Source: Phycisphaerales bacterium (GTDB taxonomy: Bacteria > Planctomycetota > Phycisphaerae > Phycisphaerales > UBA1924). Taken from it: a DNA stretch of 64,000 nt. Below are positions 1-64,000 of this stretch, piece by piece. A program made the position numbers and the translations under genes. Position 1 is the stretch's first letter. Each line of letters begins with the position of its first letter. The notes beneath the pieces were generated by a model, which saw nothing but the letters and a program-made list of their open reading frames with translations, was not told the origin of the DNA and ran no database searches. The DNA lies in the NCBI GenBank assembly GCA_017642965.1, contig JAEPOJ010000004.1, positions 62,001 to 126,000 on the forward strand. Direction: 5' to 3'.

Positions 1-4
1 CCTA

Positions 5-442
5 TCAGATCACACGCTGGGCGATGGCGCCACGGATCATGGACTGGTTCTTTCGCATCAGGTCTCCTGCGACCCGGAACATGGTGGCGTTCTCCACCAT
101 GTCTTGCATGAGCTGCTCCAGGTCACGCTGGTTGCGGTCCTGAAACAGCACCCCCCCGATTGGGGTCGTTGGGTTGAGCTCCATTCGCCCTCCCACCATG
201 CGGACCTCGCTCGCTCCGGAGAGATCCAACTCGCCTGATACGCCACCGTTGACGTCTCTGCGCCGTTCGATCGCGTCGCTCAAGGCACGCTGAAACGCCC
301 GTGGATCCGCATCCACACCCTGAAAGTTGGGCGTATCGATGTTCGCGATGTTCTGCGCGATCAGACGCTGACGCTGCCCTGAGAAGAGGAACATCTTCTC
401 AAGTGCGGGCAATGCACCGGCTGTTGATAGGTCGCTGATCAT
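5..442 (-). CDS. flgB: Flagellar basal-body rod protein FlgB
   Basis: A 145-residue protein of normal length for FlgB, a proximal rod subunit of the flagellar basal body exported by the flagellar type III apparatus. The N-terminal part carries the rod-protein signature (LIAQNIANIDTPNF, about residues 27-40), and the C-terminal segment (MVENATMFRVAGDLMRKNQ) is the usual FlgB coiled-coil end. The start at 442 has a GGAG ribosome site seven bases upstream. It is last of a minus-strand set with FlgN-like, kinase and regulator genes, and a sigma-54 promoter lies directly upstream at 466-480. Further rod genes such as flgC would be expected just outside the window. Confidence 0.93.
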   Translation of the reverse strand: MISDLSTAGALPALEKMFLFSGQRQRLIAQNIANIDTPNFQGVDADPRAFQRALSDAIERRRDVNGGVSGELDLSGASEVRMVGGRMELNPTTPIGGVLFQDRNQRDLEQLMQDMVENATMFRVAGDLMRKNQSMIRGAIAQRVI

Positions 443-465
443 CGGATGCTCCGTCCGTTATGCAC

Positions 466-480
466 GCAACCGGCGTGCCG
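466..480 (-). promoter_or_regulatory. Sigma-54 promoter of flgB
   Basis: On the minus strand the bases read CGGCACGCCGGTTGC, which matches the RpoN consensus TGGCAC-N5-TTGC with the exact GG-N10-GC spacing. The expected transcription start is about 12 bases downstream, leaving a very short leader that still contains the flgB GGAG site. The NtrC-type activator encoded immediately upstream is the obvious candidate regulator. Confidence 0.75.
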
Positions 481-489
481 GATCCTCTA

Positions 490-1998
<1,509 letters not shown>

Positions 1999-1999
1999 C

Positions 2000-2974
2000 T
2001 CACCTCATCACGCTCGGGGATGCGCCTGCGTTTGGCGCCAGTTCCCGGATATCCGCTGTTTGACTTGTTGCAGTTTGCACCACGACGATGGGCTGAATCA
2101 TCGGCACCCGTATCTGAACCCAGGCGCCCGCGGAATGTGTGTGATTGCCCACTTCCACCACACCACGGTGCGCATCGACAATCCGGTGCACGATCGCGAG
2201 CCCGAGCCCGGTCCCCGCCTCACGGGTCGTAAAGAACGGGTTGAACATGCGCTCGATGACCCGGTCGGGTATGCCGTCGCCGCGATCGGACACCGTGATC
2301 GAGACCGCGGCTTCATCGCGATCATCACGCTCGATGGTGGCGCGATCGCAAGAAATGATGATCTCATCGCCACCGGCGACGCGGTTGGCCTCGCCGGCGT
2401 TCCGGAGCACATTCACCAGGGCCTGCTGCACGAGCGAGCTGTCGCATTCGAGCTCGATCGAGCCGGAGGGCTCTTCGATCCGCACCGCCCCGACGATCTC
2501 GGCACAGCACGCCTCCAGGGCTTGCTCGATCAGGGGACGAGTCTCGCATGGCCCGAATCGGGCGTTCGTTTCACGGGCGAAGCTCAGCACATCGCCCACG
2601 ATCTCGTCGAGCCCTCTGACGGCGCGGCCGATCTTCCCGACGATCTGCTGCTGCTCGGGGCGCTCTGCGAGGTCCTCTTCGAGCATGCTGGCGTAGAGCT
2701 TGATCGATCCGAGCGGGTTGCGGATCTCGTGCGAGATGCCCGCGGCCATCTCGCCCAGAGCCGCAAGGCGGCGGGACCGCTGGAGCGCCTCGTTGGCATC
2801 ACGTAGTTCCGAATTGAGCCGGGCGACCTCACCGCGGAGCTGCGCGTGGGTGTGTTCGAGCTTGGTCGTCACCTCGGTGAACGCGGACATCAGCTCCGCG
2901 AGATCCGTCGGCGAGAGAGAGCCCCCGCTTTGACCATCGAGCCCCGGCGCGAGTTGCATCATCCGTTCGCTCAT
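2000..2974 (-). CDS. Soluble sensor histidine kinase (flagellar two-component partner)
   Basis: A 324-residue kinase with no membrane segment. A coiled-coil region (about 35-70) leads into the H-box SHEIRNPLGSIK with phospho-acceptor H82, followed by the N-box (LVNVLRNAGEANRV), G1 (DRGDGIPD) and G2 (GTGLGLAI) motifs of the HATPase domain. It lacks PAS, GAF or transmembrane input, which is typical of cytoplasmic flagellar kinases of the FlgS/FlrB kind that sense export-apparatus assembly. It is preceded by the FlgN-like gene (two-base gap) and followed by the cognate regulator (one-base gap), so the three are almost certainly co-translated. Confidence 0.88.
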   Translation of the reverse strand: MSERMMQLAPGLDGQSGGSLSPTDLAELMSAFTEVTTKLEHTHAQLRGEVARLNSELRDANEALQRSRRLAALGEMAAGISHEIRNPLGSIKLYASMLEEDLAERPEQQQIVGKIGRAVRGLDEIVGDVLSFARETNARFGPCETRPLIEQALEACCAEIVGAVRIEEPSGSIELECDSSLVQQALVNVLRNAGEANRVAGGDEIIISCDRATIERDDRDEAAVSITVSDRGDGIPDRVIERMFNPFFTTREAGTGLGLAIVHRIVDAHRGVVEVGNHTHSAGAWVQIRVPMIQPIVVVQTATSQTADIRELAPNAGASPSVMR

Positions 2975-2976
2975 GC

Positions 2977-3462
2977 TTACCCCCGCTTATCCTGCATTGT
3001 CGGATTCGGCGACTTGGGACGAGTGGAGTATGCACGAAGAGCGTGCTGCCCCGAACCCATGCCGCTCAGCTGTGAGGCGAGCTTGTCACGGGTCTGCTCC
3101 ATGACCTGCTGGTCCTGCGCGTCCTGCTCACGCAGACGCTTCATGGTGTGTTCGTAGCCCGCGATGCGGAGCAGTGCCGCGTTGAGGACATGAGGGCTGA
3201 TCGTGGCCTTGGTCTCCGGGTCCTCGATGAACGCACCGAGTTCCTCGCCGACACGGATGATCGACTGCACGAGCGGATCACGCTTCGCAACAACCTCGAC
3301 GATCTGCTGAACCTGCCCCGACTCAACAGCGTGACGCTGCTCGGCGCCCACGGCTTCAAGCTGCTCGACGAGCGTCCCCGTCTCTTCGAGCAACGCGTCC
3401 AGACGCGACTCGATCAGGGTGAGCTCACCTTGTGTGCGATTGTGCGATTCCGGCGCGGCCAT
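2977..3462 (-). CDS. FlgN-like flagellar export chaperone
   Basis: A 161-residue, largely helical protein with long predicted coiled coil (LTLIESRLDALLEETGTLVE and on) and the heptad-rich pattern of FlgN, the chaperone for hook-associated proteins FlgK and FlgL. There is no obvious motif beyond that, so the call rests on length, helix content and position at the head of the kinase-regulator-flgB run. A GAGGG sequence precedes the start. Another small coiled-coil flagellar protein cannot be excluded. Confidence 0.6.
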   Translation of the reverse strand: MAAPESHNRTQGELTLIESRLDALLEETGTLVEQLEAVGAEQRHAVESGQVQQIVEVVAKRDPLVQSIIRVGEELGAFIEDPETKATISPHVLNAALLRIAGYEHTMKRLREQDAQDQQVMEQTRDKLASQLSGMGSGQHALRAYSTRPKSPNPTMQDKRG

Positions 3463-3573
3463 CCGTGACCCTCACTGTCAGAAACGCCCGGGGGACTCCG
3501 TTCCCCGTCCCGGCGTTGAGTGAGTTATCGGCCTGTGGCGCGGATTTCTCCACACTGTGCGCAAAAAACACGC

Positions 3574-6081
3574 TCAGGGTGCCGCGGTCGCCAGCAGCTC
3601 GGTGCTCGAGGCAAGCCAGTCTTCCCAATCCGCTCGGTCCATGGGCAGGGTCGGATCGTCCCAGACCTCGTCGGGCATCATCGCGTAGAACCGCTTCGCC
3701 CGCTCGTTCGCGGTCCGCGCTCGCCCGATCTGACCGGTCTGGATGTAGGCATTCACGATCTGGACCATGGCCACGAGCGACGCGGGGTCTTCCCCGTACC
3801 GATCGCGGGCCAGATCATAGAAGTTGATCGCCCGGTCGTATTCCCTGAGGTCGAAGGCGCAGTCGCCGAGGTAGAAGTGCGCGTTCCGCAGCGCGATGGT
3901 CTCAAAGATTCCCAGCGCGGACGGTGGCTTACGATCGAGGCGCTCGATCGCGTCGGTGTACCGGGTGATGGCATCGCGTCGGTGCTGGTTGAGTTCCAGG
4001 GTTCTGCGGTTACGCTCCGCAGCCGGCATCGGATTCTGGAGCGATTGCTCGATTGAATCCGCGAGTCGCCGGTGCGCATCGGCCAGGCGGAACACCACGG
4101 CCGCCGTCTCGGGATCGTCCTCGTACCTGCTCCGGAACTCCTCGTACCGCTCGATCGCCCGCTCGGGGCGATCGGTCCGGTCGTATAGGCCGGCGAGCTC
4201 GAGGAGCGCATCGCGGAAGAGCTGGGTGTCGGTCGTACCCATGGATCCATCGATCGCGCTCGCGAGCAGCGATTCTGCCTGCGCATCGTTCTCCGGGTCT
4301 TCGTCGTAGAGGTACGCCTGGGCCAGCGGGACGCGGCTTGCATCGGCGAGTGCGCCGATATCGGTACCCCCGCTCTCTTCCTTCGCCTCGATGAGCCCCT
4401 TGTACACGTCCGCGGCTGCGGAAAAGTCCCCCATCGCACGCAGCGCCTCGGCCAGGCGGAAGAGCGCCTCGGCATGCCGGGGGTCTGAGGGCATCGACTC
4501 GGCATAGTTCTGGAACGCGCTGATCGCCTCGGGCTGATCGCCGGCCCGGTCGAAGAGGTCCGCGGATCGCCAGAGGGAGTCCGCGAACACAGGCAGGTTG
4601 GTGACCACGTGCCGCTCCGCGTGCAGGCTGTAGTTCGACGCGGCGATGATCATGTGGCGCTGCACCTCCGCCCGAGCGGACGGATCCAGCCCAAGGAGCG
4701 TGCGGGCGTCGTCGATGGGCATACCGAGCAGGGCTTCGGCGGCTCCCTCGTGTGCCCGGGCCAATGCCAAGAAGACTTCGCTGGGGGTCTGCTGTTCGTC
4801 AAAGAGCATCGCCCCGAGGCGTGCGTATTCAGCTGCGTCGAATGGCTCGCCCAGAGAGAGCGCCTCACCGGATCGGGCTAGGATCGATTCGAGCACCTGC
4901 TCCCGTGACGGGTAGGACTCGATCTCGTATGTGTCATAGTCACGCACGAGCCGCGCGTAGGCCTCGAGCGAAAGCACGGGTTCGCCGAGCACGGCTTCTG
5001 TTTCGCCCACGCCGAGCAGCGCCAGTGGGAGCGCATCGGAGTTGGCGTGATTCTGAACGATCTCGTCGTAGAGATTCCGGGCCTCGGCGGTGTTGCCACG
5101 CTCGTCCTCAACCATCGCCTTCATCAGCAGGACCTTGGGGTAGTGCGGATCACCGGCGGCGGCGAGGTCCTTGGCGATGCGGACCTGCTCGTCAGCCTGT
5201 TCGACTGCCCCTTGTGCGACGTACGCCTGCGCGAGGATCAGGCGGAGACGGGACCGGTCGAACGCGTTCGCGTTCTCCAGTCGTGGTAGCTCGCGGAGCA
5301 TGCGCGTGATGACCAGATCTGCGTGTCCCTGATCGAGTTGCACCCGCCCCTGGGTCTCCATCGCCCAGATGCGCTGCTCAATGGGGAGCTTGGGGTCCAG
5401 CAGGAACTCGGCGATGAGCTCCATCGCCGGCTCGACCATCGGCCTCGGGCGATCGAGCAGGGTCTCGATGGCCCGCTGAAAGACCGCGTCGCGGAGGTAC
5501 CGCTTGGACTCGGGGATGTCGCGGGCGTGCTGCATCGCGATCTTGTACTGCTCACGCGAGATGTGCGTGTTGGCGAGCGCGGCCATGTCGCGTGGCTCGA
5601 GCACGCCACCCACACGCTGGGCCTCCTCATACTCGCGGATCACGGCGATGTCGTTGCGCTCGTCATGGATGCGGAGTTTGCGTTGCCCGTAATAGATCGA
5701 ACGGGCCTTGGCGAGGTGGTATGCGGCACGGGCTTCGAGGGGCGTGTCCGCCTGAGAGACCCAAGGGTAGACCTCGGTGTTGAGCAGCTCGATCGCTTCC
5801 TGATACTGTTCGCTCTCGATCAGGCGGTTCGCGGTCGTGAGCAACGGGGTCATGTCCGGCTCCGGCCTCGTCGAGAGCCCATACGCGACACCCAACATCA
5901 GCAGCCCGCCGGCGACAAGCATCGTCGGGATCTGCCAAGCGTCGCGCCAGTTGCCCCTGAGCAACGCGACCGGGTCCAGGTCCTGCGCGTCCTCCGAGTC
6001 GCCCGGCATGTCGGACTCGACCTCGACAGGAGCATCTTCAGGCAGCCCGCTCTCGTTCAGGTTGTCCAGATCTTCGCTCAT
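3574..6081 (-). CDS. Membrane-anchored tetratricopeptide-repeat protein
   Basis: An 835-residue protein with a short acidic cytoplasmic N-terminus, one membrane helix (about residues 52-71, IPTMLVAGGLLMLGVAYGLS) and a long periplasmic helical region with many degenerate TPR units, for example around EAISAFQNYAESMPSDPRHA and RAINFYDLARDRYGEDPA. Such proteins act as assembly scaffolds. It lies 111 bases upstream of the FlgN-like gene on the same strand and may be co-transcribed with the flagellar set, but nothing in the protein is specific to flagella. The exact function is not recognisable. Confidence 0.75.
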   Translation of the reverse strand: MSEDLDNLNESGLPEDAPVEVESDMPGDSEDAQDLDPVALLRGNWRDAWQIPTMLVAGGLLMLGVAYGLSTRPEPDMTPLLTTANRLIESEQYQEAIELLNTEVYPWVSQADTPLEARAAYHLAKARSIYYGQRKLRIHDERNDIAVIREYEEAQRVGGVLEPRDMAALANTHISREQYKIAMQHARDIPESKRYLRDAVFQRAIETLLDRPRPMVEPAMELIAEFLLDPKLPIEQRIWAMETQGRVQLDQGHADLVITRMLRELPRLENANAFDRSRLRLILAQAYVAQGAVEQADEQVRIAKDLAAAGDPHYPKVLLMKAMVEDERGNTAEARNLYDEIVQNHANSDALPLALLGVGETEAVLGEPVLSLEAYARLVRDYDTYEIESYPSREQVLESILARSGEALSLGEPFDAAEYARLGAMLFDEQQTPSEVFLALARAHEGAAEALLGMPIDDARTLLGLDPSARAEVQRHMIIAASNYSLHAERHVVTNLPVFADSLWRSADLFDRAGDQPEAISAFQNYAESMPSDPRHAEALFRLAEALRAMGDFSAAADVYKGLIEAKEESGGTDIGALADASRVPLAQAYLYDEDPENDAQAESLLASAIDGSMGTTDTQLFRDALLELAGLYDRTDRPERAIERYEEFRSRYEDDPETAAVVFRLADAHRRLADSIEQSLQNPMPAAERNRRTLELNQHRRDAITRYTDAIERLDRKPPSALGIFETIALRNAHFYLGDCAFDLREYDRAINFYDLARDRYGEDPASLVAMVQIVNAYIQTGQIGRARTANERAKRFYAMMPDEVWDDPTLPMDRADWEDWLASSTELLATAAP

Positions 6082-6175
6082 CGTGACCCCGGTTGGCCGC
6101 TGACCGATCGGCGCACGCGCACCGACGCCGAGTTCTCGGCTGATAACCAGTATCGGACATACGAGCGGGGGGACT

Positions 6176-7699
6176 TCAGCGCGACTCGGGATCGGACGCC
6201 GGGCGGGGCATGACGACGAGGGATCTGGAGACGCGGTCGCCGCGATGCAGGGCCTCGGGATCGATCAGCGCCAGGGCCGCGACCGGGGGCAGGACCCACT
6301 TGATGACATTGCGGACAAGGATGGACCACAGTCTTGGGCGATGCGGGAGCCCCGGCTCAGCCGAGACGACCCGGATCCTCGCGAGCAGCTTCCCGGGAGT
6401 GCCCGCCAGCAGGAACTCCGTCAGTGTGGAGTAGATGATCCCAGAAATGATGGTGAGGGGGAAGATGGACCACGAGTTGTCGGGCTGAACGATCACCGCC
6501 AGGGTCAGGATGTCGGCGGCAGACACACCTACCACCGCACCGACCGCGGAAGCCACAATAACCGCGTCGAGCATGGTCGCGATCAGGCGTCTCCCGGGGT
6601 CGGCGAGCACGACGCCCTCAGGGAGGTGCATGGAATCTGCTCTGTCCGGCAGGATGACCACCACGAGCACGCCGGACATGACCAGCACCATCATGACGAC
6701 GAGGAAGCGGAACTCCTCGGCGCTGACCGGGGGCGTCACGGACGGCGCCCCGCTGTAACGCACGGACGCGTCGCGCGAGTTGATTTCGAACATCTCGATC
6801 GGGTCGCCATCCTGCTCGCCCTGGTTTTCTCTCAGGCCGAGCAGCGTGGAACTCGAGGGCAGGAGGGTGTAGGAAGCGTCCCTGGGGAACCCGGCGTCGC
6901 CCGCGAGGATGAAGATCCCGTCGTTGGACCAGAGGCGCAGGCGTGTGGCGCCCTCGTCATCTTCATCGAGCACCAGCATCGCGTTGCGCCCGGAGATGAT
7001 CTGTGTATCTCTGGCGATCGGCAGGCGGTACGGGATCGTGGTCCACAGCACGTCCACGGGGTCGAGGCGGTATCCGATGAACTCGAGGCCGCTGCGATCG
7101 ACCAGCACGGGGCTGGAACCGATCGCGTGAAGTTCGAGGCGTCGGGTGCTGATGGTTTCAGGGACCGGGACATCCACCCAGCCCTGCGGGGTCAGACAGC
7201 GCAGCTCCACGCCATCCTCACTTCTGAGCAGCGCCCAAACCGACTCGGTGGTGGCCTGAAACCCGATGAGTGTCGCGTCGCTGATGAGGGGTGCTTCGAC
7301 ATCGAATCGCTCCCTCGGCTCAAGCATCCACAGCCCCCCCACCGTGCTGGGGATCGCTCTGAGGTTGTAGACCCGCATGAGGCGATTGCCATCGGACCGC
7401 ACGGGCGGGAATACGATGTAGCCGCGATCACCGAGGGCCGCGACCGCGATAGGCAGGCGGCTGCCCAGCATGCGAACGGACTGAATCTGGCCGAGCGTGG
7501 TGGCGCCGGTCGATCTGTCGAAATCGCCATCACGCGGGGCGAAGTAGACAAGCAGGTTCTCGCGATCGCTGTTCTGATAGACGCCCCAGGCACGCGATGG
7601 GGCGTCGTCAAGATTGGATGCGATGAGCACGCGATCGGAGGCCTGCGCACACGGCGCGAGCAACAACATCGCGATGATGATCGGGAAGATACGGTGCAT
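6176..7699 (-). CDS. RDD-family membrane protein with large periplasmic N-terminal region
   Basis: A 507-residue protein. A signal peptide (MHRIFPIIIAMLLLAPCAQA) is followed by about 320 residues of beta-rich sequence without a recognised domain. Then comes a membrane helix (about 332-355) and a C-terminal RDD domain with three or more helices, including the family segments PGRRLIATMLDAVIVAS and TPGKLLARIRVVS. RDD proteins are mostly uncharacterised; some are linked to ion exchange. The fusion of a secreted region to RDD recurs in planctomycetes as far as I recall. The next gene begins seven bases upstream, so 9126-to-6176 is probably one operon. Confidence 0.7.
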   Translation of the reverse strand: MHRIFPIIIAMLLLAPCAQASDRVLIASNLDDAPSRAWGVYQNSDRENLLVYFAPRDGDFDRSTGATTLGQIQSVRMLGSRLPIAVAALGDRGYIVFPPVRSDGNRLMRVYNLRAIPSTVGGLWMLEPRERFDVEAPLISDATLIGFQATTESVWALLRSEDGVELRCLTPQGWVDVPVPETISTRRLELHAIGSSPVLVDRSGLEFIGYRLDPVDVLWTTIPYRLPIARDTQIISGRNAMLVLDEDDEGATRLRLWSNDGIFILAGDAGFPRDASYTLLPSSSTLLGLRENQGEQDGDPIEMFEINSRDASVRYSGAPSVTPPVSAEEFRFLVVMMVLVMSGVLVVVILPDRADSMHLPEGVVLADPGRRLIATMLDAVIVASAVGAVVGVSAADILTLAVIVQPDNSWSIFPLTIISGIIYSTLTEFLLAGTPGKLLARIRVVSAEPGLPHRPRLWSILVRNVIKWVLPPVAALALIDPEALHRGDRVSRSLVVMPRPASDPESR

Positions 7700-7705
7700 G
7701 CTGGA

Positions 7706-8593
7706 TCAGGGTGCCGTCGACTGTTCTTGGTCTGGCGATTCGTCGATTGGGTCATCGAGGTCGATCACCTCGTCGACGCGATATCCACGCTGAAGACGCT
7801 CGGGCTGGAAGACCATCGAGCGGATATCCCTTGATTCCGGCCCAGAGGTCTCGATGCGGACGAAGCCGTCGTCGTTGGGCGTCGTGATCTCGATCTTGCC
7901 GGGAACCTTGACCGGTAATTGGCCGGGGATCGACGCGTCCTTGTAGCGGGAGAGCTCGGCGGTCGCGATCAGCTCGCCGTATTCATCGAAGGCCTGCGTC
8001 TGGACGACGAGCATGGTGCTCGGGTCGAACCACGTCGCCGTGGTGCCCCAGCTTGCGGGGGTGATAAACCCGACCGCCTTGCCGTCCTCGCGCCAGCGCG
8101 TGCCGCCGGCCTGGGCAAGCTCGATGCGGGAGAGCCCGGAGAGCGGGATGAGCTCTGAGGGGTGCACGGGCAGCCCGAGTGCCGCGGCTTTTCCGCGTGT
8201 CACCTTGTCCATCGCACCGATGAGCATGACCTTGCGGTCCGCGTCGGCGAGGTTGAACGACCAGTACTGCGACTCGGAGGCCCCGAAGACGAAGTAGGTC
8301 TCGCCGAGCTTGCCAATGGAAAGGGAGATGCGATCGGGGCGGACGATCTGCAAGTGCCCCTCGCCCTGCTCTTCATAGGTGCTGCCGTCGTCGTAGGTCC
8401 CCTTCGCGCGGACGCTGACGCGTGCCCAGAGCGTGTCGAGGTTTTCGAGTCGCTCGTTGTGGTTATCAACCAGCGTCTTCGTGCTCGGGGGATCGGGGAG
8501 CTTGGAGATGTCCACTTTTCCCGTGGACGAACAGCCAATCGTGGCAGGGAGCACTGCCAGCACGAGCAACAACGCGAGCACGGATCGGATCAT
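7706..8593 (-). CDS. Outer-membrane-type lipoprotein, LolA/LolB-like fold suspected
   Basis: A 295-residue lipoprotein: the signal peptide ends in lipobox LPATIGC, giving an acylated Cys21. The mature part begins with SSTGKVDIS and is beta-rich (for example GEGHLQIVRPDRISLSIGK, ETYFVFGASESQYWSF), the pattern of LolA/LolB-like half-barrel proteins that bind lipoproteins or lipids. The sequence alone does not prove this. Its start overlaps the preceding gene by four bases (ATGA), indicating translational coupling. Confidence 0.6.
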   Translation of the reverse strand: MIRSVLALLLVLAVLPATIGCSSTGKVDISKLPDPPSTKTLVDNHNERLENLDTLWARVSVRAKGTYDDGSTYEEQGEGHLQIVRPDRISLSIGKLGETYFVFGASESQYWSFNLADADRKVMLIGAMDKVTRGKAAALGLPVHPSELIPLSGLSRIELAQAGGTRWREDGKAVGFITPASWGTTATWFDPSTMLVVQTQAFDEYGELIATAELSRYKDASIPGQLPVKVPGKIEITTPNDDGFVRIETSGPESRDIRSMVFQPERLQRGYRVDEVIDLDDPIDESPDQEQSTAP

Positions 8594-9126
8594 GCGTTCA
8601 CCTCGTCCAGATTCATGACCTGCCCGATCTCCTCGCTGGCCTGAGCGATGGTCTCATCGTCGAGCCCGGGGTCGGTGACCTCAAAGAGTGGGCCCTCGCC
8701 GCCCTTGACCCGCTGACGGAGGATGAGCATGCCCGGCGTGCCGTCGTGCGCGGGCGTCCCCCGCTCGTAAAGCAGGACCTTCTTCCGCATGAGGATGAGC
8801 GCGAGCAGGTAGCGGAAAGTCAGCTGTCGGTGATCGGTGGCCTCTGCAAGCTGTTCGAACAGATCGAGCATCTCGTCGGGCGATACGAGCTGCTTGGGGG
8901 CCTCGTCCTTCTCGGGAAGTGTGCGTCGCCAGAACCCGAAGAGCGAGGCATCGGGCGGGAGGTTGGGCCCCTTGCCCCATGCTTCCATCGAGTACGCGAC
9001 TCGGACGAGTGCTTCCTCTTCGGGTGTTTCGATCAGCGCGGCGATGTGCTCCTCGCCGACCTCGATGTCGCGCCCGGTCTGGGCGCAGACGTCCTGTGTC
9101 TTGATGATGTCGTAGGGGGCGGACAT
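8590..9126 (-). CDS. Conserved hypothetical protein (178 aa), leaderless start
   Basis: A soluble 178-residue protein with no signal peptide or membrane helix. The sequence includes TGRDIEVGEEHIAALIETPEE near the N-terminus and a helical centre (LTFRYLLALILMRKKVLL). I do not recognise the family; the length and the position before a lipoprotein gene suggest a small planctomycete-conserved protein. The start at 9126 has no Shine-Dalgarno sequence but a TACACT box six bases upstream, so the mRNA is probably leaderless. It heads the 9126-6176 gene run. Confidence 0.6.
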   Translation of the reverse strand: MSAPYDIIKTQDVCAQTGRDIEVGEEHIAALIETPEEEALVRVAYSMEAWGKGPNLPPDASLFGFWRRTLPEKDEAPKQLVSPDEMLDLFEQLAEATDHRQLTFRYLLALILMRKKVLLYERGTPAHDGTPGMLILRQRVKGGEGPLFEVTDPGLDDETIAQASEEIGQVMNLDEVNA

Positions 9127-9132
9127 GGATTG

Positions 9133-9138
9133 AGTGTA
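9133..9138 (-). promoter_or_regulatory. Candidate -10 box of leaderless gene 8590-9126
   Basis: The minus strand reads TACACT, then six bases (CAATCC), then the ATG at 9126. Transcription starting about seven bases after the box would begin at the start codon. Confidence 0.45.
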
Positions 9139-9164
9139 TGCGGGATGGGAGCGGGGTGTGGGGT

Positions 9165-9341
9165 TCTTGTGCCTCCCCCGCTCTTGCGTGTGCCTTCACT
9201 CTTGTGCCTCCCCCGCTCCTGGCGGGGGAGGTGCCGAACGGAGTGAGGCGGAGGGGGTCTTGGAACGCGTACATCGACAGAAGACCCCCTCCGGCTTCGG
9301 CTACGCCGAATCCACCTCCCCCGCGGGGCGGGGAAGGCACA
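9165..9341. repeat. Intergenic palindromic element, copy B1
   Basis: A GC-rich non-coding element with long imperfect inverted arms: GAGGCGGAGGGGGTCTT (left) faces AAGACCCCCTCC (right), and the ends pair GTGCC/GGCAC around runs of C and G. A 19-base direct repeat (TCTTGTGCCTCCCCCGCTC) occurs at 9165-9183 and 9200-9218. The core GCGGGGGAGGTGCCGA and the GAGGCGGAGGGGGTCTT block are shared with the copy at 15675-15824, so this is a dispersed repeat family. Confidence 0.7.
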
Positions 9342-9363
9342 GGAAATCAGACTGCGTTGACGT

Positions 9364-10389
9364 TTACCACCCCGATTCGACGCGGTCTCTGTGCAGAAGC
9401 TTGTAGGCGGCCTCGAGCAGCTGCGGGCACCCGATACCTGTCGCGCCGCTGATCGGGTAGATCTCGGTGGCGGCGTCGAGCTGCAGGGCGGTCCGCAGGT
9501 CGTCCATGGCCTCCTGCTGGTCTTCATCCGTCATCAGGTCCAGCTTGTTGAGGGCGATGAGCTCGGGCTTCTCGGCCAGCTCAGACGAGTACCCAGCCAG
9601 CTCGTCGCGGATCGCCCGGTAGTTCTCCGCGGGCGTCAGCGCGTTGTCGGGCTCGACGTCCAGCACATGGATGATCACCTTGGTCCGCTCGATGTGACGC
9701 AGGAAGTCGTGGCCCAGCCCGGCCCCGCCCGAGGCGCCCTGGATCAGACCCGGGATGTCCGCGATGACCAATCGGCGTGACTGATCGATGTGCGCGATGC
9801 CCAGCTGGGGCGAAAGCGTGGTGAACGGGTAGTCCGCGATCTTGGGGTCGGCCCGCGTCACGGACTTGAGGAAGGTGCTCTTGCCCGCGTTGGGCAGCCC
9901 GACCAGCCCGACCTCCGCGATGACCTTGAGCTCGAGGCGCAGCGGGAAGACCTCGCCGGGCTCGCCGGGGGTGGCCTTGCGTGGTGTCTGGTTGACGGCG
10001 GACTTGAAGTGCTCGTTGCCGAAGCCGCCCTTGCCGCCCTTGGCGATGACGACCGAGTCGCCCGGGCCCAGGTCGGCCAGCTCGTCGCCGGTCTCCTCGT
10101 TGTAGACCACGGTGCCCGCGGGGACGCGGATGACCAGGTCGTCGGCATCGGCGCCGGTGCACTGCTTCTTGCCGCCGCCCTCGCCGTCGGCGGCCTTCCA
10201 CTCGTAGATGCCGCGGAAGTCCACGAGGGTGTTGAGCCCGTCGTCGACGCGGAGGATGACATCGCCGCCGCGACCGCCGTCGCCGCCGTTGGGCCCGCCC
10301 TTGGGCAGCCCCTTGGCGCGTCGGAAGGCGACTTTTCCGTCGCCACCCTTGCCGGCGAAGACCATGATGCGTGCGCGATCGATGAACAT
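9364..10389 (-). CDS. obg: GTPase Obg
   Basis: A 341-residue Obg/CgtA GTPase, which acts in large ribosomal subunit maturation and stress signalling. The glycine-rich Obg domain occupies about residues 1-158 (FAGKGGDGKVAFRR, GGPNGGDGGRGGDVI). The G domain follows with G1 GLPNAGKST, G3 DIPGLIQGA and G4 NKLD. The C-terminal OCT extension is absent. The frame is open upstream to 11253, but the start at 10389 (MFIDRARIMVFAGKGG) fits the family and has TACCAT six bases before it and no ribosome site, so a leaderless transcript is likely. Confidence 0.95.
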   Translation of the reverse strand: MFIDRARIMVFAGKGGDGKVAFRRAKGLPKGGPNGGDGGRGGDVILRVDDGLNTLVDFRGIYEWKAADGEGGGKKQCTGADADDLVIRVPAGTVVYNEETGDELADLGPGDSVVIAKGGKGGFGNEHFKSAVNQTPRKATPGEPGEVFPLRLELKVIAEVGLVGLPNAGKSTFLKSVTRADPKIADYPFTTLSPQLGIAHIDQSRRLVIADIPGLIQGASGGAGLGHDFLRHIERTKVIIHVLDVEPDNALTPAENYRAIRDELAGYSSELAEKPELIALNKLDLMTDEDQQEAMDDLRTALQLDAATEIYPISGATGIGCPQLLEAAYKLLHRDRVESGW

Positions 10390-10395
10390 GTGAGG

Positions 10396-10401
10396 ATGGT
10401 A
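10396..10401 (-). promoter_or_regulatory. Candidate -10 box of leaderless obg
   Basis: The minus strand reads TACCAT, six bases (CCTCAC), then the obg ATG at 10389. No Shine-Dalgarno sequence is present. Confidence 0.5.
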
Positions 10402-10419
10402 GGTCGGGCGGGTGGTAAA

Positions 10420-10466
10420 GGAAGGAACCGTCCAACCCCTGGGGGTGGGTTTGGACGGTTCCTTCC
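10420..10466. repeat. Palindromic repeat A, copy A1
   Basis: A perfect 16-bp inverted repeat: GGAAGGAACCGTCCAA at 10420-10435 pairs with TTGGACGGTTCCTTCC at 10451-10466, with a GC-rich 15-base loop. It lies between divergent obg and the gene at 10513, just upstream of the obg -10 box. The same core recurs at 14811-14863 and 15839-15881. Confidence 0.8.
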
Positions 10467-10500
10467 ACTCGCGGTCACGGTGAGCCCGTCTTGCTGTTGG

Positions 10501-10506
10501 TACGAT
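10501..10506 (+). promoter_or_regulatory. Candidate -10 box of leaderless gene 10513
   Basis: TACGAT lies six bases before the ATG at 10513. An in-frame ATG at 10510 is only three bases from the box, so the spacing rule favours 10513 as the start. Confidence 0.4.
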
Positions 10507-10512
10507 GGAATG

Positions 10513-11196
10513 ATGCGGTCCTTCACCTATGTCAAGCGCTCCATGCTCGTCGCGCACGGCTCCGATCCCTGCGAGACCCGTACCGTCGTCAATACGCTCA
10601 CGTCCTTCCATAATGCCCTCCGCGGCGCCCTCGGTCGTCACTGCCGCGTGCATGCAACGATCAACAAGGAAGACGTGCCCGGCCTGTGCACGCTGGGGGA
10701 GATGGACGAGCGGTTCCATCGCATGCTGCTCGACTGGTACCCCGCGTACGATGGGCAGGCGCTGCTCAACGCGACGCTGAGCTATGAAACGCGTGCGCGA
10801 ACCGCCCAGGCCACGTTCATCTTCGATCACACCATCGGGTCCGTGCAAATCTCGTTCACCGCGCCCGTGAGCGGGCTTGCGCGCAGGCACGTGATCACGC
10901 TGGCTGCGGCAATCATCGACCCGCTGGGCCCGCAGTGGCTCACGTACAACAACCGGGCGCTCGTTGATGCGCTCTACGGGCTGTATCCCAACTTCTTCCG
11001 CACCGCGTGGCTCACCTACCACGCGGGTCTCGCGGACGAGCTCCCCCACTACCGCACGCTCGAGCAGGCCGGGACAACGCGAGGCCCGATGCTGATCGCC
11101 AAGCCCCGCTGGTTCGGAAGGACCGACGAGGCGCTGCTGGAGGACCTTGTCGAGCTTGATGCGCAGATTGAGGGCGAGTCGCCGTACGGGTCGTAA
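10513..11196 (+). CDS. Hypothetical soluble protein, possibly related to Imm52-type proteins
   Basis: A 227-residue protein from the start at 10513 (228 from 10510). It has no signal peptide or membrane helix. The sequence is rich in aromatic and acidic residues, with a patterned C-terminal half (PLGPQWLTYNNRALVDALYG, KPRWFGRTDEALLEDLVE). I do not recognise it with confidence; the layout faintly recalls Imm52-like immunity proteins, but no toxin gene is adjacent, so no such role is claimed. It is divergent from obg, and the region downstream becomes abruptly AT-rich. Confidence 0.6.
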   Translation: MRSFTYVKRSMLVAHGSDPCETRTVVNTLTSFHNALRGALGRHCRVHATINKEDVPGLCTLGEMDERFHRMLLDWYPAYDGQALLNATLSYETRARTAQATFIFDHTIGSVQISFTAPVSGLARRHVITLAAAIIDPLGPQWLTYNNRALVDALYGLYPNFFRTAWLTYHAGLADELPHYRTLEQAGTTRGPMLIAKPRWFGRTDEALLEDLVELDAQIEGESPYGS

Positions 11197-11843
11197 GTAT
11201 GCTCGATCAGGCTGTACTTCGCCTTCACTGAGGTACACTGCAGTGCAGCGCAATCATGGAGAATCAAATCTTTGTCGCCTGTTTCGAAACGGGATTAGAA
11301 AATCAATCCTATGAGAACCGCGACAAAAGGAGCCGCAAGTGTTACGGACTGCAACGACATGAATACGACACTAATTTTAAATGCAGGATCAAAGAGAATC
11401 TCATCGTTTTCCGGCTGAATAAGCTGGTGGTCAGGGCCCAGTCTGCAATACTCAATCGACATATGCATCGAAGTAATTCCAAAGTGGAAAATAACACTAC
11501 ATACCGCAGAAACCAGTAACGAGGAGAGCCAAATTTTACTCCACAAGTCAGACAGATGCCCGCTCCAAATTGTCGCCGACGCAATCATTGCCAACGCCAG
11601 CAATCCGCCTTGTCGCGAGGTTTGGAGTATCAGATCTAAAACTCTTGTGCTTATGTCGTAGTTGAATCGATTTACAGACAACCTAGAGCCCGCGATGGCA
11701 ATCTTCTGTTCAAGACTATTTGAGGATGTATTTTCCATGCCCTTTACCTTAAATCATCGCCAAGTCATTGATGCAAAATAAGTCTAAAAATGACAAATTT
11801 CGAACAACTAGAATTTCATTCTATGAAGCGCATCTAACGCTGT
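11197..11843. other. AT-rich patch, probably acquired
   Basis: From about 11200 to 11850 the base composition drops sharply in GC compared with both flanks, with runs such as TTTTAAATGC and AAAAATGACAAATTT. The patch holds one small membrane-protein gene on the minus strand and separates the 10513 gene from the tlyA-like gene, which converge on it. No terminal repeats, integrase or tRNA are visible at its borders. The composition alone suggests transfer. Confidence 0.55.
11295..11738 (-). CDS. Small membrane protein in AT-rich patch
   Basis: A 147-residue protein with a polar N-terminus (about 1-45) and three hydrophobic segments: LLALAMIASATIWSG, IWLSSLLVSAVCSVIFHFG and a C-terminal helix ending in FVAVLIGLIF. 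Codon use is AT-rich and unlike the neighbours, which fits horizontal acquisition. AAAGGGC lies directly before the start. I see no family match. An overlapping frame on the plus strand (11256-11519) is less protein-like and was not preferred. Confidence 0.5.
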   Translation of the reverse strand: MENTSSNSLEQKIAIAGSRLSVNRFNYDISTRVLDLILQTSRQGGLLALAMIASATIWSGHLSDLWSKIWLSSLLVSAVCSVIFHFGITSMHMSIEYCRLGPDHQLIQPENDEILFDPAFKISVVFMSLQSVTLAAPFVAVLIGLIF

Positions 11844-12521
11844 CTAGTCTAAATACCCCGGCGGCTTCCCGATCGACCACTGACTCGTCACCAGCACCAG
11901 CCACTCCGGGTTGCCCTTGCCCTTCTTCTTCCGCTTCCTGCCCACGGCCCCGCCCAGCACCGGGCTCTTCACCCAGCCGTGCAACGTGTAGCCCAGCCCG
12001 GGCAGCCCGTCGCGCACACGCTCGGCGATCTGCTCGGCCCGCTCCGGGTCCAGCACGCCGCCCTCGCCCAGGTCTTCCTTCGCCGCCTCGTAGTGCGGCT
12101 TTACCAGCGAGATGATGTGCCCGCCCGGCTTGAGCCACCGAGCCGCCGCGTGCAGGGCGCGGTCCTGCTTCGTCCAGCCCAGATCAATCACGCCGAGGTC
12201 GATCCCGCCCGCGTCGACCACCTCCTGCGGCGGATCGAGGTGCAGCGCGTTGGAACGCTCGTGCACCGTGACGCGATCATCGGTTCTCAGCTTCCAGGCG
12301 AACTCGCCGTAGGCCGTGTCGATGGAGTGCACGTGGCGTGCGCCGTGCTGGAGAAGGCAGTCGGTGAAGCCGCCCGTCGAGCAGCCGAAGTCGGCGCACA
12401 GCATGCCGGCCGGGTCAAACGGGAGTTCGTTGAGCGCACGATGCAGCTTGAGCCCGCCGCGGGAGACGAAGGTCGGTTCATCTGGAGGCGTGCCCGGGTT
12501 CTCGCTGCCCGCCTCAGTCAT
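11844..12521 (-). CDS. TlyA-like FtsJ-fold rRNA methyltransferase without S4 domain
   Basis: A 225-residue SAM-dependent methyltransferase of the FtsJ/TlyA type, which 2'-O-methylates rRNA cytidines in characterised TlyA. The N-terminus has the TlyA motif SRGGLKLHRAL; the SAM loop is DFGCSTGGFTDCLL; the catalytic K-D-K pattern is visible in GGLKL, IDLGWTKQD and SLVKPHYE. TlyA proteins are usually about 250-270 residues with an N-terminal S4 RNA-binding domain. That domain is missing here and only about 18 residues precede SRGG. The start overlaps lpxI by eight bases, so the two are probably co-translated. Confidence 0.82.
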   Translation of the reverse strand: MTEAGSENPGTPPDEPTFVSRGGLKLHRALNELPFDPAGMLCADFGCSTGGFTDCLLQHGARHVHSIDTAYGEFAWKLRTDDRVTVHERSNALHLDPPQEVVDAGGIDLGVIDLGWTKQDRALHAAARWLKPGGHIISLVKPHYEAAKEDLGEGGVLDPERAEQIAERVRDGLPGLGYTLHGWVKSPVLGGAVGRKRKKKGKGNPEWLVLVTSQWSIGKPPGYLD

Positions 12522-13506
12522 CGTTGCTGCGTGTCGCTGGCTCGGGCGACTCGGACTGGTTGGGCGTGAAGGCCCGCTCGAAGTGGGCCGGCGTCATCGC
12601 GGGCGCGTCGCTCGGCGGGACCGGGGCGTGCGACACCGGGACGCCCACGATCGAGATCCCCAGCTCGTCGGCCCGCTCGAGCATCGCGAACCGGTCGAGC
12701 ATGATCACATCGCCGGCCGCGATGGCCAGGCAGGTGCCGCCGTGCTTGTGCATGTTCTCCAGCGTCTGGATGCCCACCGTGGGCACATCGCTCCGCCGGT
12801 CGTGCTGAGCGCGGGCGCCCTTGACCAGCGTCCACCCGCCACGCCGGCACAGCTCGCCGGTGCGGGTGATCATCTTGTCCGTGCCCTCCACCGCCTCCAC
12901 GCTGATCACGTCGCGGTCGCGCACCGTGAGCGACTGCCCGATGTCGAGTCGCAGCAACTCGGTGAGCAGCGGCCACACGAACTCGATATCCGCGCGCTGG
13001 TTCGCGCTGGGCTTGGTCGAGGTCATCACGCCTGGTTCGGAGAGCTGGTCCATAATCGGGAAGGTGGAGTCGATCAGGGCGACCCCGTTGTTGTCCAGTT
13101 CGTCGGCGATCACACGCAGCACCGCGTGGGAGCGACGGTCGTGGCGAAGGTGCTTGTACCACGCGATCGCGGTCGTGAGGTCGGGGATGTTGCGCACCAG
13201 CTTCCACCGCTGGTGCATGAGCTTGGCCTTATCCACTTTACCCACCATGATGGCGTGATGCACGCCCCGTTTGCGTAAACGCTTGCCCCACGAACGCATA
13301 CGCAGCAATCCCACGTCGCTGAACGTGTCGCACATCTCGGGCAGCTCGTCCTCATACTGGGCGTGGAGACCGATGCCGTGCACCTGGTAGCCCATCCGCT
13401 TGAGGCCCCTGGCGACGAAAATGGGCAGATCCCCGCCCCCGGCGATCACGCCGATGGGCGCGGGCGCTTCCGGGGGATCGGGTAGGATGGACAACACGCC
13501 GGCCAT
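12514..13506 (-). CDS. lpxI: UDP-2,3-diacylglucosamine pyrophosphatase LpxI
   Basis: A 330-residue protein of the DUF1009/LpxI family. LpxI hydrolyses UDP-2,3-diacylglucosamine to lipid X and UMP in lipid A biosynthesis, replacing LpxH. Family segments are visible: IGVIAGGGDLPIFVARGL, the KVDKAKL region, RDRDVISVEAVEGTDKMI, DVPTVGIQTLENMHKHGG and the end with GDVIMLDR. It indicates an LPS-type outer membrane. The start at 13506 is preceded by TACAAT six bases upstream and no ribosome site. The C-terminal 40 residues are low-complexity and family-atypical. Confidence 0.9.
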   Translation of the reverse strand: MAGVLSILPDPPEAPAPIGVIAGGGDLPIFVARGLKRMGYQVHGIGLHAQYEDELPEMCDTFSDVGLLRMRSWGKRLRKRGVHHAIMVGKVDKAKLMHQRWKLVRNIPDLTTAIAWYKHLRHDRRSHAVLRVIADELDNNGVALIDSTFPIMDQLSEPGVMTSTKPSANQRADIEFVWPLLTELLRLDIGQSLTVRDRDVISVEAVEGTDKMITRTGELCRRGGWTLVKGARAQHDRRSDVPTVGIQTLENMHKHGGTCLAIAAGDVIMLDRFAMLERADELGISIVGVPVSHAPVPPSDAPAMTPAHFERAFTPNQSESPEPATRSNDD

Positions 13507-13512
13507 GGGTGG

Positions 13513-13518
13513 ATTGTA
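13513..13518 (-). promoter_or_regulatory. Candidate -10 box of leaderless lpxI
   Basis: The minus strand reads TACAAT, six bases (CCACCC), then ATG at 13506. There is no purine-rich ribosome site. Confidence 0.5.
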
Positions 13519-13675
13519 CGCGAATCGGGGCCATCAGGGCGGTTCCGCCCCGTTGAGGCCCTTCCGACGCTTGCAGACCACCACCGAAGAGTGGGCATGG
13601 GCACCCGCGATCCTCGGCGATGATGGTTCCACCGGGGCGGGTCACCACGACCACCGCCCTAGAACGGAGAACGCC

Positions 13676-14452
13676 ATGCCAACCCACGCCATCGCACCGA
13701 TCACGCTCCTGGCTGCCACTTCCATCGCGCTGGGCGCTGACCGGGACGTGCAGTACATCAACATCCTCGGCACCACCGAGATCATCATGATTCAGAACAC
13801 GGGCGATGAGCCGGTGGACCTCGACGGATGGCGCTTCTGCACGCAGAACTCCACCTCGGGCCCGGTCATGTCCGACCCGAACGCGCTCAACGGCATCACG
13901 CTGCCGCCCAACGGGTCGTTCATCATTCGCTACGCCAACGACGCGCTGCCGAGCTTCCCGACGCACCACAACGCGTCGGACATCGGACCGCTCGCACCCT
14001 TCGAGCTCGACGTCTACGCACTGAGCATGTTCGCCCCCGACGCGCGGGGGGAGGTGGACTTCACCAACCCCGATCAGATGACGGACCACATCCAGTGGAA
14101 GCGCCCGCACGTCCCCGCCGGCCTGGAAGTGGCATGCTCGGACACGGCCGTGCAGGGCGGGCTCTGGGGCGATGCGCACGAGTGGGTCTACGTTCGCATG
14201 GACCTGTACCTGATCGAGCTGACCGACCGCGACTTCGGGCAGATGCACACGCCGACCGACTACAACGTCATCCTCGAGTGCCGGACGGACTTCTCCGACG
14301 ACGGGATCATCGACTTCTTCGACGTATCAGCCTTCATCGGGCTCTTCAGCGCCATGGACCCGTTCGCGGACCTCTCGCGCGACGGCAACTGGGACTTCTT
14401 CGACGTGTCCCTTTTCCTGCAGCTGTTCAATCAGCAGAGCGCCTGCCCCTGA
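13676..14452 (+). CDS. Secreted lamin-tail-like protein with C-terminal dockerin module
   Basis: A 258-residue exported protein. A signal peptide (MPTHAIAPITLLAATSIALG) is followed by a beta-rich domain resembling lamin-tail domains (IMIQNTGDEPVDLDGWRFC). The last 55 residues form a two-repeat dockerin module (DDGIIDFFDVSAFIGLF, DGNWDFFDVSLFLQLF), each repeat being a calcium-loop plus helix. Dockerins normally bind cohesins, and none is seen here. The frame is open from 13400, but the ATG at 13676 has a GGAGA site and begins the signal peptide. Confidence 0.75.
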   Translation: MPTHAIAPITLLAATSIALGADRDVQYINILGTTEIIMIQNTGDEPVDLDGWRFCTQNSTSGPVMSDPNALNGITLPPNGSFIIRYANDALPSFPTHHNASDIGPLAPFELDVYALSMFAPDARGEVDFTNPDQMTDHIQWKRPHVPAGLEVACSDTAVQGGLWGDAHEWVYVRMDLYLIELTDRDFGQMHTPTDYNVILECRTDFSDDGIIDFFDVSAFIGLFSAMDPFADLSRDGNWDFFDVSLFLQLFNQQSACP

Positions 14453-14479
14453 TCCCGGCGCCATTCCTTGCGCCTGTGC

Positions 14480-14710
14480 TCAGCACGAGACATCGAAGAA
14501 GCGCTGATCGCTTCCGCCGTGCCCGACCTTGAAGGTGATGGTCTTGCCGCACTTGTGGCAGCGGGCGAGGTAGCGCTCGCCGTTGACATCGCGGTAGACC
14601 CGCTGGTATTGCCCTGAGCAGACGAAACGGACCCCGAGCCACGGGCGGGCCCCGGGCGACTCATTGACCGGCTCCTGCGGTCGGCTGGATGGCGAAACGC
14701 GCAGCGACAT
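14480..14710 (-). CDS. Small zinc-ribbon-like protein
   Basis: A 76-residue protein with cysteines arranged as FVCSG, ARCHKCGK and a terminal DVSC, a pattern suiting a small zinc ribbon. The middle (YQRVYRDVNGERYLARC) looks conserved rather than random. I recall similar short proteins in Phycisphaerae but cannot name a family. The upstream sequence has ATAGAT followed by six bases and the start, a near match to the leaderless pattern of the neighbours. Function unknown. Confidence 0.5.
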   Translation of the reverse strand: MSLRVSPSSRPQEPVNESPGARPWLGVRFVCSGQYQRVYRDVNGERYLARCHKCGKTITFKVGHGGSDQRFFDVSC

Positions 14711-14767
14711 CGCCCCATCTATCGGTCATTTCCCGCAGTATCCTCAATCGTGCGACCGTTCCCTCCG

Positions 14768-14801
14768 GCGCTTCTTCCCCTCCCCAGCGGGGAAGGAGCG
14801 C
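14768..14801. repeat. Minimal palindromic element, copy B2
   Basis: A 34-bp hairpin, GCGCTTCTTCCCC at 14768-14780 facing GGGGAAGGAGCGC at 14789-14801 (one mismatch). The same 13-base ends bound the 150-bp element at 15675-15824, so this looks like an internally deleted copy. It is followed nine bases later by repeat A2. Confidence 0.7.
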
Positions 14802-14810
14802 TGAACCAAA

Positions 14811-14863
14811 GAAGGAAGGAACCGTCCAACCCCACCCCCAGGGGTTGGACGGTTCCTTCCTTC
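14811..14863. repeat. Palindromic repeat A, copy A2
   Basis: A perfect 23-bp inverted repeat (14811-14833 with 14841-14863) around a seven-base loop. The core GGAACCGTCCAACCCC is shared with copies A1 and A3. It lies just before the -10 box of the gene at 14886. Confidence 0.85.
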
Positions 14864-14873
14864 CACCCCGACA

Positions 14874-14879
14874 TACCAT
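14874..14879 (+). promoter_or_regulatory. Candidate -10 box of leaderless gene 14886
   Basis: TACCAT is followed by six C residues and the ATG at 14886. There is no Shine-Dalgarno sequence. Confidence 0.5.
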
Positions 14880-14885
14880 CCCCCC

Positions 14886-15659
14886 ATGCCCGATCGCCCA
14901 TGGAAAGACGAGTACACCTTGCTTTGCGAGAAGTGCGGCTACGTCATCGAGGGACTCGACCAATCGGGCAACTGCCCCGAGTGCGGCAAGGCGATCGCCG
15001 ACTCCCTCCCCGAACGGCGCGTCGGCACGCCCTGGCAGCAGTCGCCGGGCGTGGGGTCGCTGGTGCGGACGTGGTTGATGACGCTGCGGCACCCGCTGCG
15101 GACGCTGGATGTGATGCGGATAAATGAGCGTGAAGGGACCGGGCTTGCGTTGAAAACCCTCTTCACCGCTGGCCTTTGGATGTACATCGTCATCTGCCTC
15201 ATCGAGATGATGAACCCTTATTCCCTCTTGGGTTTCCTGGGTACCTTGGGAGCAAGCGCTATCGGCACACCGATCGTTATTGTTGCCCTGATCATCCTCA
15301 CCACGATCGAGCTCTCAGGACTCATCGTCATCAGCAGATCCCGCGGCTTCAGGATCACCGAGCCCATCGCGGACAACATCGTGAGTCACGGCAGCGTGGG
15401 TTGGGTGTGGTGTGGGGCGTTCATTGCGCTGAGTCTCTACTGCTATGGCCAATCGATGATGCCCAGCGAAGAATTGTTCAGGTTGCCGCCTTGGAATGCC
15501 CAACCGAACATCAGCGGCTACGGGCTTGCCGATCACTACGGGTTCATGTCGCTGATCTTCTTGCTGATGAGCATTCCCGGCTTCCTCTTCTTCGAGACCT
15601 TCGCCTACCTCGGCCTCCGCCGCTGCAAGTACGCCAACCGCGTCCGCCCGGAACCCTGA
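14886..15659 (+). CDS. Zinc-ribbon multi-pass membrane protein
   Basis: A 257-residue protein. The N-terminus carries a four-cysteine zinc ribbon (LLCEKCGYVIEGL, GNCPECGKAI, about residues 12-37), followed by about four membrane helices (around 95-113, 120-150, 170-190, 220-245). This zinc-ribbon plus Yip1-like membrane architecture is common in planctomycetes and has no established function. The start is leaderless-type (TACCAT six bases upstream). It is flanked on both sides by palindromic repeats. Confidence 0.65.
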   Translation: MPDRPWKDEYTLLCEKCGYVIEGLDQSGNCPECGKAIADSLPERRVGTPWQQSPGVGSLVRTWLMTLRHPLRTLDVMRINEREGTGLALKTLFTAGLWMYIVICLIEMMNPYSLLGFLGTLGASAIGTPIVIVALIILTTIELSGLIVISRSRGFRITEPIADNIVSHGSVGWVWCGAFIALSLYCYGQSMMPSEELFRLPPWNAQPNISGYGLADHYGFMSLIFLLMSIPGFLFFETFAYLGLRRCKYANRVRPEP

Positions 15660-15674
15660 CCCCGCCGTGATCCG

Positions 15675-15824
15675 GCGCTCCTTCCCCGCCCCAGCGGGGG
15701 AGGTGCCGAGTCTTCGAGGCGGAGGGGGTCTTCAGAGCATCGCACGATCAACAAGACCCCATCCGCTCCGCCTGCGGCGGACCACCTTCCCTCGTCCGCC
15801 AAAGGCGGATCGGGGAAGGAGCGC
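15675..15824. repeat. Palindromic element, copy B3 (150 bp, MITE-like)
   Basis: A 150-bp non-coding element with perfect 13-base terminal inverted repeats, GCGCTCCTTCCCC and GGGGAAGGAGCGC. The interior shares GCGGGGGAGGTGCCGA and GAGGCGGAGGGGGTCTT with copy B1 at 9165-9341. It is followed 15 bases later by repeat A3, the same B-then-A order as at 14768-14863. No transposase is present in the window. Confidence 0.75.
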
Positions 15825-15838
15825 AGAACCATCGAAGA

Positions 15839-15881
15839 AAGGAACCGTCCAACCCCTTGGGGTGGGGTTGGACGGTTCCTT
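15839..15881. repeat. Palindromic repeat A, copy A3
   Basis: A perfect 18-bp inverted repeat (AAGGAACCGTCCAACCCC at 15839-15856 with its complement at 15864-15881), seven-base loop. It has the same core as A1 and A2 and lies upstream of ispG. Confidence 0.8.
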
Positions 15882-15933
15882 CCTTGAGCACCGAAACACC
15901 AGCGAACCAGCCGCCAAATCCGCCCGTACGACC

Positions 15934-15939
15934 TAGAAT
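15934..15939 (+). promoter_or_regulatory. Candidate -10 box of leaderless ispG
   Basis: TAGAAT is followed by six bases (CTCCCG) and the ispG ATG at 15946. No ribosome site is present. Confidence 0.5.
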
Positions 15940-15945
15940 CTCCCG

Positions 15946-17256
<1,311 letters not shown>

Positions 17257-17327
17257 GCCGATCCCCCACTTTTCACTTGTTCAGGGGGGCGGGTTGCTCG
17301 TAGAGTGACCATTGAGGAGTGAGGACC

Positions 17328-18650
17328 ATGCCAAGAACATCGCCTGTGTTTGTTCTCGCGGTATCGTGCGCCGCGTGCTCCGCCTCCTCGCCCAACCCGT
17401 TCTGCACGGCCGACTTCAACAACGACCAGACGCTCAACTTCTTCGATGTCTCCGCGTTCGTGGAGACCTACCTGAATCAGGACAGCAACGCGGATCTCAA
17501 CGGCGACGGCGACCTGGACTTCTTCGACATCTCGGCGTTCCTCACGCAGTTCCTCGTCGGCTGCCCCGACCTGACCGACACCGATGGCGATCGGATCCCG
17601 GACTTCGCGGAGACCAATGACGGGCGCTACATCGATCTTGGACGGGTCGGCACCGACCCGCTCAACCCCGACACCGACAACGACGGCATCGACGACGGCG
17701 ACGAGCTGCTGGGAACGCTCGGTGGGCTCGATCTACCCGCTCTTGGCGCGGACCCGCTCCGACGCGATATCTTCGTGGAATGCGACTGGTTCGCGGGCGA
17801 TTTCGATGGGTTCATTGCCAACTACCGCCCAACGCCCGAGGTCATCGCCCCGATCGTCGATGCCTTCGCCAACGCCCCGGTATCCAACCCGTACGGCGCG
17901 GAGCCGGGCATCAGCATCCACTTCGATTACGGCCAGGGCGGCCCGTTCACGGGCGGCAACCAGCTCCCCGGTGCCCCGCTCTCGATCATCTTTGATTTCG
18001 AGTTCAACATCGTCAAAGAGAACCACTTCGATCAGAACCGGCGCGGGTATTTTCACTACGCCATGTTCGCGCACCGCTATAACGACATCAACAACACGTC
18101 CTCCGGGGTCGCCGAGCTCCCCGGCAACGATTTCATGGTCACGCTTTCCGACTACGGCACACCCCAGATCATGACCAACACGATCATGCACGAGCTCGGT
18201 CACAACCTCGGCCTGCGTCACGGCGGGGATGAGAACCGCAACTGGAAGCCAAACTACAACTCGGTCATGAACTACCGCTACCAGTTCGCCGGCGTGGACA
18301 ACGACATGGACGCGCTGGGCGACGGGCTGCCGGATTACTCGCTCGGCGTTTCGATCATACTCGACGAGAACGCCCTCCGCGAGCAGGCAGGCATCGACGG
18401 GGTGACCCCGATCGACTGGGACGACGACGGCACGATCGACCCCGGCGCGTACATGGCCAACATCAACTGCCGCTTCCTGATCGATGAGTGCGGCGGCGAC
18501 GCCGTGGGCTGCTGGGACGACGAGTGCAATCTCCTCAGTGATCACAACGACTGGAACGCCATCCTCTGGAGCCGGCTCGAGACCAACGTGGACCGCGACC
18601 CTGAGCCAGAGATCGTGGAATGCGCCACGCCCAGCTGGGTTCTTGACTGA
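17328..18650 (+). CDS. Secreted zinc metalloprotease with N-terminal dockerin module
   Basis: A 440-residue exported protein. After a signal peptide (MPRTSPVFVLAVSCAACSAS) comes a two-repeat dockerin module (TLNFFDVSAFVETYL and DLDFFDISAFLTQFL, about 25-75), then thrombospondin-3-like calcium loops (DTDNDGIDDGDEL). The catalytic part has the metzincin motif HELGHNLGLRHGG (from about residue 288) followed by a Met-turn candidate SVMNY. The third zinc ligand is the final His. The dockerin before the catalytic domain is unusual, since dockerins are normally C-terminal. An in-frame GTG at 17319 exists, but ATG 17328 with GGAG upstream is preferred. Confidence 0.8.
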   Translation: MPRTSPVFVLAVSCAACSASSPNPFCTADFNNDQTLNFFDVSAFVETYLNQDSNADLNGDGDLDFFDISAFLTQFLVGCPDLTDTDGDRIPDFAETNDGRYIDLGRVGTDPLNPDTDNDGIDDGDELLGTLGGLDLPALGADPLRRDIFVECDWFAGDFDGFIANYRPTPEVIAPIVDAFANAPVSNPYGAEPGISIHFDYGQGGPFTGGNQLPGAPLSIIFDFEFNIVKENHFDQNRRGYFHYAMFAHRYNDINNTSSGVAELPGNDFMVTLSDYGTPQIMTNTIMHELGHNLGLRHGGDENRNWKPNYNSVMNYRYQFAGVDNDMDALGDGLPDYSLGVSIILDENALREQAGIDGVTPIDWDDDGTIDPGAYMANINCRFLIDECGGDAVGCWDDECNLLSDHNDWNAILWSRLETNVDRDPEPEIVECATPSWVLD

Positions 18651-18681
18651 TCACGCTCCTGCAAGGCGCTCGATTCTGCCC

Positions 18682-18709
18682 GAGATGGCGTGAAAACTCA
18701 CGCCGTCTC
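18682..18709. terminator. Strong stem-loop between protease and GNAT genes
   Basis: GAGATGGCGTGA and TCACGCCGTCTC form a 12-bp stem with one G-U pair and an AAAC loop. No run of T follows (TGCTACATT), so it may be a non-canonical terminator or an mRNA 3'-end stabiliser rather than a standard intrinsic terminator. Confidence 0.5.
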
Positions 18710-18747
18710 TGCTACATTCACTGCAACACGATGCAGGGGCACATGAA

Positions 18748-19239
18748 TTGATCAAGATCTCGCACATCTCGATGGACAACCCGCTCTACGAGCAGGAGGT
18801 CGCGCTCCGTACGAGCGTGCTACTCGACCCGATCGGTTTCACGTTCGATGACTACCTGGGCATGGCACCGGGGCGTGAGGAAGAGTCCGAGCACTATGTC
18901 GCGACGCTCGATCACCCCACCGGGATCAAGGTCGTCGGCACGGCGACCCTGTTCATCAGCGAGGACAATCAAGGGCAGCGCACCGGGAAGGTGCAGCAGG
19001 TGTGCGTCGATCCGCAGCGGCAGGGCGAGGGTATCGGACGCCGTCTGATGATCGCCATGGAAGCAAGAGGCTTCGGAGAACTCGGGCTCGAGCAGCTCTA
19101 CTGCCACGCCCAGCTCTCGGCCATGCCATTCTACGAGCGACTCGGCTGGCAGAGTGAGGATGAGGTCTTCGTGGAGGCGGGCATCGAGCACAAGCGGATG
19201 TACATCTCGGCCCCCAAGCCCGTAGATCAGGAGCGGTGA
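18748..19239 (+). CDS. GNAT-family N-acetyltransferase
   Basis: A 163-residue acetyl-CoA-dependent acyltransferase. The acetyl-CoA loop is visible as VCVDPQRQGEGIGRRLM (motif A, Q/R-x-x-G-x-G/A), followed by LEQLYCHAQLSAMPFYERLGW, the usual motif B ending in FYERLGW. The substrate is unknown. The start is a TTG: an ATG five bases upstream runs into a stop in another frame, and AGGGG lies about nine bases upstream. It lies between the metalloprotease and the Fur-family regulator without sign of co-transcription. Confidence 0.78.
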   Translation: MIKISHISMDNPLYEQEVALRTSVLLDPIGFTFDDYLGMAPGREEESEHYVATLDHPTGIKVVGTATLFISEDNQGQRTGKVQQVCVDPQRQGEGIGRRLMIAMEARGFGELGLEQLYCHAQLSAMPFYERLGWQSEDEVFVEAGIEHKRMYISAPKPVDQER

Positions 19240-19287
19240 TCTGGAACTTTTTTCCCCATCACCATCGATTCTGCCCCGTTTTCCCGG

Positions 19288-19293
19288 CATAAT
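19288..19293 (+). promoter_or_regulatory. Candidate -10 box of leaderless Fur-family gene
   Basis: CATAAT is followed by six bases (ACGTTT) and the GTG at 19300. Transcription would begin at about the start codon. Confidence 0.45.
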
Positions 19294-19299
19294 ACGTTT

Positions 19300-19758
19300 G
19301 TGAACCACGAGTTAGACCAGCACGATCAGCACCTGGACGGAGACCAGCTCCGGGCGATCTTTACGCAGCACGGGCTGCGGATGACGCGCCAGCGTGAAGC
19401 CGTGTACCGGGCATTGTGCACCAACCGCAACCACCCGACCGCGGAACAACTCCTCGCGGAGGTGCACCAGATCGACCCCGAGGTCTCGCAGGCCACGGTG
19501 TACAACACCCTCGATACGCTCGTCGAATGTGGGCTCGCTAACCGGATCCCCGCCTCAACCAGCGGCGGCGCGTGCCGATACGACGCGGACATCCACGAGC
19601 ACGTCCACCTCGTCCTCGACGACGGGCGTATCCTCGACGTCCCGCAGGATCTCTCCAAGCGATTGATCGATTCGGTCCCCGACGCGTTGCTTGCGGAACT
19701 CGGTGAACGCCTCGGTGTCACCTGCTCTGGGATCAAAATCGAGCTCAGCGGCGTCTAA
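19300..19758 (+). CDS. Fur-family regulator lacking the cysteine zinc site
   Basis: A 152-residue Fur/PerR/Zur-type repressor. Residues about 20-90 form the winged helix (RMTRQREAVYRAL, HPTAEQLLAEV, SQATVYNTLDTLVE). The metal region shows CRYDADIHEHVHLVLDDG, equivalent to the His/Asp regulatory site. The CxxC pair that normally follows (HxHxxCxxC) is absent, as is the C-terminal CxxC, so it cannot form the structural zinc site and may sense iron or peroxide like some cysteine-free homologues. It starts with GTG and has a leaderless-type promoter. The last four bases overlap the convergent 108-residue gene. Confidence 0.85.
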   Translation: MNHELDQHDQHLDGDQLRAIFTQHGLRMTRQREAVYRALCTNRNHPTAEQLLAEVHQIDPEVSQATVYNTLDTLVECGLANRIPASTSGGACRYDADIHEHVHLVLDDGRILDVPQDLSKRLIDSVPDALLAELGERLGVTCSGIKIELSGV

Positions 19759-20081
19759 TCCACACTCGAGATCACCCGCACCCGCAAGTCATCATCCATC
19801 AGCACCTCAAGCGGCGAGCAGTTCGCGATATCGTGCGCATACCTGCGTACACGCTCGATCTGCTTCGTGCGGAGCCGGAGGCGCTTCGCGAGCGAACGGA
19901 ATGCGTGCTCTTCTGGGTGAAGTAGAGCCAGCCGCCTGCTGCGGAGGATAAAACAGGCGCAGAGCACCACGAACGGGATCAGCACCGCCACCCAGGCGAG
20001 GCCGATCAGCCCGGTGTCCCCCGACGCGGGAGAAGGGCTCGCTGGAACATGCAGTGTGGTCGGCTCGGCGTCGAGCATCAC
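19755..20081 (-). CDS. Single-pass membrane protein (108 aa)
   Basis: A 108-residue protein with an N-terminal segment, one membrane helix (about 25-47, LIGLAWVAVLIPFVVLCACFIL) and a basic cytoplasmic tail (RSLAKRLRLRTKQIERVRRYA). I do not recognise a family. Its start overlaps the end of the HEAT-repeat gene by four bases (ATGA), so it is translated with that gene and probably serves it. Confidence 0.55.
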   Translation of the reverse strand: MMLDAEPTTLHVPASPSPASGDTGLIGLAWVAVLIPFVVLCACFILRSRRLALLHPEEHAFRSLAKRLRLRTKQIERVRRYAHDIANCSPLEVLMDDDLRVRVISSVD

Positions 20082-22264
20082 GCTTCACCCGCCAGATCCT
20101 GAGACAGATCGCTGCTGGACGTTGCGCCGCAGCGGATCTCCGACGCGAGGCGCTGGATGCAGCGCCTCGCCCGCTCCCTGAGGCGGGGATCCTCATCCAC
20201 CGCGGCGAGCTCTTCAAGTTGTGAGATGATCGGGCTCCAGCGTGTCCCGAGGCGACCGCGGTTCCGCGAAACCACCGTGTGCTGCGCGACCCACGATCCC
20301 GCGAGCCGGTGCATGGGGCGGGGGTCGCCGAGCAGTTCGATCAACGCGCCACTGGCGTCACGTGCTTTCTCCGTCTCGGATTCGACACCGCTGACAATCG
20401 CCCTGCGAACAGCATTTGCTCGCGCTCGGTGGTCCGTGTCATCACTGAAGACCATCAGGCGATCGAACGGGATCTGAGCATGCTCGACCGCGTTGGCACG
20501 CGTGCGCGGATCGCGGTCACCCAGCGCCTCATCCAGGATGTACTTCGCCGCGTTGCTCTGGACCCGTGCGAGCGCCGCCACAGCGCACGCGCGTGAGCGA
20601 TGCTCGCTGTGCTCGCTCTGTACGATCCCGATCAGGTCCAGCTCGAAGCGACGCTCGACACCCAGCAGGCGAATCATCATGATCGTCTCGAGGCATGTCG
20701 ACGCCATCGCGAGGCGATCACGCATCGTTCGGATAAAGCCCGCCGGATCCGCCTGCATGTAGCAGCGGGCACGCTGTCGTGAGGCCGGGTGCGACGAATC
20801 CGAGATCGTCAGGCGTGCGAGCTCATCATGCGCGATTCGTCGGGTCGCATCGTGGGGCGAGCGGGAGGCAAGCTCACTCAACCGAATCCGAGTGGTGGAT
20901 GACGGCGAATCGAACCGGGGCGGTTCGGCTCCCAGCGTGCTCCAGCGGATGCCCGCGTGCCTGCTGATCACGCCGTCCGCATCGAATACGAAATCCTGCA
21001 AGTCAAGTGCAGGGCAAAGCCCGGCGGCACGCAGGCGAACATGCAAGCCCTCATCCGCGAGCGCCGGTTCAATCCGGCTCCGCCGCGCCTGCTCGTCACC
21101 GCCGATGAGCGGGTTGAGCGACACGACACCAAGCCGCGCTGATCGGCTCAGGGACTTCCATTGCTGTGCGGAGGGAAGGACTTCCTGCGCCCTGCTCGCA
21201 CTCCTGGGGCTCGTGATCGTGCTGAGCTTCTTCGCCCGCGATGGTCGCACCGCCAGGTGGGCGTTCTGCAGCATGATCTCGTGCTCGATCAGGGACTCCG
21301 GGACCCTCAACCGCTCCAACGCCGCGTTCGATATCGCGTCGATCGGGAGCCACCGCAGCGCACGTTCACGCAGAAGCGGGCAGTCCGTGCGCTTAAGCAG
21401 TGTCCGGATCGGCGCATGGCTCGGGTGGTTCCGCATCGCGAGAAGACGGCGCATCCGGTCGCTGATCTCCCGCTCGACCCTTGAGACGTTCCGATGATCG
21501 ATCAGAAGCAGCAGCGCCACAAGCGGCGAACGGCAACGGTGCGATGCGAAGCCGTACGCGGCATCCGATACCGCTCGGAGCAGCACGTGCCGCTCAAGCT
21601 CGAGCACATCTGGATCTGCTGGGAACGAGACCACGCCCTGATTCGCGATCGATGCGTAATGCGTTCCCAGCAGTTCGCTGGGCACGTGCCGAAGCTGACG
21701 CAGCGACATCCGCAATACAGTCTCATCCGCTGCCTGTCGAACACGCTGCTCCTCGTCTCCCAGGAGCGTGCAGACGACACTCCCGAGCGCAGGATCCGCG
21801 GTGTCGTGGGCGATGGAGATCGCTGCGAGGCGGGCGTCCGCTTCTGCGTGTCCAGCGAGCAGCTTGGTCGTTTCGATCCAGCGCTCACGCCCAACCGCGA
21901 GCGCCAGCGGCCGAGCATCAGCGGGGATGTTTGGCCACGCGCGGGCGAGCGCCTGCAGCGCATCGTCGGCGTGACGCTCACGCCAGCGTGCGGGCAGACG
22001 GGTGATCAGCTCGATGGGGCCAGATGCGTGGGCCTCGCTCCGATGGCCGTGTGTCACGCCCCGCCCCTGCGCGGCCAGCTCGATGAGCATCAGTGCCATC
22101 GAATCCCGCGCAGAACCATGTGCCCCGCGCAGGGCGTGCCCGAGCGTCACAATCCGATCGCGCAGCCCGAGGCGCCTTGCCTGCTCAAGCGATGCGGGGA
22201 GCGTTGATTGTGGGTGTCCGCCACTCATGTTTTGTTTATGTTTGGGTGAAACCTCGAATCGCAT
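20078..22264 (-). CDS. HEAT-repeat-like helical protein
   Basis: A 728-residue protein of predicted tandem alpha-helical hairpins, with repeated patterns such as VVCTLLGDEEQRVRQAADE, ALGDRDPRTRANAVEH and LLGDPRPMHRLAGSWV that match HEAT-type repeats. There is no signal peptide, membrane helix or enzymatic motif. HEAT repeats generally act as protein-binding scaffolds. The first Met at 22264 gives MRFEVSPKHKQ; a second at 22228 (MSGGHPQ) is also possible, and neither has a clear ribosome site. It is co-translated with the 108-residue membrane protein. Confidence 0.65.
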   Translation of the reverse strand: MRFEVSPKHKQNMSGGHPQSTLPASLEQARRLGLRDRIVTLGHALRGAHGSARDSMALMLIELAAQGRGVTHGHRSEAHASGPIELITRLPARWRERHADDALQALARAWPNIPADARPLALAVGRERWIETTKLLAGHAEADARLAAISIAHDTADPALGSVVCTLLGDEEQRVRQAADETVLRMSLRQLRHVPSELLGTHYASIANQGVVSFPADPDVLELERHVLLRAVSDAAYGFASHRCRSPLVALLLLIDHRNVSRVEREISDRMRRLLAMRNHPSHAPIRTLLKRTDCPLLRERALRWLPIDAISNAALERLRVPESLIEHEIMLQNAHLAVRPSRAKKLSTITSPRSASRAQEVLPSAQQWKSLSRSARLGVVSLNPLIGGDEQARRSRIEPALADEGLHVRLRAAGLCPALDLQDFVFDADGVISRHAGIRWSTLGAEPPRFDSPSSTTRIRLSELASRSPHDATRRIAHDELARLTISDSSHPASRQRARCYMQADPAGFIRTMRDRLAMASTCLETIMMIRLLGVERRFELDLIGIVQSEHSEHRSRACAVAALARVQSNAAKYILDEALGDRDPRTRANAVEHAQIPFDRLMVFSDDTDHRARANAVRRAIVSGVESETEKARDASGALIELLGDPRPMHRLAGSWVAQHTVVSRNRGRLGTRWSPIISQLEELAAVDEDPRLRERARRCIQRLASEIRCGATSSSDLSQDLAGEA

Positions 22265-22505
22265 CCATACTATCGAGAATCGCTATGTATTGTGGTTGGG
22301 ATGTGTGTAAATCTGATATCTTGTGTCTGAAGAGGTAAAAATCACCAAATTTGTCAGTATTCACAAAATGGGCTTGGGAAAACCAGTTTCGTCCCATAAA
22401 CTCATCTCTTCGTCGCTTTTTGGTCATCCACTCAAGAAAACGACGCGTCGGGAAGTTGTTTGACCCGGTCTCCACACACAACAACCTCGGCATGGGAAGG
22501 AATCC

Positions 22506-23060
22506 ATGACCCAAATAAAAACCGCACACACGAACGCGAGCTGCCTTCAAACATACCAATCCGTTCTTTACTCCCGTCCGTTGCACCCGGAACTCTTCTC
22601 GATTGTGGAGCACCGCAACGTCAACTTCGGGCCGTATCAGTTCGAATCCTGGCTGATGGAGGGGCGCCACATGTGCCGCTTCGAGATCAGCGGGGCCTGC
22701 GCCTGCGAGATTGTCAGCGAGAGCAGCCGCGGGCTGCCCGAAACGGGCGTCGTCGAGTCGCTGCTCTGTGCCGGAGAGCGCGAGTTCGAGTACCGCTTCC
22801 CGCGCTCGAAGCTCAACTACATGGCCAGCGTCCAGACCGAGCAGCTCAGCCAGAACCTCTACCTCTCCACATTCGAAGAGCTCGACGACTTCGCCCGTGA
22901 GGAGCAGGCCATGGTGCACCGCTGGGACGACGAGATCGGCCCCTGCATGAGCATCCTCGCCTACCAGCGCCTCGCCAAGGAAGTCCACGTCCAGGCCTAC
23001 CACTTCATCGCCCGTGAGGGCCTAGTACTGCGGACCCAGTCCCTGTTCGAGCACCTCTGA
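22506..23060 (+). CDS. Conserved hypothetical protein, possibly DUF2617-like
   Basis: A 184-residue soluble protein without membrane segments. It contains YSRPLHPELFSIVEHRNV near the N-terminus, a cysteine-rich centre (FEISGACACEIVSES) and a strand-rich core. The pattern of a short N-terminal strand with PLHPE and the C-terminal strand AYHFIAREGLVLRTQS recalls DUF2617-type proteins, but this is a guess from memory. The start has an AAGGA site four bases upstream. It is followed by a strong intrinsic terminator, so it is a single-gene unit. Confidence 0.65.
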   Translation: MTQIKTAHTNASCLQTYQSVLYSRPLHPELFSIVEHRNVNFGPYQFESWLMEGRHMCRFEISGACACEIVSESSRGLPETGVVESLLCAGEREFEYRFPRSKLNYMASVQTEQLSQNLYLSTFEELDDFAREEQAMVHRWDDEIGPCMSILAYQRLAKEVHVQAYHFIAREGLVLRTQSLFEHL

Positions 23061-23082
23061 GTTGAACCTGAACTCAATGACC

Positions 23083-23106
23083 AACCCGGGCCCGCCCGGG
23101 TTTTTT
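23083..23106 (+). terminator. Rho-independent terminator
   Basis: AACCCGGG and CCCGGGTT form an eight-base GC-rich stem around CCCG, followed by a run of T residues. It ends the transcript of the gene at 22506-23060. Confidence 0.9.
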
Positions 23107-23164
23107 CATGTCCACCCGCGATTCGCTCTGTGAGATCGCCGATCATCGGGCTATGCTCTGTGCG

Positions 23165-23245
23165 ATGCACACGAACCGCCCATCTCGGCAGACCGGCCAG
23201 CGCCTGGAGGAGATCCAGAGCCGCCGAATTATGTGGCCCCGCTGA
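23165..23245 (+). CDS. Possible short upstream open reading frame in the ileS leader (26 aa)
   Basis: An ATG at 23165 opens a 26-codon frame ending in TGA at 23245. A TATGCT hexamer lies seven bases upstream, similar to the leaderless pattern elsewhere. The peptide is basic (MHTNRPSRQTGQRLEEIQSR at its start), with only two Ile codons, so it is not an obvious attenuator. It may be chance. Confidence 0.2.
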   Translation: MHTNRPSRQTGQRLEEIQSRRIMWPR

Positions 23246-23402
23246 GGGCCCGCGGGTGATCTACCACCCACGCCGACCCCACGGGGCACGTGCCAGCACC
23301 AACCGCTCGCACCCGAAACGCATCCACCGACGCCAATCCCACTGAATACGATCACACACGCGGCGATCATTGCCAACCCGACGCGTGCAGGAGCCGACCG
23401 AT

Positions 23403-26318
23403 ATGTCCGACACCCAGACCGACAAGCCGAACTACAAGAAGACGGTGAATCTGCCCAAGACCGGGTTCCCGATGAAGGCGAACCTGATCCAGAATGAGCC
23501 AGCATCGCTCAAGCGCTGGGACAAGCTGGACGGCAAAGCCGGGCTCTACAACGCCATGCGCGAGAAGGCCAAGGGCTTCGACAAGAAGTTCGTCTTCCAC
23601 GACGGCCCGCCCTACGCCAACGGATCGATCCACTTGGGGCACCTGATGAACAAGTGCCTCAAGGACTTCGTGGTCCGCTCCAAGTTTATGAACGGCTACA
23701 ACACCGGCTTCGTCCCGGGCTGGGACTGCCACGGCCTGCCCATCGAGCACAAGGTGATGACGGACCTGGTTGAGTCGGGCAAGGCCGACAAGCTCGACGG
23801 GCTCGACGACGACACACGACGCATGGCCGTCCGCAAGGAATGCAAGAGCTACGCGAGCAAGCAGGTCAAGCTCCAGACCGGCCAGATGCAGCGCCTGCTC
23901 ACCGTCGCCGACTACGAGAACCCGTACCTCACCATGGTCCCCCGCTACGAGGGCGCCGTCCTCGATGTGCTCGCGGGTCTGTGCGAGCAGGGCCTGGTCT
24001 ACAAAGCACTCAAGCCCGTGCACTGGTCCGTCGCCAATGAGACAGCGCTCGCGGACGCCGAACTCGAGTACCAGGACCGCGAGGATCTGTCAGTTTATGT
24101 GGACTTTGAAGCAGCCAATGCCGACGCGGTCTACGACGCGTTCGGGCTCACCGGCGACGCCCGACCCGGCGCGACGCCCAGCTTCATGATCTGGACCACC
24201 ACCCCGTGGACGCTGCCCGCGAACCTCGCGATCGCGGTCCACGAGAAGTTTGAGTACGCCCTCGTGCGAGTGGACGGGAACTACACCGTCATGGCCGTCG
24301 AGCTCGTCGAGAAGGTCTGCAAAGCCGCCAAGGCCGAGGACGTCGAGACCATCGCCACCACCACCGGCGACAAGCTCGTCGGCCTGCACTACAAGCACCC
24401 CTTCCGCGACGAGGCCCCCACGCCCGTCAACGAGCCCGATGCCGACACGAGCAAGTGCTACACCGTCGTGGACGCGGACTACGTCACCCTCGAGGACGGC
24501 TCAGGGCTGGTCCACACTGCGCCGGGGCACGGTGCCGACGACTACCAGACTGGCCTGCGCGTCGGCCTCCCGGTCTACTGCCCGGTCCTCGGCGACGGCG
24601 TCTACGACGCATCCGTCCCGGATTGGCTCGCGGGCATGTCGATCTGGGACGCCAACGAGCTGATCGCCAAGAAGCTCACCGAGTCCGGGCACATGTTCTA
24701 CGCCCACCGCTTCATGCACTCCTACCCCCACGACTGGCGATCCAAGACCCCGGTCATCTTCCGCTGCACCGAGCAGTGGTTCGTCGACGTGAACAAGCCC
24801 ACCAAGCGCGACGGCAAGGGCCTGCGGGAGATGGCGCTGGCCGCGACCGGCGAGGGAGGCAGCGTCAACTTCGTCCCCGGGTGGGGTCGCAACCGCATGC
24901 GCGGCATGCTCGACTCACGCCCCGACTGGTGCATCTCACGCCAGCGTGCCTGGGGCCTGCCCATCCCGGCGTTCACCATGCCCGACGGCAGCGCCTTCAT
25001 GACCAGGGCCTCGGCGCAGGCCGTTGCCGATCTCGTGCGCACCAAGGGCTCGGACGCGTGGTTCACCATGTCGCCGACAGAACTGCTCGCGGACTACAAC
25101 GCAAGCAATGACCCGGACGCGCCCGCTCATCTCAAGGATGGCTCGGTCACCTTCGATCAACTCAAGAAGGGGCAGGACATCCTCGATGTCTGGTTCGAGT
25201 CGGGCTCGTCCTGGAACGCGGTCATGCGTGACCGATCAGACGGCGAAGACTACCCCATCGATCTCTACCTCGAAGGGTCGGACCAGCACCGCGGCTGGTT
25301 CCAGCTCTCGCTGCTCCCGTCGCTGGGCGTCATGGGCGAGCCGGCATTCCGCACGCTGCTCACCCACGGCTTCATGGTCGACAAGGACGGCAAGAAGCTC
25401 TCCAAGTCCAAGGGCGCCGCCCTCAAGGACCTGTTCGATCGCTACGGCGCGGACGTCCTCCGCTGGTGGGTGTGCTCGCTCGCCTACGAGAACGACGTCA
25501 AGGTCGACGAGGCGTTCTTCAAGCTCTCCGGCGAGAGCTACCGCACCATCCGCAACCGACTCCGCTTCCTGCTCAGCAACCTCGACGGGTTCAGGCCCGA
25601 CGATTCGATCGCCTTCCCGCCGACTTCGCTCGAGGCGTTCGTGCTCGCCGAGTTCGAGAAGACCCGCGCGAAGGTCGTCGACGCGTACGAGCGCTACGCC
25701 TTCCACGAGGTGCACAAGTTGCTCTACAACTTCTGCAACAACACACTCTCGGGCGAGTACCTGACTGCCGTCAAGGACCGCCTCTACTGCGACGCCATCG
25801 ATTCGGAGCGACGCAGGCGGGCCCAGCAGGCCATGTTCGTGATGTGCGACGGCATCGCCAAGCTCCTCGCGCCCATCATGTGCCACACGGCCGACGAGGC
25901 CTACCGCAACCTGCACGGCGTGGATCAGAAGGACATCGAGACCTGCGTGCACCTGACCGGCTTCCCCAGCCCAGTCAGCGTCACCGCCGCTGCCGAATGG
26001 GACACCGCTCGCGAGAGCCTCAGCGACGTCATGCGGAACCTCGAGGCGGCACGCTCCGAGAAGGACATCGACAACCCGCTCGACGCGGGGCTCGTCGTAC
26101 CCGACAAGGAGGGCGTGCTCGCCAAGTTCGACCTCGTCGACCTCGCGGACTACTGCGGCGTCTCTCGCTTCACCCTCAAGGGTGACGGCGTGGTCGAGGT
26201 GGTGGACCTGCGTGACGAACCGCGATGCGAACGCTCGTGGAAGCGGGACGGTACGGTCAAGGAGCGAAGCGACGGCGGCATGCTCTCCGACCGCGACGCG
26301 GCCGCCCTCGGCGTCTGA
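23403..26318 (+). CDS. ileS: Isoleucine-tRNA ligase
   Basis: A 971-residue class I aminoacyl-tRNA synthetase. The HIGH signature appears as PPYANGSIHLGH (about residues 66-77), the editing domain carries TTTPWTLPAN, the synthesis domain has GSDQHRGWFQ and the KMSKS loop is KKLSKSKG. The anticodon-binding region follows. The C-terminus is short and lacks the zinc-binding cysteine set found in many bacterial IleRS. The frame opens at 23370 (TTG), but the ATG at 23403 with a CAGGAG ribosome site is preferred. Confidence 0.96.
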   Translation: MSDTQTDKPNYKKTVNLPKTGFPMKANLIQNEPASLKRWDKLDGKAGLYNAMREKAKGFDKKFVFHDGPPYANGSIHLGHLMNKCLKDFVVRSKFMNGYNTGFVPGWDCHGLPIEHKVMTDLVESGKADKLDGLDDDTRRMAVRKECKSYASKQVKLQTGQMQRLLTVADYENPYLTMVPRYEGAVLDVLAGLCEQGLVYKALKPVHWSVANETALADAELEYQDREDLSVYVDFEAANADAVYDAFGLTGDARPGATPSFMIWTTTPWTLPANLAIAVHEKFEYALVRVDGNYTVMAVELVEKVCKAAKAEDVETIATTTGDKLVGLHYKHPFRDEAPTPVNEPDADTSKCYTVVDADYVTLEDGSGLVHTAPGHGADDYQTGLRVGLPVYCPVLGDGVYDASVPDWLAGMSIWDANELIAKKLTESGHMFYAHRFMHSYPHDWRSKTPVIFRCTEQWFVDVNKPTKRDGKGLREMALAATGEGGSVNFVPGWGRNRMRGMLDSRPDWCISRQRAWGLPIPAFTMPDGSAFMTRASAQAVADLVRTKGSDAWFTMSPTELLADYNASNDPDAPAHLKDGSVTFDQLKKGQDILDVWFESGSSWNAVMRDRSDGEDYPIDLYLEGSDQHRGWFQLSLLPSLGVMGEPAFRTLLTHGFMVDKDGKKLSKSKGAALKDLFDRYGADVLRWWVCSLAYENDVKVDEAFFKLSGESYRTIRNRLRFLLSNLDGFRPDDSIAFPPTSLEAFVLAEFEKTRAKVVDAYERYAFHEVHKLLYNFCNNTLSGEYLTAVKDRLYCDAIDSERRRRAQQAMFVMCDGIAKLLAPIMCHTADEAYRNLHGVDQKDIETCVHLTGFPSPVSVTAAAEWDTARESLSDVMRNLEAARSEKDIDNPLDAGLVVPDKEGVLAKFDLVDLADYCGVSRFTLKGDGVVEVVDLRDEPRCERSWKRDGTVKERSDGGMLSDRDAAALGV

Positions 26319-26360
26319 TAACCCGCACGGTACTTCGGTTTGTGCCGCGTTGAATAGACG

Positions 26361-26394
26361 CAACACCCACCAGATCGGTGGGTGTTGTCGTTTT
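26361..26394 (+). terminator. Rho-independent terminator of ileS
   Basis: CAACACCCACC and GGTGGGTGTTG form an 11-bp perfect stem with loop AGATC, followed by TCGTTTT. It lies 42 bases after the ileS stop codon. Confidence 0.9.
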
Positions 26395-26442
26395 GCCACA
26401 CCCCCGCGAACAACCGCCCCGTTTGGGCCGAAAGCGGGGACG

Positions 26443-27336
26443 ATGAGCACCAACCCAGACAACCCGAGTAACAAGCCGCACGGCGATGACCACAGCCAAA
26501 GCCCGGTCCCCGAGAAGCGGACCGTCCGCCCACCGGGCGTGCACGATGTGCGAGATCCCTCATCGAGCCCGGATACCGCCGATCAGCTGACGGTCTTGGC
26601 ACATGACTTAAGCAACATGCTCGACGGCTCGATGCGGTGGCTCTCGCTGGCCGCGGCGGCGATGCCGGAGGATCAGCGCGACAACGCCACAAAGGACCTT
26701 GTTCGCGCACGCGAGCAGATCGGGACGGTACTCACCACGCTTGAGCGCATGAGCTCGATGGTCAACGCGGCGATGCGCTCGAAGTCGGTGCCGCTCGGTT
26801 CGCCGGTGCTCGGCGTATCCGAGGCGGTCAGCATCGCGATGGCGATCGACCACGCGGTCGATGTGGTCCGCCCGATGGCCGGCGCCGTGGGCGCGAGCAT
26901 CAAGGTTCGCATCGATCCGCGTGCCGGGCGGTTGCCCGCCGGGCCGCTCTACACCGTCATCCTCAATGCGCTCTTCAACGCGGTGCAATCGATCGGATCC
27001 GCGACCAGCGTGGACTCGCTCGATCCGGGCGGGGAGATCGAGGTGGTCGCACGCACGGATACCAAGCGGGACGAGACCGTGCTGGAAGTCATCGACGACG
27101 GGATTGGTCTCGACCGGAAGGTCCGCAACAACCAGGCCTTCAAGCACGGTGTCTCGACCAAGGATGAGCATTCCGGGTTCGGGCTCGCGATGGCCCACCA
27201 GATCGTTGAGCAGCTCGAGGGGATCATCACCCTCACCCAGCGCGAGGACCGAGAGAGCACCGCTCGCCCCGGCGCGATCTTACGCGTGTGCATCCCCCAA
27301 CCCGATGACGAGCAACTTGACCTGGAGATTGGCTGA
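26443..27336 (+). CDS. Soluble sensor histidine kinase (second two-component pair)
   Basis: A 297-residue cytoplasmic kinase with no membrane helix. The N-terminal 45 residues are disordered (Pro, Ser, Asp). The H-box is LAHDLSNMLDGS with H54, the N-box NALFNAVQSI, G1 DDGIGLD and G2 SGFGLAM. The HDLxN variant of the H-box, instead of HExxN, is common among planctomycete and delta-proteobacterial kinases. The gene is preceded by the ileS terminator and followed two bases later by its response regulator. The frame is open upstream; 26443 was chosen for the first Met after the terminator, with a weak GGGG site. Confidence 0.82.
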   Translation: MSTNPDNPSNKPHGDDHSQSPVPEKRTVRPPGVHDVRDPSSSPDTADQLTVLAHDLSNMLDGSMRWLSLAAAAMPEDQRDNATKDLVRAREQIGTVLTTLERMSSMVNAAMRSKSVPLGSPVLGVSEAVSIAMAIDHAVDVVRPMAGAVGASIKVRIDPRAGRLPAGPLYTVILNALFNAVQSIGSATSVDSLDPGGEIEVVARTDTKRDETVLEVIDDGIGLDRKVRNNQAFKHGVSTKDEHSGFGLAMAHQIVEQLEGIITLTQREDRESTARPGAILRVCIPQPDDEQLDLEIG

Positions 27337-27338
27337 GC

Positions 27339-28766
27339 ATGGCACCCAAAGCCCACATCCTGGTCATCGATGATGATCCGATCGTCGCCGACTCGATCGC
27401 GGAGTTCTTCATCGCGGAAGGCCACGCGGCGGTCTCGGTCTACTCCCCAAGCGAAGCGCTCAGCGAGCTCAGCCGGGCAGCGTCCAGCGGCAAGCCCTAC
27501 CAGGTCGCCATGTGCGACATTAACCTCCCGGAGATGGGCGGCCTTGATCTGCTCCGAGAGGTCATCAAGGCACACGGCCAGGTCTCCGTCATCATGCTCA
27601 CGGGGTACGGCACGGTCGAATCCGCGGTGCAGGCGCTCCGCAGCGGCGCGGTCGACTTCCTCACGAAGCCGATCGTGGACGAGGAGCTCCGCATATCGCT
27701 CGAGCGCGCGCTCCGCCAGCACGAGCTCAAGCGTGAGAACACGACGATGAAGTCCCGCCTGGAGCACAGCTTCGGGCTCGCCAACATGGTCGGCACCGAT
27801 CATCGGATGCAGAAGATCTACGAGACCGTGCACGCGGTGGCCAGCTCGCGCACGACGGTGCTGATGTCGGGCGAATCGGGCGTCGGCAAGAGCATGATCG
27901 CCAAGGCGATCCACCAGGAATCGAACCGCAGCACCGAACCCTACGTCGAACTCGCCTGCGGCTCCATCCCCGAAACCCTGCTCGAGTCCGAGCTCTTCGG
28001 TCACGTCAAAGGGGCCTTCACCGGCGCACACGCGGACAAGGTCGGCAAGTTCCTCGCCGCCGACGGTGGCACGCTGTTCCTCGATGAGATCAACAGCGCG
28101 TCACCAGCGATGCAGCTCAAGCTACTCCGCGTGCTGCAGGAGCGCAAGTTCGAGCCCGTCGGGTCCAACGAGACCATCGAGGTGGACGTCCGCGTCATCC
28201 TCGCGAGCAACCAGGACCTCGAGCAGCTGGTGGCCAAGGGTAACTTCCGCCAGGACCTTTACTACCGCATCAACGTCGTCAAGATTGAGATGCCGCCGCT
28301 CCGCGATCGCGTCGGCGACATCGCCAACCTCGCACAGCACTTCCTCGAGCAGCAGGCGCAGGAGCTGGGCCGCCAGTTCTCCGGGTTCTCAAGCGATGCC
28401 ATCGATGCCCTGCGTCGGTACGACTACCCGGGCAACGTGCGTGAGCTGAGCAACATCGTTGAACGCGCAGCGGTCCTCTCACGGAATCAGACGATCGGGC
28501 TCGATGATCTCCCACCCCATGTGATTGAGCGTGATGCGAGCAGCGCGCCCCAGCTCATCGTCGACATGCCTGACAAGGAATGGGAACCCATGACGCTCAG
28601 CGAGGCGATGACGCAGCCAGAGCGTGCCTTCATCCTCCGTGCGCTCGAAGCGAACGAATGGAATCGACAGCAGACGGCCGAAGTGCTCGGCATCAACCGC
28701 ACCACGCTGTACAAAAAGATGAAGCAGCTCGGCATCGACCCCGAAGCGCACGCTAAGGCCGGCTGA
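27339..28766 (+). CDS. NtrC-family sigma-54-dependent response regulator
   Basis: A 475-residue activator. Residues 1-125 are a receiver with D11-D13 and phospho-acceptor D60 (MCDINLPEMG). The AAA+ module has Walker A GESGVGKS and GAFTGA in the sigma-54 loop. A Fis-type helix-turn-helix closes the protein (RAFILRALEANEWNRQQTAE). The paired kinase overlaps functionally two bases upstream. It differs from the flagellar-side regulator at 490-1998 in its receiver and linker, so it serves another regulon, possibly the adjacent pilT-like gene, but no sigma-54 promoter was found nearby. Confidence 0.9.
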   Translation: MAPKAHILVIDDDPIVADSIAEFFIAEGHAAVSVYSPSEALSELSRAASSGKPYQVAMCDINLPEMGGLDLLREVIKAHGQVSVIMLTGYGTVESAVQALRSGAVDFLTKPIVDEELRISLERALRQHELKRENTTMKSRLEHSFGLANMVGTDHRMQKIYETVHAVASSRTTVLMSGESGVGKSMIAKAIHQESNRSTEPYVELACGSIPETLLESELFGHVKGAFTGAHADKVGKFLAADGGTLFLDEINSASPAMQLKLLRVLQERKFEPVGSNETIEVDVRVILASNQDLEQLVAKGNFRQDLYYRINVVKIEMPPLRDRVGDIANLAQHFLEQQAQELGRQFSGFSSDAIDALRRYDYPGNVRELSNIVERAAVLSRNQTIGLDDLPPHVIERDASSAPQLIVDMPDKEWEPMTLSEAMTQPERAFILRALEANEWNRQQTAEVLGINRTTLYKKMKQLGIDPEAHAKAG

Positions 28767-28767
28767 A

Positions 28768-30339
28768 TCACTGCCCCGTGAGGCGGCGCCTCAGCTGGGC
28801 CTCGTGGAGATCCGCGGGCCCGAACGCATCGAGATCAAACACCTCGAACCACACCCCGTCGCGATCCGTGCGTGATTGCTGGTTCGTCTGAACCGCGACC
28901 AGGTTGATCGAATCTGGGCCGAACTGCGATGGCGGGTAGCGGATCGGCTGATCCGATCGGATGGCCCAGTACGTCGACCACGCGCCGGCGTGTCTCCCGA
29001 GCGCTTCTGCACCGCCGCTCGTCCAGATTTGTGACCCCTTCCCCACATCGAGGTTGCAGAAGAGATTCGCGTGGTTTGCACCTTTGTGATGATCCAGCGA
29101 CAGGTTCACGCCCTCGCCGTTTTTGATCACGTTCCCCGCGCTGAGCTTCGTGACCGTGATGTCGTGATAAAACTCAGTCTCAAAACGGAAGTTCGTCAGG
29201 AGGTTGTCAGAGCCGAGCGAAATGCCGTGGTGCCCGGTGCGTCCGCCGCTCGGGGAGCGTGAGGACCTGATCGTGATCGAATCAAGCGTACCCTGATCAC
29301 CGTTAAAGAAGATCCCGCTGTCCGCGTTCTCGATCACGATGTCCCTGGCCCAGCAGTTGACCGTCCCGACGAAGGCCATCGCGTTCCGCCCGACCTCCGT
29401 GAAATGCCCCTCGTAGGGGGTGCTCGGGAAGCGGATCGTGATCCCCTCGATACCCGAGTCGTACACCGTAGGCATGCTTACGCGCAACGTGGGCTGCCAC
29501 GCCGTGCGTATCTGCCACGGCAGCGGGCGATTGAGTGTGATGGCCTGCCCGTTCACCGAGTTGACTCGCGCGTACAGGCGAACAGTGAAGTTGTTCTTCA
29601 GGTTTTTGGTCTCACCGGGCTGACCGGAATACAGGTGAGACAGCAGCGTGCCCTGCGAGTCGCCCTGCATCTCGATCTGCACCTCATCGCCCGGGGTGAA
29701 CTTCTCAGGGTTTGAGACAAACACCTGGCGATCACCCCGTCGCGCATCACGAATAATCTCGAATCGCTTCCGCCCGACCGGCTTGCCCTTGACTGAGAAG
29801 AAGCCGCCCGACCATGAGTACCTTGAAACTGGCTTGCCCGAACCCGTCCGAGCGGTCAGCGGCTCGACATCATCGAGCGTATTCGTCACGGTGATGATCG
29901 TTTTATCGCTGCCGGCCCCCTTGAGCACCACGTTCGGCTTGCTGATCTCAACAACACCGGAAATGTAATATTGGCCTTCCGGGATCTCGATGGTTCCCGA
30001 CTGCACTCTGGCGAGGGCACGCACAAAGGCATCGGTATCGTCCTGCTGGTCTCGGCCGTTCGCCCCGTAGTCCTCGACGCTGGCCACCGTGCGATACGTT
30101 GGAATCGAGGCTTCTCCAAACCGGTACCCCGCGTACGAAAAATCGGGCAAACGCCCCCCGGGTTCGAAGAGCTCCCCGCTCTGACCCCAGAGCGCGGAAA
30201 CCTGCGTGTGCGACGAAGCCGGCACACGCTCGCCGTCACCCCCACCCCACGGACGATCGCTACTAATGGTGATCGTGGCACAGGACGCGAGCGAGAAAAG
30301 ACTCAGGAGCATCAGAAGGATTGCGTGCGGTGTTCTCAT
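28768..30339 (-). CDS. Lipoprotein with pectate-lyase-type beta-helix domain
   Basis: A 523-residue lipoprotein: signal peptide ending in lipobox LASC (Cys21). The mature protein has the pectate-lyase superfamily start (VEDYGANGRDQQDDTDAF) and a right-handed beta-helix with repeated strand turns (IVIENADSGIFFNGDQG, GISLGSDNLLTNFRF). It probably binds or cleaves a polysaccharide at the outer membrane; the catalytic residues are not identifiable from sequence alone. The frame is open to 30375, but the Met at 30339 begins the signal peptide and has TATGAT exactly six bases upstream. The gene is two bases from the convergent response regulator. Confidence 0.7.
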   Translation of the reverse strand: MRTPHAILLMLLSLFSLASCATITISSDRPWGGGDGERVPASSHTQVSALWGQSGELFEPGGRLPDFSYAGYRFGEASIPTYRTVASVEDYGANGRDQQDDTDAFVRALARVQSGTIEIPEGQYYISGVVEISKPNVVLKGAGSDKTIITVTNTLDDVEPLTARTGSGKPVSRYSWSGGFFSVKGKPVGRKRFEIIRDARRGDRQVFVSNPEKFTPGDEVQIEMQGDSQGTLLSHLYSGQPGETKNLKNNFTVRLYARVNSVNGQAITLNRPLPWQIRTAWQPTLRVSMPTVYDSGIEGITIRFPSTPYEGHFTEVGRNAMAFVGTVNCWARDIVIENADSGIFFNGDQGTLDSITIRSSRSPSGGRTGHHGISLGSDNLLTNFRFETEFYHDITVTKLSAGNVIKNGEGVNLSLDHHKGANHANLFCNLDVGKGSQIWTSGGAEALGRHAGAWSTYWAIRSDQPIRYPPSQFGPDSINLVAVQTNQQSRTDRDGVWFEVFDLDAFGPADLHEAQLRRRLTGQ

Positions 30340-30345
30340 GCCTAC

Positions 30346-30351
30346 ATCATA
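30346..30351 (-). promoter_or_regulatory. Candidate -10 box of leaderless gene 28768-30339
   Basis: The minus strand reads TATGAT, six bases (GTAGGC), then the ATG at 30339. There is no clear Shine-Dalgarno sequence. Confidence 0.45.
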
Positions 30352-30396
30352 CACGACACCGGCCGCGGATCGCACGCCCCATGCGATAGTGCGGAT

Positions 30397-31536
30397 TCAG
30401 CCCTTGATCCGCCCCACGAGGTTGCCCGCCTTGACCTCGACCCCCTTGAGAATCGAGCTGAGCATGTCCTTGTTCGGTGCGTATTCCTTCGCCGTTTGCA
30501 TGGTAATCCATTCCTTATTCACCAGTTCCGCGAAGTAATGCGTGAACAGGCACATCCCGTCTTCCTTGCTCGAAGCGATCACCGAGGGCAGATCTGAATC
30601 CCGCTCGTCGCGGATCAGCTCGCGGACCGTCGGCGAGGACAACAGGACCTCCACCGCCGGCACGACTTTCGTTCCCGTGACCTCCTCATTCGCCGGGACC
30701 AGCCGCTGCGCGCAGATCGCCTTGAGCGTCCCCGCCAGCGAGTTGCGCACAAACGTCCGCTCGTCCTGCGGGAAGAACTCGAGCATGCGCCCAAACGCAC
30801 CCATCGTGTCCGATGTATGCAGGGTTGCAAACACAAGGTGCCCGGTCTCGGCCGCCTGGATCGCGGAGAGCACCGTTTCCTGGTCACGCATCTCACCGAT
30901 GAAGATCACGTCCGGGTCCTGACGCACAACGTGCCTGAGCGCTTCATGGAAATCCGTCACATCGATGCCGATTTCTCGCTGCGAGATGATCGACTGCTTG
31001 GGCACGAACCGATACTCCACCGGGTCCTCGATCGTGATGATGTTGACCGCGCGGCTCGCGTTGATCTCATCGATCATGGCGGCCAGCGTGGACGACTTCC
31101 CCGATCCGGTCACACCGACGATGAGCACCAGCCCGTCACGCTCGCGGTGCACGATCTTCGAGTACACCTTGGGCAGGTGCAGCTCCGCGTAGCTCGGAAT
31201 CTCGGCCTTGACTCTCCGGATCGCGGCGTGCGTGTGATTGCCGGAACGCAGCATGTTGATGCGGAACCGATCGCCCGGCCCGCCGTCCGGGTCCTCAAGA
31301 TGCCAGGCAAAGTCCAGATCCCCCGATTCCTCGTACTTCTTCTTCTGCACCTCCGACAGGATCGGATCGAGCAGATGATCCGCCTCGTGCTCTGATACCG
31401 GGTCCGCCTCGATCGGCCGCAGCTCACCACCGATCCGATAGGTCGGCGGGATCCCCACCTTGATGTGCAGGTCCGACGCATCGAGACGACGCATCGCGGA
31501 CAAAAGCTTCTTGATATTCAACGCTCCGCGGATCAT
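30397..31536 (-). CDS. PilT-like twitching-motility ATPase
   Basis: A 379-residue type IV pilus retraction ATPase of the PilT/PilU kind. The N-terminal domain (ASDLHIKVGIPPTYRIGGEL) is followed by Walker A GVTGSGKSST, the Asp box, Walker B FIGEMRDQET, a His box (LVFATLHTSD) and the C-terminal AIRAQRL-type motif (AICAQRLVP). PilT drives pilus depolymerisation and hence twitching motility. An AAAGGGGGG ribosome site precedes the start. It does not sit in a pilus cluster here. A TAGAAT hexamer lies about 34 bases before the start. Confidence 0.9.
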   Translation of the reverse strand: MIRGALNIKKLLSAMRRLDASDLHIKVGIPPTYRIGGELRPIEADPVSEHEADHLLDPILSEVQKKKYEESGDLDFAWHLEDPDGGPGDRFRINMLRSGNHTHAAIRRVKAEIPSYAELHLPKVYSKIVHRERDGLVLIVGVTGSGKSSTLAAMIDEINASRAVNIITIEDPVEYRFVPKQSIISQREIGIDVTDFHEALRHVVRQDPDVIFIGEMRDQETVLSAIQAAETGHLVFATLHTSDTMGAFGRMLEFFPQDERTFVRNSLAGTLKAICAQRLVPANEEVTGTKVVPAVEVLLSSPTVRELIRDERDSDLPSVIASSKEDGMCLFTHYFAELVNKEWITMQTAKEYAPNKDMLSSILKGVEVKAGNLVGRIKG

Positions 31537-31675
31537 TCGATCCCCCCTTTCGAGAAGTCGTTGAACTCGATTCTACCAGAACTCAGCGATCAGCGATGCG
31601 GGTTCTCAAGATATACACTGCATGCCGCAGCGCTGATAGAATCCTCACGCACGGTCAGCAGAAGGAAGTTGCCCC

Positions 31676-33115
31676 ATGTTCATGCGGATGATCTACGACG
31701 ACAAGCTCGCCCAGGCGGCCTATCTCATCGGTTGCCAGGCAACCGGAGAAGCCATCATCGTGGATCCCCAGCGGGACGTCGATCGCTATATCGCCCTCGC
31801 CGAGGCCAACGACCTGCGCATCGTGGCTGCCGCCGAAACCCACATCCACGCGGACTTCGTCTCCGGCTCGCGCGAGATCGCAGAACAGATCGGCGCCAAA
31901 GTCTACCTCTCCGACGAGGGCGATGCGGACTGGAAGTACGGATGGCTCGATCAGAAGACCACCGGCGGAAGCTACGATCACCAACTGCTCAAGGACGGCG
32001 ACTCGTTCAGCATCGGCAACATCGAGTTCAGAGTGATGCACACCCCGGGGCACACACCCGAGCACATCTGCTTCCTCGTAACCGACCACGGCGCGGGCGC
32101 CAGCGAGCCCATCGGCATGCTCACGGGTGACTTTGTCTTCGTCGGCGACCTCGGACGCCCCGACCTGCTCGAATCCGCCGCGGGTCAAACAGGCGCCATG
32201 GAACCATCCGCACGCCGCCTCTACAGCACACTCTCGACGCTTGATGCGATCCCTGACTTCGTTCAGGTCTGGCCGGCCCACGGCGCGGGCAGCGCGTGCG
32301 GCAAGGCCCTGGGAGCCGTCCCCATGAGCACGATCGGTTATGAGAAACGCTTCAACCCGGCCATCGGGGCCGCGGACTCAGAGCAGCAGTTCGTCGACTT
32401 CATCCTCAGCGGGCAGCCAGAACCACCGCTCTACTTCGCCAACATGAAGCGCGACAACAAGGCCGGCCCGCCCGTGCTCGGCGGGCTCCCTACCCCGCCC
32501 CGTGTCGATCTCGGCACCATCCGCGGGCTCGACCCAGCCGCGGTCGCCATCATCGACACCCGCGACTGGGAATCGTTCCGTGCCGGCCACATCCCGGGCT
32601 CCCTGTCCTTCCCGATCCGCAACTCGTTCCCCACCGACGTGGGCTCGATGGTCAAGGACTCGGACGACATCTACCTAATCATCGATGAGCTGCACATCGA
32701 CGAGGTCGTCCGCGACCTGATCCGCATCGGGCTCGATCGCATCAAGGGCTGGTGCAACAGCGCCGATATCAGACCCGACACCGGCTCAGCGCTCGCAACC
32801 ATCCAAGAGATCGACGCGGAGGAGGCCGCGGACCTCATCGCCAACAACGGGGCGCGCGTGCTCGATGTCCGCCGCGCCACCGAGTACGCCGAGGGGCACA
32901 TCGAGGGATCCACTAACATCTCCCACACCCGCCTCGCTGCGCGGATGGACGAGCTCCCCACCCCCGACCCGCTGCTGGTTCACTGCCGCAGCGGCATCCG
33001 CTCCGCCCGGTCCTGCGCCCTCCTCAAGCGGGCAGGCCACGACGTGATCAATCTCCGCGGCGGCTACCTCGCATGGGAAGAACTGACCGCACCGCAAACC
33101 AGCGATGCGGTCTGA
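31676..33115 (+). CDS. Metallo-beta-lactamase-fold / double rhodanese protein (persulfide-dioxygenase-like)
   Basis: A 479-residue fusion. The N-terminal MBL domain carries ETHIHADFVSG, HTPGHTPEH and TGDFVFVGDLGRPDL; the HxHxDH box has Phe in the last position, which is tolerated since the iron ligands of ETHE1-type persulfide dioxygenases are the first His, a later His and an Asp. Two rhodanese modules follow: the first lacks the catalytic Cys and the second has HCRSGIRSARS with the active-site Cys. It should handle sulfane sulfur. The next gene overlaps by 11 bases, so the two are co-translated. An AGAAGGAAG site precedes the start. Confidence 0.82.
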   Translation: MFMRMIYDDKLAQAAYLIGCQATGEAIIVDPQRDVDRYIALAEANDLRIVAAAETHIHADFVSGSREIAEQIGAKVYLSDEGDADWKYGWLDQKTTGGSYDHQLLKDGDSFSIGNIEFRVMHTPGHTPEHICFLVTDHGAGASEPIGMLTGDFVFVGDLGRPDLLESAAGQTGAMEPSARRLYSTLSTLDAIPDFVQVWPAHGAGSACGKALGAVPMSTIGYEKRFNPAIGAADSEQQFVDFILSGQPEPPLYFANMKRDNKAGPPVLGGLPTPPRVDLGTIRGLDPAAVAIIDTRDWESFRAGHIPGSLSFPIRNSFPTDVGSMVKDSDDIYLIIDELHIDEVVRDLIRIGLDRIKGWCNSADIRPDTGSALATIQEIDAEEAADLIANNGARVLDVRRATEYAEGHIEGSTNISHTRLAARMDELPTPDPLLVHCRSGIRSARSCALLKRAGHDVINLRGGYLAWEELTAPQTSDAV

Positions 33116-33992
33116 CCACGCCATCCAGACTGCGCTCAAGCAAGCCGGGCTCAGCACGGAGATCACGCACCATCGCGTGCTCTCAGGCGGAGCGACGCAG
33201 CAGGTCATCAAGCTCACCCTGAGCGACGGCTCATCCCTCGTCGCCAAGCTCGCCTGCGGAACCGAGGCCGAGCGAATCAGCGCAGAAGCCGACGGCCTGC
33301 AGGCCCTTCGCGAGCACGGGCACCTGCTCGTTCCAGAGCACAACCTGACCGAGGATGGCACCCATGCCTGCCTGCTCATGGATCACATGAGGCCCGCCAG
33401 CGGCACCACCGATCAAGTTTGGACTCGTTTCGCCGCTGAACTCGCCGACCATCATCAGGCCCCCACCGGCGAGCGGTACGGCTGGGGACGCGACAACTTC
33501 ATCGGCGCGACCCCACAGCCCAACGGGTGGCGCGATGACTGGGTCGAGTTCAACGCGGAGCACCGCCTCGGCCACCAACTCCGCCTGGCCAAAGAACAGA
33601 GTGCGGGTAGTAAGATCACCGACCCAGTCGAGCGGGTCATCGAACGCCTCGCCAACTACATCCCCCGCCGCCCACACCCGGCACTGCTCCACGGCGACCT
33701 GTGGTCCGGCAACGTGCTCCCCACAGTGCATCGCACCGAATCACGCATCGCGGTGATTGACCCAGCGGTCTCCATCGGCGACGCTTGGGCGGACATCGCC
33801 ATGCTCAAGCTCTTCGGAAGCCCACCATCGATCTTCTTTGAGACCTATGAGCAGCGCTGCCAGGATCGGGAGCAAGTGCCTCAGCGCATCCTCGTCTACC
33901 AGCTCTACCACATGCTCAACCACCTGAACCTCTTCGGCGGCGGCTACGAGGGCTCGGTTAGCGGCATCGCGCTGCGACTGCTATCGATGTGA
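33105..33992 (+). CDS. Fructosamine kinase family protein
   Basis: A 295-residue protein of the fructosamine/ketosamine-3-kinase family, kinases that phosphorylate glycated amines. The catalytic loop is visible as LLHGDLWSGNVL and the later Asp as VIDPAVSIGDAWADIAM. The N-terminal lobe has the nucleotide-binding strand LSDGSSLVAKLACG. It overlaps the MBL-rhodanese gene by 11 bases and is probably expressed with it. The substrate cannot be read from the sequence. The gene converges on the aminotransferase operon with nine bases between stops. Confidence 0.82.
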   Translation: MRSDHAIQTALKQAGLSTEITHHRVLSGGATQQVIKLTLSDGSSLVAKLACGTEAERISAEADGLQALREHGHLLVPEHNLTEDGTHACLLMDHMRPASGTTDQVWTRFAAELADHHQAPTGERYGWGRDNFIGATPQPNGWRDDWVEFNAEHRLGHQLRLAKEQSAGSKITDPVERVIERLANYIPRRPHPALLHGDLWSGNVLPTVHRTESRIAVIDPAVSIGDAWADIAMLKLFGSPPSIFFETYEQRCQDREQVPQRILVYQLYHMLNHLNLFGGGYEGSVSGIALRLLSM

Positions 33993-34001
33993 ATCCTTGC
34001 A

Positions 34002-35312
34002 TCAGTTCCCCTCATCGTCCTGGAGCGCACCACGGAACGCCTCGATGAACGTGTCGCAATCCGATTCGCTGTGCTCAGTACTCAGGTAGAGCTTGGTGCC
34101 CATCGGGTTGAGGAAGATCCCGCGCCGGATCAGACCGAGCAGTATCCTTCTTGCTTTGGCCCGATCGCCAGCCCTCGTTGAGCGGTAGTCGTAGACGGGC
34201 TCGGATGAGAAGATGAACTGGGCGAGTGGGCCGTCACCGATGACCTGCCCGGTGACGCTTTCCTCGTCCATGACGCGCCGGAGGCCGTCGCGGAGGTACT
34301 GGCCCAGTTTGTGGAGGCGAGGGTAGATGCCGGGCCGCTCAAGGTGGTCGAGGGCGGCCCACGCGGCGGCGCAGGAGACGGGGTTGCCGCCGAGCGTTGA
34401 TGCGGTCCAGACGTATGGCTCTTTGTTCATCCGGTGCTCTTCGACGATCTGCATGAGACCTCGCCTGCCACCGAACACACCGATGGGCAACCCACCACCG
34501 AGCGCTTTGCCGTACGCAACGAGATCGGGCACGACGCCGTAGTACTGCTGAGCGCCACCGTAGGCAAGGCGGAAGCCGGTGACGACCTCGTCGAAGATGA
34601 GCAGAATCCCGTGCTGGTCGCACAGGCGGCGAAGGCCCGGAAGGAACCCGTCGAGCGGAGCGATGCAGCGGTGGAACGGCTCGACGATGACGGCGGCGAG
34701 CTCGCCGCGGTGCTCGCGGATGATGGCGGCGGTGTACTCCAGATCATTGAACGGGGCGACAATGATCTGGTCGGCGGCGGCCTGGGTCACGCCGTGGCAT
34801 GAGCGCTCCGCGTGCGGAAACGCCCGGAGCTTGTCGGGGAAGAGGCTGGTGACGCCGAGGTCGTTGGCGCCGTGGTAGGCACCCTCGAACTTCAGGATCG
34901 TGCTGCGGCCTGTCGCGGCGCGGGCCACGCGCCCGCAGTAGTGCGTGGCCTCGGTCCCTGAGGCGCAGAAACGGACCCGGTCGCACGCGGGGCTGATGGA
35001 GATGATGCGCTCCGCCAGCTCCAGGGATCGGCGGTTGACGCAGGCGAAGTTGGAGCCCAGGGCGGCCTGGGCACTCGCGGCGCTGATGACTTGCTCGTTG
35101 GCGTGCCCGACGAGCACGGAGCCCCAGCCCATCGACATATCAAGGTAACGCCTGGAGTCGGTATCCCAGAGGTAGGCGCCCTCGCCGCGCTCGACGACGA
35201 TGGCGAGTTCGGGCGGGAAGTTGAACTCGCCGTTGGAGCCGGCGGGGAAGGCGTCGAGGCAGCGTTCGCGTTCGGTCCGTGAGAAGAGGGCGTCGATGGT
35301 CTGGGTGCTCAT
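34002..35312 (-). CDS. Class III aminotransferase (glutamate-1-semialdehyde-aminomutase-like)
   Basis: A 436-residue fold-type I PLP enzyme. The PLP lysine is K269 in VAYGKALGGGLPIG, with the Asp before it in IFDEVVTGFR and the phosphate loop SGTEATHY. It resembles glutamate-1-semialdehyde aminomutase and its aminotransferase relatives, but it is the last gene after an AP-superfamily phosphodiesterase (13-base gap) in the phosphorus region. That context makes a role on an amino-phosphorus compound plausible, though haem biosynthesis is the default reading of the fold. A run of AAGGGGA serves as ribosome site. Function within the class is uncertain. Confidence 0.75.
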   Translation of the reverse strand: MSTQTIDALFSRTERERCLDAFPAGSNGEFNFPPELAIVVERGEGAYLWDTDSRRYLDMSMGWGSVLVGHANEQVISAASAQAALGSNFACVNRRSLELAERIISISPACDRVRFCASGTEATHYCGRVARAATGRSTILKFEGAYHGANDLGVTSLFPDKLRAFPHAERSCHGVTQAAADQIIVAPFNDLEYTAAIIREHRGELAAVIVEPFHRCIAPLDGFLPGLRRLCDQHGILLIFDEVVTGFRLAYGGAQQYYGVVPDLVAYGKALGGGLPIGVFGGRRGLMQIVEEHRMNKEPYVWTASTLGGNPVSCAAAWAALDHLERPGIYPRLHKLGQYLRDGLRRVMDEESVTGQVIGDGPLAQFIFSSEPVYDYRSTRAGDRAKARRILLGLIRRGIFLNPMGTKLYLSTEHSESDCDTFIEAFRGALQDDEGN

Positions 35313-35325
35313 GCGGTCCCCTTAC

Positions 35326-36945
35326 TTATTCGGGCGCGACGAGGTGATCGAAGGTGACGGGGACGCGGACCTTGTCCGGGCCGGTGATCGCGAGCTCAAG
35401 GGATTCACCGCCGTGGTCCTCGAAGTACTCAACGACGATCGTGTGGAGACCCGGCTTGAGGTCGATGCTTGAGGATTCCTCGATCGGGCCGTGGGAGCCG
35501 TCGTTGTCGATCAGCGTGCGTCTGCCGAGCCTGAGGCGCGAGCCGTCGTCGGACTTGAGGTGCAGCATGTAGGTGCCGGGCTCGTCGATTTTGAGCTGGG
35601 TTGTGTAGCGGATGGCGAACTGGTCCTCGCGCACATCGATGGTGGCCAGCCCGATCTCGGGGCAGGTGCCCGTTGAGTTCGGGTTCATCCGGCTGAAGTC
35701 CGGGAGCATCTCCCAGCGGGGCTGGCCCTCGGGGGCCTCGTAGTACTCGTACGCCACGGGCTTTGGCGAATCGGAGCGGAGCAGGCGGTAGGTGTCCGTG
35801 GTAACGCGGCTCTCACGCCCGCGCATGAAGGCACGGGCACGGATGGTGGTCGTCTCTTCGAGCACGATCGGGCCCGAGTAGACCTTGGAATGCTTGGTCG
35901 GCTCGGAGCCGTCGAGCGTGTAGGTGATGTCCGCGGCGGGCATCTCGCAGCTGAGTTGCACGATGACCTCGTCGGCGGCCAGCAGGGCGCCGGGGGGTGT
36001 GATGCGCGGCGCGGGGAGGTACTTGCTGTCGACCCACTCCCCGTTGGCGGCGCTGATGAACGACTCGGTGATGGGCTTACCGATCCAGGAGGAGTGCATC
36101 GGAACGCCCAGCAGGTACGCGGCGGTGCAGGCGGTGTCGTAGGTGTTGATGTCGCGGGTGATCTCGCGGCTGTTGGCGACGCCGGCACCCGCGATGATCC
36201 AGGGGATCTCGAGCTCGGCCATGCTCACGCCGCCGTGCGACTTGCCCACGCCTCCGTGGTCCGAGGTGACGATGATGACGGTCGAGTCCCATGCTCGCTC
36301 CTCATCGATCGCGTCGATCATCTCACCGATACGATCGTCCGCGCGTTTCACCGCTTCAAAGTACTCGGGCGTGTGCCAGCCCTTGCCGTGCCCGGCGCTG
36401 TCGACGTGGTCGAGGTGGACAAACAGCAGGTCGGGTCGGTTGTACTTGAACTCCTCGACCGCCCGGTGCATGGTGGCCTCTGGGCCCTCGGTGTCGGCGG
36501 CCACGTCCACGAGATCGTGGTCGAACAGGTTGCCGAAACCGCTCCAGTCGTAGATGACGGCGATCCGGGCGTCAGGGCGGTGGCGGCGAGTTTCTGAGAA
36601 CACACTCGGGAACCGGCCCTCGACACCCTCCTTGGAGGGCATGATGGCGCGGCTCCAGAGGCGCCAATCGTTGGACGTGATGCCGTGCTGCACCGGGCCT
36701 GCGCCCATGATCATCGAGGCCCAGTTGGGCGAGGACGAGGTGGGGAACACCCCGCGTGCATGGAAGCTGTAAGCCCCCTGCGCGATCAGGTGGTTCAGAC
36801 TCGGCGTCAGCCCCTCGTCGACGCCGCGGGGGCTCAGACCGTCCACGCCAATGATGATCACCGTCCGGATCGGGGCATCCTTCGCTTGGGCCGCGGATGC
36901 GAGTTGAGAGAGCAATGCAAGAATCGCGATGAAGAGGATGCGCAT
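35326..36945 (-). CDS. Exported alkaline-phosphatase-superfamily phosphodiesterase with PA14 domain
   Basis: A 539-residue exported enzyme. After a signal peptide (MRILFIAILALLSQLASA) the NPP-like catalytic domain (about 25-330) has IGVDGLSPR, FPTSSSPNWASM (nucleophile region), LDHVDSAGHG and VTSDHGG metal-ligand motifs. The nucleophile position that is Thr in NPPs aligns with Ser here. A chitobiase/FN3-associated segment (about 345-410, TYTLDGSEPTKHS) and a C-terminal PA14-like domain (about 440-535, YMLHLKSDDGSRLRL) follow, suggesting carbohydrate attachment. The frame opens at 37050, but the signal peptide and AGGAG favour 36945. Confidence 0.82.
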   Translation of the reverse strand: MRILFIAILALLSQLASAAQAKDAPIRTVIIIGVDGLSPRGVDEGLTPSLNHLIAQGAYSFHARGVFPTSSSPNWASMIMGAGPVQHGITSNDWRLWSRAIMPSKEGVEGRFPSVFSETRRHRPDARIAVIYDWSGFGNLFDHDLVDVAADTEGPEATMHRAVEEFKYNRPDLLFVHLDHVDSAGHGKGWHTPEYFEAVKRADDRIGEMIDAIDEERAWDSTVIIVTSDHGGVGKSHGGVSMAELEIPWIIAGAGVANSREITRDINTYDTACTAAYLLGVPMHSSWIGKPITESFISAANGEWVDSKYLPAPRITPPGALLAADEVIVQLSCEMPAADITYTLDGSEPTKHSKVYSGPIVLEETTTIRARAFMRGRESRVTTDTYRLLRSDSPKPVAYEYYEAPEGQPRWEMLPDFSRMNPNSTGTCPEIGLATIDVREDQFAIRYTTQLKIDEPGTYMLHLKSDDGSRLRLGRRTLIDNDGSHGPIEESSSIDLKPGLHTIVVEYFEDHGGESLELAITGPDKVRVPVTFDHLVAPE

Positions 36946-36988
36946 GGGCGTGCTCCTGTGTGTGCGTGAGATCGGATCGGTTGTACGC

Positions 36989-39900
36989 TCAGGCGCACCC
37001 GTTGAGGAACGCCTGCAGGAAGATCTGGACATCGAAGAAGTTGAACGCATGATCCGTGTTCAGATCGGCGGCTGGCGATTGGTTCTGGAACGCGACGAGG
37101 AACTCCGACACGTCAAAGAAATCAAGCGTTCCAGTGTCGCCCCCGAACTCGGCAGCGCAGCGCCCGGTCACAACGATGTTGTCGATCGCCCACCACCAGT
37201 CGTTCGCGGCGTCGAGCATCGCGAACTCGAGCACCATCGACATGGCGCCGGGCGGGTTCAGGATGTCGATCGAGACACGCTCGTCGGTCGCGTCCGGGTG
37301 GAACTGCTCGCCGGGGACGCTCCGCCAATCCAGCAGCGTGCTCTTCGGGCCATTATCGAAAGAAACGCCGACCTCGACACGCTGAAGATCCTCGGGGCGC
37401 CAGCTCGAATCAAAACTCAAGCGGATGCTGCTCGCTCGGGCGGACGCGACGTTGAGCGTTCCCATCGTCATGATCGCGTTGTAGGGTCCCAGCGACTCGG
37501 GATCACCGATGTCGTCCCACTCGTCCGGGTCTGCCACCGCGACCGTCCCGCTCGCGGATACAAACTCACTCCGGCGCTGATCGCCGGCGATGCCGACCCA
37601 CCAGTCACGGTCCGTATAGGCCCAGCCCTCCCACTCGGTCACGCCCTGACCCGCGATACCGACGCTGGGGACGCCGGAGTCGTCCAACTGCCATCCGCTC
37701 GGCGGGGTTTCCGTCCAGACGCCGACTGCCGGCGGCTCATCGACGCTCGAACCGAGCGGGAGCGACTCGAAGTCCTCCTGCATGATGGTGATCCGATCGC
37801 CCGCGCCCTCGCCGATCACGACGACATTATCGATCGCCCACCACCAGTCGTTGCCCGCGTCGAGCAGACCGAATCGCAGCTCAAGCGTCTGGGCCCCGTC
37901 GGGCATGGGAAGGTCGAGCACAACCAACTCGTTGATCGCGTCGGGCTTGAAGTTGTCGCCCTGCTGGGACTGCCAGTCCGCGATGACGATCTCCGAGCCG
38001 CCGTCGAACGACACGGCCACGATGGCCCGCTGGTCCTCCGCTGGACGCCAGGAAGAGCTGAAGGCGAGCTTCGCGCCGCCCGGTTCAAGCATGGATACAT
38101 CGATCAACGGTGACTCGAGCCAAGAGTTGAACGTGCCCGGATCGTGGGTCGCATCATCCCACTCGTCCGGGTCGGCGATCGCGGTCGCGCCCGCGGCCTG
38201 CGTGAACCCGCTCCGCCCCTGATCGCCCGCGACGTCCGCCCACCAGTCCGGATCCGCAAAGCCCCATCCGCGCCATTCCGTGACGCCACCGCTCGGGACA
38301 CCCGAGCGATCGACAACCCACCCACCCGGCGCCTGATCGGTCCAAACCTGATTGCCACCGCCTCCCTCGTCCACGCCCGGGCCGAGGGGCACCGAGTCGA
38401 AGTTCTCGCTGAACGCGACGACGATCTCGGGGCAGTTCTCGCAATCGCTGTTGAGGCCGAGCCACTGCCCGCCCTCGGCGATGCAGACGTTCTCGCGCAG
38501 CTCGTTGCAGATCCCGCTGAGGAAGCAGCAGGCCCCGGTCGGCGCGGGCCCGGTCGTGAACGAGGACTCGTCGGACCAGTCGCTCCAGCCCAGGCCCGAG
38601 TCGCGGTAGCGGACTCGCCAGTAGTAGGTCGTGTCGCCGTCGAGCAGCTTGATGTTGATCTTGGACACGTCCGGGTCATCGACCGTGTTGACGCTGTAGG
38701 AGCCGGACTCGCCGCCGGTCGCGCCCTCGTCCATGTGCCAGTTCTCGAAGCGGATCCACTCTGAAACGGCCGGGTTGGAGTAATCGCCCTGCGCTGTCGT
38801 CAGCTGGAACTCGCTCTCCAGGTGGAAGCCGCCGTCGGGGTCGTTGAAGGGTGTTGCGCGGAGCTGGACGAGGTCCGGGTCGATGGCCGTATCGCCTTCC
38901 GAGGGGTGCTGCGCGACGGGCTTATTGGGCGCTTCGTTGTACCGCCTGATGGTGATGTCGTCCATCACCTCGTTGTCACGCTCGATGAAGTTGTTCCCTC
39001 GATTGATGCGACGCAGGCGGAACTGAGGGTCGTCGCCCGCCTCGACCTCCATGATCACGAATCCCCACTCCGGGAAAACCCGCTGGAACTCGTCGTAGTC
39101 AATGTCGCTCTGGTCCCAATAGTCGATACCGCCCTCGCCCGCCGCCACGTTCACCCACATGTGGTTGTGGTCCTTGCTCTGCCCGCGCTCGTAGGCGTGG
39201 GTATGGCCGAAGAAGTGGATCGATGGTTTGCCGGTCGCCTCAGAGAACGCCTCCATCCGCTCAACAACGAGCCCGGTGTACGCTGTGTTGCCCGGCGTCC
39301 AGATCCCGGAGAGGTGTGGGTGGTGCAGCTGTGCGAACACAAAGTCGATGTCGTCGTTCGCCGCTGCATCAGCGAGCACACCATCGAGCCAGTCGAGCTG
39401 CGCCTGGATGCGGTAGCTGGTGTTGCTGTCGAGCCCGATCAGGCGGATGTTGCCGTGGTCTTTGTACCACCAGTGCTCCTCGAAGCCCGGCGTGCCGTTC
39501 TCGGGGAGCTTGAAGTAGTCGAAGAACCAGTGGGCGTCCTGCTCGTGGTTGCCGGGCACCGGATAGATCGGGACGTGCTGGTAGAGGTTCTGCGTCTCAT
39601 CGAAGTACTGATCCTTCCACTGGTTGTAGTCGGAACCGGTGGAAACCAGATCGCCCGGCTGGATCACAAAGTCCAGCTCATCGTGGAGCACCGGGCCGAA
39701 CTCCTGCTGAACGAAAGCGATGATCCCGTCGTTGATCGTGCGGGTGTGCATGTCCGAGATCGGTCCGCCCTGCGTGTCCGAAAGTGCCGCAAAGCGGAAC
39801 GAATCCTCGGCGCTGGTTTCCGCGGGGGTGCGGAAACTCAGCACATCACCCACGGCGCTGCCCGAGCCCACGCGGTAGTAATACACCGTGTCGGGCTCAA

Positions 39901-40150
39901 GCTCACCCATCATCACGTGATGGATCCTTGCCCCGTTCTGGCTGGCGCCAGATGAACCGACAGAGCTCATGCCCAAATCGAGCGTTGGCCCATACTCCAC
40001 GATGCTCGGGGTGGCCGACGTCGTCTCCCACATCACCCACATGCGATCCGGGCTCGCGTCCTGAAGCACGGGGCCGACGCGGATGCTCTGGGAGAGTACC
40101 GGTGAAGATAGTACGAGCGCGCCGAACGCGAAAAGAGTAGGTGTGTTCAT
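36989..40150 (-). CDS. Purple-acid-phosphatase-like phosphoesterase with two repeat modules and dockerin
   Basis: A 1053-residue secreted enzyme. Order: signal peptide; N-terminal PAP fibronectin-like domain (about 20-110); calcineurin-like catalytic domain with SDTQGG, PGDLV, PGNHEQ, LHHPH and GHTHAYERG (about 120-370); FN3-like region; two copies of a ~200-residue module with SSWRPAEDQ or SSWRPEDLQ and the end WWWAIDN; and a C-terminal dockerin (LDFFDVSEFLVAF, FNFFDVQIFLQAF). The five metal-ligand blocks indicate a binuclear phosphomonoesterase or diesterase. A second Met six bases upstream (40156) lacks spacing to a ribosome site. It begins the phosphatase part of the minus-strand run ending at 34002. 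Confidence 0.85.
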   Translation of the reverse strand: MNTPTLFAFGALVLSSPVLSQSIRVGPVLQDASPDRMWVMWETTSATPSIVEYGPTLDLGMSSVGSSGASQNGARIHHVMMGELEPDTVYYYRVGSGSAVGDVLSFRTPAETSAEDSFRFAALSDTQGGPISDMHTRTINDGIIAFVQQEFGPVLHDELDFVIQPGDLVSTGSDYNQWKDQYFDETQNLYQHVPIYPVPGNHEQDAHWFFDYFKLPENGTPGFEEHWWYKDHGNIRLIGLDSNTSYRIQAQLDWLDGVLADAAANDDIDFVFAQLHHPHLSGIWTPGNTAYTGLVVERMEAFSEATGKPSIHFFGHTHAYERGQSKDHNHMWVNVAAGEGGIDYWDQSDIDYDEFQRVFPEWGFVIMEVEAGDDPQFRLRRINRGNNFIERDNEVMDDITIRRYNEAPNKPVAQHPSEGDTAIDPDLVQLRATPFNDPDGGFHLESEFQLTTAQGDYSNPAVSEWIRFENWHMDEGATGGESGSYSVNTVDDPDVSKINIKLLDGDTTYYWRVRYRDSGLGWSDWSDESSFTTGPAPTGACCFLSGICNELRENVCIAEGGQWLGLNSDCENCPEIVVAFSENFDSVPLGPGVDEGGGGNQVWTDQAPGGWVVDRSGVPSGGVTEWRGWGFADPDWWADVAGDQGRSGFTQAAGATAIADPDEWDDATHDPGTFNSWLESPLIDVSMLEPGGAKLAFSSSWRPAEDQRAIVAVSFDGGSEIVIADWQSQQGDNFKPDAINELVVLDLPMPDGAQTLELRFGLLDAGNDWWWAIDNVVVIGEGAGDRITIMQEDFESLPLGSSVDEPPAVGVWTETPPSGWQLDDSGVPSVGIAGQGVTEWEGWAYTDRDWWVGIAGDQRRSEFVSASGTVAVADPDEWDDIGDPESLGPYNAIMTMGTLNVASARASSIRLSFDSSWRPEDLQRVEVGVSFDNGPKSTLLDWRSVPGEQFHPDATDERVSIDILNPPGAMSMVLEFAMLDAANDWWWAIDNIVVTGRCAAEFGGDTGTLDFFDVSEFLVAFQNQSPAADLNTDHAFNFFDVQIFLQAFLNGCA

Positions 40151-40199
40151 GATCATCTCAGAGTTCTACGTGATGGACCGTTGCGGTAATCAATCCGAA

Positions 40200-40550
40200 T
40201 CAGGGCCCCTCGCCCTTGCGCAGAGGGACCTCAGCGAGCGAGGGCGTGCCCAGTTCATCCAAGTCCACCCCCCGCCCGTCCAGGATCGCGTCGTAGTTCG
40301 CGAGCGTCTCTTCGAATCCAAGCAGGATGTCGGACTTCTCACCCGTCCGCGTGCGGTTGGCCTCGGCGACCTGAGCCGCCAGCGCCTGACGCATCGAGAT
40401 CAGATCCTCCACCGGCATCTCTTCCAGCGCAGATCGCATATCGCGCTCCGTCACACCTGCTGAGCCTCCAGTGAACTTCAGGATGAGCACCCCCGCGATC
40501 AGCAGGAACACACACGCAACGATGACCTTGGTCGTCTGGGACTTATCCAT
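40200..40550 (-). CDS. Small single-pass membrane protein
   Basis: A 116-residue protein with a short cytoplasmic start, one membrane helix (about 9-26, VIVACVFLLIAGVLILKF) and an acidic external part. I do not recognise a family. GGAGAG precedes the start by nine bases. It lies between a pseudopilin gene and the phosphoesterase gene, 49-51 bases from each, so it belongs to the same run. Confidence 0.55.
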   Translation of the reverse strand: MDKSQTTKVIVACVFLLIAGVLILKFTGGSAGVTERDMRSALEEMPVEDLISMRQALAAQVAEANRTRTGEKSDILLGFEETLANYDAILDGRGVDLDELGTPSLAEVPLRKGEGP

Positions 40551-40601
40551 GCTGAACTTCTCTCCGCTGTTCGCTCGTGGTTCGCGAGCACCTGAATCTG
40601 A

Positions 40602-41480
40602 TCAGGGGTTGTAGTCTGGATCGGTGAGGCGCATCTGGTCTTCTGGATCACCCGAGTAGTAGTAACGCAGCTTGGGATCACCGTCCTCGCCGACCTGCTT
40701 ACGGTTGAACTCCTCGATGTGCCCGTCCGCGAACATCGCGTGGCAGTCATCGTTGTGGCGGAAATACGCTTCTTCCCAGTAGTCCTCAAGGCCGCCGTAG
40801 CCGCTGTCGTACTGCGTGAGACCATCGAGCGCGTCGTTCCCGGTCTCCATCTGATGCTCGAACGCGTCCTGAAAGACGATCATGTCGTTCGGCCGACGCA
40901 GCTGCGAGAGCGGACGCAGGTATGAGACGCTTGAGCGGATGATGATGCCGCCGCGCCCCTCGACCTCCTTGGTCGCGTTCCGCCAAAGCCCATAGCGGGC
41001 GATCGGATCACGGTGATCGTTGTCGCTCGCACGGAGCCCGTTGAGCCCGTACGACTGGTACCGCTGCGTCTCGTAGATGAACTCAAGATCGGTCCCCCAG
41101 TACGGGTACGGGTCCATGAGCTGAAACTTCGGGTCCTCCCAGACCTCGAACGCGTCGTTGATGTACTCGTCATAGAACACACCCCAGTACGCGAACTGAT
41201 CATCGGTGTCGAAGCGGGCACCGTTGAGATCAAACCGAGCGCCGTAGTTCTTCTCCTCGTTGCCCCAGCCGCGGTTGTCCTCGCGGTAGAGGTTCATCGC
41301 GAAGTCGATGGACCGCATGTTGACCTTGCACTTGAGCGTTAACGCGGCCTCGCGTGCCTGGCCGAGAGACGGGAGCAGGATCCCGGTGAGCAGCGCGATG
41401 ATCGCGATGACAACGAGCAACTCAATGAGCGTGAACGCTCGCTGCCGTATCGATGGGTGGTGGGCCGTTCTGGTCTTCAT
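40602..41480 (-). CDS. Prepilin-type pseudopilin-like protein (DUF1559-like)
   Basis: A 292-residue protein with a type IV prepilin N-terminus: a basic leader, then [20 protein letters not shown], with cleavage expected before the Phe. The C-terminal segment has [16 protein letters not shown], the H-x-x-x-ADG motif of the large planctomycete pseudopilin family. It should be processed by prepilin peptidase and assembled or inserted in the envelope. GGGAG precedes the start. It sits between secreted dockerin proteins and phosphatases. Confidence 0.8.
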
Positions 41481-41582
41481 CGTTTCTTCTCCCAGAAGTG
41501 TTGGGCTTGTGGAGTTGGTTTCTGGTCAAGTCCCCGGCGCCGGTGCCCCAGCGCCGGGTGATGTGGTTTCACTCAGGGAGCA

Positions 41583-42710
41583 TCACGGGCAGCCCGTGTT
41601 GAACCCCTGGAGGAAGATGGAGACATCGAAGAAGTTCAGCAGGCCATCGCCGTTGAAGTCAACATCGATCGGGTTGTCGACAACAATGCGGATCGCGTTC
41701 TCGGAGTCACGCGAGCCGGCGCTGTTGTTGGCCACCGCCTTGACCCAGTAGATCCCGTTGGGGATGCCGGGGATCATGTAGTCTCCGGAGGCGCTGGTGG
41801 TGCTCATCTGACGCACGTCGGTGAACCCCGCATCCTTCGCGAGGACGACGGTGTAGTCGTCAGCACCAACCGCATCACCAACGCTGATGATCGGGCGGCC
41901 GGTCTCGTTGAAGACATCCGCGGCGATGAAGCTGTAGCCGGGCGCATTGCTCGCAGAGCCGGTGACTTCACCACTCACCTGGACCGAATCGATGGCCCAC
42001 CACCAGTCGTCCGTGCCGAGGTAGGAGAAACGGATCTCCATGCCGCTGGCCGCGGGGTTGTTGACAGCAAGACTCACGATCTCGTTGGGCGCGTCGTCCT
42101 TGTAGTTGGGGTCGGTGTCGTCCGAAACCCAGCGGAGGATCTCCTCCCACGAGCCGCCGTCGTAGCGAACCTCGAGCACGGCGGTCTGGCTGTCTTCTGG
42201 ACGCCAGGAAGAGAAGAACGAGATATTCACCGAGTTCGCGCTGACGTTGGCAAGATCGATGACGGGGGTCGTCATCATGGTGTCCATCTCGCCCTCGGAG
42301 TCCGGATCAAGCCCGTTTGCGTCGTAGTCGTCCCACTCATCTCCATCAGCGATCGCAACACCACCACGAGCCAGGCCGCCCTCACTGAGGAGCACGAAGT
42401 CGCTGCGGTCCTGGTCCCCGCAGGTCAGGTTCCACCACGCGCCATCGGCGATGTTCCAGCCCTGCCACTCGGTCACGCCGATGCCGGGCAGGTTGAAGTC
42501 GACGACCCAGCCGGCGGGAAAATCTGGGGTCCAGACGTTGTCCATGACGCCGCCTGTGCCGGTTTCAATGCCTTCCTCGACGTTCTGCCCGAGGGCGATG
42601 TCGTCGAAGTTCTCGAAGAACAGGACCTGCTGCGACTGCGCGCTGGCCGCGGCGGTCATGCCGCAGACCATGAGCAGCGAGCCCAGGATCTTTGCTTTGT
42701 TACGGTTCAT
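41583..42710 (-). CDS. Secreted protein with SSWRPED/WWWAID module and dockerin
   Basis: A 375-residue exported protein. A signal peptide (MNRNKAKILGSLLMVCGMTA) is followed by one copy of the ~200-residue module with SSWRPEDSQ and DDWWWAIDSVQVSG (about 30-235), a FN3-like segment, and a dockerin-like end (GLLNFFDVSIFLQGF) with a single complete repeat. No catalytic motif is seen, so it may be a binding or scaffold protein. An AAGGAG ribosome site lies before the start. It is in the minus-strand run with the phosphoesterase. Confidence 0.75.
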   Translation of the reverse strand: MNRNKAKILGSLLMVCGMTAAASAQSQQVLFFENFDDIALGQNVEEGIETGTGGVMDNVWTPDFPAGWVVDFNLPGIGVTEWQGWNIADGAWWNLTCGDQDRSDFVLLSEGGLARGGVAIADGDEWDDYDANGLDPDSEGEMDTMMTTPVIDLANVSANSVNISFFSSWRPEDSQTAVLEVRYDGGSWEEILRWVSDDTDPNYKDDAPNEIVSLAVNNPAASGMEIRFSYLGTDDWWWAIDSVQVSGEVTGSASNAPGYSFIAADVFNETGRPIISVGDAVGADDYTVVLAKDAGFTDVRQMSTTSASGDYMIPGIPNGIYWVKAVANNSAGSRDSENAIRIVVDNPIDVDFNGDGLLNFFDVSIFLQGFNTGCP

Positions 42711-42797
42711 TGTGTCTATCTCCTTGCCCGATCGCTCCTTCGGGACCGGGCTTCATGTGTGTTCGATTCAGTCATTCAGACGCTTGAGACCCACCGA

Positions 42798-44042
42798 TCA
42801 ACCCTGGTTGAAGAGCTCGAGGAAGCGGGAAACATCGAAGAAGTTGAGCGTGCCGTTGGGCTGCAGATCAACGAAGCAGTTGTTGTCCACACCGATGCGG
42901 ACCACGTTCTCGCTCGTGCCCAAGTCGTTGCGTGCAATGACCTTGACCCAGTAGGCGCCGGCGAGCAGATCGCCAGAGGCGGTCGAAAAGGACAGATCGC
43001 TCGTGGTTTCTGATACGACGACATCGTTGAAGTCCGCATCGTTCGCGAAGATGATGTCGTACTCGACCGCGTTGAGCGACTGCGACCAGCTCAGCGGGAC
43101 GACAGTCGTGTCGTTGAACTGCTCGATGCTGAGATCGAACGCGCTCGGGGGCTCCACTGGCTCACCGCCCTGGCCAGCAACCTGGATGTTGTCGACCGCC
43201 CACCACCAGTCGTTGGTCGCGTCGAACATCTCGAACTGAATCTCCATTGTTGTCGCCCCCATCGGGTTGCTGATGGCGAGCTCGACGGTCTCGTTGGTCG
43301 CGTCGGGCTTGAAGTCCGGCGAGGCCGAGTCGGACTCGAAGAGCAGGACCTGCGTGAACGGGCCGCCGTCGAAGGAGACGTTGACCGCCGCCTTCTGGGT
43401 GTCCTCGGGGCGCCAGCTCGAATCGAAGCGGACGATGATGGTGTTCTCGGTCACGCCATCAACATTGATCTCGGGGGAGGTGAAGCATGTGTTGAACACT
43501 CCGGTCGAGTCCGGGTCGATGCCGAACGGGTCGTAGTCATCCCACTCGTCCGGATCGGCGACCAGCACGCGGCCCTCGCCCTTGGTGAACTCCTCCCGGA
43601 GCTGCTGGTCCGCCGAGAGCCAGAAATCCTTGGCCGCAACGGTCCAGCCCTGCCACTCGGCACAACCAACCCCGGGCTGCGCCGCGGTCGAGCCACCAAC
43701 CCCGTCCCAGTCGTAACCGAACAGCTGCGTCCAGCCGTTATAGCTCCACGTCCCATCGAACGCGGTGTTCATGAAGTCACCACAATCGACCGTTGCAGGA
43801 ACCGGCGGCTCACCGCACTCGGTGTTGATGTTTGCACCGCCGCAGATGACGCCATCACCCAGGAACGCCTCAAGGACACAATCCACGGTGCCGGTCTGAA
43901 CACCCTCTTCCTGATTCACCGTCAGCGGGAACGACTCGAAGTCTTCCGAGAACAGGGTCACCAGCGGTTCGCCAGCGACAGCCGATCCCGCGGCAGCGCC
44001 CAGGAGCGCCAGCAGGACCGCTTGATTCGTCTTGATTGCCAT
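42798..44042 (-). CDS. Secreted protein with SSWRPED/WWWAVDN module and dockerin
   Basis: A 414-residue exported protein, first of the seven-gene minus-strand run. After a signal peptide (MAIKTNQAVLLALLGAAAGS) it has one module copy with SSWRPEDTQ and WWWAVDNIQVAG (about 30-280), then a FN3-like segment (LSIEQFNDTTVVPLSWSQ) and a dockerin-like end (LNFFDVSRFLELF). Four cysteines in the N-terminal part may form disulfides. The frame opens at 44129, but the start at 44042 begins the signal peptide and has a GGAG site. No enzymatic motif is visible. Confidence 0.75.
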   Translation of the reverse strand: MAIKTNQAVLLALLGAAAGSAVAGEPLVTLFSEDFESFPLTVNQEEGVQTGTVDCVLEAFLGDGVICGGANINTECGEPPVPATVDCGDFMNTAFDGTWSYNGWTQLFGYDWDGVGGSTAAQPGVGCAEWQGWTVAAKDFWLSADQQLREEFTKGEGRVLVADPDEWDDYDPFGIDPDSTGVFNTCFTSPEINVDGVTENTIIVRFDSSWRPEDTQKAAVNVSFDGGPFTQVLLFESDSASPDFKPDATNETVELAISNPMGATTMEIQFEMFDATNDWWWAVDNIQVAGQGGEPVEPPSAFDLSIEQFNDTTVVPLSWSQSLNAVEYDIIFANDADFNDVVVSETTSDLSFSTASGDLLAGAYWVKVIARNDLGTSENVVRIGVDNNCFVDLQPNGTLNFFDVSRFLELFNQG

Positions 44043-44491
44043 GTGTGATCTCCAGTCTCCAGTAGCAGAATCGCATCGGCGCACCGTGCTCAGTGCCCAG
44101 ACCGACACGTTTGTGCGCTGACCATACACACCGAAATCTGAAATACATCACAGCCACGACACGAATCTGAGTCGTTAACAGCAACTTGATTTCCCCATGA
44201 CAAAACGGAAATACCGCGAACAATTCGTCTTAATATTATCGTTGTTCTAAGGTTGTGTTATGGCCCACCACGACTCCCCTGATCCAGTATCATGCCCCGC
44301 CAATCAGCAGCGGATACGACCGAGCCATCCGGGCCCCAGCCTCAGAACGCACAGAATACAAGCCAAAAGCGGCTATTCTCAGCAAGACCACAGTTGAATC
44401 GCCCCAGACACAGCGAGACGACTTATCCACAAACTCACGGCCGCCACCAAAGCACAGGCCGCACACAAGCACCCGCTCATGGAGAGAACCG
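44043..44491. other. Divergent AT-rich intergenic region
   Basis: This 449-base stretch separates two divergent secreted-protein genes. It is visibly richer in A and T than its flanks. It holds AAGGTTGTGTTAT at 44249-44261, an identical copy of which lies upstream of the alkaline phosphatase gene. A GTTGT direct repeat with an 11-base period is also present at 44241-44257. I see no E. coli-type Pho box. Confidence 0.45.
44249..44261 (+). promoter_or_regulatory. Shared 13-base motif upstream of phosphoesterase gene
   Basis: AAGGTTGTGTTAT lies 230 bases before the start at 44492. The same 13 bases occur on the minus strand at 61165-61177, and a related copy at 60982-60993, both upstream of the alkaline phosphatase gene. 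It could be a regulator site, but three occurrences cannot prove it. Confidence 0.3.
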
Positions 44492-46369
44492 ATGAATCAT
44501 CTTCATAATGTGATAACAATCATATTCTGCTCATTCGCCGCCTCAGCGGCAAACGCGCACCCCGCAACAGCGCACAACAATGATCGCTTCGTATTCGGCG
44601 CAGAGTTCGATCGCGATCACGTGCACACAGACTCCGTGCACGCCGTGAGCGGCCACCATCTCCGCACCATGGGCACCAGCTCAATCGCGACCGATGAGCT
44701 CGGTGAATCACTCGAGCTCCACGGCCCCGGGCTGGACGGCCAGGGAGCGTACGTTCTCATTGCCGATTCGGTTGACCAGTTTGGTGACATGCCAGCTCGC
44801 GAGCTGACCGTAACGTCGTGGGTCCGCATCGACGAGCCGACCCGCTGGGGAGGGATCCTCTCCGCGGTCAGCGACAACGGGGATCGCGAGAAGGGATGGG
44901 TCCTTGGCTACGACAACGACTCATTCACTTTCGGTATATCCACAACCGGAGCGGACGATGGCGATGGAGCGATGACCTATCTCAACGGCAAGACCGCGTT
45001 CGAGAGCGGGCACTGGTACATGGTCACCGCAACCTTCGATGGAGAATCAGCCCGCCTCTACGTGAACGGCAAGCTCGATGCCCAAACGACCGCTCAGCAC
45101 GGCGAGATTCTTTACGAACAGCAGACCCCGATCGCGGTGGGCGCATACATCGACTCCAACGAGCTGCACACGATGCAAGGCCGGATCCGTAATGTCTACC
45201 TCTTCGACGAAGCCATCACACCCGAGCAGATTGCTATGGAGTACGAGCGGAATAGCGTCATCGCAGAACTCCAGCCAGAATCAGAGATCCAGCTGGAGTG
45301 GACTGTCGAGCCGTTTCTTTGCTACGCAACTCAGCGATCCATCTCCGTGTTGTGCGAACTGCCCGTACCCGCCGAGGTGAGGCTCAGGTACCGCCCAGCC
45401 GTCGGAGACGTACGCGAAATCCACTCCTCAGAGAAGAGCGGCATCCACACCATCCGCATCGATGGCCTCGAGCCCGGCGAGCCGTATTACTACGAGGTGA
45501 TCGCCGAGTCACCCGAGGGCACACGCGTGCAGACCGATCCCATGTCCTTTCAGACCGCAGTCGAGCGAGGCAAGGCGTTCACCTTCGTGATGATCGGCGA
45601 CACCCAGTCCAACCCCGACGTCGTCAAGCGCGTGTCAGACATTGCCTGGTCGCACCGCCCGAACTTCGTCTCTATCGCCGGCGATCTCGTCACCACCGGC
45701 ACGAACAAGTCACACTGGACCCACCACTTCTTCCCCAACATGCGCCCGCTCATTAACCGCGTGCCGATCTTCCCGATCCTGGGCAACCACGAGCAGAACG
45801 CCCGCCACTACTACGAGTACATGGACCTGCCCGACCCCGAGTACTACTACAGCTTCAGCTACGGCGACGCGGACTACTTCATGCTCGATTCCGAGAAGCC
45901 CATGGGCCCCGGTTCCGAGCAGTACCTCTGGCTTGAGGACAAGCTCGCCAGCTCCGACGCACGCTGGAAGTTCGTTGTCCACCACCGCCCCCCGTACAGC
46001 TCAGACGAAAACGACCACGGCAACTCATGGCTCGGCCCCACCACGCTCGGCGATCAGAATCCGCGTCAGATGGTGCCGCTCTACGAAAAGTACGGCGTAG
46101 ACATCGTGTTTAACGGTCATGTCCATGTCTATGAGCGGACCTTTCCGCTGCGTGATGGCCAGGCCGTCGAGCACAACGGGGTGATCTACATGACCATCGG
46201 CGGGGGCGGCGGTGGCCTCGAAGACTTCACCCCATTTAACCCATGGTTCGGCAGCAAGAAGGTCAGCACGCACCACATCTGCTATGTCGAGATCGTCGGC
46301 GGGCATCTGCGCATGCAGGCCATCGACGACCAGGGACGCCTCTTCGACCAGATCGAGATCCGCAAGTAA
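44492..46369 (+). CDS. Secreted LamG and purple-acid-phosphatase-like phosphoesterase
   Basis: A 625-residue exported enzyme. Signal peptide (MNHLHNVITIIFCSFAASAA); LamG/concanavalin-like domain (about 65-250); PAP N-terminal fibronectin-like domain (about 262-350, YRPAVGDVREIHSS, GLEPGEPYYYEV); calcineurin-like catalytic domain (about 355-600) with IGDTQ, AGDLV, GNHEQN, VVHHRPPYS and GHVHVYER. The metal-ligand set is complete, so an active binuclear phosphatase is likely. The frame opens at 44255, but the Met at 44492 with GGAGAG starts the signal peptide. The LamG domain probably attaches it to a polymer. Confidence 0.85.
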   Translation: MNHLHNVITIIFCSFAASAANAHPATAHNNDRFVFGAEFDRDHVHTDSVHAVSGHHLRTMGTSSIATDELGESLELHGPGLDGQGAYVLIADSVDQFGDMPARELTVTSWVRIDEPTRWGGILSAVSDNGDREKGWVLGYDNDSFTFGISTTGADDGDGAMTYLNGKTAFESGHWYMVTATFDGESARLYVNGKLDAQTTAQHGEILYEQQTPIAVGAYIDSNELHTMQGRIRNVYLFDEAITPEQIAMEYERNSVIAELQPESEIQLEWTVEPFLCYATQRSISVLCELPVPAEVRLRYRPAVGDVREIHSSEKSGIHTIRIDGLEPGEPYYYEVIAESPEGTRVQTDPMSFQTAVERGKAFTFVMIGDTQSNPDVVKRVSDIAWSHRPNFVSIAGDLVTTGTNKSHWTHHFFPNMRPLINRVPIFPILGNHEQNARHYYEYMDLPDPEYYYSFSYGDADYFMLDSEKPMGPGSEQYLWLEDKLASSDARWKFVVHHRPPYSSDENDHGNSWLGPTTLGDQNPRQMVPLYEKYGVDIVFNGHVHVYERTFPLRDGQAVEHNGVIYMTIGGGGGGLEDFTPFNPWFGSKKVSTHHICYVEIVGGHLRMQAIDDQGRLFDQIEIRK

Positions 46370-46373
46370 CGAC

Positions 46374-47396
46374 TCACTCGCCCATCGCATCGCGGCATTC
46401 GTCGAACAGACGGTACTGATCCGTCGCGATCAGGTCGACGCCCGCTTCGAGCTGCGCTTGCCAGCGCACCCGGGCCGCCTCGATCGAGCCGGTGTTATAC
46501 CCGCCGCTGTACCCAAAGACCGCGCCGTCCGCCTTGGAGTGCCCGTTGATCGTGTAGAACCGGATGAAGTAACCCATCTCGTGCGCATGCTCGACGAGGG
46601 CGCGCAGCCGCTCGGCCTCCGCTGGCGTCCAATCGCCCGCACCGTTCGCTCCGCCGGCCTCGACGACGTGCCACGAGTTGTTCCACCAGCGGTGAAAGTT
46701 GTCCGCGGGTGTATCGATCATCTCGCTTGGTGGAAACTCAACGCGGGCGTGCCGCTTCTGCTCGGCGCTCATCCCGCTTGTATCCGGCCCGCTCGCACGG
46801 CGCCGCCCGAACGCAAGGATGGGCGCGCCCTGCTCCAGATCGTCGTGAAACACACGGCGCTGGTCGGGCGTCCCGGTCAGCAGAACCATAATCGGCCCGA
46901 CCTCAAGCGACCGACGCTCAGAAACAGACGCCGCACGCGGCGCAGTAGTCAGCCAGTCCTGATATCGCTGCAGCGTCCGGTGGATCGCCTCGATGTGCCC
47001 CGGCTCGTCGTCCTTGATGTCCAGATCCAGCACGATCATCGGCCAGCCATCACGCTCACCCGGATCGCTCTCCGCCCGCACAATCGATGCCTCCACATCC
47101 GCGCGCACCCGCTCGAAGAAGTGCTCCGCGAGCGAGGGCTCGCCGCCATCGAACGGGCCGTTGTGCGCCACGATCGAGGCTGGAATGCCATCGCCATCGT
47201 GATCCGCCCAGCACAGGTCCTGCTCGATGGAGATCGGGTACCCGGTCGCCAAAGCCCGGTCGATACGCTCCACCCACATCCCGGCGTATGGATAACAGTT
47301 GTGCGCGCTCAGCAACGAACGCTCGCCCGGCTCGTACCCACCGAGCACACTCGATGACACCGCTGAAAACACCATCCCGATCCAGATCCTGCGCAT
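46374..47396 (-). CDS. Secreted PI-PLC/GDPD-like phosphodiesterase
   Basis: A 340-residue exported TIM-barrel protein. A signal peptide is followed by LLSAHNCYPYAG, the characteristic first histidine region of PI-PLC-like proteins (compare SAHNSYP), then SIEQDLCW, IVAHNGPF and the later acidic strands (VLDLDIKD). Such enzymes hydrolyse phosphodiester bonds in lipid head groups, calcium-dependent in part of the family. Key catalytic residues other than the two His cannot be verified here. Start 47396 (ATG) with a GAGAGG site is preferred over an in-frame TTG at 47399. Confidence 0.68.
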   Translation of the reverse strand: MRRIWIGMVFSAVSSSVLGGYEPGERSLLSAHNCYPYAGMWVERIDRALATGYPISIEQDLCWADHDGDGIPASIVAHNGPFDGGEPSLAEHFFERVRADVEASIVRAESDPGERDGWPMIVLDLDIKDDEPGHIEAIHRTLQRYQDWLTTAPRAASVSERRSLEVGPIMVLLTGTPDQRRVFHDDLEQGAPILAFGRRRASGPDTSGMSAEQKRHARVEFPPSEMIDTPADNFHRWWNNSWHVVEAGGANGAGDWTPAEAERLRALVEHAHEMGYFIRFYTINGHSKADGAVFGYSGGYNTGSIEAARVRWQAQLEAGVDLIATDQYRLFDECRDAMGE

Positions 47397-47494
47397 CAAG
47401 GCCTCTCAATACAGTTCGTGTGAAGACTGCGCTCACGCCCGCTGGCGATCGCATGGGCAGGTACCATACACGATCTGAGCAAGGGAGCAAGCCG

Positions 47495-48823
47495 ATGCCG
47501 CGGATCACCGAGGGCGATCAGAACCTGAGCGTGGAACGAGCGCACTGGCAGAGCGCCTCGCCCACGAACCACACCCTCCATCGCGATACTGAGCTGTACT
47601 ACCACCAGGTCCTCTCGACACCATGCCTGGATCAGATCGTGCGGGCAGAAGGTCCGTACATCTACACCGTGTCCGAGCGCCGCCTTCTTGATTTCCACGG
47701 CAACTCGGTCCACCAGCTCGGATTTGGGCACCCGAATGTGATCCGCGCGATCGAGGAGCAGATGCGATCGCTCCCCTACTGCACCCGGCGCTACACAAAC
47801 GACTCCGCCGTTGAGCTCGCCGAGCGCCTTGTCGCCCACGCGCCCGGGGATCTGTGCGATCATGCGCGTGTCCTGCTCTGCCCCAGCGGTTCCGCGGCCG
47901 TCGGCATCGCGCTCAAAATCGCCCGGGCCTGCACCGGACGCCACAAGACCATCGCGTTCCACGACTCCTTCCACGGCGCCACGCTCGACGCCGCATCGCT
48001 GAGCGGCCAAAACCTCTTCCACCGCGGCATGGGCCCCATGATGCCGGGCGTCATGCACGCCCAACCACCCGCATACCCCCAATGCACCTCCTGTACGAAT
48101 GCTTGCTGCAGCAATACCTGCGCCGTGCCAATCGAAGAACTGCTGGACCAGCACGACGTCGCAGCGGTCATCGCCGAGCCCATCCGGGCGACAACCGTCC
48201 GCCTCGCCCCAATGTCCTACTGGAGGCGCATTCGCAAGGCCTGCGACGCGACCGGCACCCTGCTGATCTTCGACGAGATTCCAACCGGACTCGGGCGCTC
48301 GGGCACGCTCTGGGCCACAGAGCACACAGGCGTGACACCGGACCTGATGGTCATCGGCAAGGGGCTGGGCGGTGGGATCTTTCCGCAGGCAGCCGTTGTC
48401 GGTCGCTCAGAACTCAACGACACAGGCCCGACGCCCGTACGCGAGCTCGCGCTCGGCCACTACACGCACGAGAAGTCACCCGTCGGCGCCGCCGCGGCGA
48501 TCGCCACGCTGGACACGATCATCAGCGAGCGGCTCGTGCAGCGTTCCCACGAGCTCGGCAGGGCGTGGCGCAACCGCTACGCGGACGAGTTCAACTCGAT
48601 GCACTGCGTCCGTGATCTGCGCCAGGTCGGGCTTATGCTCGCGATCGAGTTGGAAGATGCAGACCACGCAGACCGCGCGATGTACGAATGCCTCCGCAAG
48701 GGCGTGAGCTACAAGGTCGGCGGCGGAAATACGCTCGTGCTCTTCCCGCCGATCAACATTGAGCAGCGACTGCTCGACGGCGCGACGCGGGTCATCCTCG
48801 ACGCGATCGTGGCGACCGCGTAG
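47495..48823 (+). CDS. PbfA-like class III PLP lyase (aminophosphonate pathway)
   Basis: A 442-residue fold-type I PLP enzyme. PLP-lysine K289 in VIGKGLGGGIFPQA, and LIFDEIPTGLG before it. PbfA-type enzymes convert (R)-2-amino-1-hydroxyethylphosphonate to phosphonoacetaldehyde and ammonia. I assign this subfamily from its overall pattern and its neighbours, a phosphonatase-like hydrolase, an FAD oxidoreductase and PhnCDE; general class III transaminase is the alternative. Unusual: a cluster of five cysteines at about residues 197-209 (CTSCTNACCSNTC), which could bind a metal. The start at 47495 with AAGGGAG is preferred over the open frame from 47087. Confidence 0.75.
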   Translation: MPRITEGDQNLSVERAHWQSASPTNHTLHRDTELYYHQVLSTPCLDQIVRAEGPYIYTVSERRLLDFHGNSVHQLGFGHPNVIRAIEEQMRSLPYCTRRYTNDSAVELAERLVAHAPGDLCDHARVLLCPSGSAAVGIALKIARACTGRHKTIAFHDSFHGATLDAASLSGQNLFHRGMGPMMPGVMHAQPPAYPQCTSCTNACCSNTCAVPIEELLDQHDVAAVIAEPIRATTVRLAPMSYWRRIRKACDATGTLLIFDEIPTGLGRSGTLWATEHTGVTPDLMVIGKGLGGGIFPQAAVVGRSELNDTGPTPVRELALGHYTHEKSPVGAAAAIATLDTIISERLVQRSHELGRAWRNRYADEFNSMHCVRDLRQVGLMLAIELEDADHADRAMYECLRKGVSYKVGGGNTLVLFPPINIEQRLLDGATRVILDAIVATA

Positions 48824-48956
48824 GCCTGCTGAACCAAGATTCACCCGATCTTTGCACGCCCTGAGACGCTCCACAGCATCGGCGTGGTATGGTAACTCCT
48901 GACATCGCACGCAGCCGAACACAAACGTTCTTTGCTCGGCGCCTCCCGAGAGATCT

Positions 48957-51467
48957 ATGCATCTACACATTCTGCACACGATCGGCGCCATCCTTATCGC
49001 TGGAACCACATCACACGCAGCAGACGGCTGGACACCCGCGGACCTCGCGGGCGATACACCCAGCGGCGTGCTCCGCTACCAGATCCTCGATGCCGACGGC
49101 AACCCGGCCCCCGCCAGACTGACTTTCATCGCGCCCGACGGCTCGCGCCCGCAGCTCTTCTCAAACGACCAAGCGCGCCCGGGAGACCTCGCGGTGCGCC
49201 GCAACGTGGTGTACACCCTGTCCGGGTCGGGCGCGATCACGGTGCCAGTGGGCACCTACACGGTTTGGGCATCGCGCGGGATGGAGTACGAGGTCGAATC
49301 GCGCACGATCGAGATCACGCCCTTCCATGAGGCCATCTGGACGCCGCGCCTCGAGCGGGAGCTGGACACCACCGGCTGGGTGAGCGGCGACTTCCACCTG
49401 CACACGCTCACGCACTCGGGGCATGGCGACTCCAACATGCCAGAGCGCGTGATCTCACTCATCGGCGAGGGTGTCGAGTTCGCGGTCGCCACAGACCACA
49501 ACCACAACACGGACTACGAGCCCACCATGCGCGACCTGGGCGTCCCCGAAGCCCTTCGGGCCGTGGTGGGCAACGAAGTCTCGACGCCAATCGGCCACTT
49601 CAACGCTTTCCCGCTCGATGCCGACGAGCCGATCATCGACCCCGAGATCCACGACGGCCACGAGCTCTTCAAGATCATCCGTGAGCAGAAGAACGACTTC
49701 GGGACGGTCCCGGTCGTGCAGGTCAACCACCCCCGCTGGGGCGGGATCGACTACTTCGGCAGCTTCGGGCTCGACCCCGTCACCGCGACGACAGACAACG
49801 AGAAGTTCTCCTACGACTTCGACTCGGTCGAGATCTTCAACGAGAACGAGGGCTGGGGCTACATCGACGCCGACGAAAGCGACCTGCCGCTCGGATCCGG
49901 TTCCTTCAGCGTTCTGCGCGACTGGTTCAACCTGCTCAACCGCGGGCACCGCATCGCGGCGGTCGGCAACTCGGACTCACACGACGTGGCCTCGGAGCTG
50001 GCCGGCTGGCCGCGCAACTACATCGCGAGCTCCACCGATGTACCGCACCTGATCGACCCCGCCGAGATCGCCGCCAACATCCGCGCAAAGCGTGTCTACA
50101 CCACCTACGGCCCGATCGTCGACTTCTCGGTCAACGGCGTCCCCATGGGCGGCGACACCAACACAACCCCCAACACCACGCACGACCGCGACGCCGGGTG
50201 GGTCGATGTCGCGATGCGCGTGCGCGTTCCCACCTGGATCGACTGCGATCGGGTCATGATTGTCGTCAATGGCGAGATCATGAAGACGATCGACGTGAGC
50301 GATCAGCACGGCGTGCTCCGCCTTGACACGGTCGAACGCCTCAAGCTCTCCGGGGACAGCTGGGTCTCGCTGCTGGTCGAGGGCGACGACCCGCTCGACC
50401 CGATCGTCCACACCCAGGGACGCCCAATCTACCCGTGGGCGGTCCTCAATCCGGTCTGGGTCGATGCGGACAACGATGGACGCTGGACCGCGCCAGTCGA
50501 GCAGGCCAGGATCGCATTGCGTCAGAACCGGCCCGAACAGATTCGTGAAGGACTCATCAACGCCCCCGCCAGCGCGTGGGAGTGCACGCTGATCGCCGCG
50601 GCAGAGTCCGACACCTTCCACGCTGACCTCATCCGCGAGGCGCTCGGCCACGACAGCCGGCGCGTGCGCCTTGCCGCCACAGGTGCACTGCAGACGCAGC
50701 TTGCCCGGCTCCAGGAGCGAGGCAGCGATCTAGATGAATCCCAGCGGCGGATCTGGCTTGGTGCTCTGCGAGATGCGCGAGCACTCGCCGGCGCCAACGA
50801 GTACCTCCGCATGCGTCTGCTGCTTGCACTGAAGGCGGCCGGCGATATCGACGTCGAGCGTGACGCCCTCGCCATGCTCGCCGACGAGGAACAACGCGCC
50901 GCGCTGCGCAACGGCTTCGACAAAATGCTCTCGCAGATCGTCACTGGCAGCTTCATCTCCAACTGGAGCATCGCCGGCTACTTCAACGCCCCGAGCTTCA
51001 GCACGCTCGAAGTCGCGATGACCCCCGCCGAGATCAACCCCCGCGCCGAGCAATACAGCGCGGGCAAGGACGGCGAACCGATCAAATGGGTGACGCACAA
51101 CGCAGACTCCGAGGGCTATGTGGATCTTGAGGCGTTCAGCCGTGACGCGTCTCCGGACAACGCGATCGCGACCGCTCGCATCTGGTTTGTGTCTGATGGA
51201 TCGGAGATCGCCTATACCTTCGGGGCGGACGACGCATCGCGCGTCATGCTCAACAGCGAGATACTGTACGAAGACTTCGACGATCACAGCGCCAACCCGC
51301 TCCAGCAGGTCGGCATGATGAAACCCAGGGAAGGCGTAAACCTCCTGACAGTCAGTGTCGAGAACGGCACTGGCGGCTACGGCTTCTATCTCCGCATCTT
51401 CGACGAAGAGGTCGTCGAGTCGATCTCCACCACCCCACCGGAAACCCTCTCCGAAAGGTCACGATGA
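48957..51467 (+). CDS. CehA/McbA family PHP-type metallohydrolase
   Basis: An 836-residue exported protein. A signal peptide (MHLHILHTIGAILIAGTTSH) is followed by a beta domain and a PHP-type metallohydrolase domain with GDFHLHTLTHSGHG, VEFAVATDHNHN, VGNEVSTPIGHFNAF and VGNSDSHDV. A helical segment and a C-terminal beta domain (FGADDASRVMLNSE, like carbohydrate-binding modules) complete it. CehA/McbA enzymes hydrolyse carbamate esters such as carbaryl; PHP domains in general cleave phosphoesters. Its last four bases overlap the next gene (ATGA). In this operon it may act on a phosphonate ester, but that is inference. Confidence 0.8.
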   Translation: MHLHILHTIGAILIAGTTSHAADGWTPADLAGDTPSGVLRYQILDADGNPAPARLTFIAPDGSRPQLFSNDQARPGDLAVRRNVVYTLSGSGAITVPVGTYTVWASRGMEYEVESRTIEITPFHEAIWTPRLERELDTTGWVSGDFHLHTLTHSGHGDSNMPERVISLIGEGVEFAVATDHNHNTDYEPTMRDLGVPEALRAVVGNEVSTPIGHFNAFPLDADEPIIDPEIHDGHELFKIIREQKNDFGTVPVVQVNHPRWGGIDYFGSFGLDPVTATTDNEKFSYDFDSVEIFNENEGWGYIDADESDLPLGSGSFSVLRDWFNLLNRGHRIAAVGNSDSHDVASELAGWPRNYIASSTDVPHLIDPAEIAANIRAKRVYTTYGPIVDFSVNGVPMGGDTNTTPNTTHDRDAGWVDVAMRVRVPTWIDCDRVMIVVNGEIMKTIDVSDQHGVLRLDTVERLKLSGDSWVSLLVEGDDPLDPIVHTQGRPIYPWAVLNPVWVDADNDGRWTAPVEQARIALRQNRPEQIREGLINAPASAWECTLIAAAESDTFHADLIREALGHDSRRVRLAATGALQTQLARLQERGSDLDESQRRIWLGALRDARALAGANEYLRMRLLLALKAAGDIDVERDALAMLADEEQRAALRNGFDKMLSQIVTGSFISNWSIAGYFNAPSFSTLEVAMTPAEINPRAEQYSAGKDGEPIKWVTHNADSEGYVDLEAFSRDASPDNAIATARIWFVSDGSEIAYTFGADDASRVMLNSEILYEDFDDHSANPLQQVGMMKPREGVNLLTVSVENGTGGYGFYLRIFDEEVVESISTTPPETLSERSR

Positions 51468-52162
51468 GCAACATCCAACTCGTCATATTCGATATCGCGG
51501 GCACCAGCGTCAAGGATATCGGCTTCGTCGAGCACGCCTTCCTGAGCGTCTCCGACCGTCACGGGCTGGGCCTCGACGCCGCGTGGATCAAGCCCCGCAT
51601 GGGCGTCCACAAGCTCGCGGTGATGCGTGAAGCGCTCGATCACGCCGGCAAGCTCGACACCATCACGCCCGAGCAGCTATCCAGCGAGTTCGAGGACGCC
51701 ATCGACGAGCAGGTCCGGGCGGGCAGCGCCCCCGCGCTGCCCGGCTTCATCGAGCTCTTCAACGATCTCAACCAGGCCGGCGTGAAGGTCGCCTTTACCA
51801 CCGGCTTCTCCCGCAAAACCGCTGAAGCCGTGCTCAACGGAGCCGGCATCGACTACGAGACACTCGTCGCATCCGATGAGGTCGACAACGGACGCCCGGC
51901 GCCGGACATCGTGCTAGAGGCCATGCGTCGCGCAGGCATCAATGACCCCGCGCACGTCGCCGTCGTCGGCGATACCCCCAGCGATCTCGGCAGCGGCATC
52001 AGCGCCAATACCGCGCTGATCATCGGCGTCGGCCACGGCACCCACGCCCTGAGCGATCTCGAGGACCACCCCCACACCCACCTCGCCGCAGACATGAACG
52101 CACTCCGCGATATCCTCGCCCCCCACACCGGCATCCCAACCCACGAGCACGCCCATGGCTGA
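51464..52162 (+). CDS. Phosphonatase-like HAD hydrolase (PhnX-like)
   Basis: A 232-residue HAD hydrolase of the TIGR03351 type as I recall it. Motif I is FDIAGTSVK: nucleophile D10 with Ala at D+2, the phosphonatase arrangement instead of the DxD of ordinary HAD phosphatases. The cap has RMGVHKLAVM with K50 aligned to the Schiff-base lysine of PhnX (MGLLK in Bacillus). Motif III region (DNGRPAPDIVLEAM) and motif IV (VVGDTPSD) are present. It should cleave phosphonoacetaldehyde to acetaldehyde and phosphate. It overlaps the PHP hydrolase by four bases and the oxidoreductase by eight. Confidence 0.85.
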   Translation: MSNIQLVIFDIAGTSVKDIGFVEHAFLSVSDRHGLGLDAAWIKPRMGVHKLAVMREALDHAGKLDTITPEQLSSEFEDAIDEQVRAGSAPALPGFIELFNDLNQAGVKVAFTTGFSRKTAEAVLNGAGIDYETLVASDEVDNGRPAPDIVLEAMRRAGINDPAHVAVVGDTPSDLGSGISANTALIIGVGHGTHALSDLEDHPHTHLAADMNALRDILAPHTGIPTHEHAHG

Positions 52163-53327
52163 TTCGGACGTCCTGATCGTCGGTGCCGGCATCGTCGGTC
52201 TCGCGACCGCCATCGCCGCGCACCGCTGCGGGCATCGCGTGACGATCGTCGATCGCCACCACACCCCGATCGGTGCCTCGATCCGAAACTTCGGCATGAT
52301 CTGGCCCATCGGCCAACCAAGTGGGCCGCTTCTCGACCTCGCGATGCGCAGCCGCACTATCTGGCTCGAACTCGCCAATCAGGCGGGCTTCTTCTGCGAA
52401 CAGTCCGGCTCCATGCACCTCGCCTACCGCGAGGACGAACTGCGGGTTCTCGAAGAGTTCATCGCCACCGAGGGCGAAGAGCGCCGCGCCCAGCTCCTCT
52501 CACCCGAGGACGTCCGCACGCAGACGCCCGGGGTCAACCCCGTCAGCCTCCTCGGCGGGATGTACTCGCCCCTCGAGCTCAACGTCGAGTCACGCACCGC
52601 AATACAGAAGATCTGGGATTGGATCGCCGCCCAGCCCGGCATCGAGCTGATCAGCGGCTTCGAGGCGGCGCACATCGCGCCAAACCGCGTCGAATCGAGC
52701 GACGGGCGAGTGCGAGAGGGCGACCACATATACCTGACCACCGGCAGCGACGGAGTCACGCACTACCCCGACTGCTTCCCGAGCGACGCCTTCACACCCT
52801 GCAAGCTCCAGATGATGCGCACCATCCCACAGCCCGGTGGCTGGAAGATGGGCACCCACGTCGCCGGCGGCTGGACACTCCGCCACTACGACGCTTTCGC
52901 CGATTGCCCGTCCCTGCCACAGCTCAAAGAACGCATCAGCCGCGAGCTGCCCGAGTTCGACATACACGGCATCCACATCATGCTCTCGCAGCACTCCGCG
53001 GGTGACCTGGTGATCGGCGACTCGCACGTCTACGGCGACGCCATCACCCCGTTCGATGACGACCGCATCAATCACCTGATCCTCAAGCACGCCAAGCAAC
53101 TCGTCGATGCCCCCAGCTGGGAGATCGACAAGCGCTGGCACGGTATCTACCTGAAACGCACCGACGGTCGCTCGCTATTCGTCGATCAGCCCGAACCGGG
53201 CGTCACGATCATTAACGCGATGGGCGGCGCGGGCATGACGCTTTCCTTTGGCGTCGCCGACCTCGTGATCCGCGACCCGGACACCGCGATCGCCAACTTC
53301 GGCTCACGCATCACACAAAGCGTTTAA
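52155..53327 (+). CDS. FAD-dependent oxidoreductase of the TIGR03364 type
   Basis: A 390-residue DAO-fold oxidoreductase. The FAD-binding strand is VLIVGAGIVGLATAIAAH (GxGxxG) at the N-terminus and the C-terminal GxxG region is INAMGGAGMTLSFG. TIGR03364 enzymes accompany phosphonate genes, and characterised relatives (PbfC/PbfD) oxidise N-methylated aminoethylphosphonates; I state that from memory of the literature. It is the fourth gene of the operon, overlapping the hydrolase by eight bases. Its last 17 bases overlap the convergent phnE. Confidence 0.82.
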   Translation: MADSDVLIVGAGIVGLATAIAAHRCGHRVTIVDRHHTPIGASIRNFGMIWPIGQPSGPLLDLAMRSRTIWLELANQAGFFCEQSGSMHLAYREDELRVLEEFIATEGEERRAQLLSPEDVRTQTPGVNPVSLLGGMYSPLELNVESRTAIQKIWDWIAAQPGIELISGFEAAHIAPNRVESSDGRVREGDHIYLTTGSDGVTHYPDCFPSDAFTPCKLQMMRTIPQPGGWKMGTHVAGGWTLRHYDAFADCPSLPQLKERISRELPEFDIHGIHIMLSQHSAGDLVIGDSHVYGDAITPFDDDRINHLILKHAKQLVDAPSWEIDKRWHGIYLKRTDGRSLFVDQPEPGVTIINAMGGAGMTLSFGVADLVIRDPDTAIANFGSRITQSV

Positions 53328-54528
53328 CGATCCACGAGCACCCGAAGTCGATGATCGAGACCAGGATGATGATGATCAGCATGATCGTCGCCACCTCCTG
53401 AAACTGATACGACTTGAGCTTCGCGTCGATCAGGAACCCGACCCCGCCAGCGCCAACAAGCCCCAGCACGGACGCCGAGCGCACGTTGCTCTCGAACCGC
53501 AGCAGCGTCTGCGAGATCACGATCGGGAAGACCTGCGGCAGCACCGCGAACGAGATCACGTGCGGCGAGGGCGCCCCGCTCGCCAGCACGCCCTCCACCT
53601 CACCCCGGCCGATCGTGTCCAATGCGTCTGCGAAGACCTTGCCGAGCACACCGAACGTGTGCACCGCCAGCGCCAGCACGCCGGCGAACGGCCCCAACCC
53701 AATCACCGCGACAAAGATCAGCGCCAGCACAAACTCGTTGAACCCGCGGCACGCATCGAACCCACGTCGGGTCAGAAAAGCCCCGAGCCGGCGCCCAGCC
53801 CGGTGCCAGATCGAGCTCCCCGTGCTCATGATCTCCAGCGATCGCTGCGACGCGATGAGCGAAATGGGCAACGCCGTGACAAACGCAAGCAAAGTCCCCC
53901 AGATCGCGATCGCGATCGTTTCAAGCGTGTATTCCATGTACAGCTCGATGGACTCACGCCCGGTCTCGAGCGGGAAGAAGCCGCCCTTTCGCTCCTGCTC
54001 CGCCCGCCTCGCCGAGCGCATCACGCGTCGCTCCCACTCCTCCTCCGTCAGCGCCGATCGCAGCTGCTCGTACCGCGTCTCCACATGCTGCTCGAACGCA
54101 TCTGGCCTCGGGTCCGTGCGCGTAAGCCCAAGCTCGCCCAGCACCTGCTTCTCCGCGTCCGATCGCAGGCTTAGGCGAGTCGTTCGGGCCGCTTGGTCGT
54201 ACACCCGCTCCCGCTCCTCTTCGCTCAGCGACCGCCCAAAGATGTACTCCACCGCCTGATCACGGTTGTTGATCAGCGTAACCGGGCTCAGCTCGCTCTT
54301 GTGCGCAGACCATGTCAGTGCCGAGAGGATCAGCAGCGGTGCCGCAAACCGTGTAGCCGTGAAGACCGCCGCGACCCCCGCAACAAGCGATGCCAGCGTG
54401 GTCGCGTTCGCGATATGCATCGAGAAGACCGTATGAAGCACGACGGTCATGCCGAGCAGAATCACCAGCGGGATGGCGAAACGCCAGATCGGCATCGGGC
54501 GTTTCTCAGGTGATGTTTCAGCCACCAT
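53311..54528 (-). CDS. phnE: Phosphonate ABC transporter permease PhnE with large N-terminal insertion
   Basis: A 405-residue permease of the PhnCDE phosphonate importer. The last part (about 230-400) is a standard inner-membrane permease with the EAA-like loop (GEVEGVLASGAPSPHVISFAVLPQ) and helices. The N-terminal 210 residues are unusual: two or three helices around the first 90 residues, then about 100 residues of charged soluble sequence (NNRDQAVEYIFGRSLSEEER to QERKGGFFPLE). Typical PhnE is about 260-280 residues. The Met at 54528 is preferred over the frame start at 54612 and overlaps phnD by 11 bases. Confidence 0.85.
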   Translation of the reverse strand: MVAETSPEKRPMPIWRFAIPLVILLGMTVVLHTVFSMHIANATTLASLVAGVAAVFTATRFAAPLLILSALTWSAHKSELSPVTLINNRDQAVEYIFGRSLSEEERERVYDQAARTTRLSLRSDAEKQVLGELGLTRTDPRPDAFEQHVETRYEQLRSALTEEEWERRVMRSARRAEQERKGGFFPLETGRESIELYMEYTLETIAIAIWGTLLAFVTALPISLIASQRSLEIMSTGSSIWHRAGRRLGAFLTRRGFDACRGFNEFVLALIFVAVIGLGPFAGVLALAVHTFGVLGKVFADALDTIGRGEVEGVLASGAPSPHVISFAVLPQVFPIVISQTLLRFESNVRSASVLGLVGAGGVGFLIDAKLKSYQFQEVATIMLIIIILVSIIDFGCSWIVKRFV

Positions 54529-55438
54529 TCGCTTCTGCCATTTCCGCCTTGCGTTGCTCAAGAACGCGGATGATGTCGTACTCCTCATCCGTCGCGTGCT
54601 CGAAGCCACCACGCGCCATCTGCTCCATGGCCTCCTCGTCCGTGCTCAGCTTGACCAGCGCCTCCGCTACCTGACGATGAAACGACTCAGGCAGATCATC
54701 ACGCACCGCGATCACACCGGCGGGGATCATCGGGCTACGCCAGATCTCAACCAGATTCGAAGAGTCCAGCCCCGACTGCTCCATCGCACGCAGGTCCAGC
54801 GTGTTCGTCGCCGCGACCTCAAGGTCGCGTGCGAGCACGGCCCGCACCGCGTTCCCGTGCGTCCCCGTGTAGGACACCTCGCCGAAGTACTCGTCAGGGC
54901 TCATCCCCGTCTCCTCGATGATCCCGATCGACGGTACCAGGAACCCAGATGTCGAGTTGGGTGTCGTGAACCCAAAACGCCGCCCCTTCGCCTCCGCGAG
55001 CGTTGTGATCCCCGAGTCCCTGTGCGTCACGATGATCCCGTAGTACCCCGCGAGCCCATCGAGATTCAGTTCCTTGGCCACCGCCACCGCCCCCGCGATC
55101 CGGTTCGCCTCGACGTAGCTCTTGGGCCCGAAATACACCACGTCGACCTGCTTGTTCTTCATCGCGGTGATGATGCCCAGGTACTCGGTCGCGCTGAACG
55201 CCTCCACCGGTCGACCCAACTCGCTCTCGAGCTGTGTGATCACGGGCTTGAACCGCTCGACGATGTCCGTGCCACCCTCTGAGGGAATCAGCCCGAAGCG
55301 GATCGGACCATCATCCACTGCCTCGGCTTGCGAAGAATCCACCTGCGCCGACGAGCCCGCGTCCGAGCAGCCCGCAATCAGAACAGAGACGATCGCGGCG
55401 AGCGCAAAGTTACACCAGAGCTTGAGGGAGTCTTGCAT
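54518..55438 (-). CDS. phnD: Phosphonate-binding lipoprotein PhnD
   Basis: A 306-residue substrate-binding lipoprotein of a phosphonate importer. The signal peptide ends in lipobox LIAGC. The mature protein has the PhnD-type segments GLIPSEGGTDIVERFKPVI and AMKNKQVDVVYFGPKSY, and the family motif GRRFGFTTPNSTSGFLVPS. It captures aminophosphonates, probably 2-aminoethylphosphonate, at the outer face of the inner membrane. Its start overlaps the end of phnC by 29 bases and its end overlaps phnE, so the three are translated together. Confidence 0.9.
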   Translation of the reverse strand: MQDSLKLWCNFALAAIVSVLIAGCSDAGSSAQVDSSQAEAVDDGPIRFGLIPSEGGTDIVERFKPVITQLESELGRPVEAFSATEYLGIITAMKNKQVDVVYFGPKSYVEANRIAGAVAVAKELNLDGLAGYYGIIVTHRDSGITTLAEAKGRRFGFTTPNSTSGFLVPSIGIIEETGMSPDEYFGEVSYTGTHGNAVRAVLARDLEVAATNTLDLRAMEQSGLDSSNLVEIWRSPMIPAGVIAVRDDLPESFHRQVAEALVKLSTDEEAMEQMARGGFEHATDEEYDIIRVLEQRKAEMAEANGG

Positions 55439-56267
55439 CGTTCATGTTCCTCTGAAGTTCAATCACACCCCGCGCACGGGCATCAGTGCCCGACGGGTGC
55501 TGTGCTTCTTCAAGCTGATCGCCGTACAGCTTCTCGAGCAACTCGTCGCAGAGCCGATCCGAGGTCGTGTCCATGATCATCCGCCCCTCGCGCAACCCGA
55601 CGATCCGGTGCGCGAACCGCGTCGCCACGTCAACCTGGTGCAGATTCGTGATAACCGCGACACCGTGCGTCTCGTTGATCATCCGAAGGATGTTCATCAC
55701 CTGCTCGGCGCTGCGCGGATCCAGCGAAGCGATCGGCTCATCCGCGAGGATCACGTCCGCGCGTTGCGCCAGGAGCCGGGCGATCGCCACCCGCTGCTGC
55801 TGCCCGCCCGAGAGCTCCGTCGCACGCTTGGCGGCGAGGTGCTCGATCTCCACCTCCCGCAGGCACGCCATGGCCCAATCCCGCTCCTCGCGGCTGAACT
55901 GCCGCCAGATCGTTGGCACGATCGAGAGCCCCTTGCGCTGCGCAAGCGTGCCGACAAGCACGTTATCGAGCACGCTCAACCGAGAGACAAGATTGAACTG
56001 CTGGAAGACCATCCCCACACGCCGGCGCACCATACGCAGCTGCCGCCCCTGCGCGTGGGTAATGCACTGCCCATCAAGCTCTAGACGCCCCGCGGTTGGT
56101 TGAAGCAAGCGGTTGAAGAGACGCAGCATGGTGCTCTTGCCCGCACCCGATCGCCCGATGACCGCGACACGCTCACCCGGCGAAATCTCAAGGCTGACAT
56201 CGCAGAGCGCGACAAACTGACCCGCGTAGGTCATGCCGAGATGATCAGCTTGAAGTATCGGTTTCAC
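55410..56267 (-). CDS. phnC: Phosphonate ABC transporter ATPase PhnC
   Basis: A 285-residue ABC ATPase. Walker A GRSGAGKST, Q-loop (VFQQFNLVSRLSVLDNVLVG, typical PhnC spelling), signature LSGGQQQR, Walker B VILADEPIASLDP and the H-loop region (NLHQVDVATRFAHR) are visible. It powers PhnDE import. The C-terminus has about 30 residues of extra low-complexity sequence that overlaps phnD. It is the first gene of phnCDE on the minus strand. Confidence 0.93.
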   Translation of the reverse strand: MKPILQADHLGMTYAGQFVALCDVSLEISPGERVAVIGRSGAGKSTMLRLFNRLLQPTAGRLELDGQCITHAQGRQLRMVRRRVGMVFQQFNLVSRLSVLDNVLVGTLAQRKGLSIVPTIWRQFSREERDWAMACLREVEIEHLAAKRATELSGGQQQRVAIARLLAQRADVILADEPIASLDPRSAEQVMNILRMINETHGVAVITNLHQVDVATRFAHRIVGLREGRMIMDTTSDRLCDELLEKLYGDQLEEAQHPSGTDARARGVIELQRNMNDARLPQALV

Positions 56268-56409
56268 AGTGTTGCATCCAAGAGCGTGAGCCCTGCCCTT
56301 CGCGGTCGTGCCGGGGGGTCAACGCGTTGAGAGCCACAACAATACCGAGCCGCATCACCCGACAGGGCTCGCCATGTCGCTCTTAACCCACTTTGAATAG
56401 TGCCCCGCC

Positions 56410-57315
56410 CTAGCGAAGCTCCTGCATCACCCGAATGGTGCGATCCGCGTAGTCCGTGAACACCGCATCCACACCATGCGTCTCCACGTATTCGCGCAGC
56501 TCTTCCGGCTCATCGCGAAAGGTGTACGGGACGACCCGCATGCCGAGCGCCTGCGCACGCCGGACCACCGACGGATCCGCATCGATGACCTTGCGGCTTG
56601 GGCCGATCCCCCACGCGTAGCCACCGATATCCTCAAGCGGGGGGACATCCTCCACCTTGCTGAACAACTGCAGGAGCTGATATCGCTCGCCGTACTCACC
56701 GTGCAGCGAAATCAGCGTCTCATCATCGAAGCACTGGATGATCACCCGCGACTCATCCCACCGATGCCTGAGGAGCGCATCGATCGTCATTCGCGTCACG
56801 TCCACGCCCTCACGCTTGTGAAAGATCGGCTGCTTGATCTCCGGCACAACCCAAACACTCCGCCCGGTCTGCTCGTTCAGCCGGCCAATCAGACTCAGGA
56901 ACTGATCAAACGTTGGGATATGAAACCCATCCCACGCGACATCTCCCCGCCCCGTGACCGTGAGACCGGCCAGCTCGGCGTAATCAAAGTCGATCGCATA
57001 CCAGTGCCCGTCCGCACGCCGCCGATCCGGGAACCGCGACTCCACGTCCGTCACCTTCTCGAGGTACACATCGTGGAAGCAGATCAGCACCCGGTCACGC
57101 GTCGAGACCACGTCCGGCTCGATCATGTCCGCACCCATGAAATACGCCGCCGCGTACGCCTCAAGCGTGTGCTCAGGCAGATACCCGCTGGCGCCACGAT
57201 GCGCGATCACACGCGTCTTGACCTCACGCCCCTGCTGCGAGCAGGCACCAAGCCCCATCAGAACCAGGGCGACGATGACGAACACCAGTTTCGTATGCAT
57301 CAAGTGTGTCCTCAT
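56410..57315 (-). CDS. GlpQ-like glycerophosphodiester phosphodiesterase lipoprotein
   Basis: A 301-residue exported protein. The N-terminus (MRTHLMHTKLVFVIVALVLM) leads into lipobox LGAC. The catalytic GDPD motifs are IAHRGASGYLPEHT, EPDVVSTRD and CFHDVYLEKVTD, giving the two catalytic His and the metal-binding Glu and Asp. It should split glycerophosphodiesters to glycerol-3-phosphate and an alcohol. Its first codon overlaps the stop of the next gene (ATGA); a second Met at 57300 is possible. It is 142 bases upstream of phnC on the plus-strand side of the transporter operon's start. Confidence 0.88.
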   Translation of the reverse strand: MRTHLMHTKLVFVIVALVLMGLGACSQQGREVKTRVIAHRGASGYLPEHTLEAYAAAYFMGADMIEPDVVSTRDRVLICFHDVYLEKVTDVESRFPDRRRADGHWYAIDFDYAELAGLTVTGRGDVAWDGFHIPTFDQFLSLIGRLNEQTGRSVWVVPEIKQPIFHKREGVDVTRMTIDALLRHRWDESRVIIQCFDDETLISLHGEYGERYQLLQLFSKVEDVPPLEDIGGYAWGIGPSRKVIDADPSVVRRAQALGMRVVPYTFRDEPEELREYVETHGVDAVFTDYADRTIRVMQELR

Positions 57316-59339
57316 TCAGCGAGATCGATCAACGCATCCCCAAGCAGCCAGCCGTGGGCCTGGTTCTGAGATTCGTCGTACACCCATGGGCCAACCTGCC
57401 CGTCCATGTGGTACAGGAGCACCGTCTGGTCATCCGTGCGGAACCAGCGGGCCGGTGTGAACGACTGACCGCTGTACCGGGCCACGCTCGACAACCGAAC
57501 CTCATCGATCGAACCCGTGAACGGGCTGGTCGCCTGGCCGGACCCGTTCACGTCCGCGCCAATCATCAGCGGAAGCGAGTTGGTATCACGCTTGCCGGAA
57601 CCCGCCTTCTTCGCCACCAGCACGCCATCGACATACAGCCGGACCTCGCCGCCGTCATACACACCCGCGATGTGATGCCAGCGGTCCGTGCTCAACACGG
57701 GCTCGGATGCGCCGGCGGTGACATACCCGCCATCCAGATGCACCGAGAAACCCGGCTGCCCGTTGTTCACAAAGATGCCATAATCGCTGCCCTCGGTCTT
57801 GCACACCAGGCCGGTCCGCCGAGCGTACGACTCCGCATTGAACCAGCACTCAAGCGTGAACGAGCCCTGGCCCAGCGAGAACGAATCGCTCGCGACCTCG
57901 ACAGCGTCAAGCGACCCCTCCTGCTCAAGCTCCAGCGCCATCTCCCGCATCGGCTTGGCCGGGCGCGGCAGCGCCCCGGGATCAATCGGCATCGGAACCT
58001 CAACGGTCGGGATATCGTACCGGAAGCTCTTGGTCATCACCGAGCGGTCCAGCGCGATCATCGGCACCCGGAAGCTCCGGTCGATCTCCCCCGCTTCACG
58101 AAGCACCCGGAACCCAACCATCCTCGACTCACCAGCCGCAAGACGCCCGTGGTGATGATCGATCGGGAAGAACCAGCGGCTGTCCATCGAGTACGCCGAG
58201 ATCGTGTAGCTCATCGCGTAGTCCGTCGGGTTCTCGACCTCGGTCTCGACGTAGTCACTCGCTGAGCCGTCCGCCTCAAACCGCAGCACCCGCTCAACGC
58301 TCGGCTTGAGCCCAGCGAGCTGACGCGTCTGCGTCGCCAGCTCACCCGTGATATCCCGCACGTCCAGCACCTCTCCGACCGGGTAGGCCGCCATCGCGAA
58401 CTGATCCTTGCGGACCGTCACCACGTGGTAATGGTGCAGGTGCCCAGCGTCGGGCACGCTCCCCCCCTGATGCCCCCCGGTTGTCGCCAGCGAGACATAC
58501 TCGATCCCATCACGCTTCCCGTCGTGCCGCATGTAATGGATGTGACCCGCGAACACCGCCGAGACGTTCCCCGCCTCAACCAGCATCTGGTGCACGGTCT
58601 CCCAGTCGTCGCCGTAGTTCCCCTTGAGCCAGCGTGGATGATGCACGAACACAAAGATGTTGTCCGCGTCCTTTCCGCGGCCCAGCGCCTCCTGAAGGAA
58701 CAGCTTCTGCTCTGGGCTCATCCGCTGCGACTCGGGCTTGTGGAACGTCCGCTCACCCGTCTCCGGGTTGCCTTCGTCGGTGTACAGCACAATGAAGTGC
58801 GTGTTCTTGTGCGAGAACGAGTACCACAGCGGGCCGAAATGCATCTCGTAACGGCCCTCGTGCTCATCCTCAGGCCGCTCCTCGCCCCCCTGGAACCTCC
58901 AGTAAGTATCATGGTTCCCCGCCACCGGGAACCACGGGCACAGCAGGTTCCCCATGACCGCCTTGTACTCTTCCATCTGCGTCATCCAGGGAACAGACTC
59001 GTTGTATCCCTGAATCAGATCCCCGACCGTCATCACCAGGTCGGGCTCCAGCAGGTTCACGTCCCGGATCGCGTCGGCAAGGATCGACACGCCGCCGTCC
59101 GGCCCGCCGGTCCGATCGCCGAACACCACAAAGCTGAACGCGTCCTCCTCGACCGGCAGCGGGATCTCCACCGGCGACTCACGATCCGTATAGAATCGCT
59201 CCTCGTCGAGCGTCGTCTCATGCCTGGGGTTGTGCGGATGATGATGGCGCGTGTGCCCCACGTTGTCGCTCTCGGGCTCACTGGCTACGAGCGGGCTCGC
59301 CGTGCAGGCGAGCAGGGCCGCGAAAATCGCGATACGCAT
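57312..59339 (-). CDS. Secreted calcineurin-like phosphoesterase with C-terminal LamG domain
   Basis: A 675-residue exported enzyme. Signal peptide (MRIAIFAALLACTASPLVAS); His-rich short spacer (TRHHHPHNPRHE); calcineurin-like catalytic domain (about 60-330) with FGDRTGG, VGDLIQG, AGNHDTYW, VHHPRW and AGHIHYMRHDG; a beta-rich middle region; C-terminal LamG domain (about 490-660, FTLECWFNAESYARRTG, GEVRLYVDGVLVA). The LamG position is opposite to the enzyme at 44492. GGAGAG precedes the start at 59339, preferred over the frame start at 59360. It is followed by the GDPD gene with a four-base overlap. Confidence 0.85.
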   Translation of the reverse strand: MRIAIFAALLACTASPLVASEPESDNVGHTRHHHPHNPRHETTLDEERFYTDRESPVEIPLPVEEDAFSFVVFGDRTGGPDGGVSILADAIRDVNLLEPDLVMTVGDLIQGYNESVPWMTQMEEYKAVMGNLLCPWFPVAGNHDTYWRFQGGEERPEDEHEGRYEMHFGPLWYSFSHKNTHFIVLYTDEGNPETGERTFHKPESQRMSPEQKLFLQEALGRGKDADNIFVFVHHPRWLKGNYGDDWETVHQMLVEAGNVSAVFAGHIHYMRHDGKRDGIEYVSLATTGGHQGGSVPDAGHLHHYHVVTVRKDQFAMAAYPVGEVLDVRDITGELATQTRQLAGLKPSVERVLRFEADGSASDYVETEVENPTDYAMSYTISAYSMDSRWFFPIDHHHGRLAAGESRMVGFRVLREAGEIDRSFRVPMIALDRSVMTKSFRYDIPTVEVPMPIDPGALPRPAKPMREMALELEQEGSLDAVEVASDSFSLGQGSFTLECWFNAESYARRTGLVCKTEGSDYGIFVNNGQPGFSVHLDGGYVTAGASEPVLSTDRWHHIAGVYDGGEVRLYVDGVLVAKKAGSGKRDTNSLPLMIGADVNGSGQATSPFTGSIDEVRLSSVARYSGQSFTPARWFRTDDQTVLLYHMDGQVGPWVYDESQNQAHGWLLGDALIDLAE

Positions 59340-59377
59340 GATAATCTCTCCTCGGTACACCCACGGGACGCACTGAA

Positions 59378-60826
59378 TCAGCGCCGAACGTGAACCGTGC
59401 CTTGCTCTGAATGCCCCATCCGCTGCACACCCATCAGGTGCATCAGCCGGGGCTTGATGTCCGTGTTATCCATAATCGGCGAGAACATCTCCGCGCCGAC
59501 CCCGCACGCCGTCAACAACACCATATCAGATGTGTGGTTCTTGCTCACAAACCCGATCCCGTTGCGGTTCGAAAGCAACGATCCGAGACGCGACGCCGCG
59601 TTGTCCAGCTGATCGAAGATGTTGCCCTGCTCCACCTTGTCCGAGTTGAGATACTCCAGGTCCGAAGACTTGAGCGCCACACCCGTGGCATACTGAATAA
59701 TCTCCCGCTGGATCGACTGGCTCCGCAACTCCGGATCGCGCTGCCGGATCTCGCCGAAAATCCAATCAAACGAACGCTTCGCGTTCGAGAGACTCATCAG
59801 CCCCCGCTTCGCGTGATCCGTATACACCGTCAGCCCCGGATTCGCGTTCCCGTGATCCGTCGTCACGACCAGCAGCGTGTCATCCCGCCCCATCGTGTAC
59901 TTCGCGAGCTGCTCCACGACCCGATCGAACTCGATCTGCTCAAGAATCATCGAGACCGCGTCGTTGTTGTGCGCCGCGTGATCCACGCGTGCCCCCTCGA
60001 CCTGCATCAAAAAACCGCCCTGCAGATAATCCAACTGCCCGATCGCCTCACGCGTCATCGTCATCAGGTCCGCATCGTCCGGATCACGATCCAGCGCATA
60101 CGGGATGTGATCCTCCGCAAAGATCCCCACCAGCGACCGCGTCTGACGCTGATCCCCGATCGCCCGCGGGTTCGTGATGAACCGCCCCGAGAAATCCTTC
60201 GTGATCCCGTCATGGAAGTACCGACGCCCACCACCCAGAACCACGTTCGGAGCCCGATCCAGCACCTGCTGGGCAATCTCACGCTCCATCGTCCGCTGCG
60301 GCACGTTCGCAATAAACGCCGCTGGCGTCGCGTCCGTGATCTTCGCCGTCGACACCAGCCCCGTCCGGTACCCCGCCGCACGCGCCTCCATCAAGATCGG
60401 CGTCAGCGTCTGTTGATCCATGCCGTACCCGATGGACTTGTTGTACGTCTTCACCCCCGATGACCACGCCGTCGCCGCGGCCGCCGAATCCGTCACCAGC
60501 GAGTCCGCCGAATGCGTCGTGCACAAACCGCTCCTCACATCCGGCCGCATCATCAGCCGAGGCCAGAACGTCTCACGCCCCAGAACCGTCTTTGAATACA
60601 GATCGGCCAGCGTGAGCGTCCCCATGCTCATGCCATCGGAGACCGCAAAGATCACCCGCCGAACCCGACCAAAGGAGTCGTCAGCACGATCCGGGTCAAG
60701 CGGAACCGCAAAGGTGGCGTCCTGAGCGTTCGCGTTCCCGCTCGAAGGACGAACCATCGTCAACGCCGCTGTACCCGCGGCAAACGCGGACGCGGAAAGA
60801 AATCCCCGACGGCTGAAATCATCCAT
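59378..60826 (-). CDS. Tat-exported PhoA-type alkaline phosphatase
   Basis: A 482-residue secreted enzyme. The N-terminus carries a twin-arginine signal (FSRRGFLSASAFAAGTAAL), so it is exported folded by Tat. The catalytic motif is VTDSAAAATAWSSG with the nucleophilic Ser, and metal-ligand motifs are VEGARVDHAAHNND, VTTDHGN and FVSKNHTSD. It is a PhoA-family phosphomonoesterase, releasing phosphate from esters. Many PhoA enzymes are Sec-exported, so the Tat signal is a difference worth noting. The frame opens at 61114, but Met 60826 starts the Tat signal and has an AAGGTGAT ribosome site. Confidence 0.92.
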   Translation of the reverse strand: MDDFSRRGFLSASAFAAGTAALTMVRPSSGNANAQDATFAVPLDPDRADDSFGRVRRVIFAVSDGMSMGTLTLADLYSKTVLGRETFWPRLMMRPDVRSGLCTTHSADSLVTDSAAAATAWSSGVKTYNKSIGYGMDQQTLTPILMEARAAGYRTGLVSTAKITDATPAAFIANVPQRTMEREIAQQVLDRAPNVVLGGGRRYFHDGITKDFSGRFITNPRAIGDQRQTRSLVGIFAEDHIPYALDRDPDDADLMTMTREAIGQLDYLQGGFLMQVEGARVDHAAHNNDAVSMILEQIEFDRVVEQLAKYTMGRDDTLLVVTTDHGNANPGLTVYTDHAKRGLMSLSNAKRSFDWIFGEIRQRDPELRSQSIQREIIQYATGVALKSSDLEYLNSDKVEQGNIFDQLDNAASRLGSLLSNRNGIGFVSKNHTSDMVLLTACGVGAEMFSPIMDNTDIKPRLMHLMGVQRMGHSEQGTVHVRR

Positions 60827-61322
60827 ACTGATCACCTTCTTGCACGCGCACGAACACACCCTGGACACCGGCACATTCACGACGCCGCGTCCGCCCAAGA
60901 GCTCTTGATCGCCCCCCCAGCATAAGACCACTCCCCGACGGATCGCACCACGCGACCGGCGTTTTAATAATCTCCTCACATATACACACAACCCTACACA
61001 GATCACCCCATCCCGCCCGCTTCTGAACACGAACATCATCAAGATGAATATCGCGCTCAGATCAACGCATGCCCGCACCAAACCCTCAAAGGACCAGCAA
61101 GATCGCAAAGCCATTGAGCGTCAGCAACTTGCCGCAACCAGCACACCCCGCCTCCGCTCAAACGATAACACAACCTTCATTCAATCCTGTTTGTTAAGTT
61201 GACGCTCCGCGACCTACTCTCGTATCGCAATCGCACTCTATCAGCCACTCCCGCATGGCCCCCACCCAATCAGCCCACCACCCCATGGCTGAATCCAACC
61301 CTCAATCCGAAAGGGAACGCGC
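60827..61322. other. Intergenic region between divergent alkaline phosphatase and pseudopilin genes
   Basis: A 496-base stretch without a gene. It holds AAGGTTGTGTTAT (minus strand, 61165-61177) and the related GGTTGTGTGTAT (minus, 60982-60993) upstream of the alkaline phosphatase. A weak promoter candidate (TTGACG at 61199-61204, TATCGC at 61223-61228) may serve the pseudopilin gene. No RNA gene or repeat was recognised. Confidence 0.45.
61165..61177 (-). promoter_or_regulatory. Shared 13-base motif upstream of alkaline phosphatase gene
   Basis: The minus strand reads AAGGTTGTGTTAT, identical to 44249-44261, about 340 bases before the alkaline phosphatase start. Confidence 0.3.
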
Positions 61323-62390
61323 ATGGACCGCCGAACACACCACGCATTCACGCTCATCGAGCTCCTCGTCGTGATCGCGATCATCGCCCTGCTCATCGGC
61401 ATCCTGATCCCATCACTCGGCAAAGCACGCAACGCGGCCAAACGCGTCGCATGCCTGAGCAACACACGCCAGCTCGCCATCGCAGTCAACCTCTACTCCA
61501 TGGACTCAAAGGTCGGCGCATACCTCCCCACCGTCAGCGGCGGAGACGACAACCTCGCCTACCTCTACCCTAACTACATCAGCAACACCGACGCGGCCAA
61601 CTGCCCAGGAACACAGAACAGCGTCCTCCCCGAGGTCACGCTCCTCGCCGACGATCCCGACAACCTCCACGGCCGCGACGTCCCACTCGGCCTCACACGC
61701 GCGTCCGAGTCCGCAGACGTATTCGGTGACGATGTCGCAGCAGCCAACGGCCGCCAACTCGCCAACGGGCACAGCTACGAAGTCTTCGCGTGGTACTCCG
61801 GATTCCTCCAGAGCAGCGATGTCACCGGATCCTCCGCGAGCCAACCCGTCATCTACCCCGACGGCTGGTGGGACCGCAACCTCGGACAAAACCGAAACCG
61901 CAACCAGCAGCGCGGCTACAAGCCCGGCGACGTCGGCTTCTACGGCAACAGCACCAACGACTACACAGACCCCTACGCCTCGATCCTCAAGACAACCCGC
62001 ACCGTTGACCGCCCGTCACGCATGCTCATCATCCTCGACTCCGACCAGGACCACCGAAGCTCGTCCTCGTCCGGCAACGACACCATCCCCGAATGGGCAG
62101 TCAACAACTGGCCGGAACGCCACAACAACCACGGCGAGGAGGGCACGAACATCGCCTTCGTCGACGGCCACGCAGAGTTCGTCCCAACCGGCCCCGAGCT
62201 CGTCCGCGCCTACCTCGACAGCCGCCACACCGGTTTCACAACGGGCACATTCAACGGCCCCAACGCCAGCGCCGTCCAGCAGCGCTACGGCTGGACCAGC
62301 GTCGGAGACGCCCTCGCCAAGGCAGGCGGCGTCACCGTCGAGAACACCCGCGTAGGGCGAAACATCTTCCAGAAGTTCATTTACGACTGA
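61323..62390 (+). CDS. Prepilin-type pseudopilin-like protein (DUF1559-like)
   Basis: A 355-residue protein with a prepilin leader and methylation segment ([20 protein letters not shown]). The large C-terminal part has GTNIAFVDGHAEFVP, matching the H/DGH motif of planctomycete pseudopilins. It should be cleaved by prepilin peptidase. AAAGGGA lies before the start. It is divergent from the alkaline phosphatase and precedes a secreted lamin-tail protein, 50 bases away on the same strand. Confidence 0.82.
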   Translation: MDRRTHHAFTLIELLVVIAIIALLIGILIPSLGKARNAAKRVACLSNTRQLAIAVNLYSMDSKVGAYLPTVSGGDDNLAYLYPNYISNTDAANCPGTQNSVLPEVTLLADDPDNLHGRDVPLGLTRASESADVFGDDVAAANGRQLANGHSYEVFAWYSGFLQSSDVTGSSASQPVIYPDGWWDRNLGQNRNRNQQRGYKPGDVGFYGNSTNDYTDPYASILKTTRTVDRPSRMLIILDSDQDHRSSSSSGNDTIPEWAVNNWPERHNNHGEEGTNIAFVDGHAEFVPTGPELVRAYLDSRHTGFTTGTFNGPNASAVQQRYGWTSVGDALAKAGGVTVENTRVGRNIFQKFIYD

Positions 62391-62440
62391 ATCAAGTACA
62401 CACCACCCACTCGGCGTGGGTAACGCTAGAGGAGAGCAAC

Positions 62441-64000
62441 ATGTCAGCATACAAGCACGCGATCGGGGCCGCCCTGATCGCATCCATGGCCGGCCAGGCC
62501 ACGGCCCAATCACAGGAAGGTGATGTCATCATCACCGAGATCTACTACGCCACCAACCAGGGCGCCGGGCTCAACGAGCGATTCCAGGAGTTCATCGAGC
62601 TCTATAACACCACCGATACAGAGATCGACATCTCCGGCTGGTACATCGTCGACGACGGCACCACCGACCCCTTCCCCGCCGGCACCATCCTCCCCGCGGG
62701 CGGCGCCATCGCCATCTGCGGCAACGACGGCGACACCAGCAACGACATCCCGGGCGAGGTCATCACACCCGAGATCTTCGCAGCCGCATGGGAACCCAGC
62801 CCCTGGCTCGCAGGCGGCACGGTCCCCGTCGTGGTCCTCGACCAGTTCGAGACACTCGCCAACGGTCCCTCGACCAGCAACGAGATCCTCCAGCTCTTCA
62901 CGGCCGACGGCGTCCTCCAGGACGAGGTCAACTACGACGACATCGACCCCTGGCCCCTCGACAACCCGCAGGGCAGCTCCATCCAGCTCCGCCCCCAGTT
63001 CCTCAACGCCATCGACAACGACGAGGGCTGCTCGTGGGTCCGCGCGGACATGACCGCGGAGGGCTACTCCACCAACCGCGTAATCGTGGACGAGAACTAC
63101 AACGTCGTACCCGATCTCGTCCCCGGCGCGGTCATCATGTTCGAAGAGCAGGACGGCAGCTTCGGCACCAGCTGGGGCTCGCCCGGCTACGTCGAGACCA
63201 CCGCCATCCCGACGGACTGCAACAGCAACGGCGTCGACGACATCATCGACATCTGCACCGGCTTCTCGCTCGACTGCAACAACAACGGCATCCCCGATGA
63301 GTGCGAGCCCGACTGCGACGGCAACGGCATCCCCGACGACTGCGACATCATCGCAGACCCGGCCGTGCGTGACTGCAACGGCAACGGCCTCCTCGACACC
63401 TGCGAGATCGCCGACAACCCGAACCTCGACCTCGACGGCGACGGCGTCCTCGATGTCTGCCAGGCCGCAGGCGACGTCATCATCACCGAGATCATGTACA
63501 ACCCGCCGACCGACGAGTTCGAGTCCGAGTGGGTCGAGATCATGAACATCTCCGACGCGCCGGTCGACATCTCAAGCTGGACCGTCGGCGATCTTGAAGA
63601 CGGCCAGTCCGATCCCATCGGCTCCGGCCTCATCCTCCAGCCCGGCGAGGTCGCCATCCTGATCAACGACTACTCCGTCGTCAACCAGGACCCCAACGAC
63701 CCCTACTTCGGTGTCGATCCGGTTGCCGAGTTCCGCGCCGCATGGGACATCCCCGCAACCACGCAGGTCATCCCCGTCGTCGGCTTCGGCTCACGCGGCA
63801 ACACCTCCGTCCCCGGCGATGAGATCCTCGCACTCAACGACACCAACGGCGTCCCCTCCGACATCGTCGACTACATCTCCGACGAGTCACTCGGCACCGA
63901 CTGGCCGGTCGACGACGGCACCTCATCCATCTACCTCATCGGCTCCGCGCTCGACGCACAGAGCAACAACAACGCACAGAGCTGGCGCCTGTCCATCGAC
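62441..64000 (+). CDS. Secreted lamin-tail-domain protein, cut by the window end
   Basis: At least 520 residues with no stop before the window ends. A signal peptide (MSAYKHAIGAALIASMAGQA) is followed by a lamin-tail-type domain (ITEIYYATNQGAGLNERFQE, ISGWYIVDDGT), a stretch of DCNxNGxPDxC calcium loops (DCDGNGIPDDCDI, DCNGNGLLDTCEI) and a second lamin-tail domain (ITEIMYNPPTDEFESEWVEI). It is extracellular and probably binds calcium. GGAGAG precedes the start. Whether a dockerin follows cannot be seen. Confidence 0.82.
   Translation, partial: MSAYKHAIGAALIASMAGQATAQSQEGDVIITEIYYATNQGAGLNERFQEFIELYNTTDTEIDISGWYIVDDGTTDPFPAGTILPAGGAIAICGNDGDTSNDIPGEVITPEIFAAAWEPSPWLAGGTVPVVVLDQFETLANGPSTSNEILQLFTADGVLQDEVNYDDIDPWPLDNPQGSSIQLRPQFLNAIDNDEGCSWVRADMTAEGYSTNRVIVDENYNVVPDLVPGAVIMFEEQDGSFGTSWGSPGYVETTAIPTDCNSNGVDDIIDICTGFSLDCNNNGIPDECEPDCDGNGIPDDCDIIADPAVRDCNGNGLLDTCEIADNPNLDLDGDGVLDVCQAAGDVIITEIMYNPPTDEFESEWVEIMNISDAPVDISSWTVGDLEDGQSDPIGSGLILQPGEVAILINDYSVVNQDPNDPYFGVDPVAEFRAAWDIPATTQVIPVVGFGSRGNTSVPGDEILALNDTNGVPSDIVDYISDESLGTDWPVDDGTSSIYLIGSALDAQSNNNAQSWRLSID

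Follow-up and report, generated by a model that had tools for sequence, protein, structure and literature searches.

Natural aminophosphonates are often bound in lipids, such as ceramide-AEP, and in glycans. The cap lysine of phosphonatases forms a Schiff base. Published pathway papers (PMC8154272, PMC10590968, PMC12366243) treat, in their accessible text, free AEP-type substrates. PbfA acts on R-HAEP (PMC8154272), and PbfD2 acts on M1AEP and AEP together with PhnX and without PhnW, a route previously described in the planctomycete Mariniblastus fucicola (PMC10590968). Signal-bearing phosphodiesterases of the PHP fold are also known, namely Sb-PDE and its near relative No-PDE (PMC5460133, PMC11656708), and PhnPP/Elen0235 is a PHP-family enzyme acting on a cyclic phosphodiester (as cited in PMC11656708). 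CehA/McbA relatives are described as hydrolysing pesticide carbamates. Here we analyze a gene set in a 64,000-nucleotide stretch of a Phycisphaerales genome (the window); its products probably release phosphate from natural aminophosphonates along a route that is known but uncommon. The new point of the set is a PHP hydrolase built into the aminophosphonate set.

A four-gene set facing phnCDE contains an embedded PHP hydrolase gene

All four reading frames named in the initial annotation are present on the forward strand (Table 1) and the layout it described holds: the lyase gene lies upstream of the PHP gene with a gap of 133 bases, the PHP and HAD genes share 4 bases (ATGA), the HAD and FAD genes share 8 bases, and the set is convergent with phnE-phnD-phnC. 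The convergent ends of the FAD gene and phnE overlap by 17 bases. Families, catalytic residues, gene order and recurrence are taken directly from the sequence. The gene order of the set is repeated in a locus from UBA1910 (L012), where the lyase, PHP and HAD proteins are 80, 83 and 84% identical to those of the window and the FAD gene is split into two pieces. This repetition, together with the fact that 73 of 100 distinct PbfD loci have a HAD gene no more than 7 kb from the FAD gene, indicates that the arrangement exceeds chance. The PbfD census dropped 14 of 16 Prochlorococcus loci as near-copies, leaving 102 loci including two duplicates (L065/L070 and L067/L201), and counts are therefore given on 100, with the window outside this number. 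L161-L163 repeat L011, L010 and L012 and are uncounted; the related loci cover 80 of 278 relatives. No Pho-box site matching at least 13 of 17 consensus positions occurs in the 64-kb window.

Table 1. Predicted genes of the aminophosphonate set and of the surrounding region, in window coordinates.
Feature	Position	Strand	Profile match
Type I phosphodiesterase + PA14	35326-36945	-	PF01663, PF07691
Purple-acid-phosphatase-like metallophosphoesterase + ENFD region	36989-40156	-	PF16656, PF00149; ENFD profile 405 bits
LamG + metallophosphoesterase, Sec-like N-terminus	44492-46369	+	PF13385, PF00149 (scanned as 44255-46369)
PLC/GDPD-like protein (class by eye), divergent from lyase gene	46374-47399	-	
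Class III PLP enzyme (PbfA-like lyase)	47495-48823	+	NF049939
PHP hydrolase, CehA/McbA-type, Sec-like N-terminus	48957-51467	+	NF038032
HAD, PhnX-like	51464-52162	+	TIGR03351/TIGR01422, both below cut-off
FAD oxidoreductase, PbfD-like	52155-53327	+	TIGR03364
phnE, phosphonate ABC permease	53311-54612, start possibly 54528	-	TIGR01097 210.8 bits (cut-off 216.7)
phnD, phosphonate substrate-binding protein	54518-55438	-	TIGR03431 262.8 bits (cut-off 261.1)
phnC, phosphonate ABC ATPase	55410-56267	-	TIGR02315 299.7 bits (cut-off 266.1)
Glycerophosphodiester phosphodiesterase	56410-57315	-	PF03009 146.9 bits
Metallophosphoesterase + LamG	57312-59360	-	PF00149, PF13385
Alkaline phosphatase	59378-60826	-	PF00245 220.9 bits

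The core enzymes are predicted to converge on phosphonoacetaldehyde

The lyase was annotated as PbfA-like, and no class III subfamily fits it better: PbfA (NF049939) is the top NCBIfam match at 522.3 bits, followed by PRK06082 at 466.8 bits and by scores of at most 243.6 among the 25 matches listed. PRK06082 also gives a high score to the PbfA of locus L094. The assignment to PbfA is backed by this best match and by the tree but misses the NCBI cut-off of 525 by 2.7 bits. The lyase lies inside a PbfA clade of 14 rows (support 90/97; 98/98 for a 7-row subset) that unites it with PbfA-like genes of phnW operons; members of the clade include Vibrio and Ruegeria genes from phn operons, as well as one gene from Azospirillum B510. 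The PbfA of L138, whose frame continues into a long upstream stretch, entered the tree with its later part alone. The lyase keeps 80 of the 90 columns that are invariant across 8 reference PbfA and 21 of the 24 PbfA-specific columns, which all reference PbfA share and the outgroup lacks. It resembles the Vibrio splendidus system (PMC8154272) in the clade shared with a Vibrio operon enzyme and in a similar kind of gene neighborhood. The survey in that paper counts PbfA in phnWX and phnWAY clusters, whereas the window set has no phnW. Characterized class III enzymes being mostly aminotransferases (PMC8154272), the lyase might instead be an AEP aminotransferase standing in for PhnW. This is very improbable given its grouping with PbfA, the reported inactivity of V. 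splendidus PbfA toward AEP (PMC8154272) and the ability of PbfD to cover AEP already.

The FAD oxidoreductase scores 414.9 bits against TIGR03364, exceeding the cut-off of 285.1 and bearing out the family assigned to it at the outset. In an oxidase tree without characterized PbfD sequences, the sole reference from a phnW-phnX operon (Acinetobacter, L214), assumed to be PbfD1-like, sits on a very long branch apart from the window enzyme.

The HAD protein, initially described as phosphonatase-like, retains the catalytic residues of a phosphonatase but falls under the cut-offs of both phosphonatase families, with 163 bits against TIGR03351 (cut-off 218.9) and 89 bits against TIGR01422 (cut-off 220). 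Two other PbfD-linked HADs are likewise under the TIGR03351 cut-off (192.9 and 200 bits). In an alignment of 75 rows, 74 of them different, comprising 72 of the 74 cluster members (191-329 residues), the window protein and two references, the nucleophile D10 (DxAGT) is found in 75 rows and the cap lysine K50 in 74. One member of the family (L095) carries a HAD without the cap lysine. K50 aligns with the lysine of PhnX chain 2iof, which is an arginine in 2ioh. The sub-cut-off scores could mean that the HAD is a phosphatase for another metabolite and that some other, unseen enzyme frees phosphate from aminophosphonates. We consider this improbable, as the nucleophile and cap lysine are conserved, the six best solved-structure matches are all phosphonoacetaldehyde hydrolases and the genome has no other phosphonatase match.

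The initial annotation reported neither PhnW nor a classical PhnX in the window, and profile searches of the genome agree. The best PhnW score in the genome is 30.2 bits (cut-off 400.8), PhnA, PhnJ and Phn-HD have no above-cut-off match there, and the sole match to classical PhnX at E ≤ 0.001 is the HAD of the set itself (84.8 bits, cut-off 220). With the genome 91.75% complete, the absence of PhnW and PhnX is probable and unproven. PbfA, PbfD and a HAD/PhnX also occur together in three more loci of the family (L154, L155, L158), and no PhnW match is present within these locus stretches. A strict mutual exclusion of PbfA and Phn-HD was considered and dropped: none of 5 PbfA loci is among the 34 Phn-HD loci of the 100, which chance alone would give in 12% of cases, and G475 has both on different contigs.

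The grouping of the lyase with PbfA, the TIGR03364/PbfD identity of the oxidase and the kept nucleophile and cap lysine of the HAD make it most likely that (R)-HAEP and N-methyl-AEP/AEP converge on phosphonoacetaldehyde and then phosphate, and the route from aminophosphonate to phosphate originally suggested is the best reading of these data. Aminophosphonate would be taken up by PhnCDE. In the cytosol, the PbfA-like lyase would convert (R)-1-hydroxy-AEP with loss of ammonia and the PbfD-like oxidase is proposed to oxidatively deaminate N-methyl-AEP and AEP, both yielding phosphonoacetaldehyde, whose C-P bond the HAD, as the proposed phosphonoacetaldehyde hydrolase, would cut via a Lys50 Schiff base to give acetaldehyde and phosphate. 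PhnW would be unnecessary. The M. fucicola pathway (PMC10590968) is likewise planctomycete, combines a PbfD-type oxidase with a phosphonatase, has no PhnW and uses phosphonoacetaldehyde as its hub. As described there, it differs in that the window adds PbfA, the embedded secreted-looking PHP hydrolase and PhnCDE, and has a HAD nearer TIGR03351 than TIGR01422. We consider it likely that the region as a whole is a phosphorus-scavenging island for natural aminophosphonates consisting of this cytosolic core and an extracytosolic front end.

The PHP hydrolase may act on ester-bound aminophosphonates

The PHP protein scores 153.1 bits against NF038032 (CehA_McbA, cut-off 80), contains the motif residues H147, H149, H181, E207, H214, H258, D340 and H342 and possesses an N-terminus that reads by eye as a Sec-like signal. 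Eight positions of the nine metal ligands of No-PDE are motif-matched; the motif I Asp is uncertain, with D158 as a candidate. Sb-PDE and No-PDE (PMC5460133, PMC11656708) are similarly PHP-fold hydrolases with a signal peptide, experimental in Sb-PDE, and share, in a likeness drawn by motifs alone, equivalent metal-ligand motifs and the same E-to-H spacing of 7. The window protein is much longer (836 versus 441 residues) and carries additional regions at both termini. An AlphaFold2 model based on a two-row alignment (window and L012) reached a mean pLDDT of 32.6 and was set aside. PhnPP is tied to C-P lyase. Both PhnPP/Elen0235 and the window protein are PHP proteins tied to phosphonate use, but the window genome has no PhnJ match.

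The initial annotation regarded the PHP gene as foreign to known routes. A homologue, 45% identical, is now found at the head of a second, different aminophosphonate run in a related genome (PHP-MFS-PhnA-PbfD-PhnY-PhnW, L094), and PHP may therefore be an overlooked first step. Within the genus, the clusters of the window and L012 contain both PbfA and PHP, and those of L010 and L011 (21-kb loci) contain neither. The PHP-PbfD link is not exclusive: of the 15 genomes of the class that encode a PHP homologue, 12 lack a TIGR03364 match, and the PHP copies of G048 lie megabases away from PbfD. No PHP gene was found in 20 further PbfD loci of the phylum (of 31 such genomes) or in L154, L155 and L158. 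The two phosphonate-linked PHP lineages are separate in the best tree and in each of 200 bootstrap trees, with no well-supported branch forcing the separation. Weaker PHP-profile matches occur in L032 (17.1 bits) and in L027 (49.9 bits), the latter in a secreted-looking 1590-residue protein upstream of MFS, HD, PbfD and PhnX-like genes, which is treated as a lead only since it has no NCBIfam match at 1e-15. The HisJ-type PHP gene beside PbfA in L138 belongs to a different PHP family and was left out of the count. In Novosphingobium sp. EMRT-2, the source of No-PDE, no PHP gene is named within 18 kb of PbfD in an incomplete gene table, and the occurrence of both No-PDE and PbfD in this strain was treated as coincidence. 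No tie could be made between a Novosphingobium MBES04 match and Sb-PDE.

The reactions of the set, export and above all the PHP substrate are predictions from family and context. Alkaline phosphatase, GDPD and several metallophosphoesterases are encoded in the same region, and most PHP homologues of the class come from PbfD-negative genomes and, where their position was mapped, have other gene contexts. The PHP protein could thus quite possibly be a secreted hydrolase of general function (a phosphodiesterase or another type) that belongs to a phosphate-starvation island, shares only regulation with the set and never meets phosphonate. The overlap of its stop with the HAD start, the leading position of its homologue in the L094 run and the joint presence or absence of PbfA and PHP in the clusters of four genus members argue for a closer tie. 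The known CehA/McbA relatives hydrolyse carbamates and the protein matches their domain model, so the target bond may also not be P-O; a pesticide-carbamate context is absent at the window. Cleavage at a C-N bond or a carbamate-type linkage, such as those of N-acyl or N-carbamoyl aminophosphonates, would fit a secreted-amidohydrolase-like protein (by eye; no NCBIfam match) after PbfA in L136. It is nevertheless rather unlikely, as the other recurrent PbfD neighbors are phosphoesterases and the characterized signal-bearing PHP enzyme found in our searches is a phosphodiesterase. We tentatively suggest, while regarding it as somewhat doubtful, that PHP is a dedicated secreted phosphonate-ester hydrolase freeing (hydroxy-/N-methyl-)AEP from phosphonolipids or glycans, so that aminophosphonate breakdown in planctomycetes would begin outside the cytosol, with interchangeable esterase folds feeding one phosphonoacetaldehyde core.

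Putatively secreted phosphoesterases recur near PbfD

The putatively secreted LamG-metallophosphoesterase has a broader link to PbfD than PHP has: in 11 genomes, including that of the window, it is encoded no more than 20 kb from PbfD, and in one more genome no more than 20 kb from PbfA. Among family genomes, it is found at E ≤ 1e-80, a threshold picked after the table was seen, in 12 of 16 PbfD-positive versus 1 of 20 PbfD-negative genomes (Fisher p 1.6e-5). At the search threshold of 1e-40, the numbers are 22 of 46 PbfD-positive genomes, 1 of 5 genomes with PbfA (above 500 bits) and no TIGR03364 match, and 2 of 29 PbfD-negative genomes, which form a non-random set from earlier listings; the 46 represent all but G654, G775, G833 and G834 of 50 known PbfD-positive genomes. 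Outside the cytosol, the PHP hydrolase, as a metal-dependent enzyme of phosphoester type, and the LamG-metallophosphoesterase would release aminophosphonate from esters such as phosphonolipids and glycans, and secreted phosphoesterases may in this way free ester-bound aminophosphonates for uptake. If such enzymes are operon-level partners of PbfA and PbfD, phosphorus could be drawn directly from bound phosphonates, and the combination of lyase, oxidase and esterase genes would predict which of these are used. This would also provide concrete candidate substrates for HADs on the TIGR03351 side and for one unassigned branch of the CehA/McbA-type PHP family.

The PLC/GDPD-like protein matches no Pfam profile at E ≤ 10 and no NCBIfam model, and has no notable solved-structure match (best E 0.02); a 78% identical copy occupies the same place in L012. 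The esterase folds named as interchangeable in our tentative reading of PHP are PHP, LamG-metallophosphoesterase, alkaline-phosphatase type and phospholipase C. As a raw count, seven clusters of phosphoesterase or sulfatase type, one of them phosphocholine phospholipase C, and the two PHP loci together touch 36 of the 100 distinct PbfD loci.

A probable aminophosphonate cluster with a PHP hydrolase and no detectable PhnW

The window lies on a 146,670-base contig from a 3.45 Mb draft genome that is 91.75% complete, and its closest named loci, among the best 80 of 278 relatives, come from Phycisphaerales bacteria. The four reading frames described in the initial annotation are all present. The PHP gene ends and the HAD gene begins within a shared ATGA, the HAD gene runs 8 bases into the FAD gene, and the FAD gene overlaps phnE, on the opposite strand, by 17 bases. 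Profile searches, expected to confirm the families, placed TIGR03364 above its cut-off but left the lyase 2.7 bits short for PbfA and the HAD clearly below TIGR03351. PhnC and PhnD exceed their NCBIfam cut-offs and PhnE lies 5.9 bits under. The lack of PhnW and of a classical PhnX, noted earlier for the window, extends to the draft genome, where the best PhnW match reached 30.2 bits (cut-off 400.8) and nothing exceeded the PhnX cut-off, the sole match being the cluster HAD itself. In the same draft, the best PhnA match scored 28.6 bits (cut-off 407.55), PhnJ gave no match (an E. coli positive control did) and Phn-HD none at E ≤ 1e-15. Because the draft is incomplete, the absence of all these genes is likely rather than certain.

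Features of the window and of selected comparison loci
Feature	Locus	Coordinates	Strand	Evidence
PbfA-like lyase	window	47495-48823	+	NF049939, 522.3 bits (cut-off 525)
PHP hydrolase	window	48957-51467	+	CehA_McbA metallohydrolase, 153.1 bits (cut-off 80)
HAD	window	51464-52162	+	TIGR03351, 163 bits (cut-off 218.9); TIGR01422, 89 bits
PbfD-like FAD oxidase	window	52155-53327	+	TIGR03364, 414.9 bits (cut-off 285.1)
LamG-metallophosphoesterase	window	44492-46369		
ENFD protein, secreted-looking, putative family	window	42798-44042	-	profile
ENFD protein, secreted-looking, putative family	window	41583-42710	-	profile
Pseudopilin-like protein (N_methyl)	window	40602-41480	-	adjoins ENFD genes
Small membrane protein	window	40200-40550	-	adjoins ENFD genes
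ENFD region in purple-acid-phosphatase-like enzyme	window	part of 36989-40156	-	405 bits
FAD gene in two overlapping frames	L012	10001-11306		
Amidohydrolase-like protein, secreted-looking	L136	7957-9651	-	by eye
Secreted-looking protein, 1590 residues	L027	399-5171	+	weak PHP signal, 49.9 bits

A tree of 20 rows places the window lyase inside a 14-row PbfA clade (support 90/97; 98/98 for a 7-row subset) that includes enzymes from Vibrio (gene between phnW and phnX), Ruegeria (gene adjoining phnA/phnY, with a PhnW gene upstream) and Azospirillum B510 (a record without annotation). Of the 90 columns that do not vary among eight reference rows, it keeps 80, among them 21 of the 24 not shared by outgroup rows. 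Based on this clade membership and the kept columns, the lyase is predicted to work like PbfA, though just below the NCBI cut-off. Its nearest kin, apart from the lyase of the congeneric UBA1910 locus L012, is the PbfA of L094, a locus from the same family (94/94). V. splendidus PbfA is described as converting (R)-1-hydroxy-aminoethylphosphonate to phosphonoacetaldehyde and ammonia and is reported inactive on aminoethylphosphonate (AEP) (PMC8154272). In another genome of the class (L136), the amidohydrolase-like protein, which has no NCBIfam match, directly follows PbfA.

In the tree, the window oxidase is not grouped with an Acinetobacter enzyme encoded in a phnW-phnX operon, but the latter has a very long branch. 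The six best solved-structure matches of the HAD are all phosphonoacetaldehyde hydrolases, and its K50 lies opposite a lysine replaced by arginine in chain 2ioh, presumably Lys53, which forms the Schiff base in the B. cereus enzyme. All 75 aligned rows (72 from PbfD loci plus the window, Vibrio PhnX and a HAD from Hymenobacter) keep the Asp nucleophile, and 74 keep the cap lysine, L095 being the exception. PbfD enzymes are reported to oxidise N-methyl-AEP to phosphonoacetaldehyde; M. fucicola PbfD2 also oxidises AEP (kcat/KM 3,400 M⁻¹ s⁻¹, against 13,500 M⁻¹ s⁻¹ for N-methyl-AEP), and this organism apparently does without PhnW, its PbfD2 plus PhnX route being named the third pathway (PMC10590968). 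The split FAD gene of L012 reflects either an error in sequencing or gene disruption. The HAD-PbfD pair is also found on Prochlorococcus contigs (L065, L070 and 14 other loci); several of these loci encode an ABC ATPase some 3 kb upstream, and L070, L075 and L088 also have phnCE- or phnCDE-like genes.

The aminophosphonate core is already known. The arrangement with the PHP hydrolase, and with PbfA and PbfD without PhnW, is a new variation on it. Among the papers listed on PbfA, PbfD, phosphonatase-like enzymes, PHP-domain proteins or cyclic phosphodiesterases in connection with phosphonates, and phosphonates in Planctomycetes, titles and abstract openings mention no AEP-type cluster that contains a secreted PHP hydrolase, and no word in the main text of PMC10590968 begins with PHP, phosphatase or phospholip-.

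Pathway pieces are mixed within the family

TIGR03364 occurs in 16 of the 163 genomes of the family, and the neighbourhoods of all 16, the window's included, were examined. Six of these stretches (window, L012/L163, L094, L154, L155 and L158) also contain PbfA. With L094 PhnW as tblastn query, PhnW was detected in L094 only among 15 loci and the window (L010, L011 and L012 standing for genomes G490, G484 and G483); these stretches span only 11 to 21 kb, so PhnW may lie elsewhere in those genomes. PhnA and PhnY are present in L156, L159 and L160. Since PbfA, PhnW and PhnA/PhnY content differs among its PbfD loci, the family mixes published pathway pieces. Of the 100 distinct PbfD loci, 34 (L077 and L090 among them) have an HD-domain protein near PbfD. 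The two members scanned match TIGR03276, phosphonate degradation HD-domain oxygenase, and the protein may be an alternative to PbfA for hydroxylated substrates.

The PHP hydrolase and its distribution

The PHP hydrolase has a short hydrophobic N-terminus that by eye resembles a Sec signal. H147, H181, E207, H214, H258, D340 and H342 are present in all 16 aligned PHP rows, the window included, and H149 in 15. By motif, with the motif I Asp unplaced, the window residues correspond to the listed ligands of No-PDE, which binds three zinc ions (PMC11656708). Sb-PDE, a near relative of No-PDE, is reported to have a signal peptide (PMC5460133). Within the genus, the L012 cluster has both PbfA and PHP, and the 21-kb loci L010 and L011 have neither, keeping HAD-PbfD and phnEDC. 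L094 (genome G347) encodes a homologue 45% identical to the window PHP at the head of a one-strand run of PHP, MFS transporter, PhnA, PbfD, PhnY and PhnW genes in which no gap exceeds 67 bases; its PbfA lies about 11 kb from the run. PhnW, PhnA and PbfA of L094 score above cut-off, PhnY is 15 bits under and the MFS protein has no NCBIfam match.

Of 397 class genomes, 15 carry PHP homologues (E ≤ 1e-40). Twelve of the 15 have no TIGR03364; among the three with both, the genes form one cluster in two and lie megabases apart in G048. This distribution speaks against an exclusive PHP-PbfD link. The best PHP tree splits the phosphonate-linked lineages, which are united in 0 of 200 bootstrap trees, but its resolution is poor, and two origins are not required by any starred branch. 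When the called genes at another 20 loci of the phylum were scanned with the profile, no PHP was found (31 such genomes known), and among 80 named loci (80 of 278 relatives) only L012 matched, plus weak L027 and L032. The L027 protein is encoded upstream of MFS, HD, PbfD and PhnX-like genes.

Phosphoesterases recur near PbfD

Seven phosphoesterase- or sulfatase-type protein clusters with members within 7 kb of PbfD, together with the two PHP loci, touch 36 of the 100 distinct PbfD loci, a raw count. These clusters, which are overlapping sets of loci with families named from scanned representatives, comprise metallophosphoesterase, type I phosphodiesterase, phosphocholine phospholipase C and sulfatase/phosphodiesterase (7 loci each), phosphoesterase (5), metallophosphatase (4) and sulfatase (4, named by eye). 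In Hymenobacter, PbfD and HAD genes adjoin alkaline-phosphatase-type, sulfatase-like and SusC/SusD genes. Because phosphoesterases recur near PbfD, we prefer the reading that the PHP enzyme would release ester-bound aminophosphonate. The phosphocholine-specific phospholipase C is found in seven Bacteroidota loci (L033, L034, L048, L053, L058, L077 and L078; the one member scanned, from L048, matches TIGR03396 at 832.7 bits), which suggests phosphonolipids as the phosphonate source there.

Homologues of the window's secreted-looking LamG-metallophosphoesterase (E ≤ 1e-80) occur in 20 of 46 PbfD-positive, 1 of 5 PbfA-only and 1 of 29 PbfD-negative genomes (Fisher p = 1.3e-4), the last all from the window's order and 20 of them from its family. 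Within the family the counts are 12 of 16 versus 1 of 20 (p = 1.6e-5). The gene lies less than 20 kb from PbfD in 11 of the 20 genomes (G000, G483, G484, G490, G046, G341, G452, G503, G815, G820 and G857) and not within that distance in the other nine; in G006 it is near PbfA. It is absent from 20 stretches of family member G032, a genome without any homologue at 1e-40, so these stretches are uninformative as a control.

Among 15 PbfD loci of the family, 13 score above 350 bits with the ENFD profile (two of the 13 supplied seeds); the L010 and L011 matches may represent the purple-acid-phosphatase-fused form. Matches of that strength were seen in none of three PbfD loci elsewhere in the class, of 20 control loci of the class (almost all outside the family) or of 20 phylum PbfD loci, and 20 spaced stretches of G032 gave weak matches only (≤47 bits). 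Inspection by eye also showed pseudopilin-like proteins, which may be common in these genomes, close to PbfD in L092, L094, L153-L155, L158 and L160.
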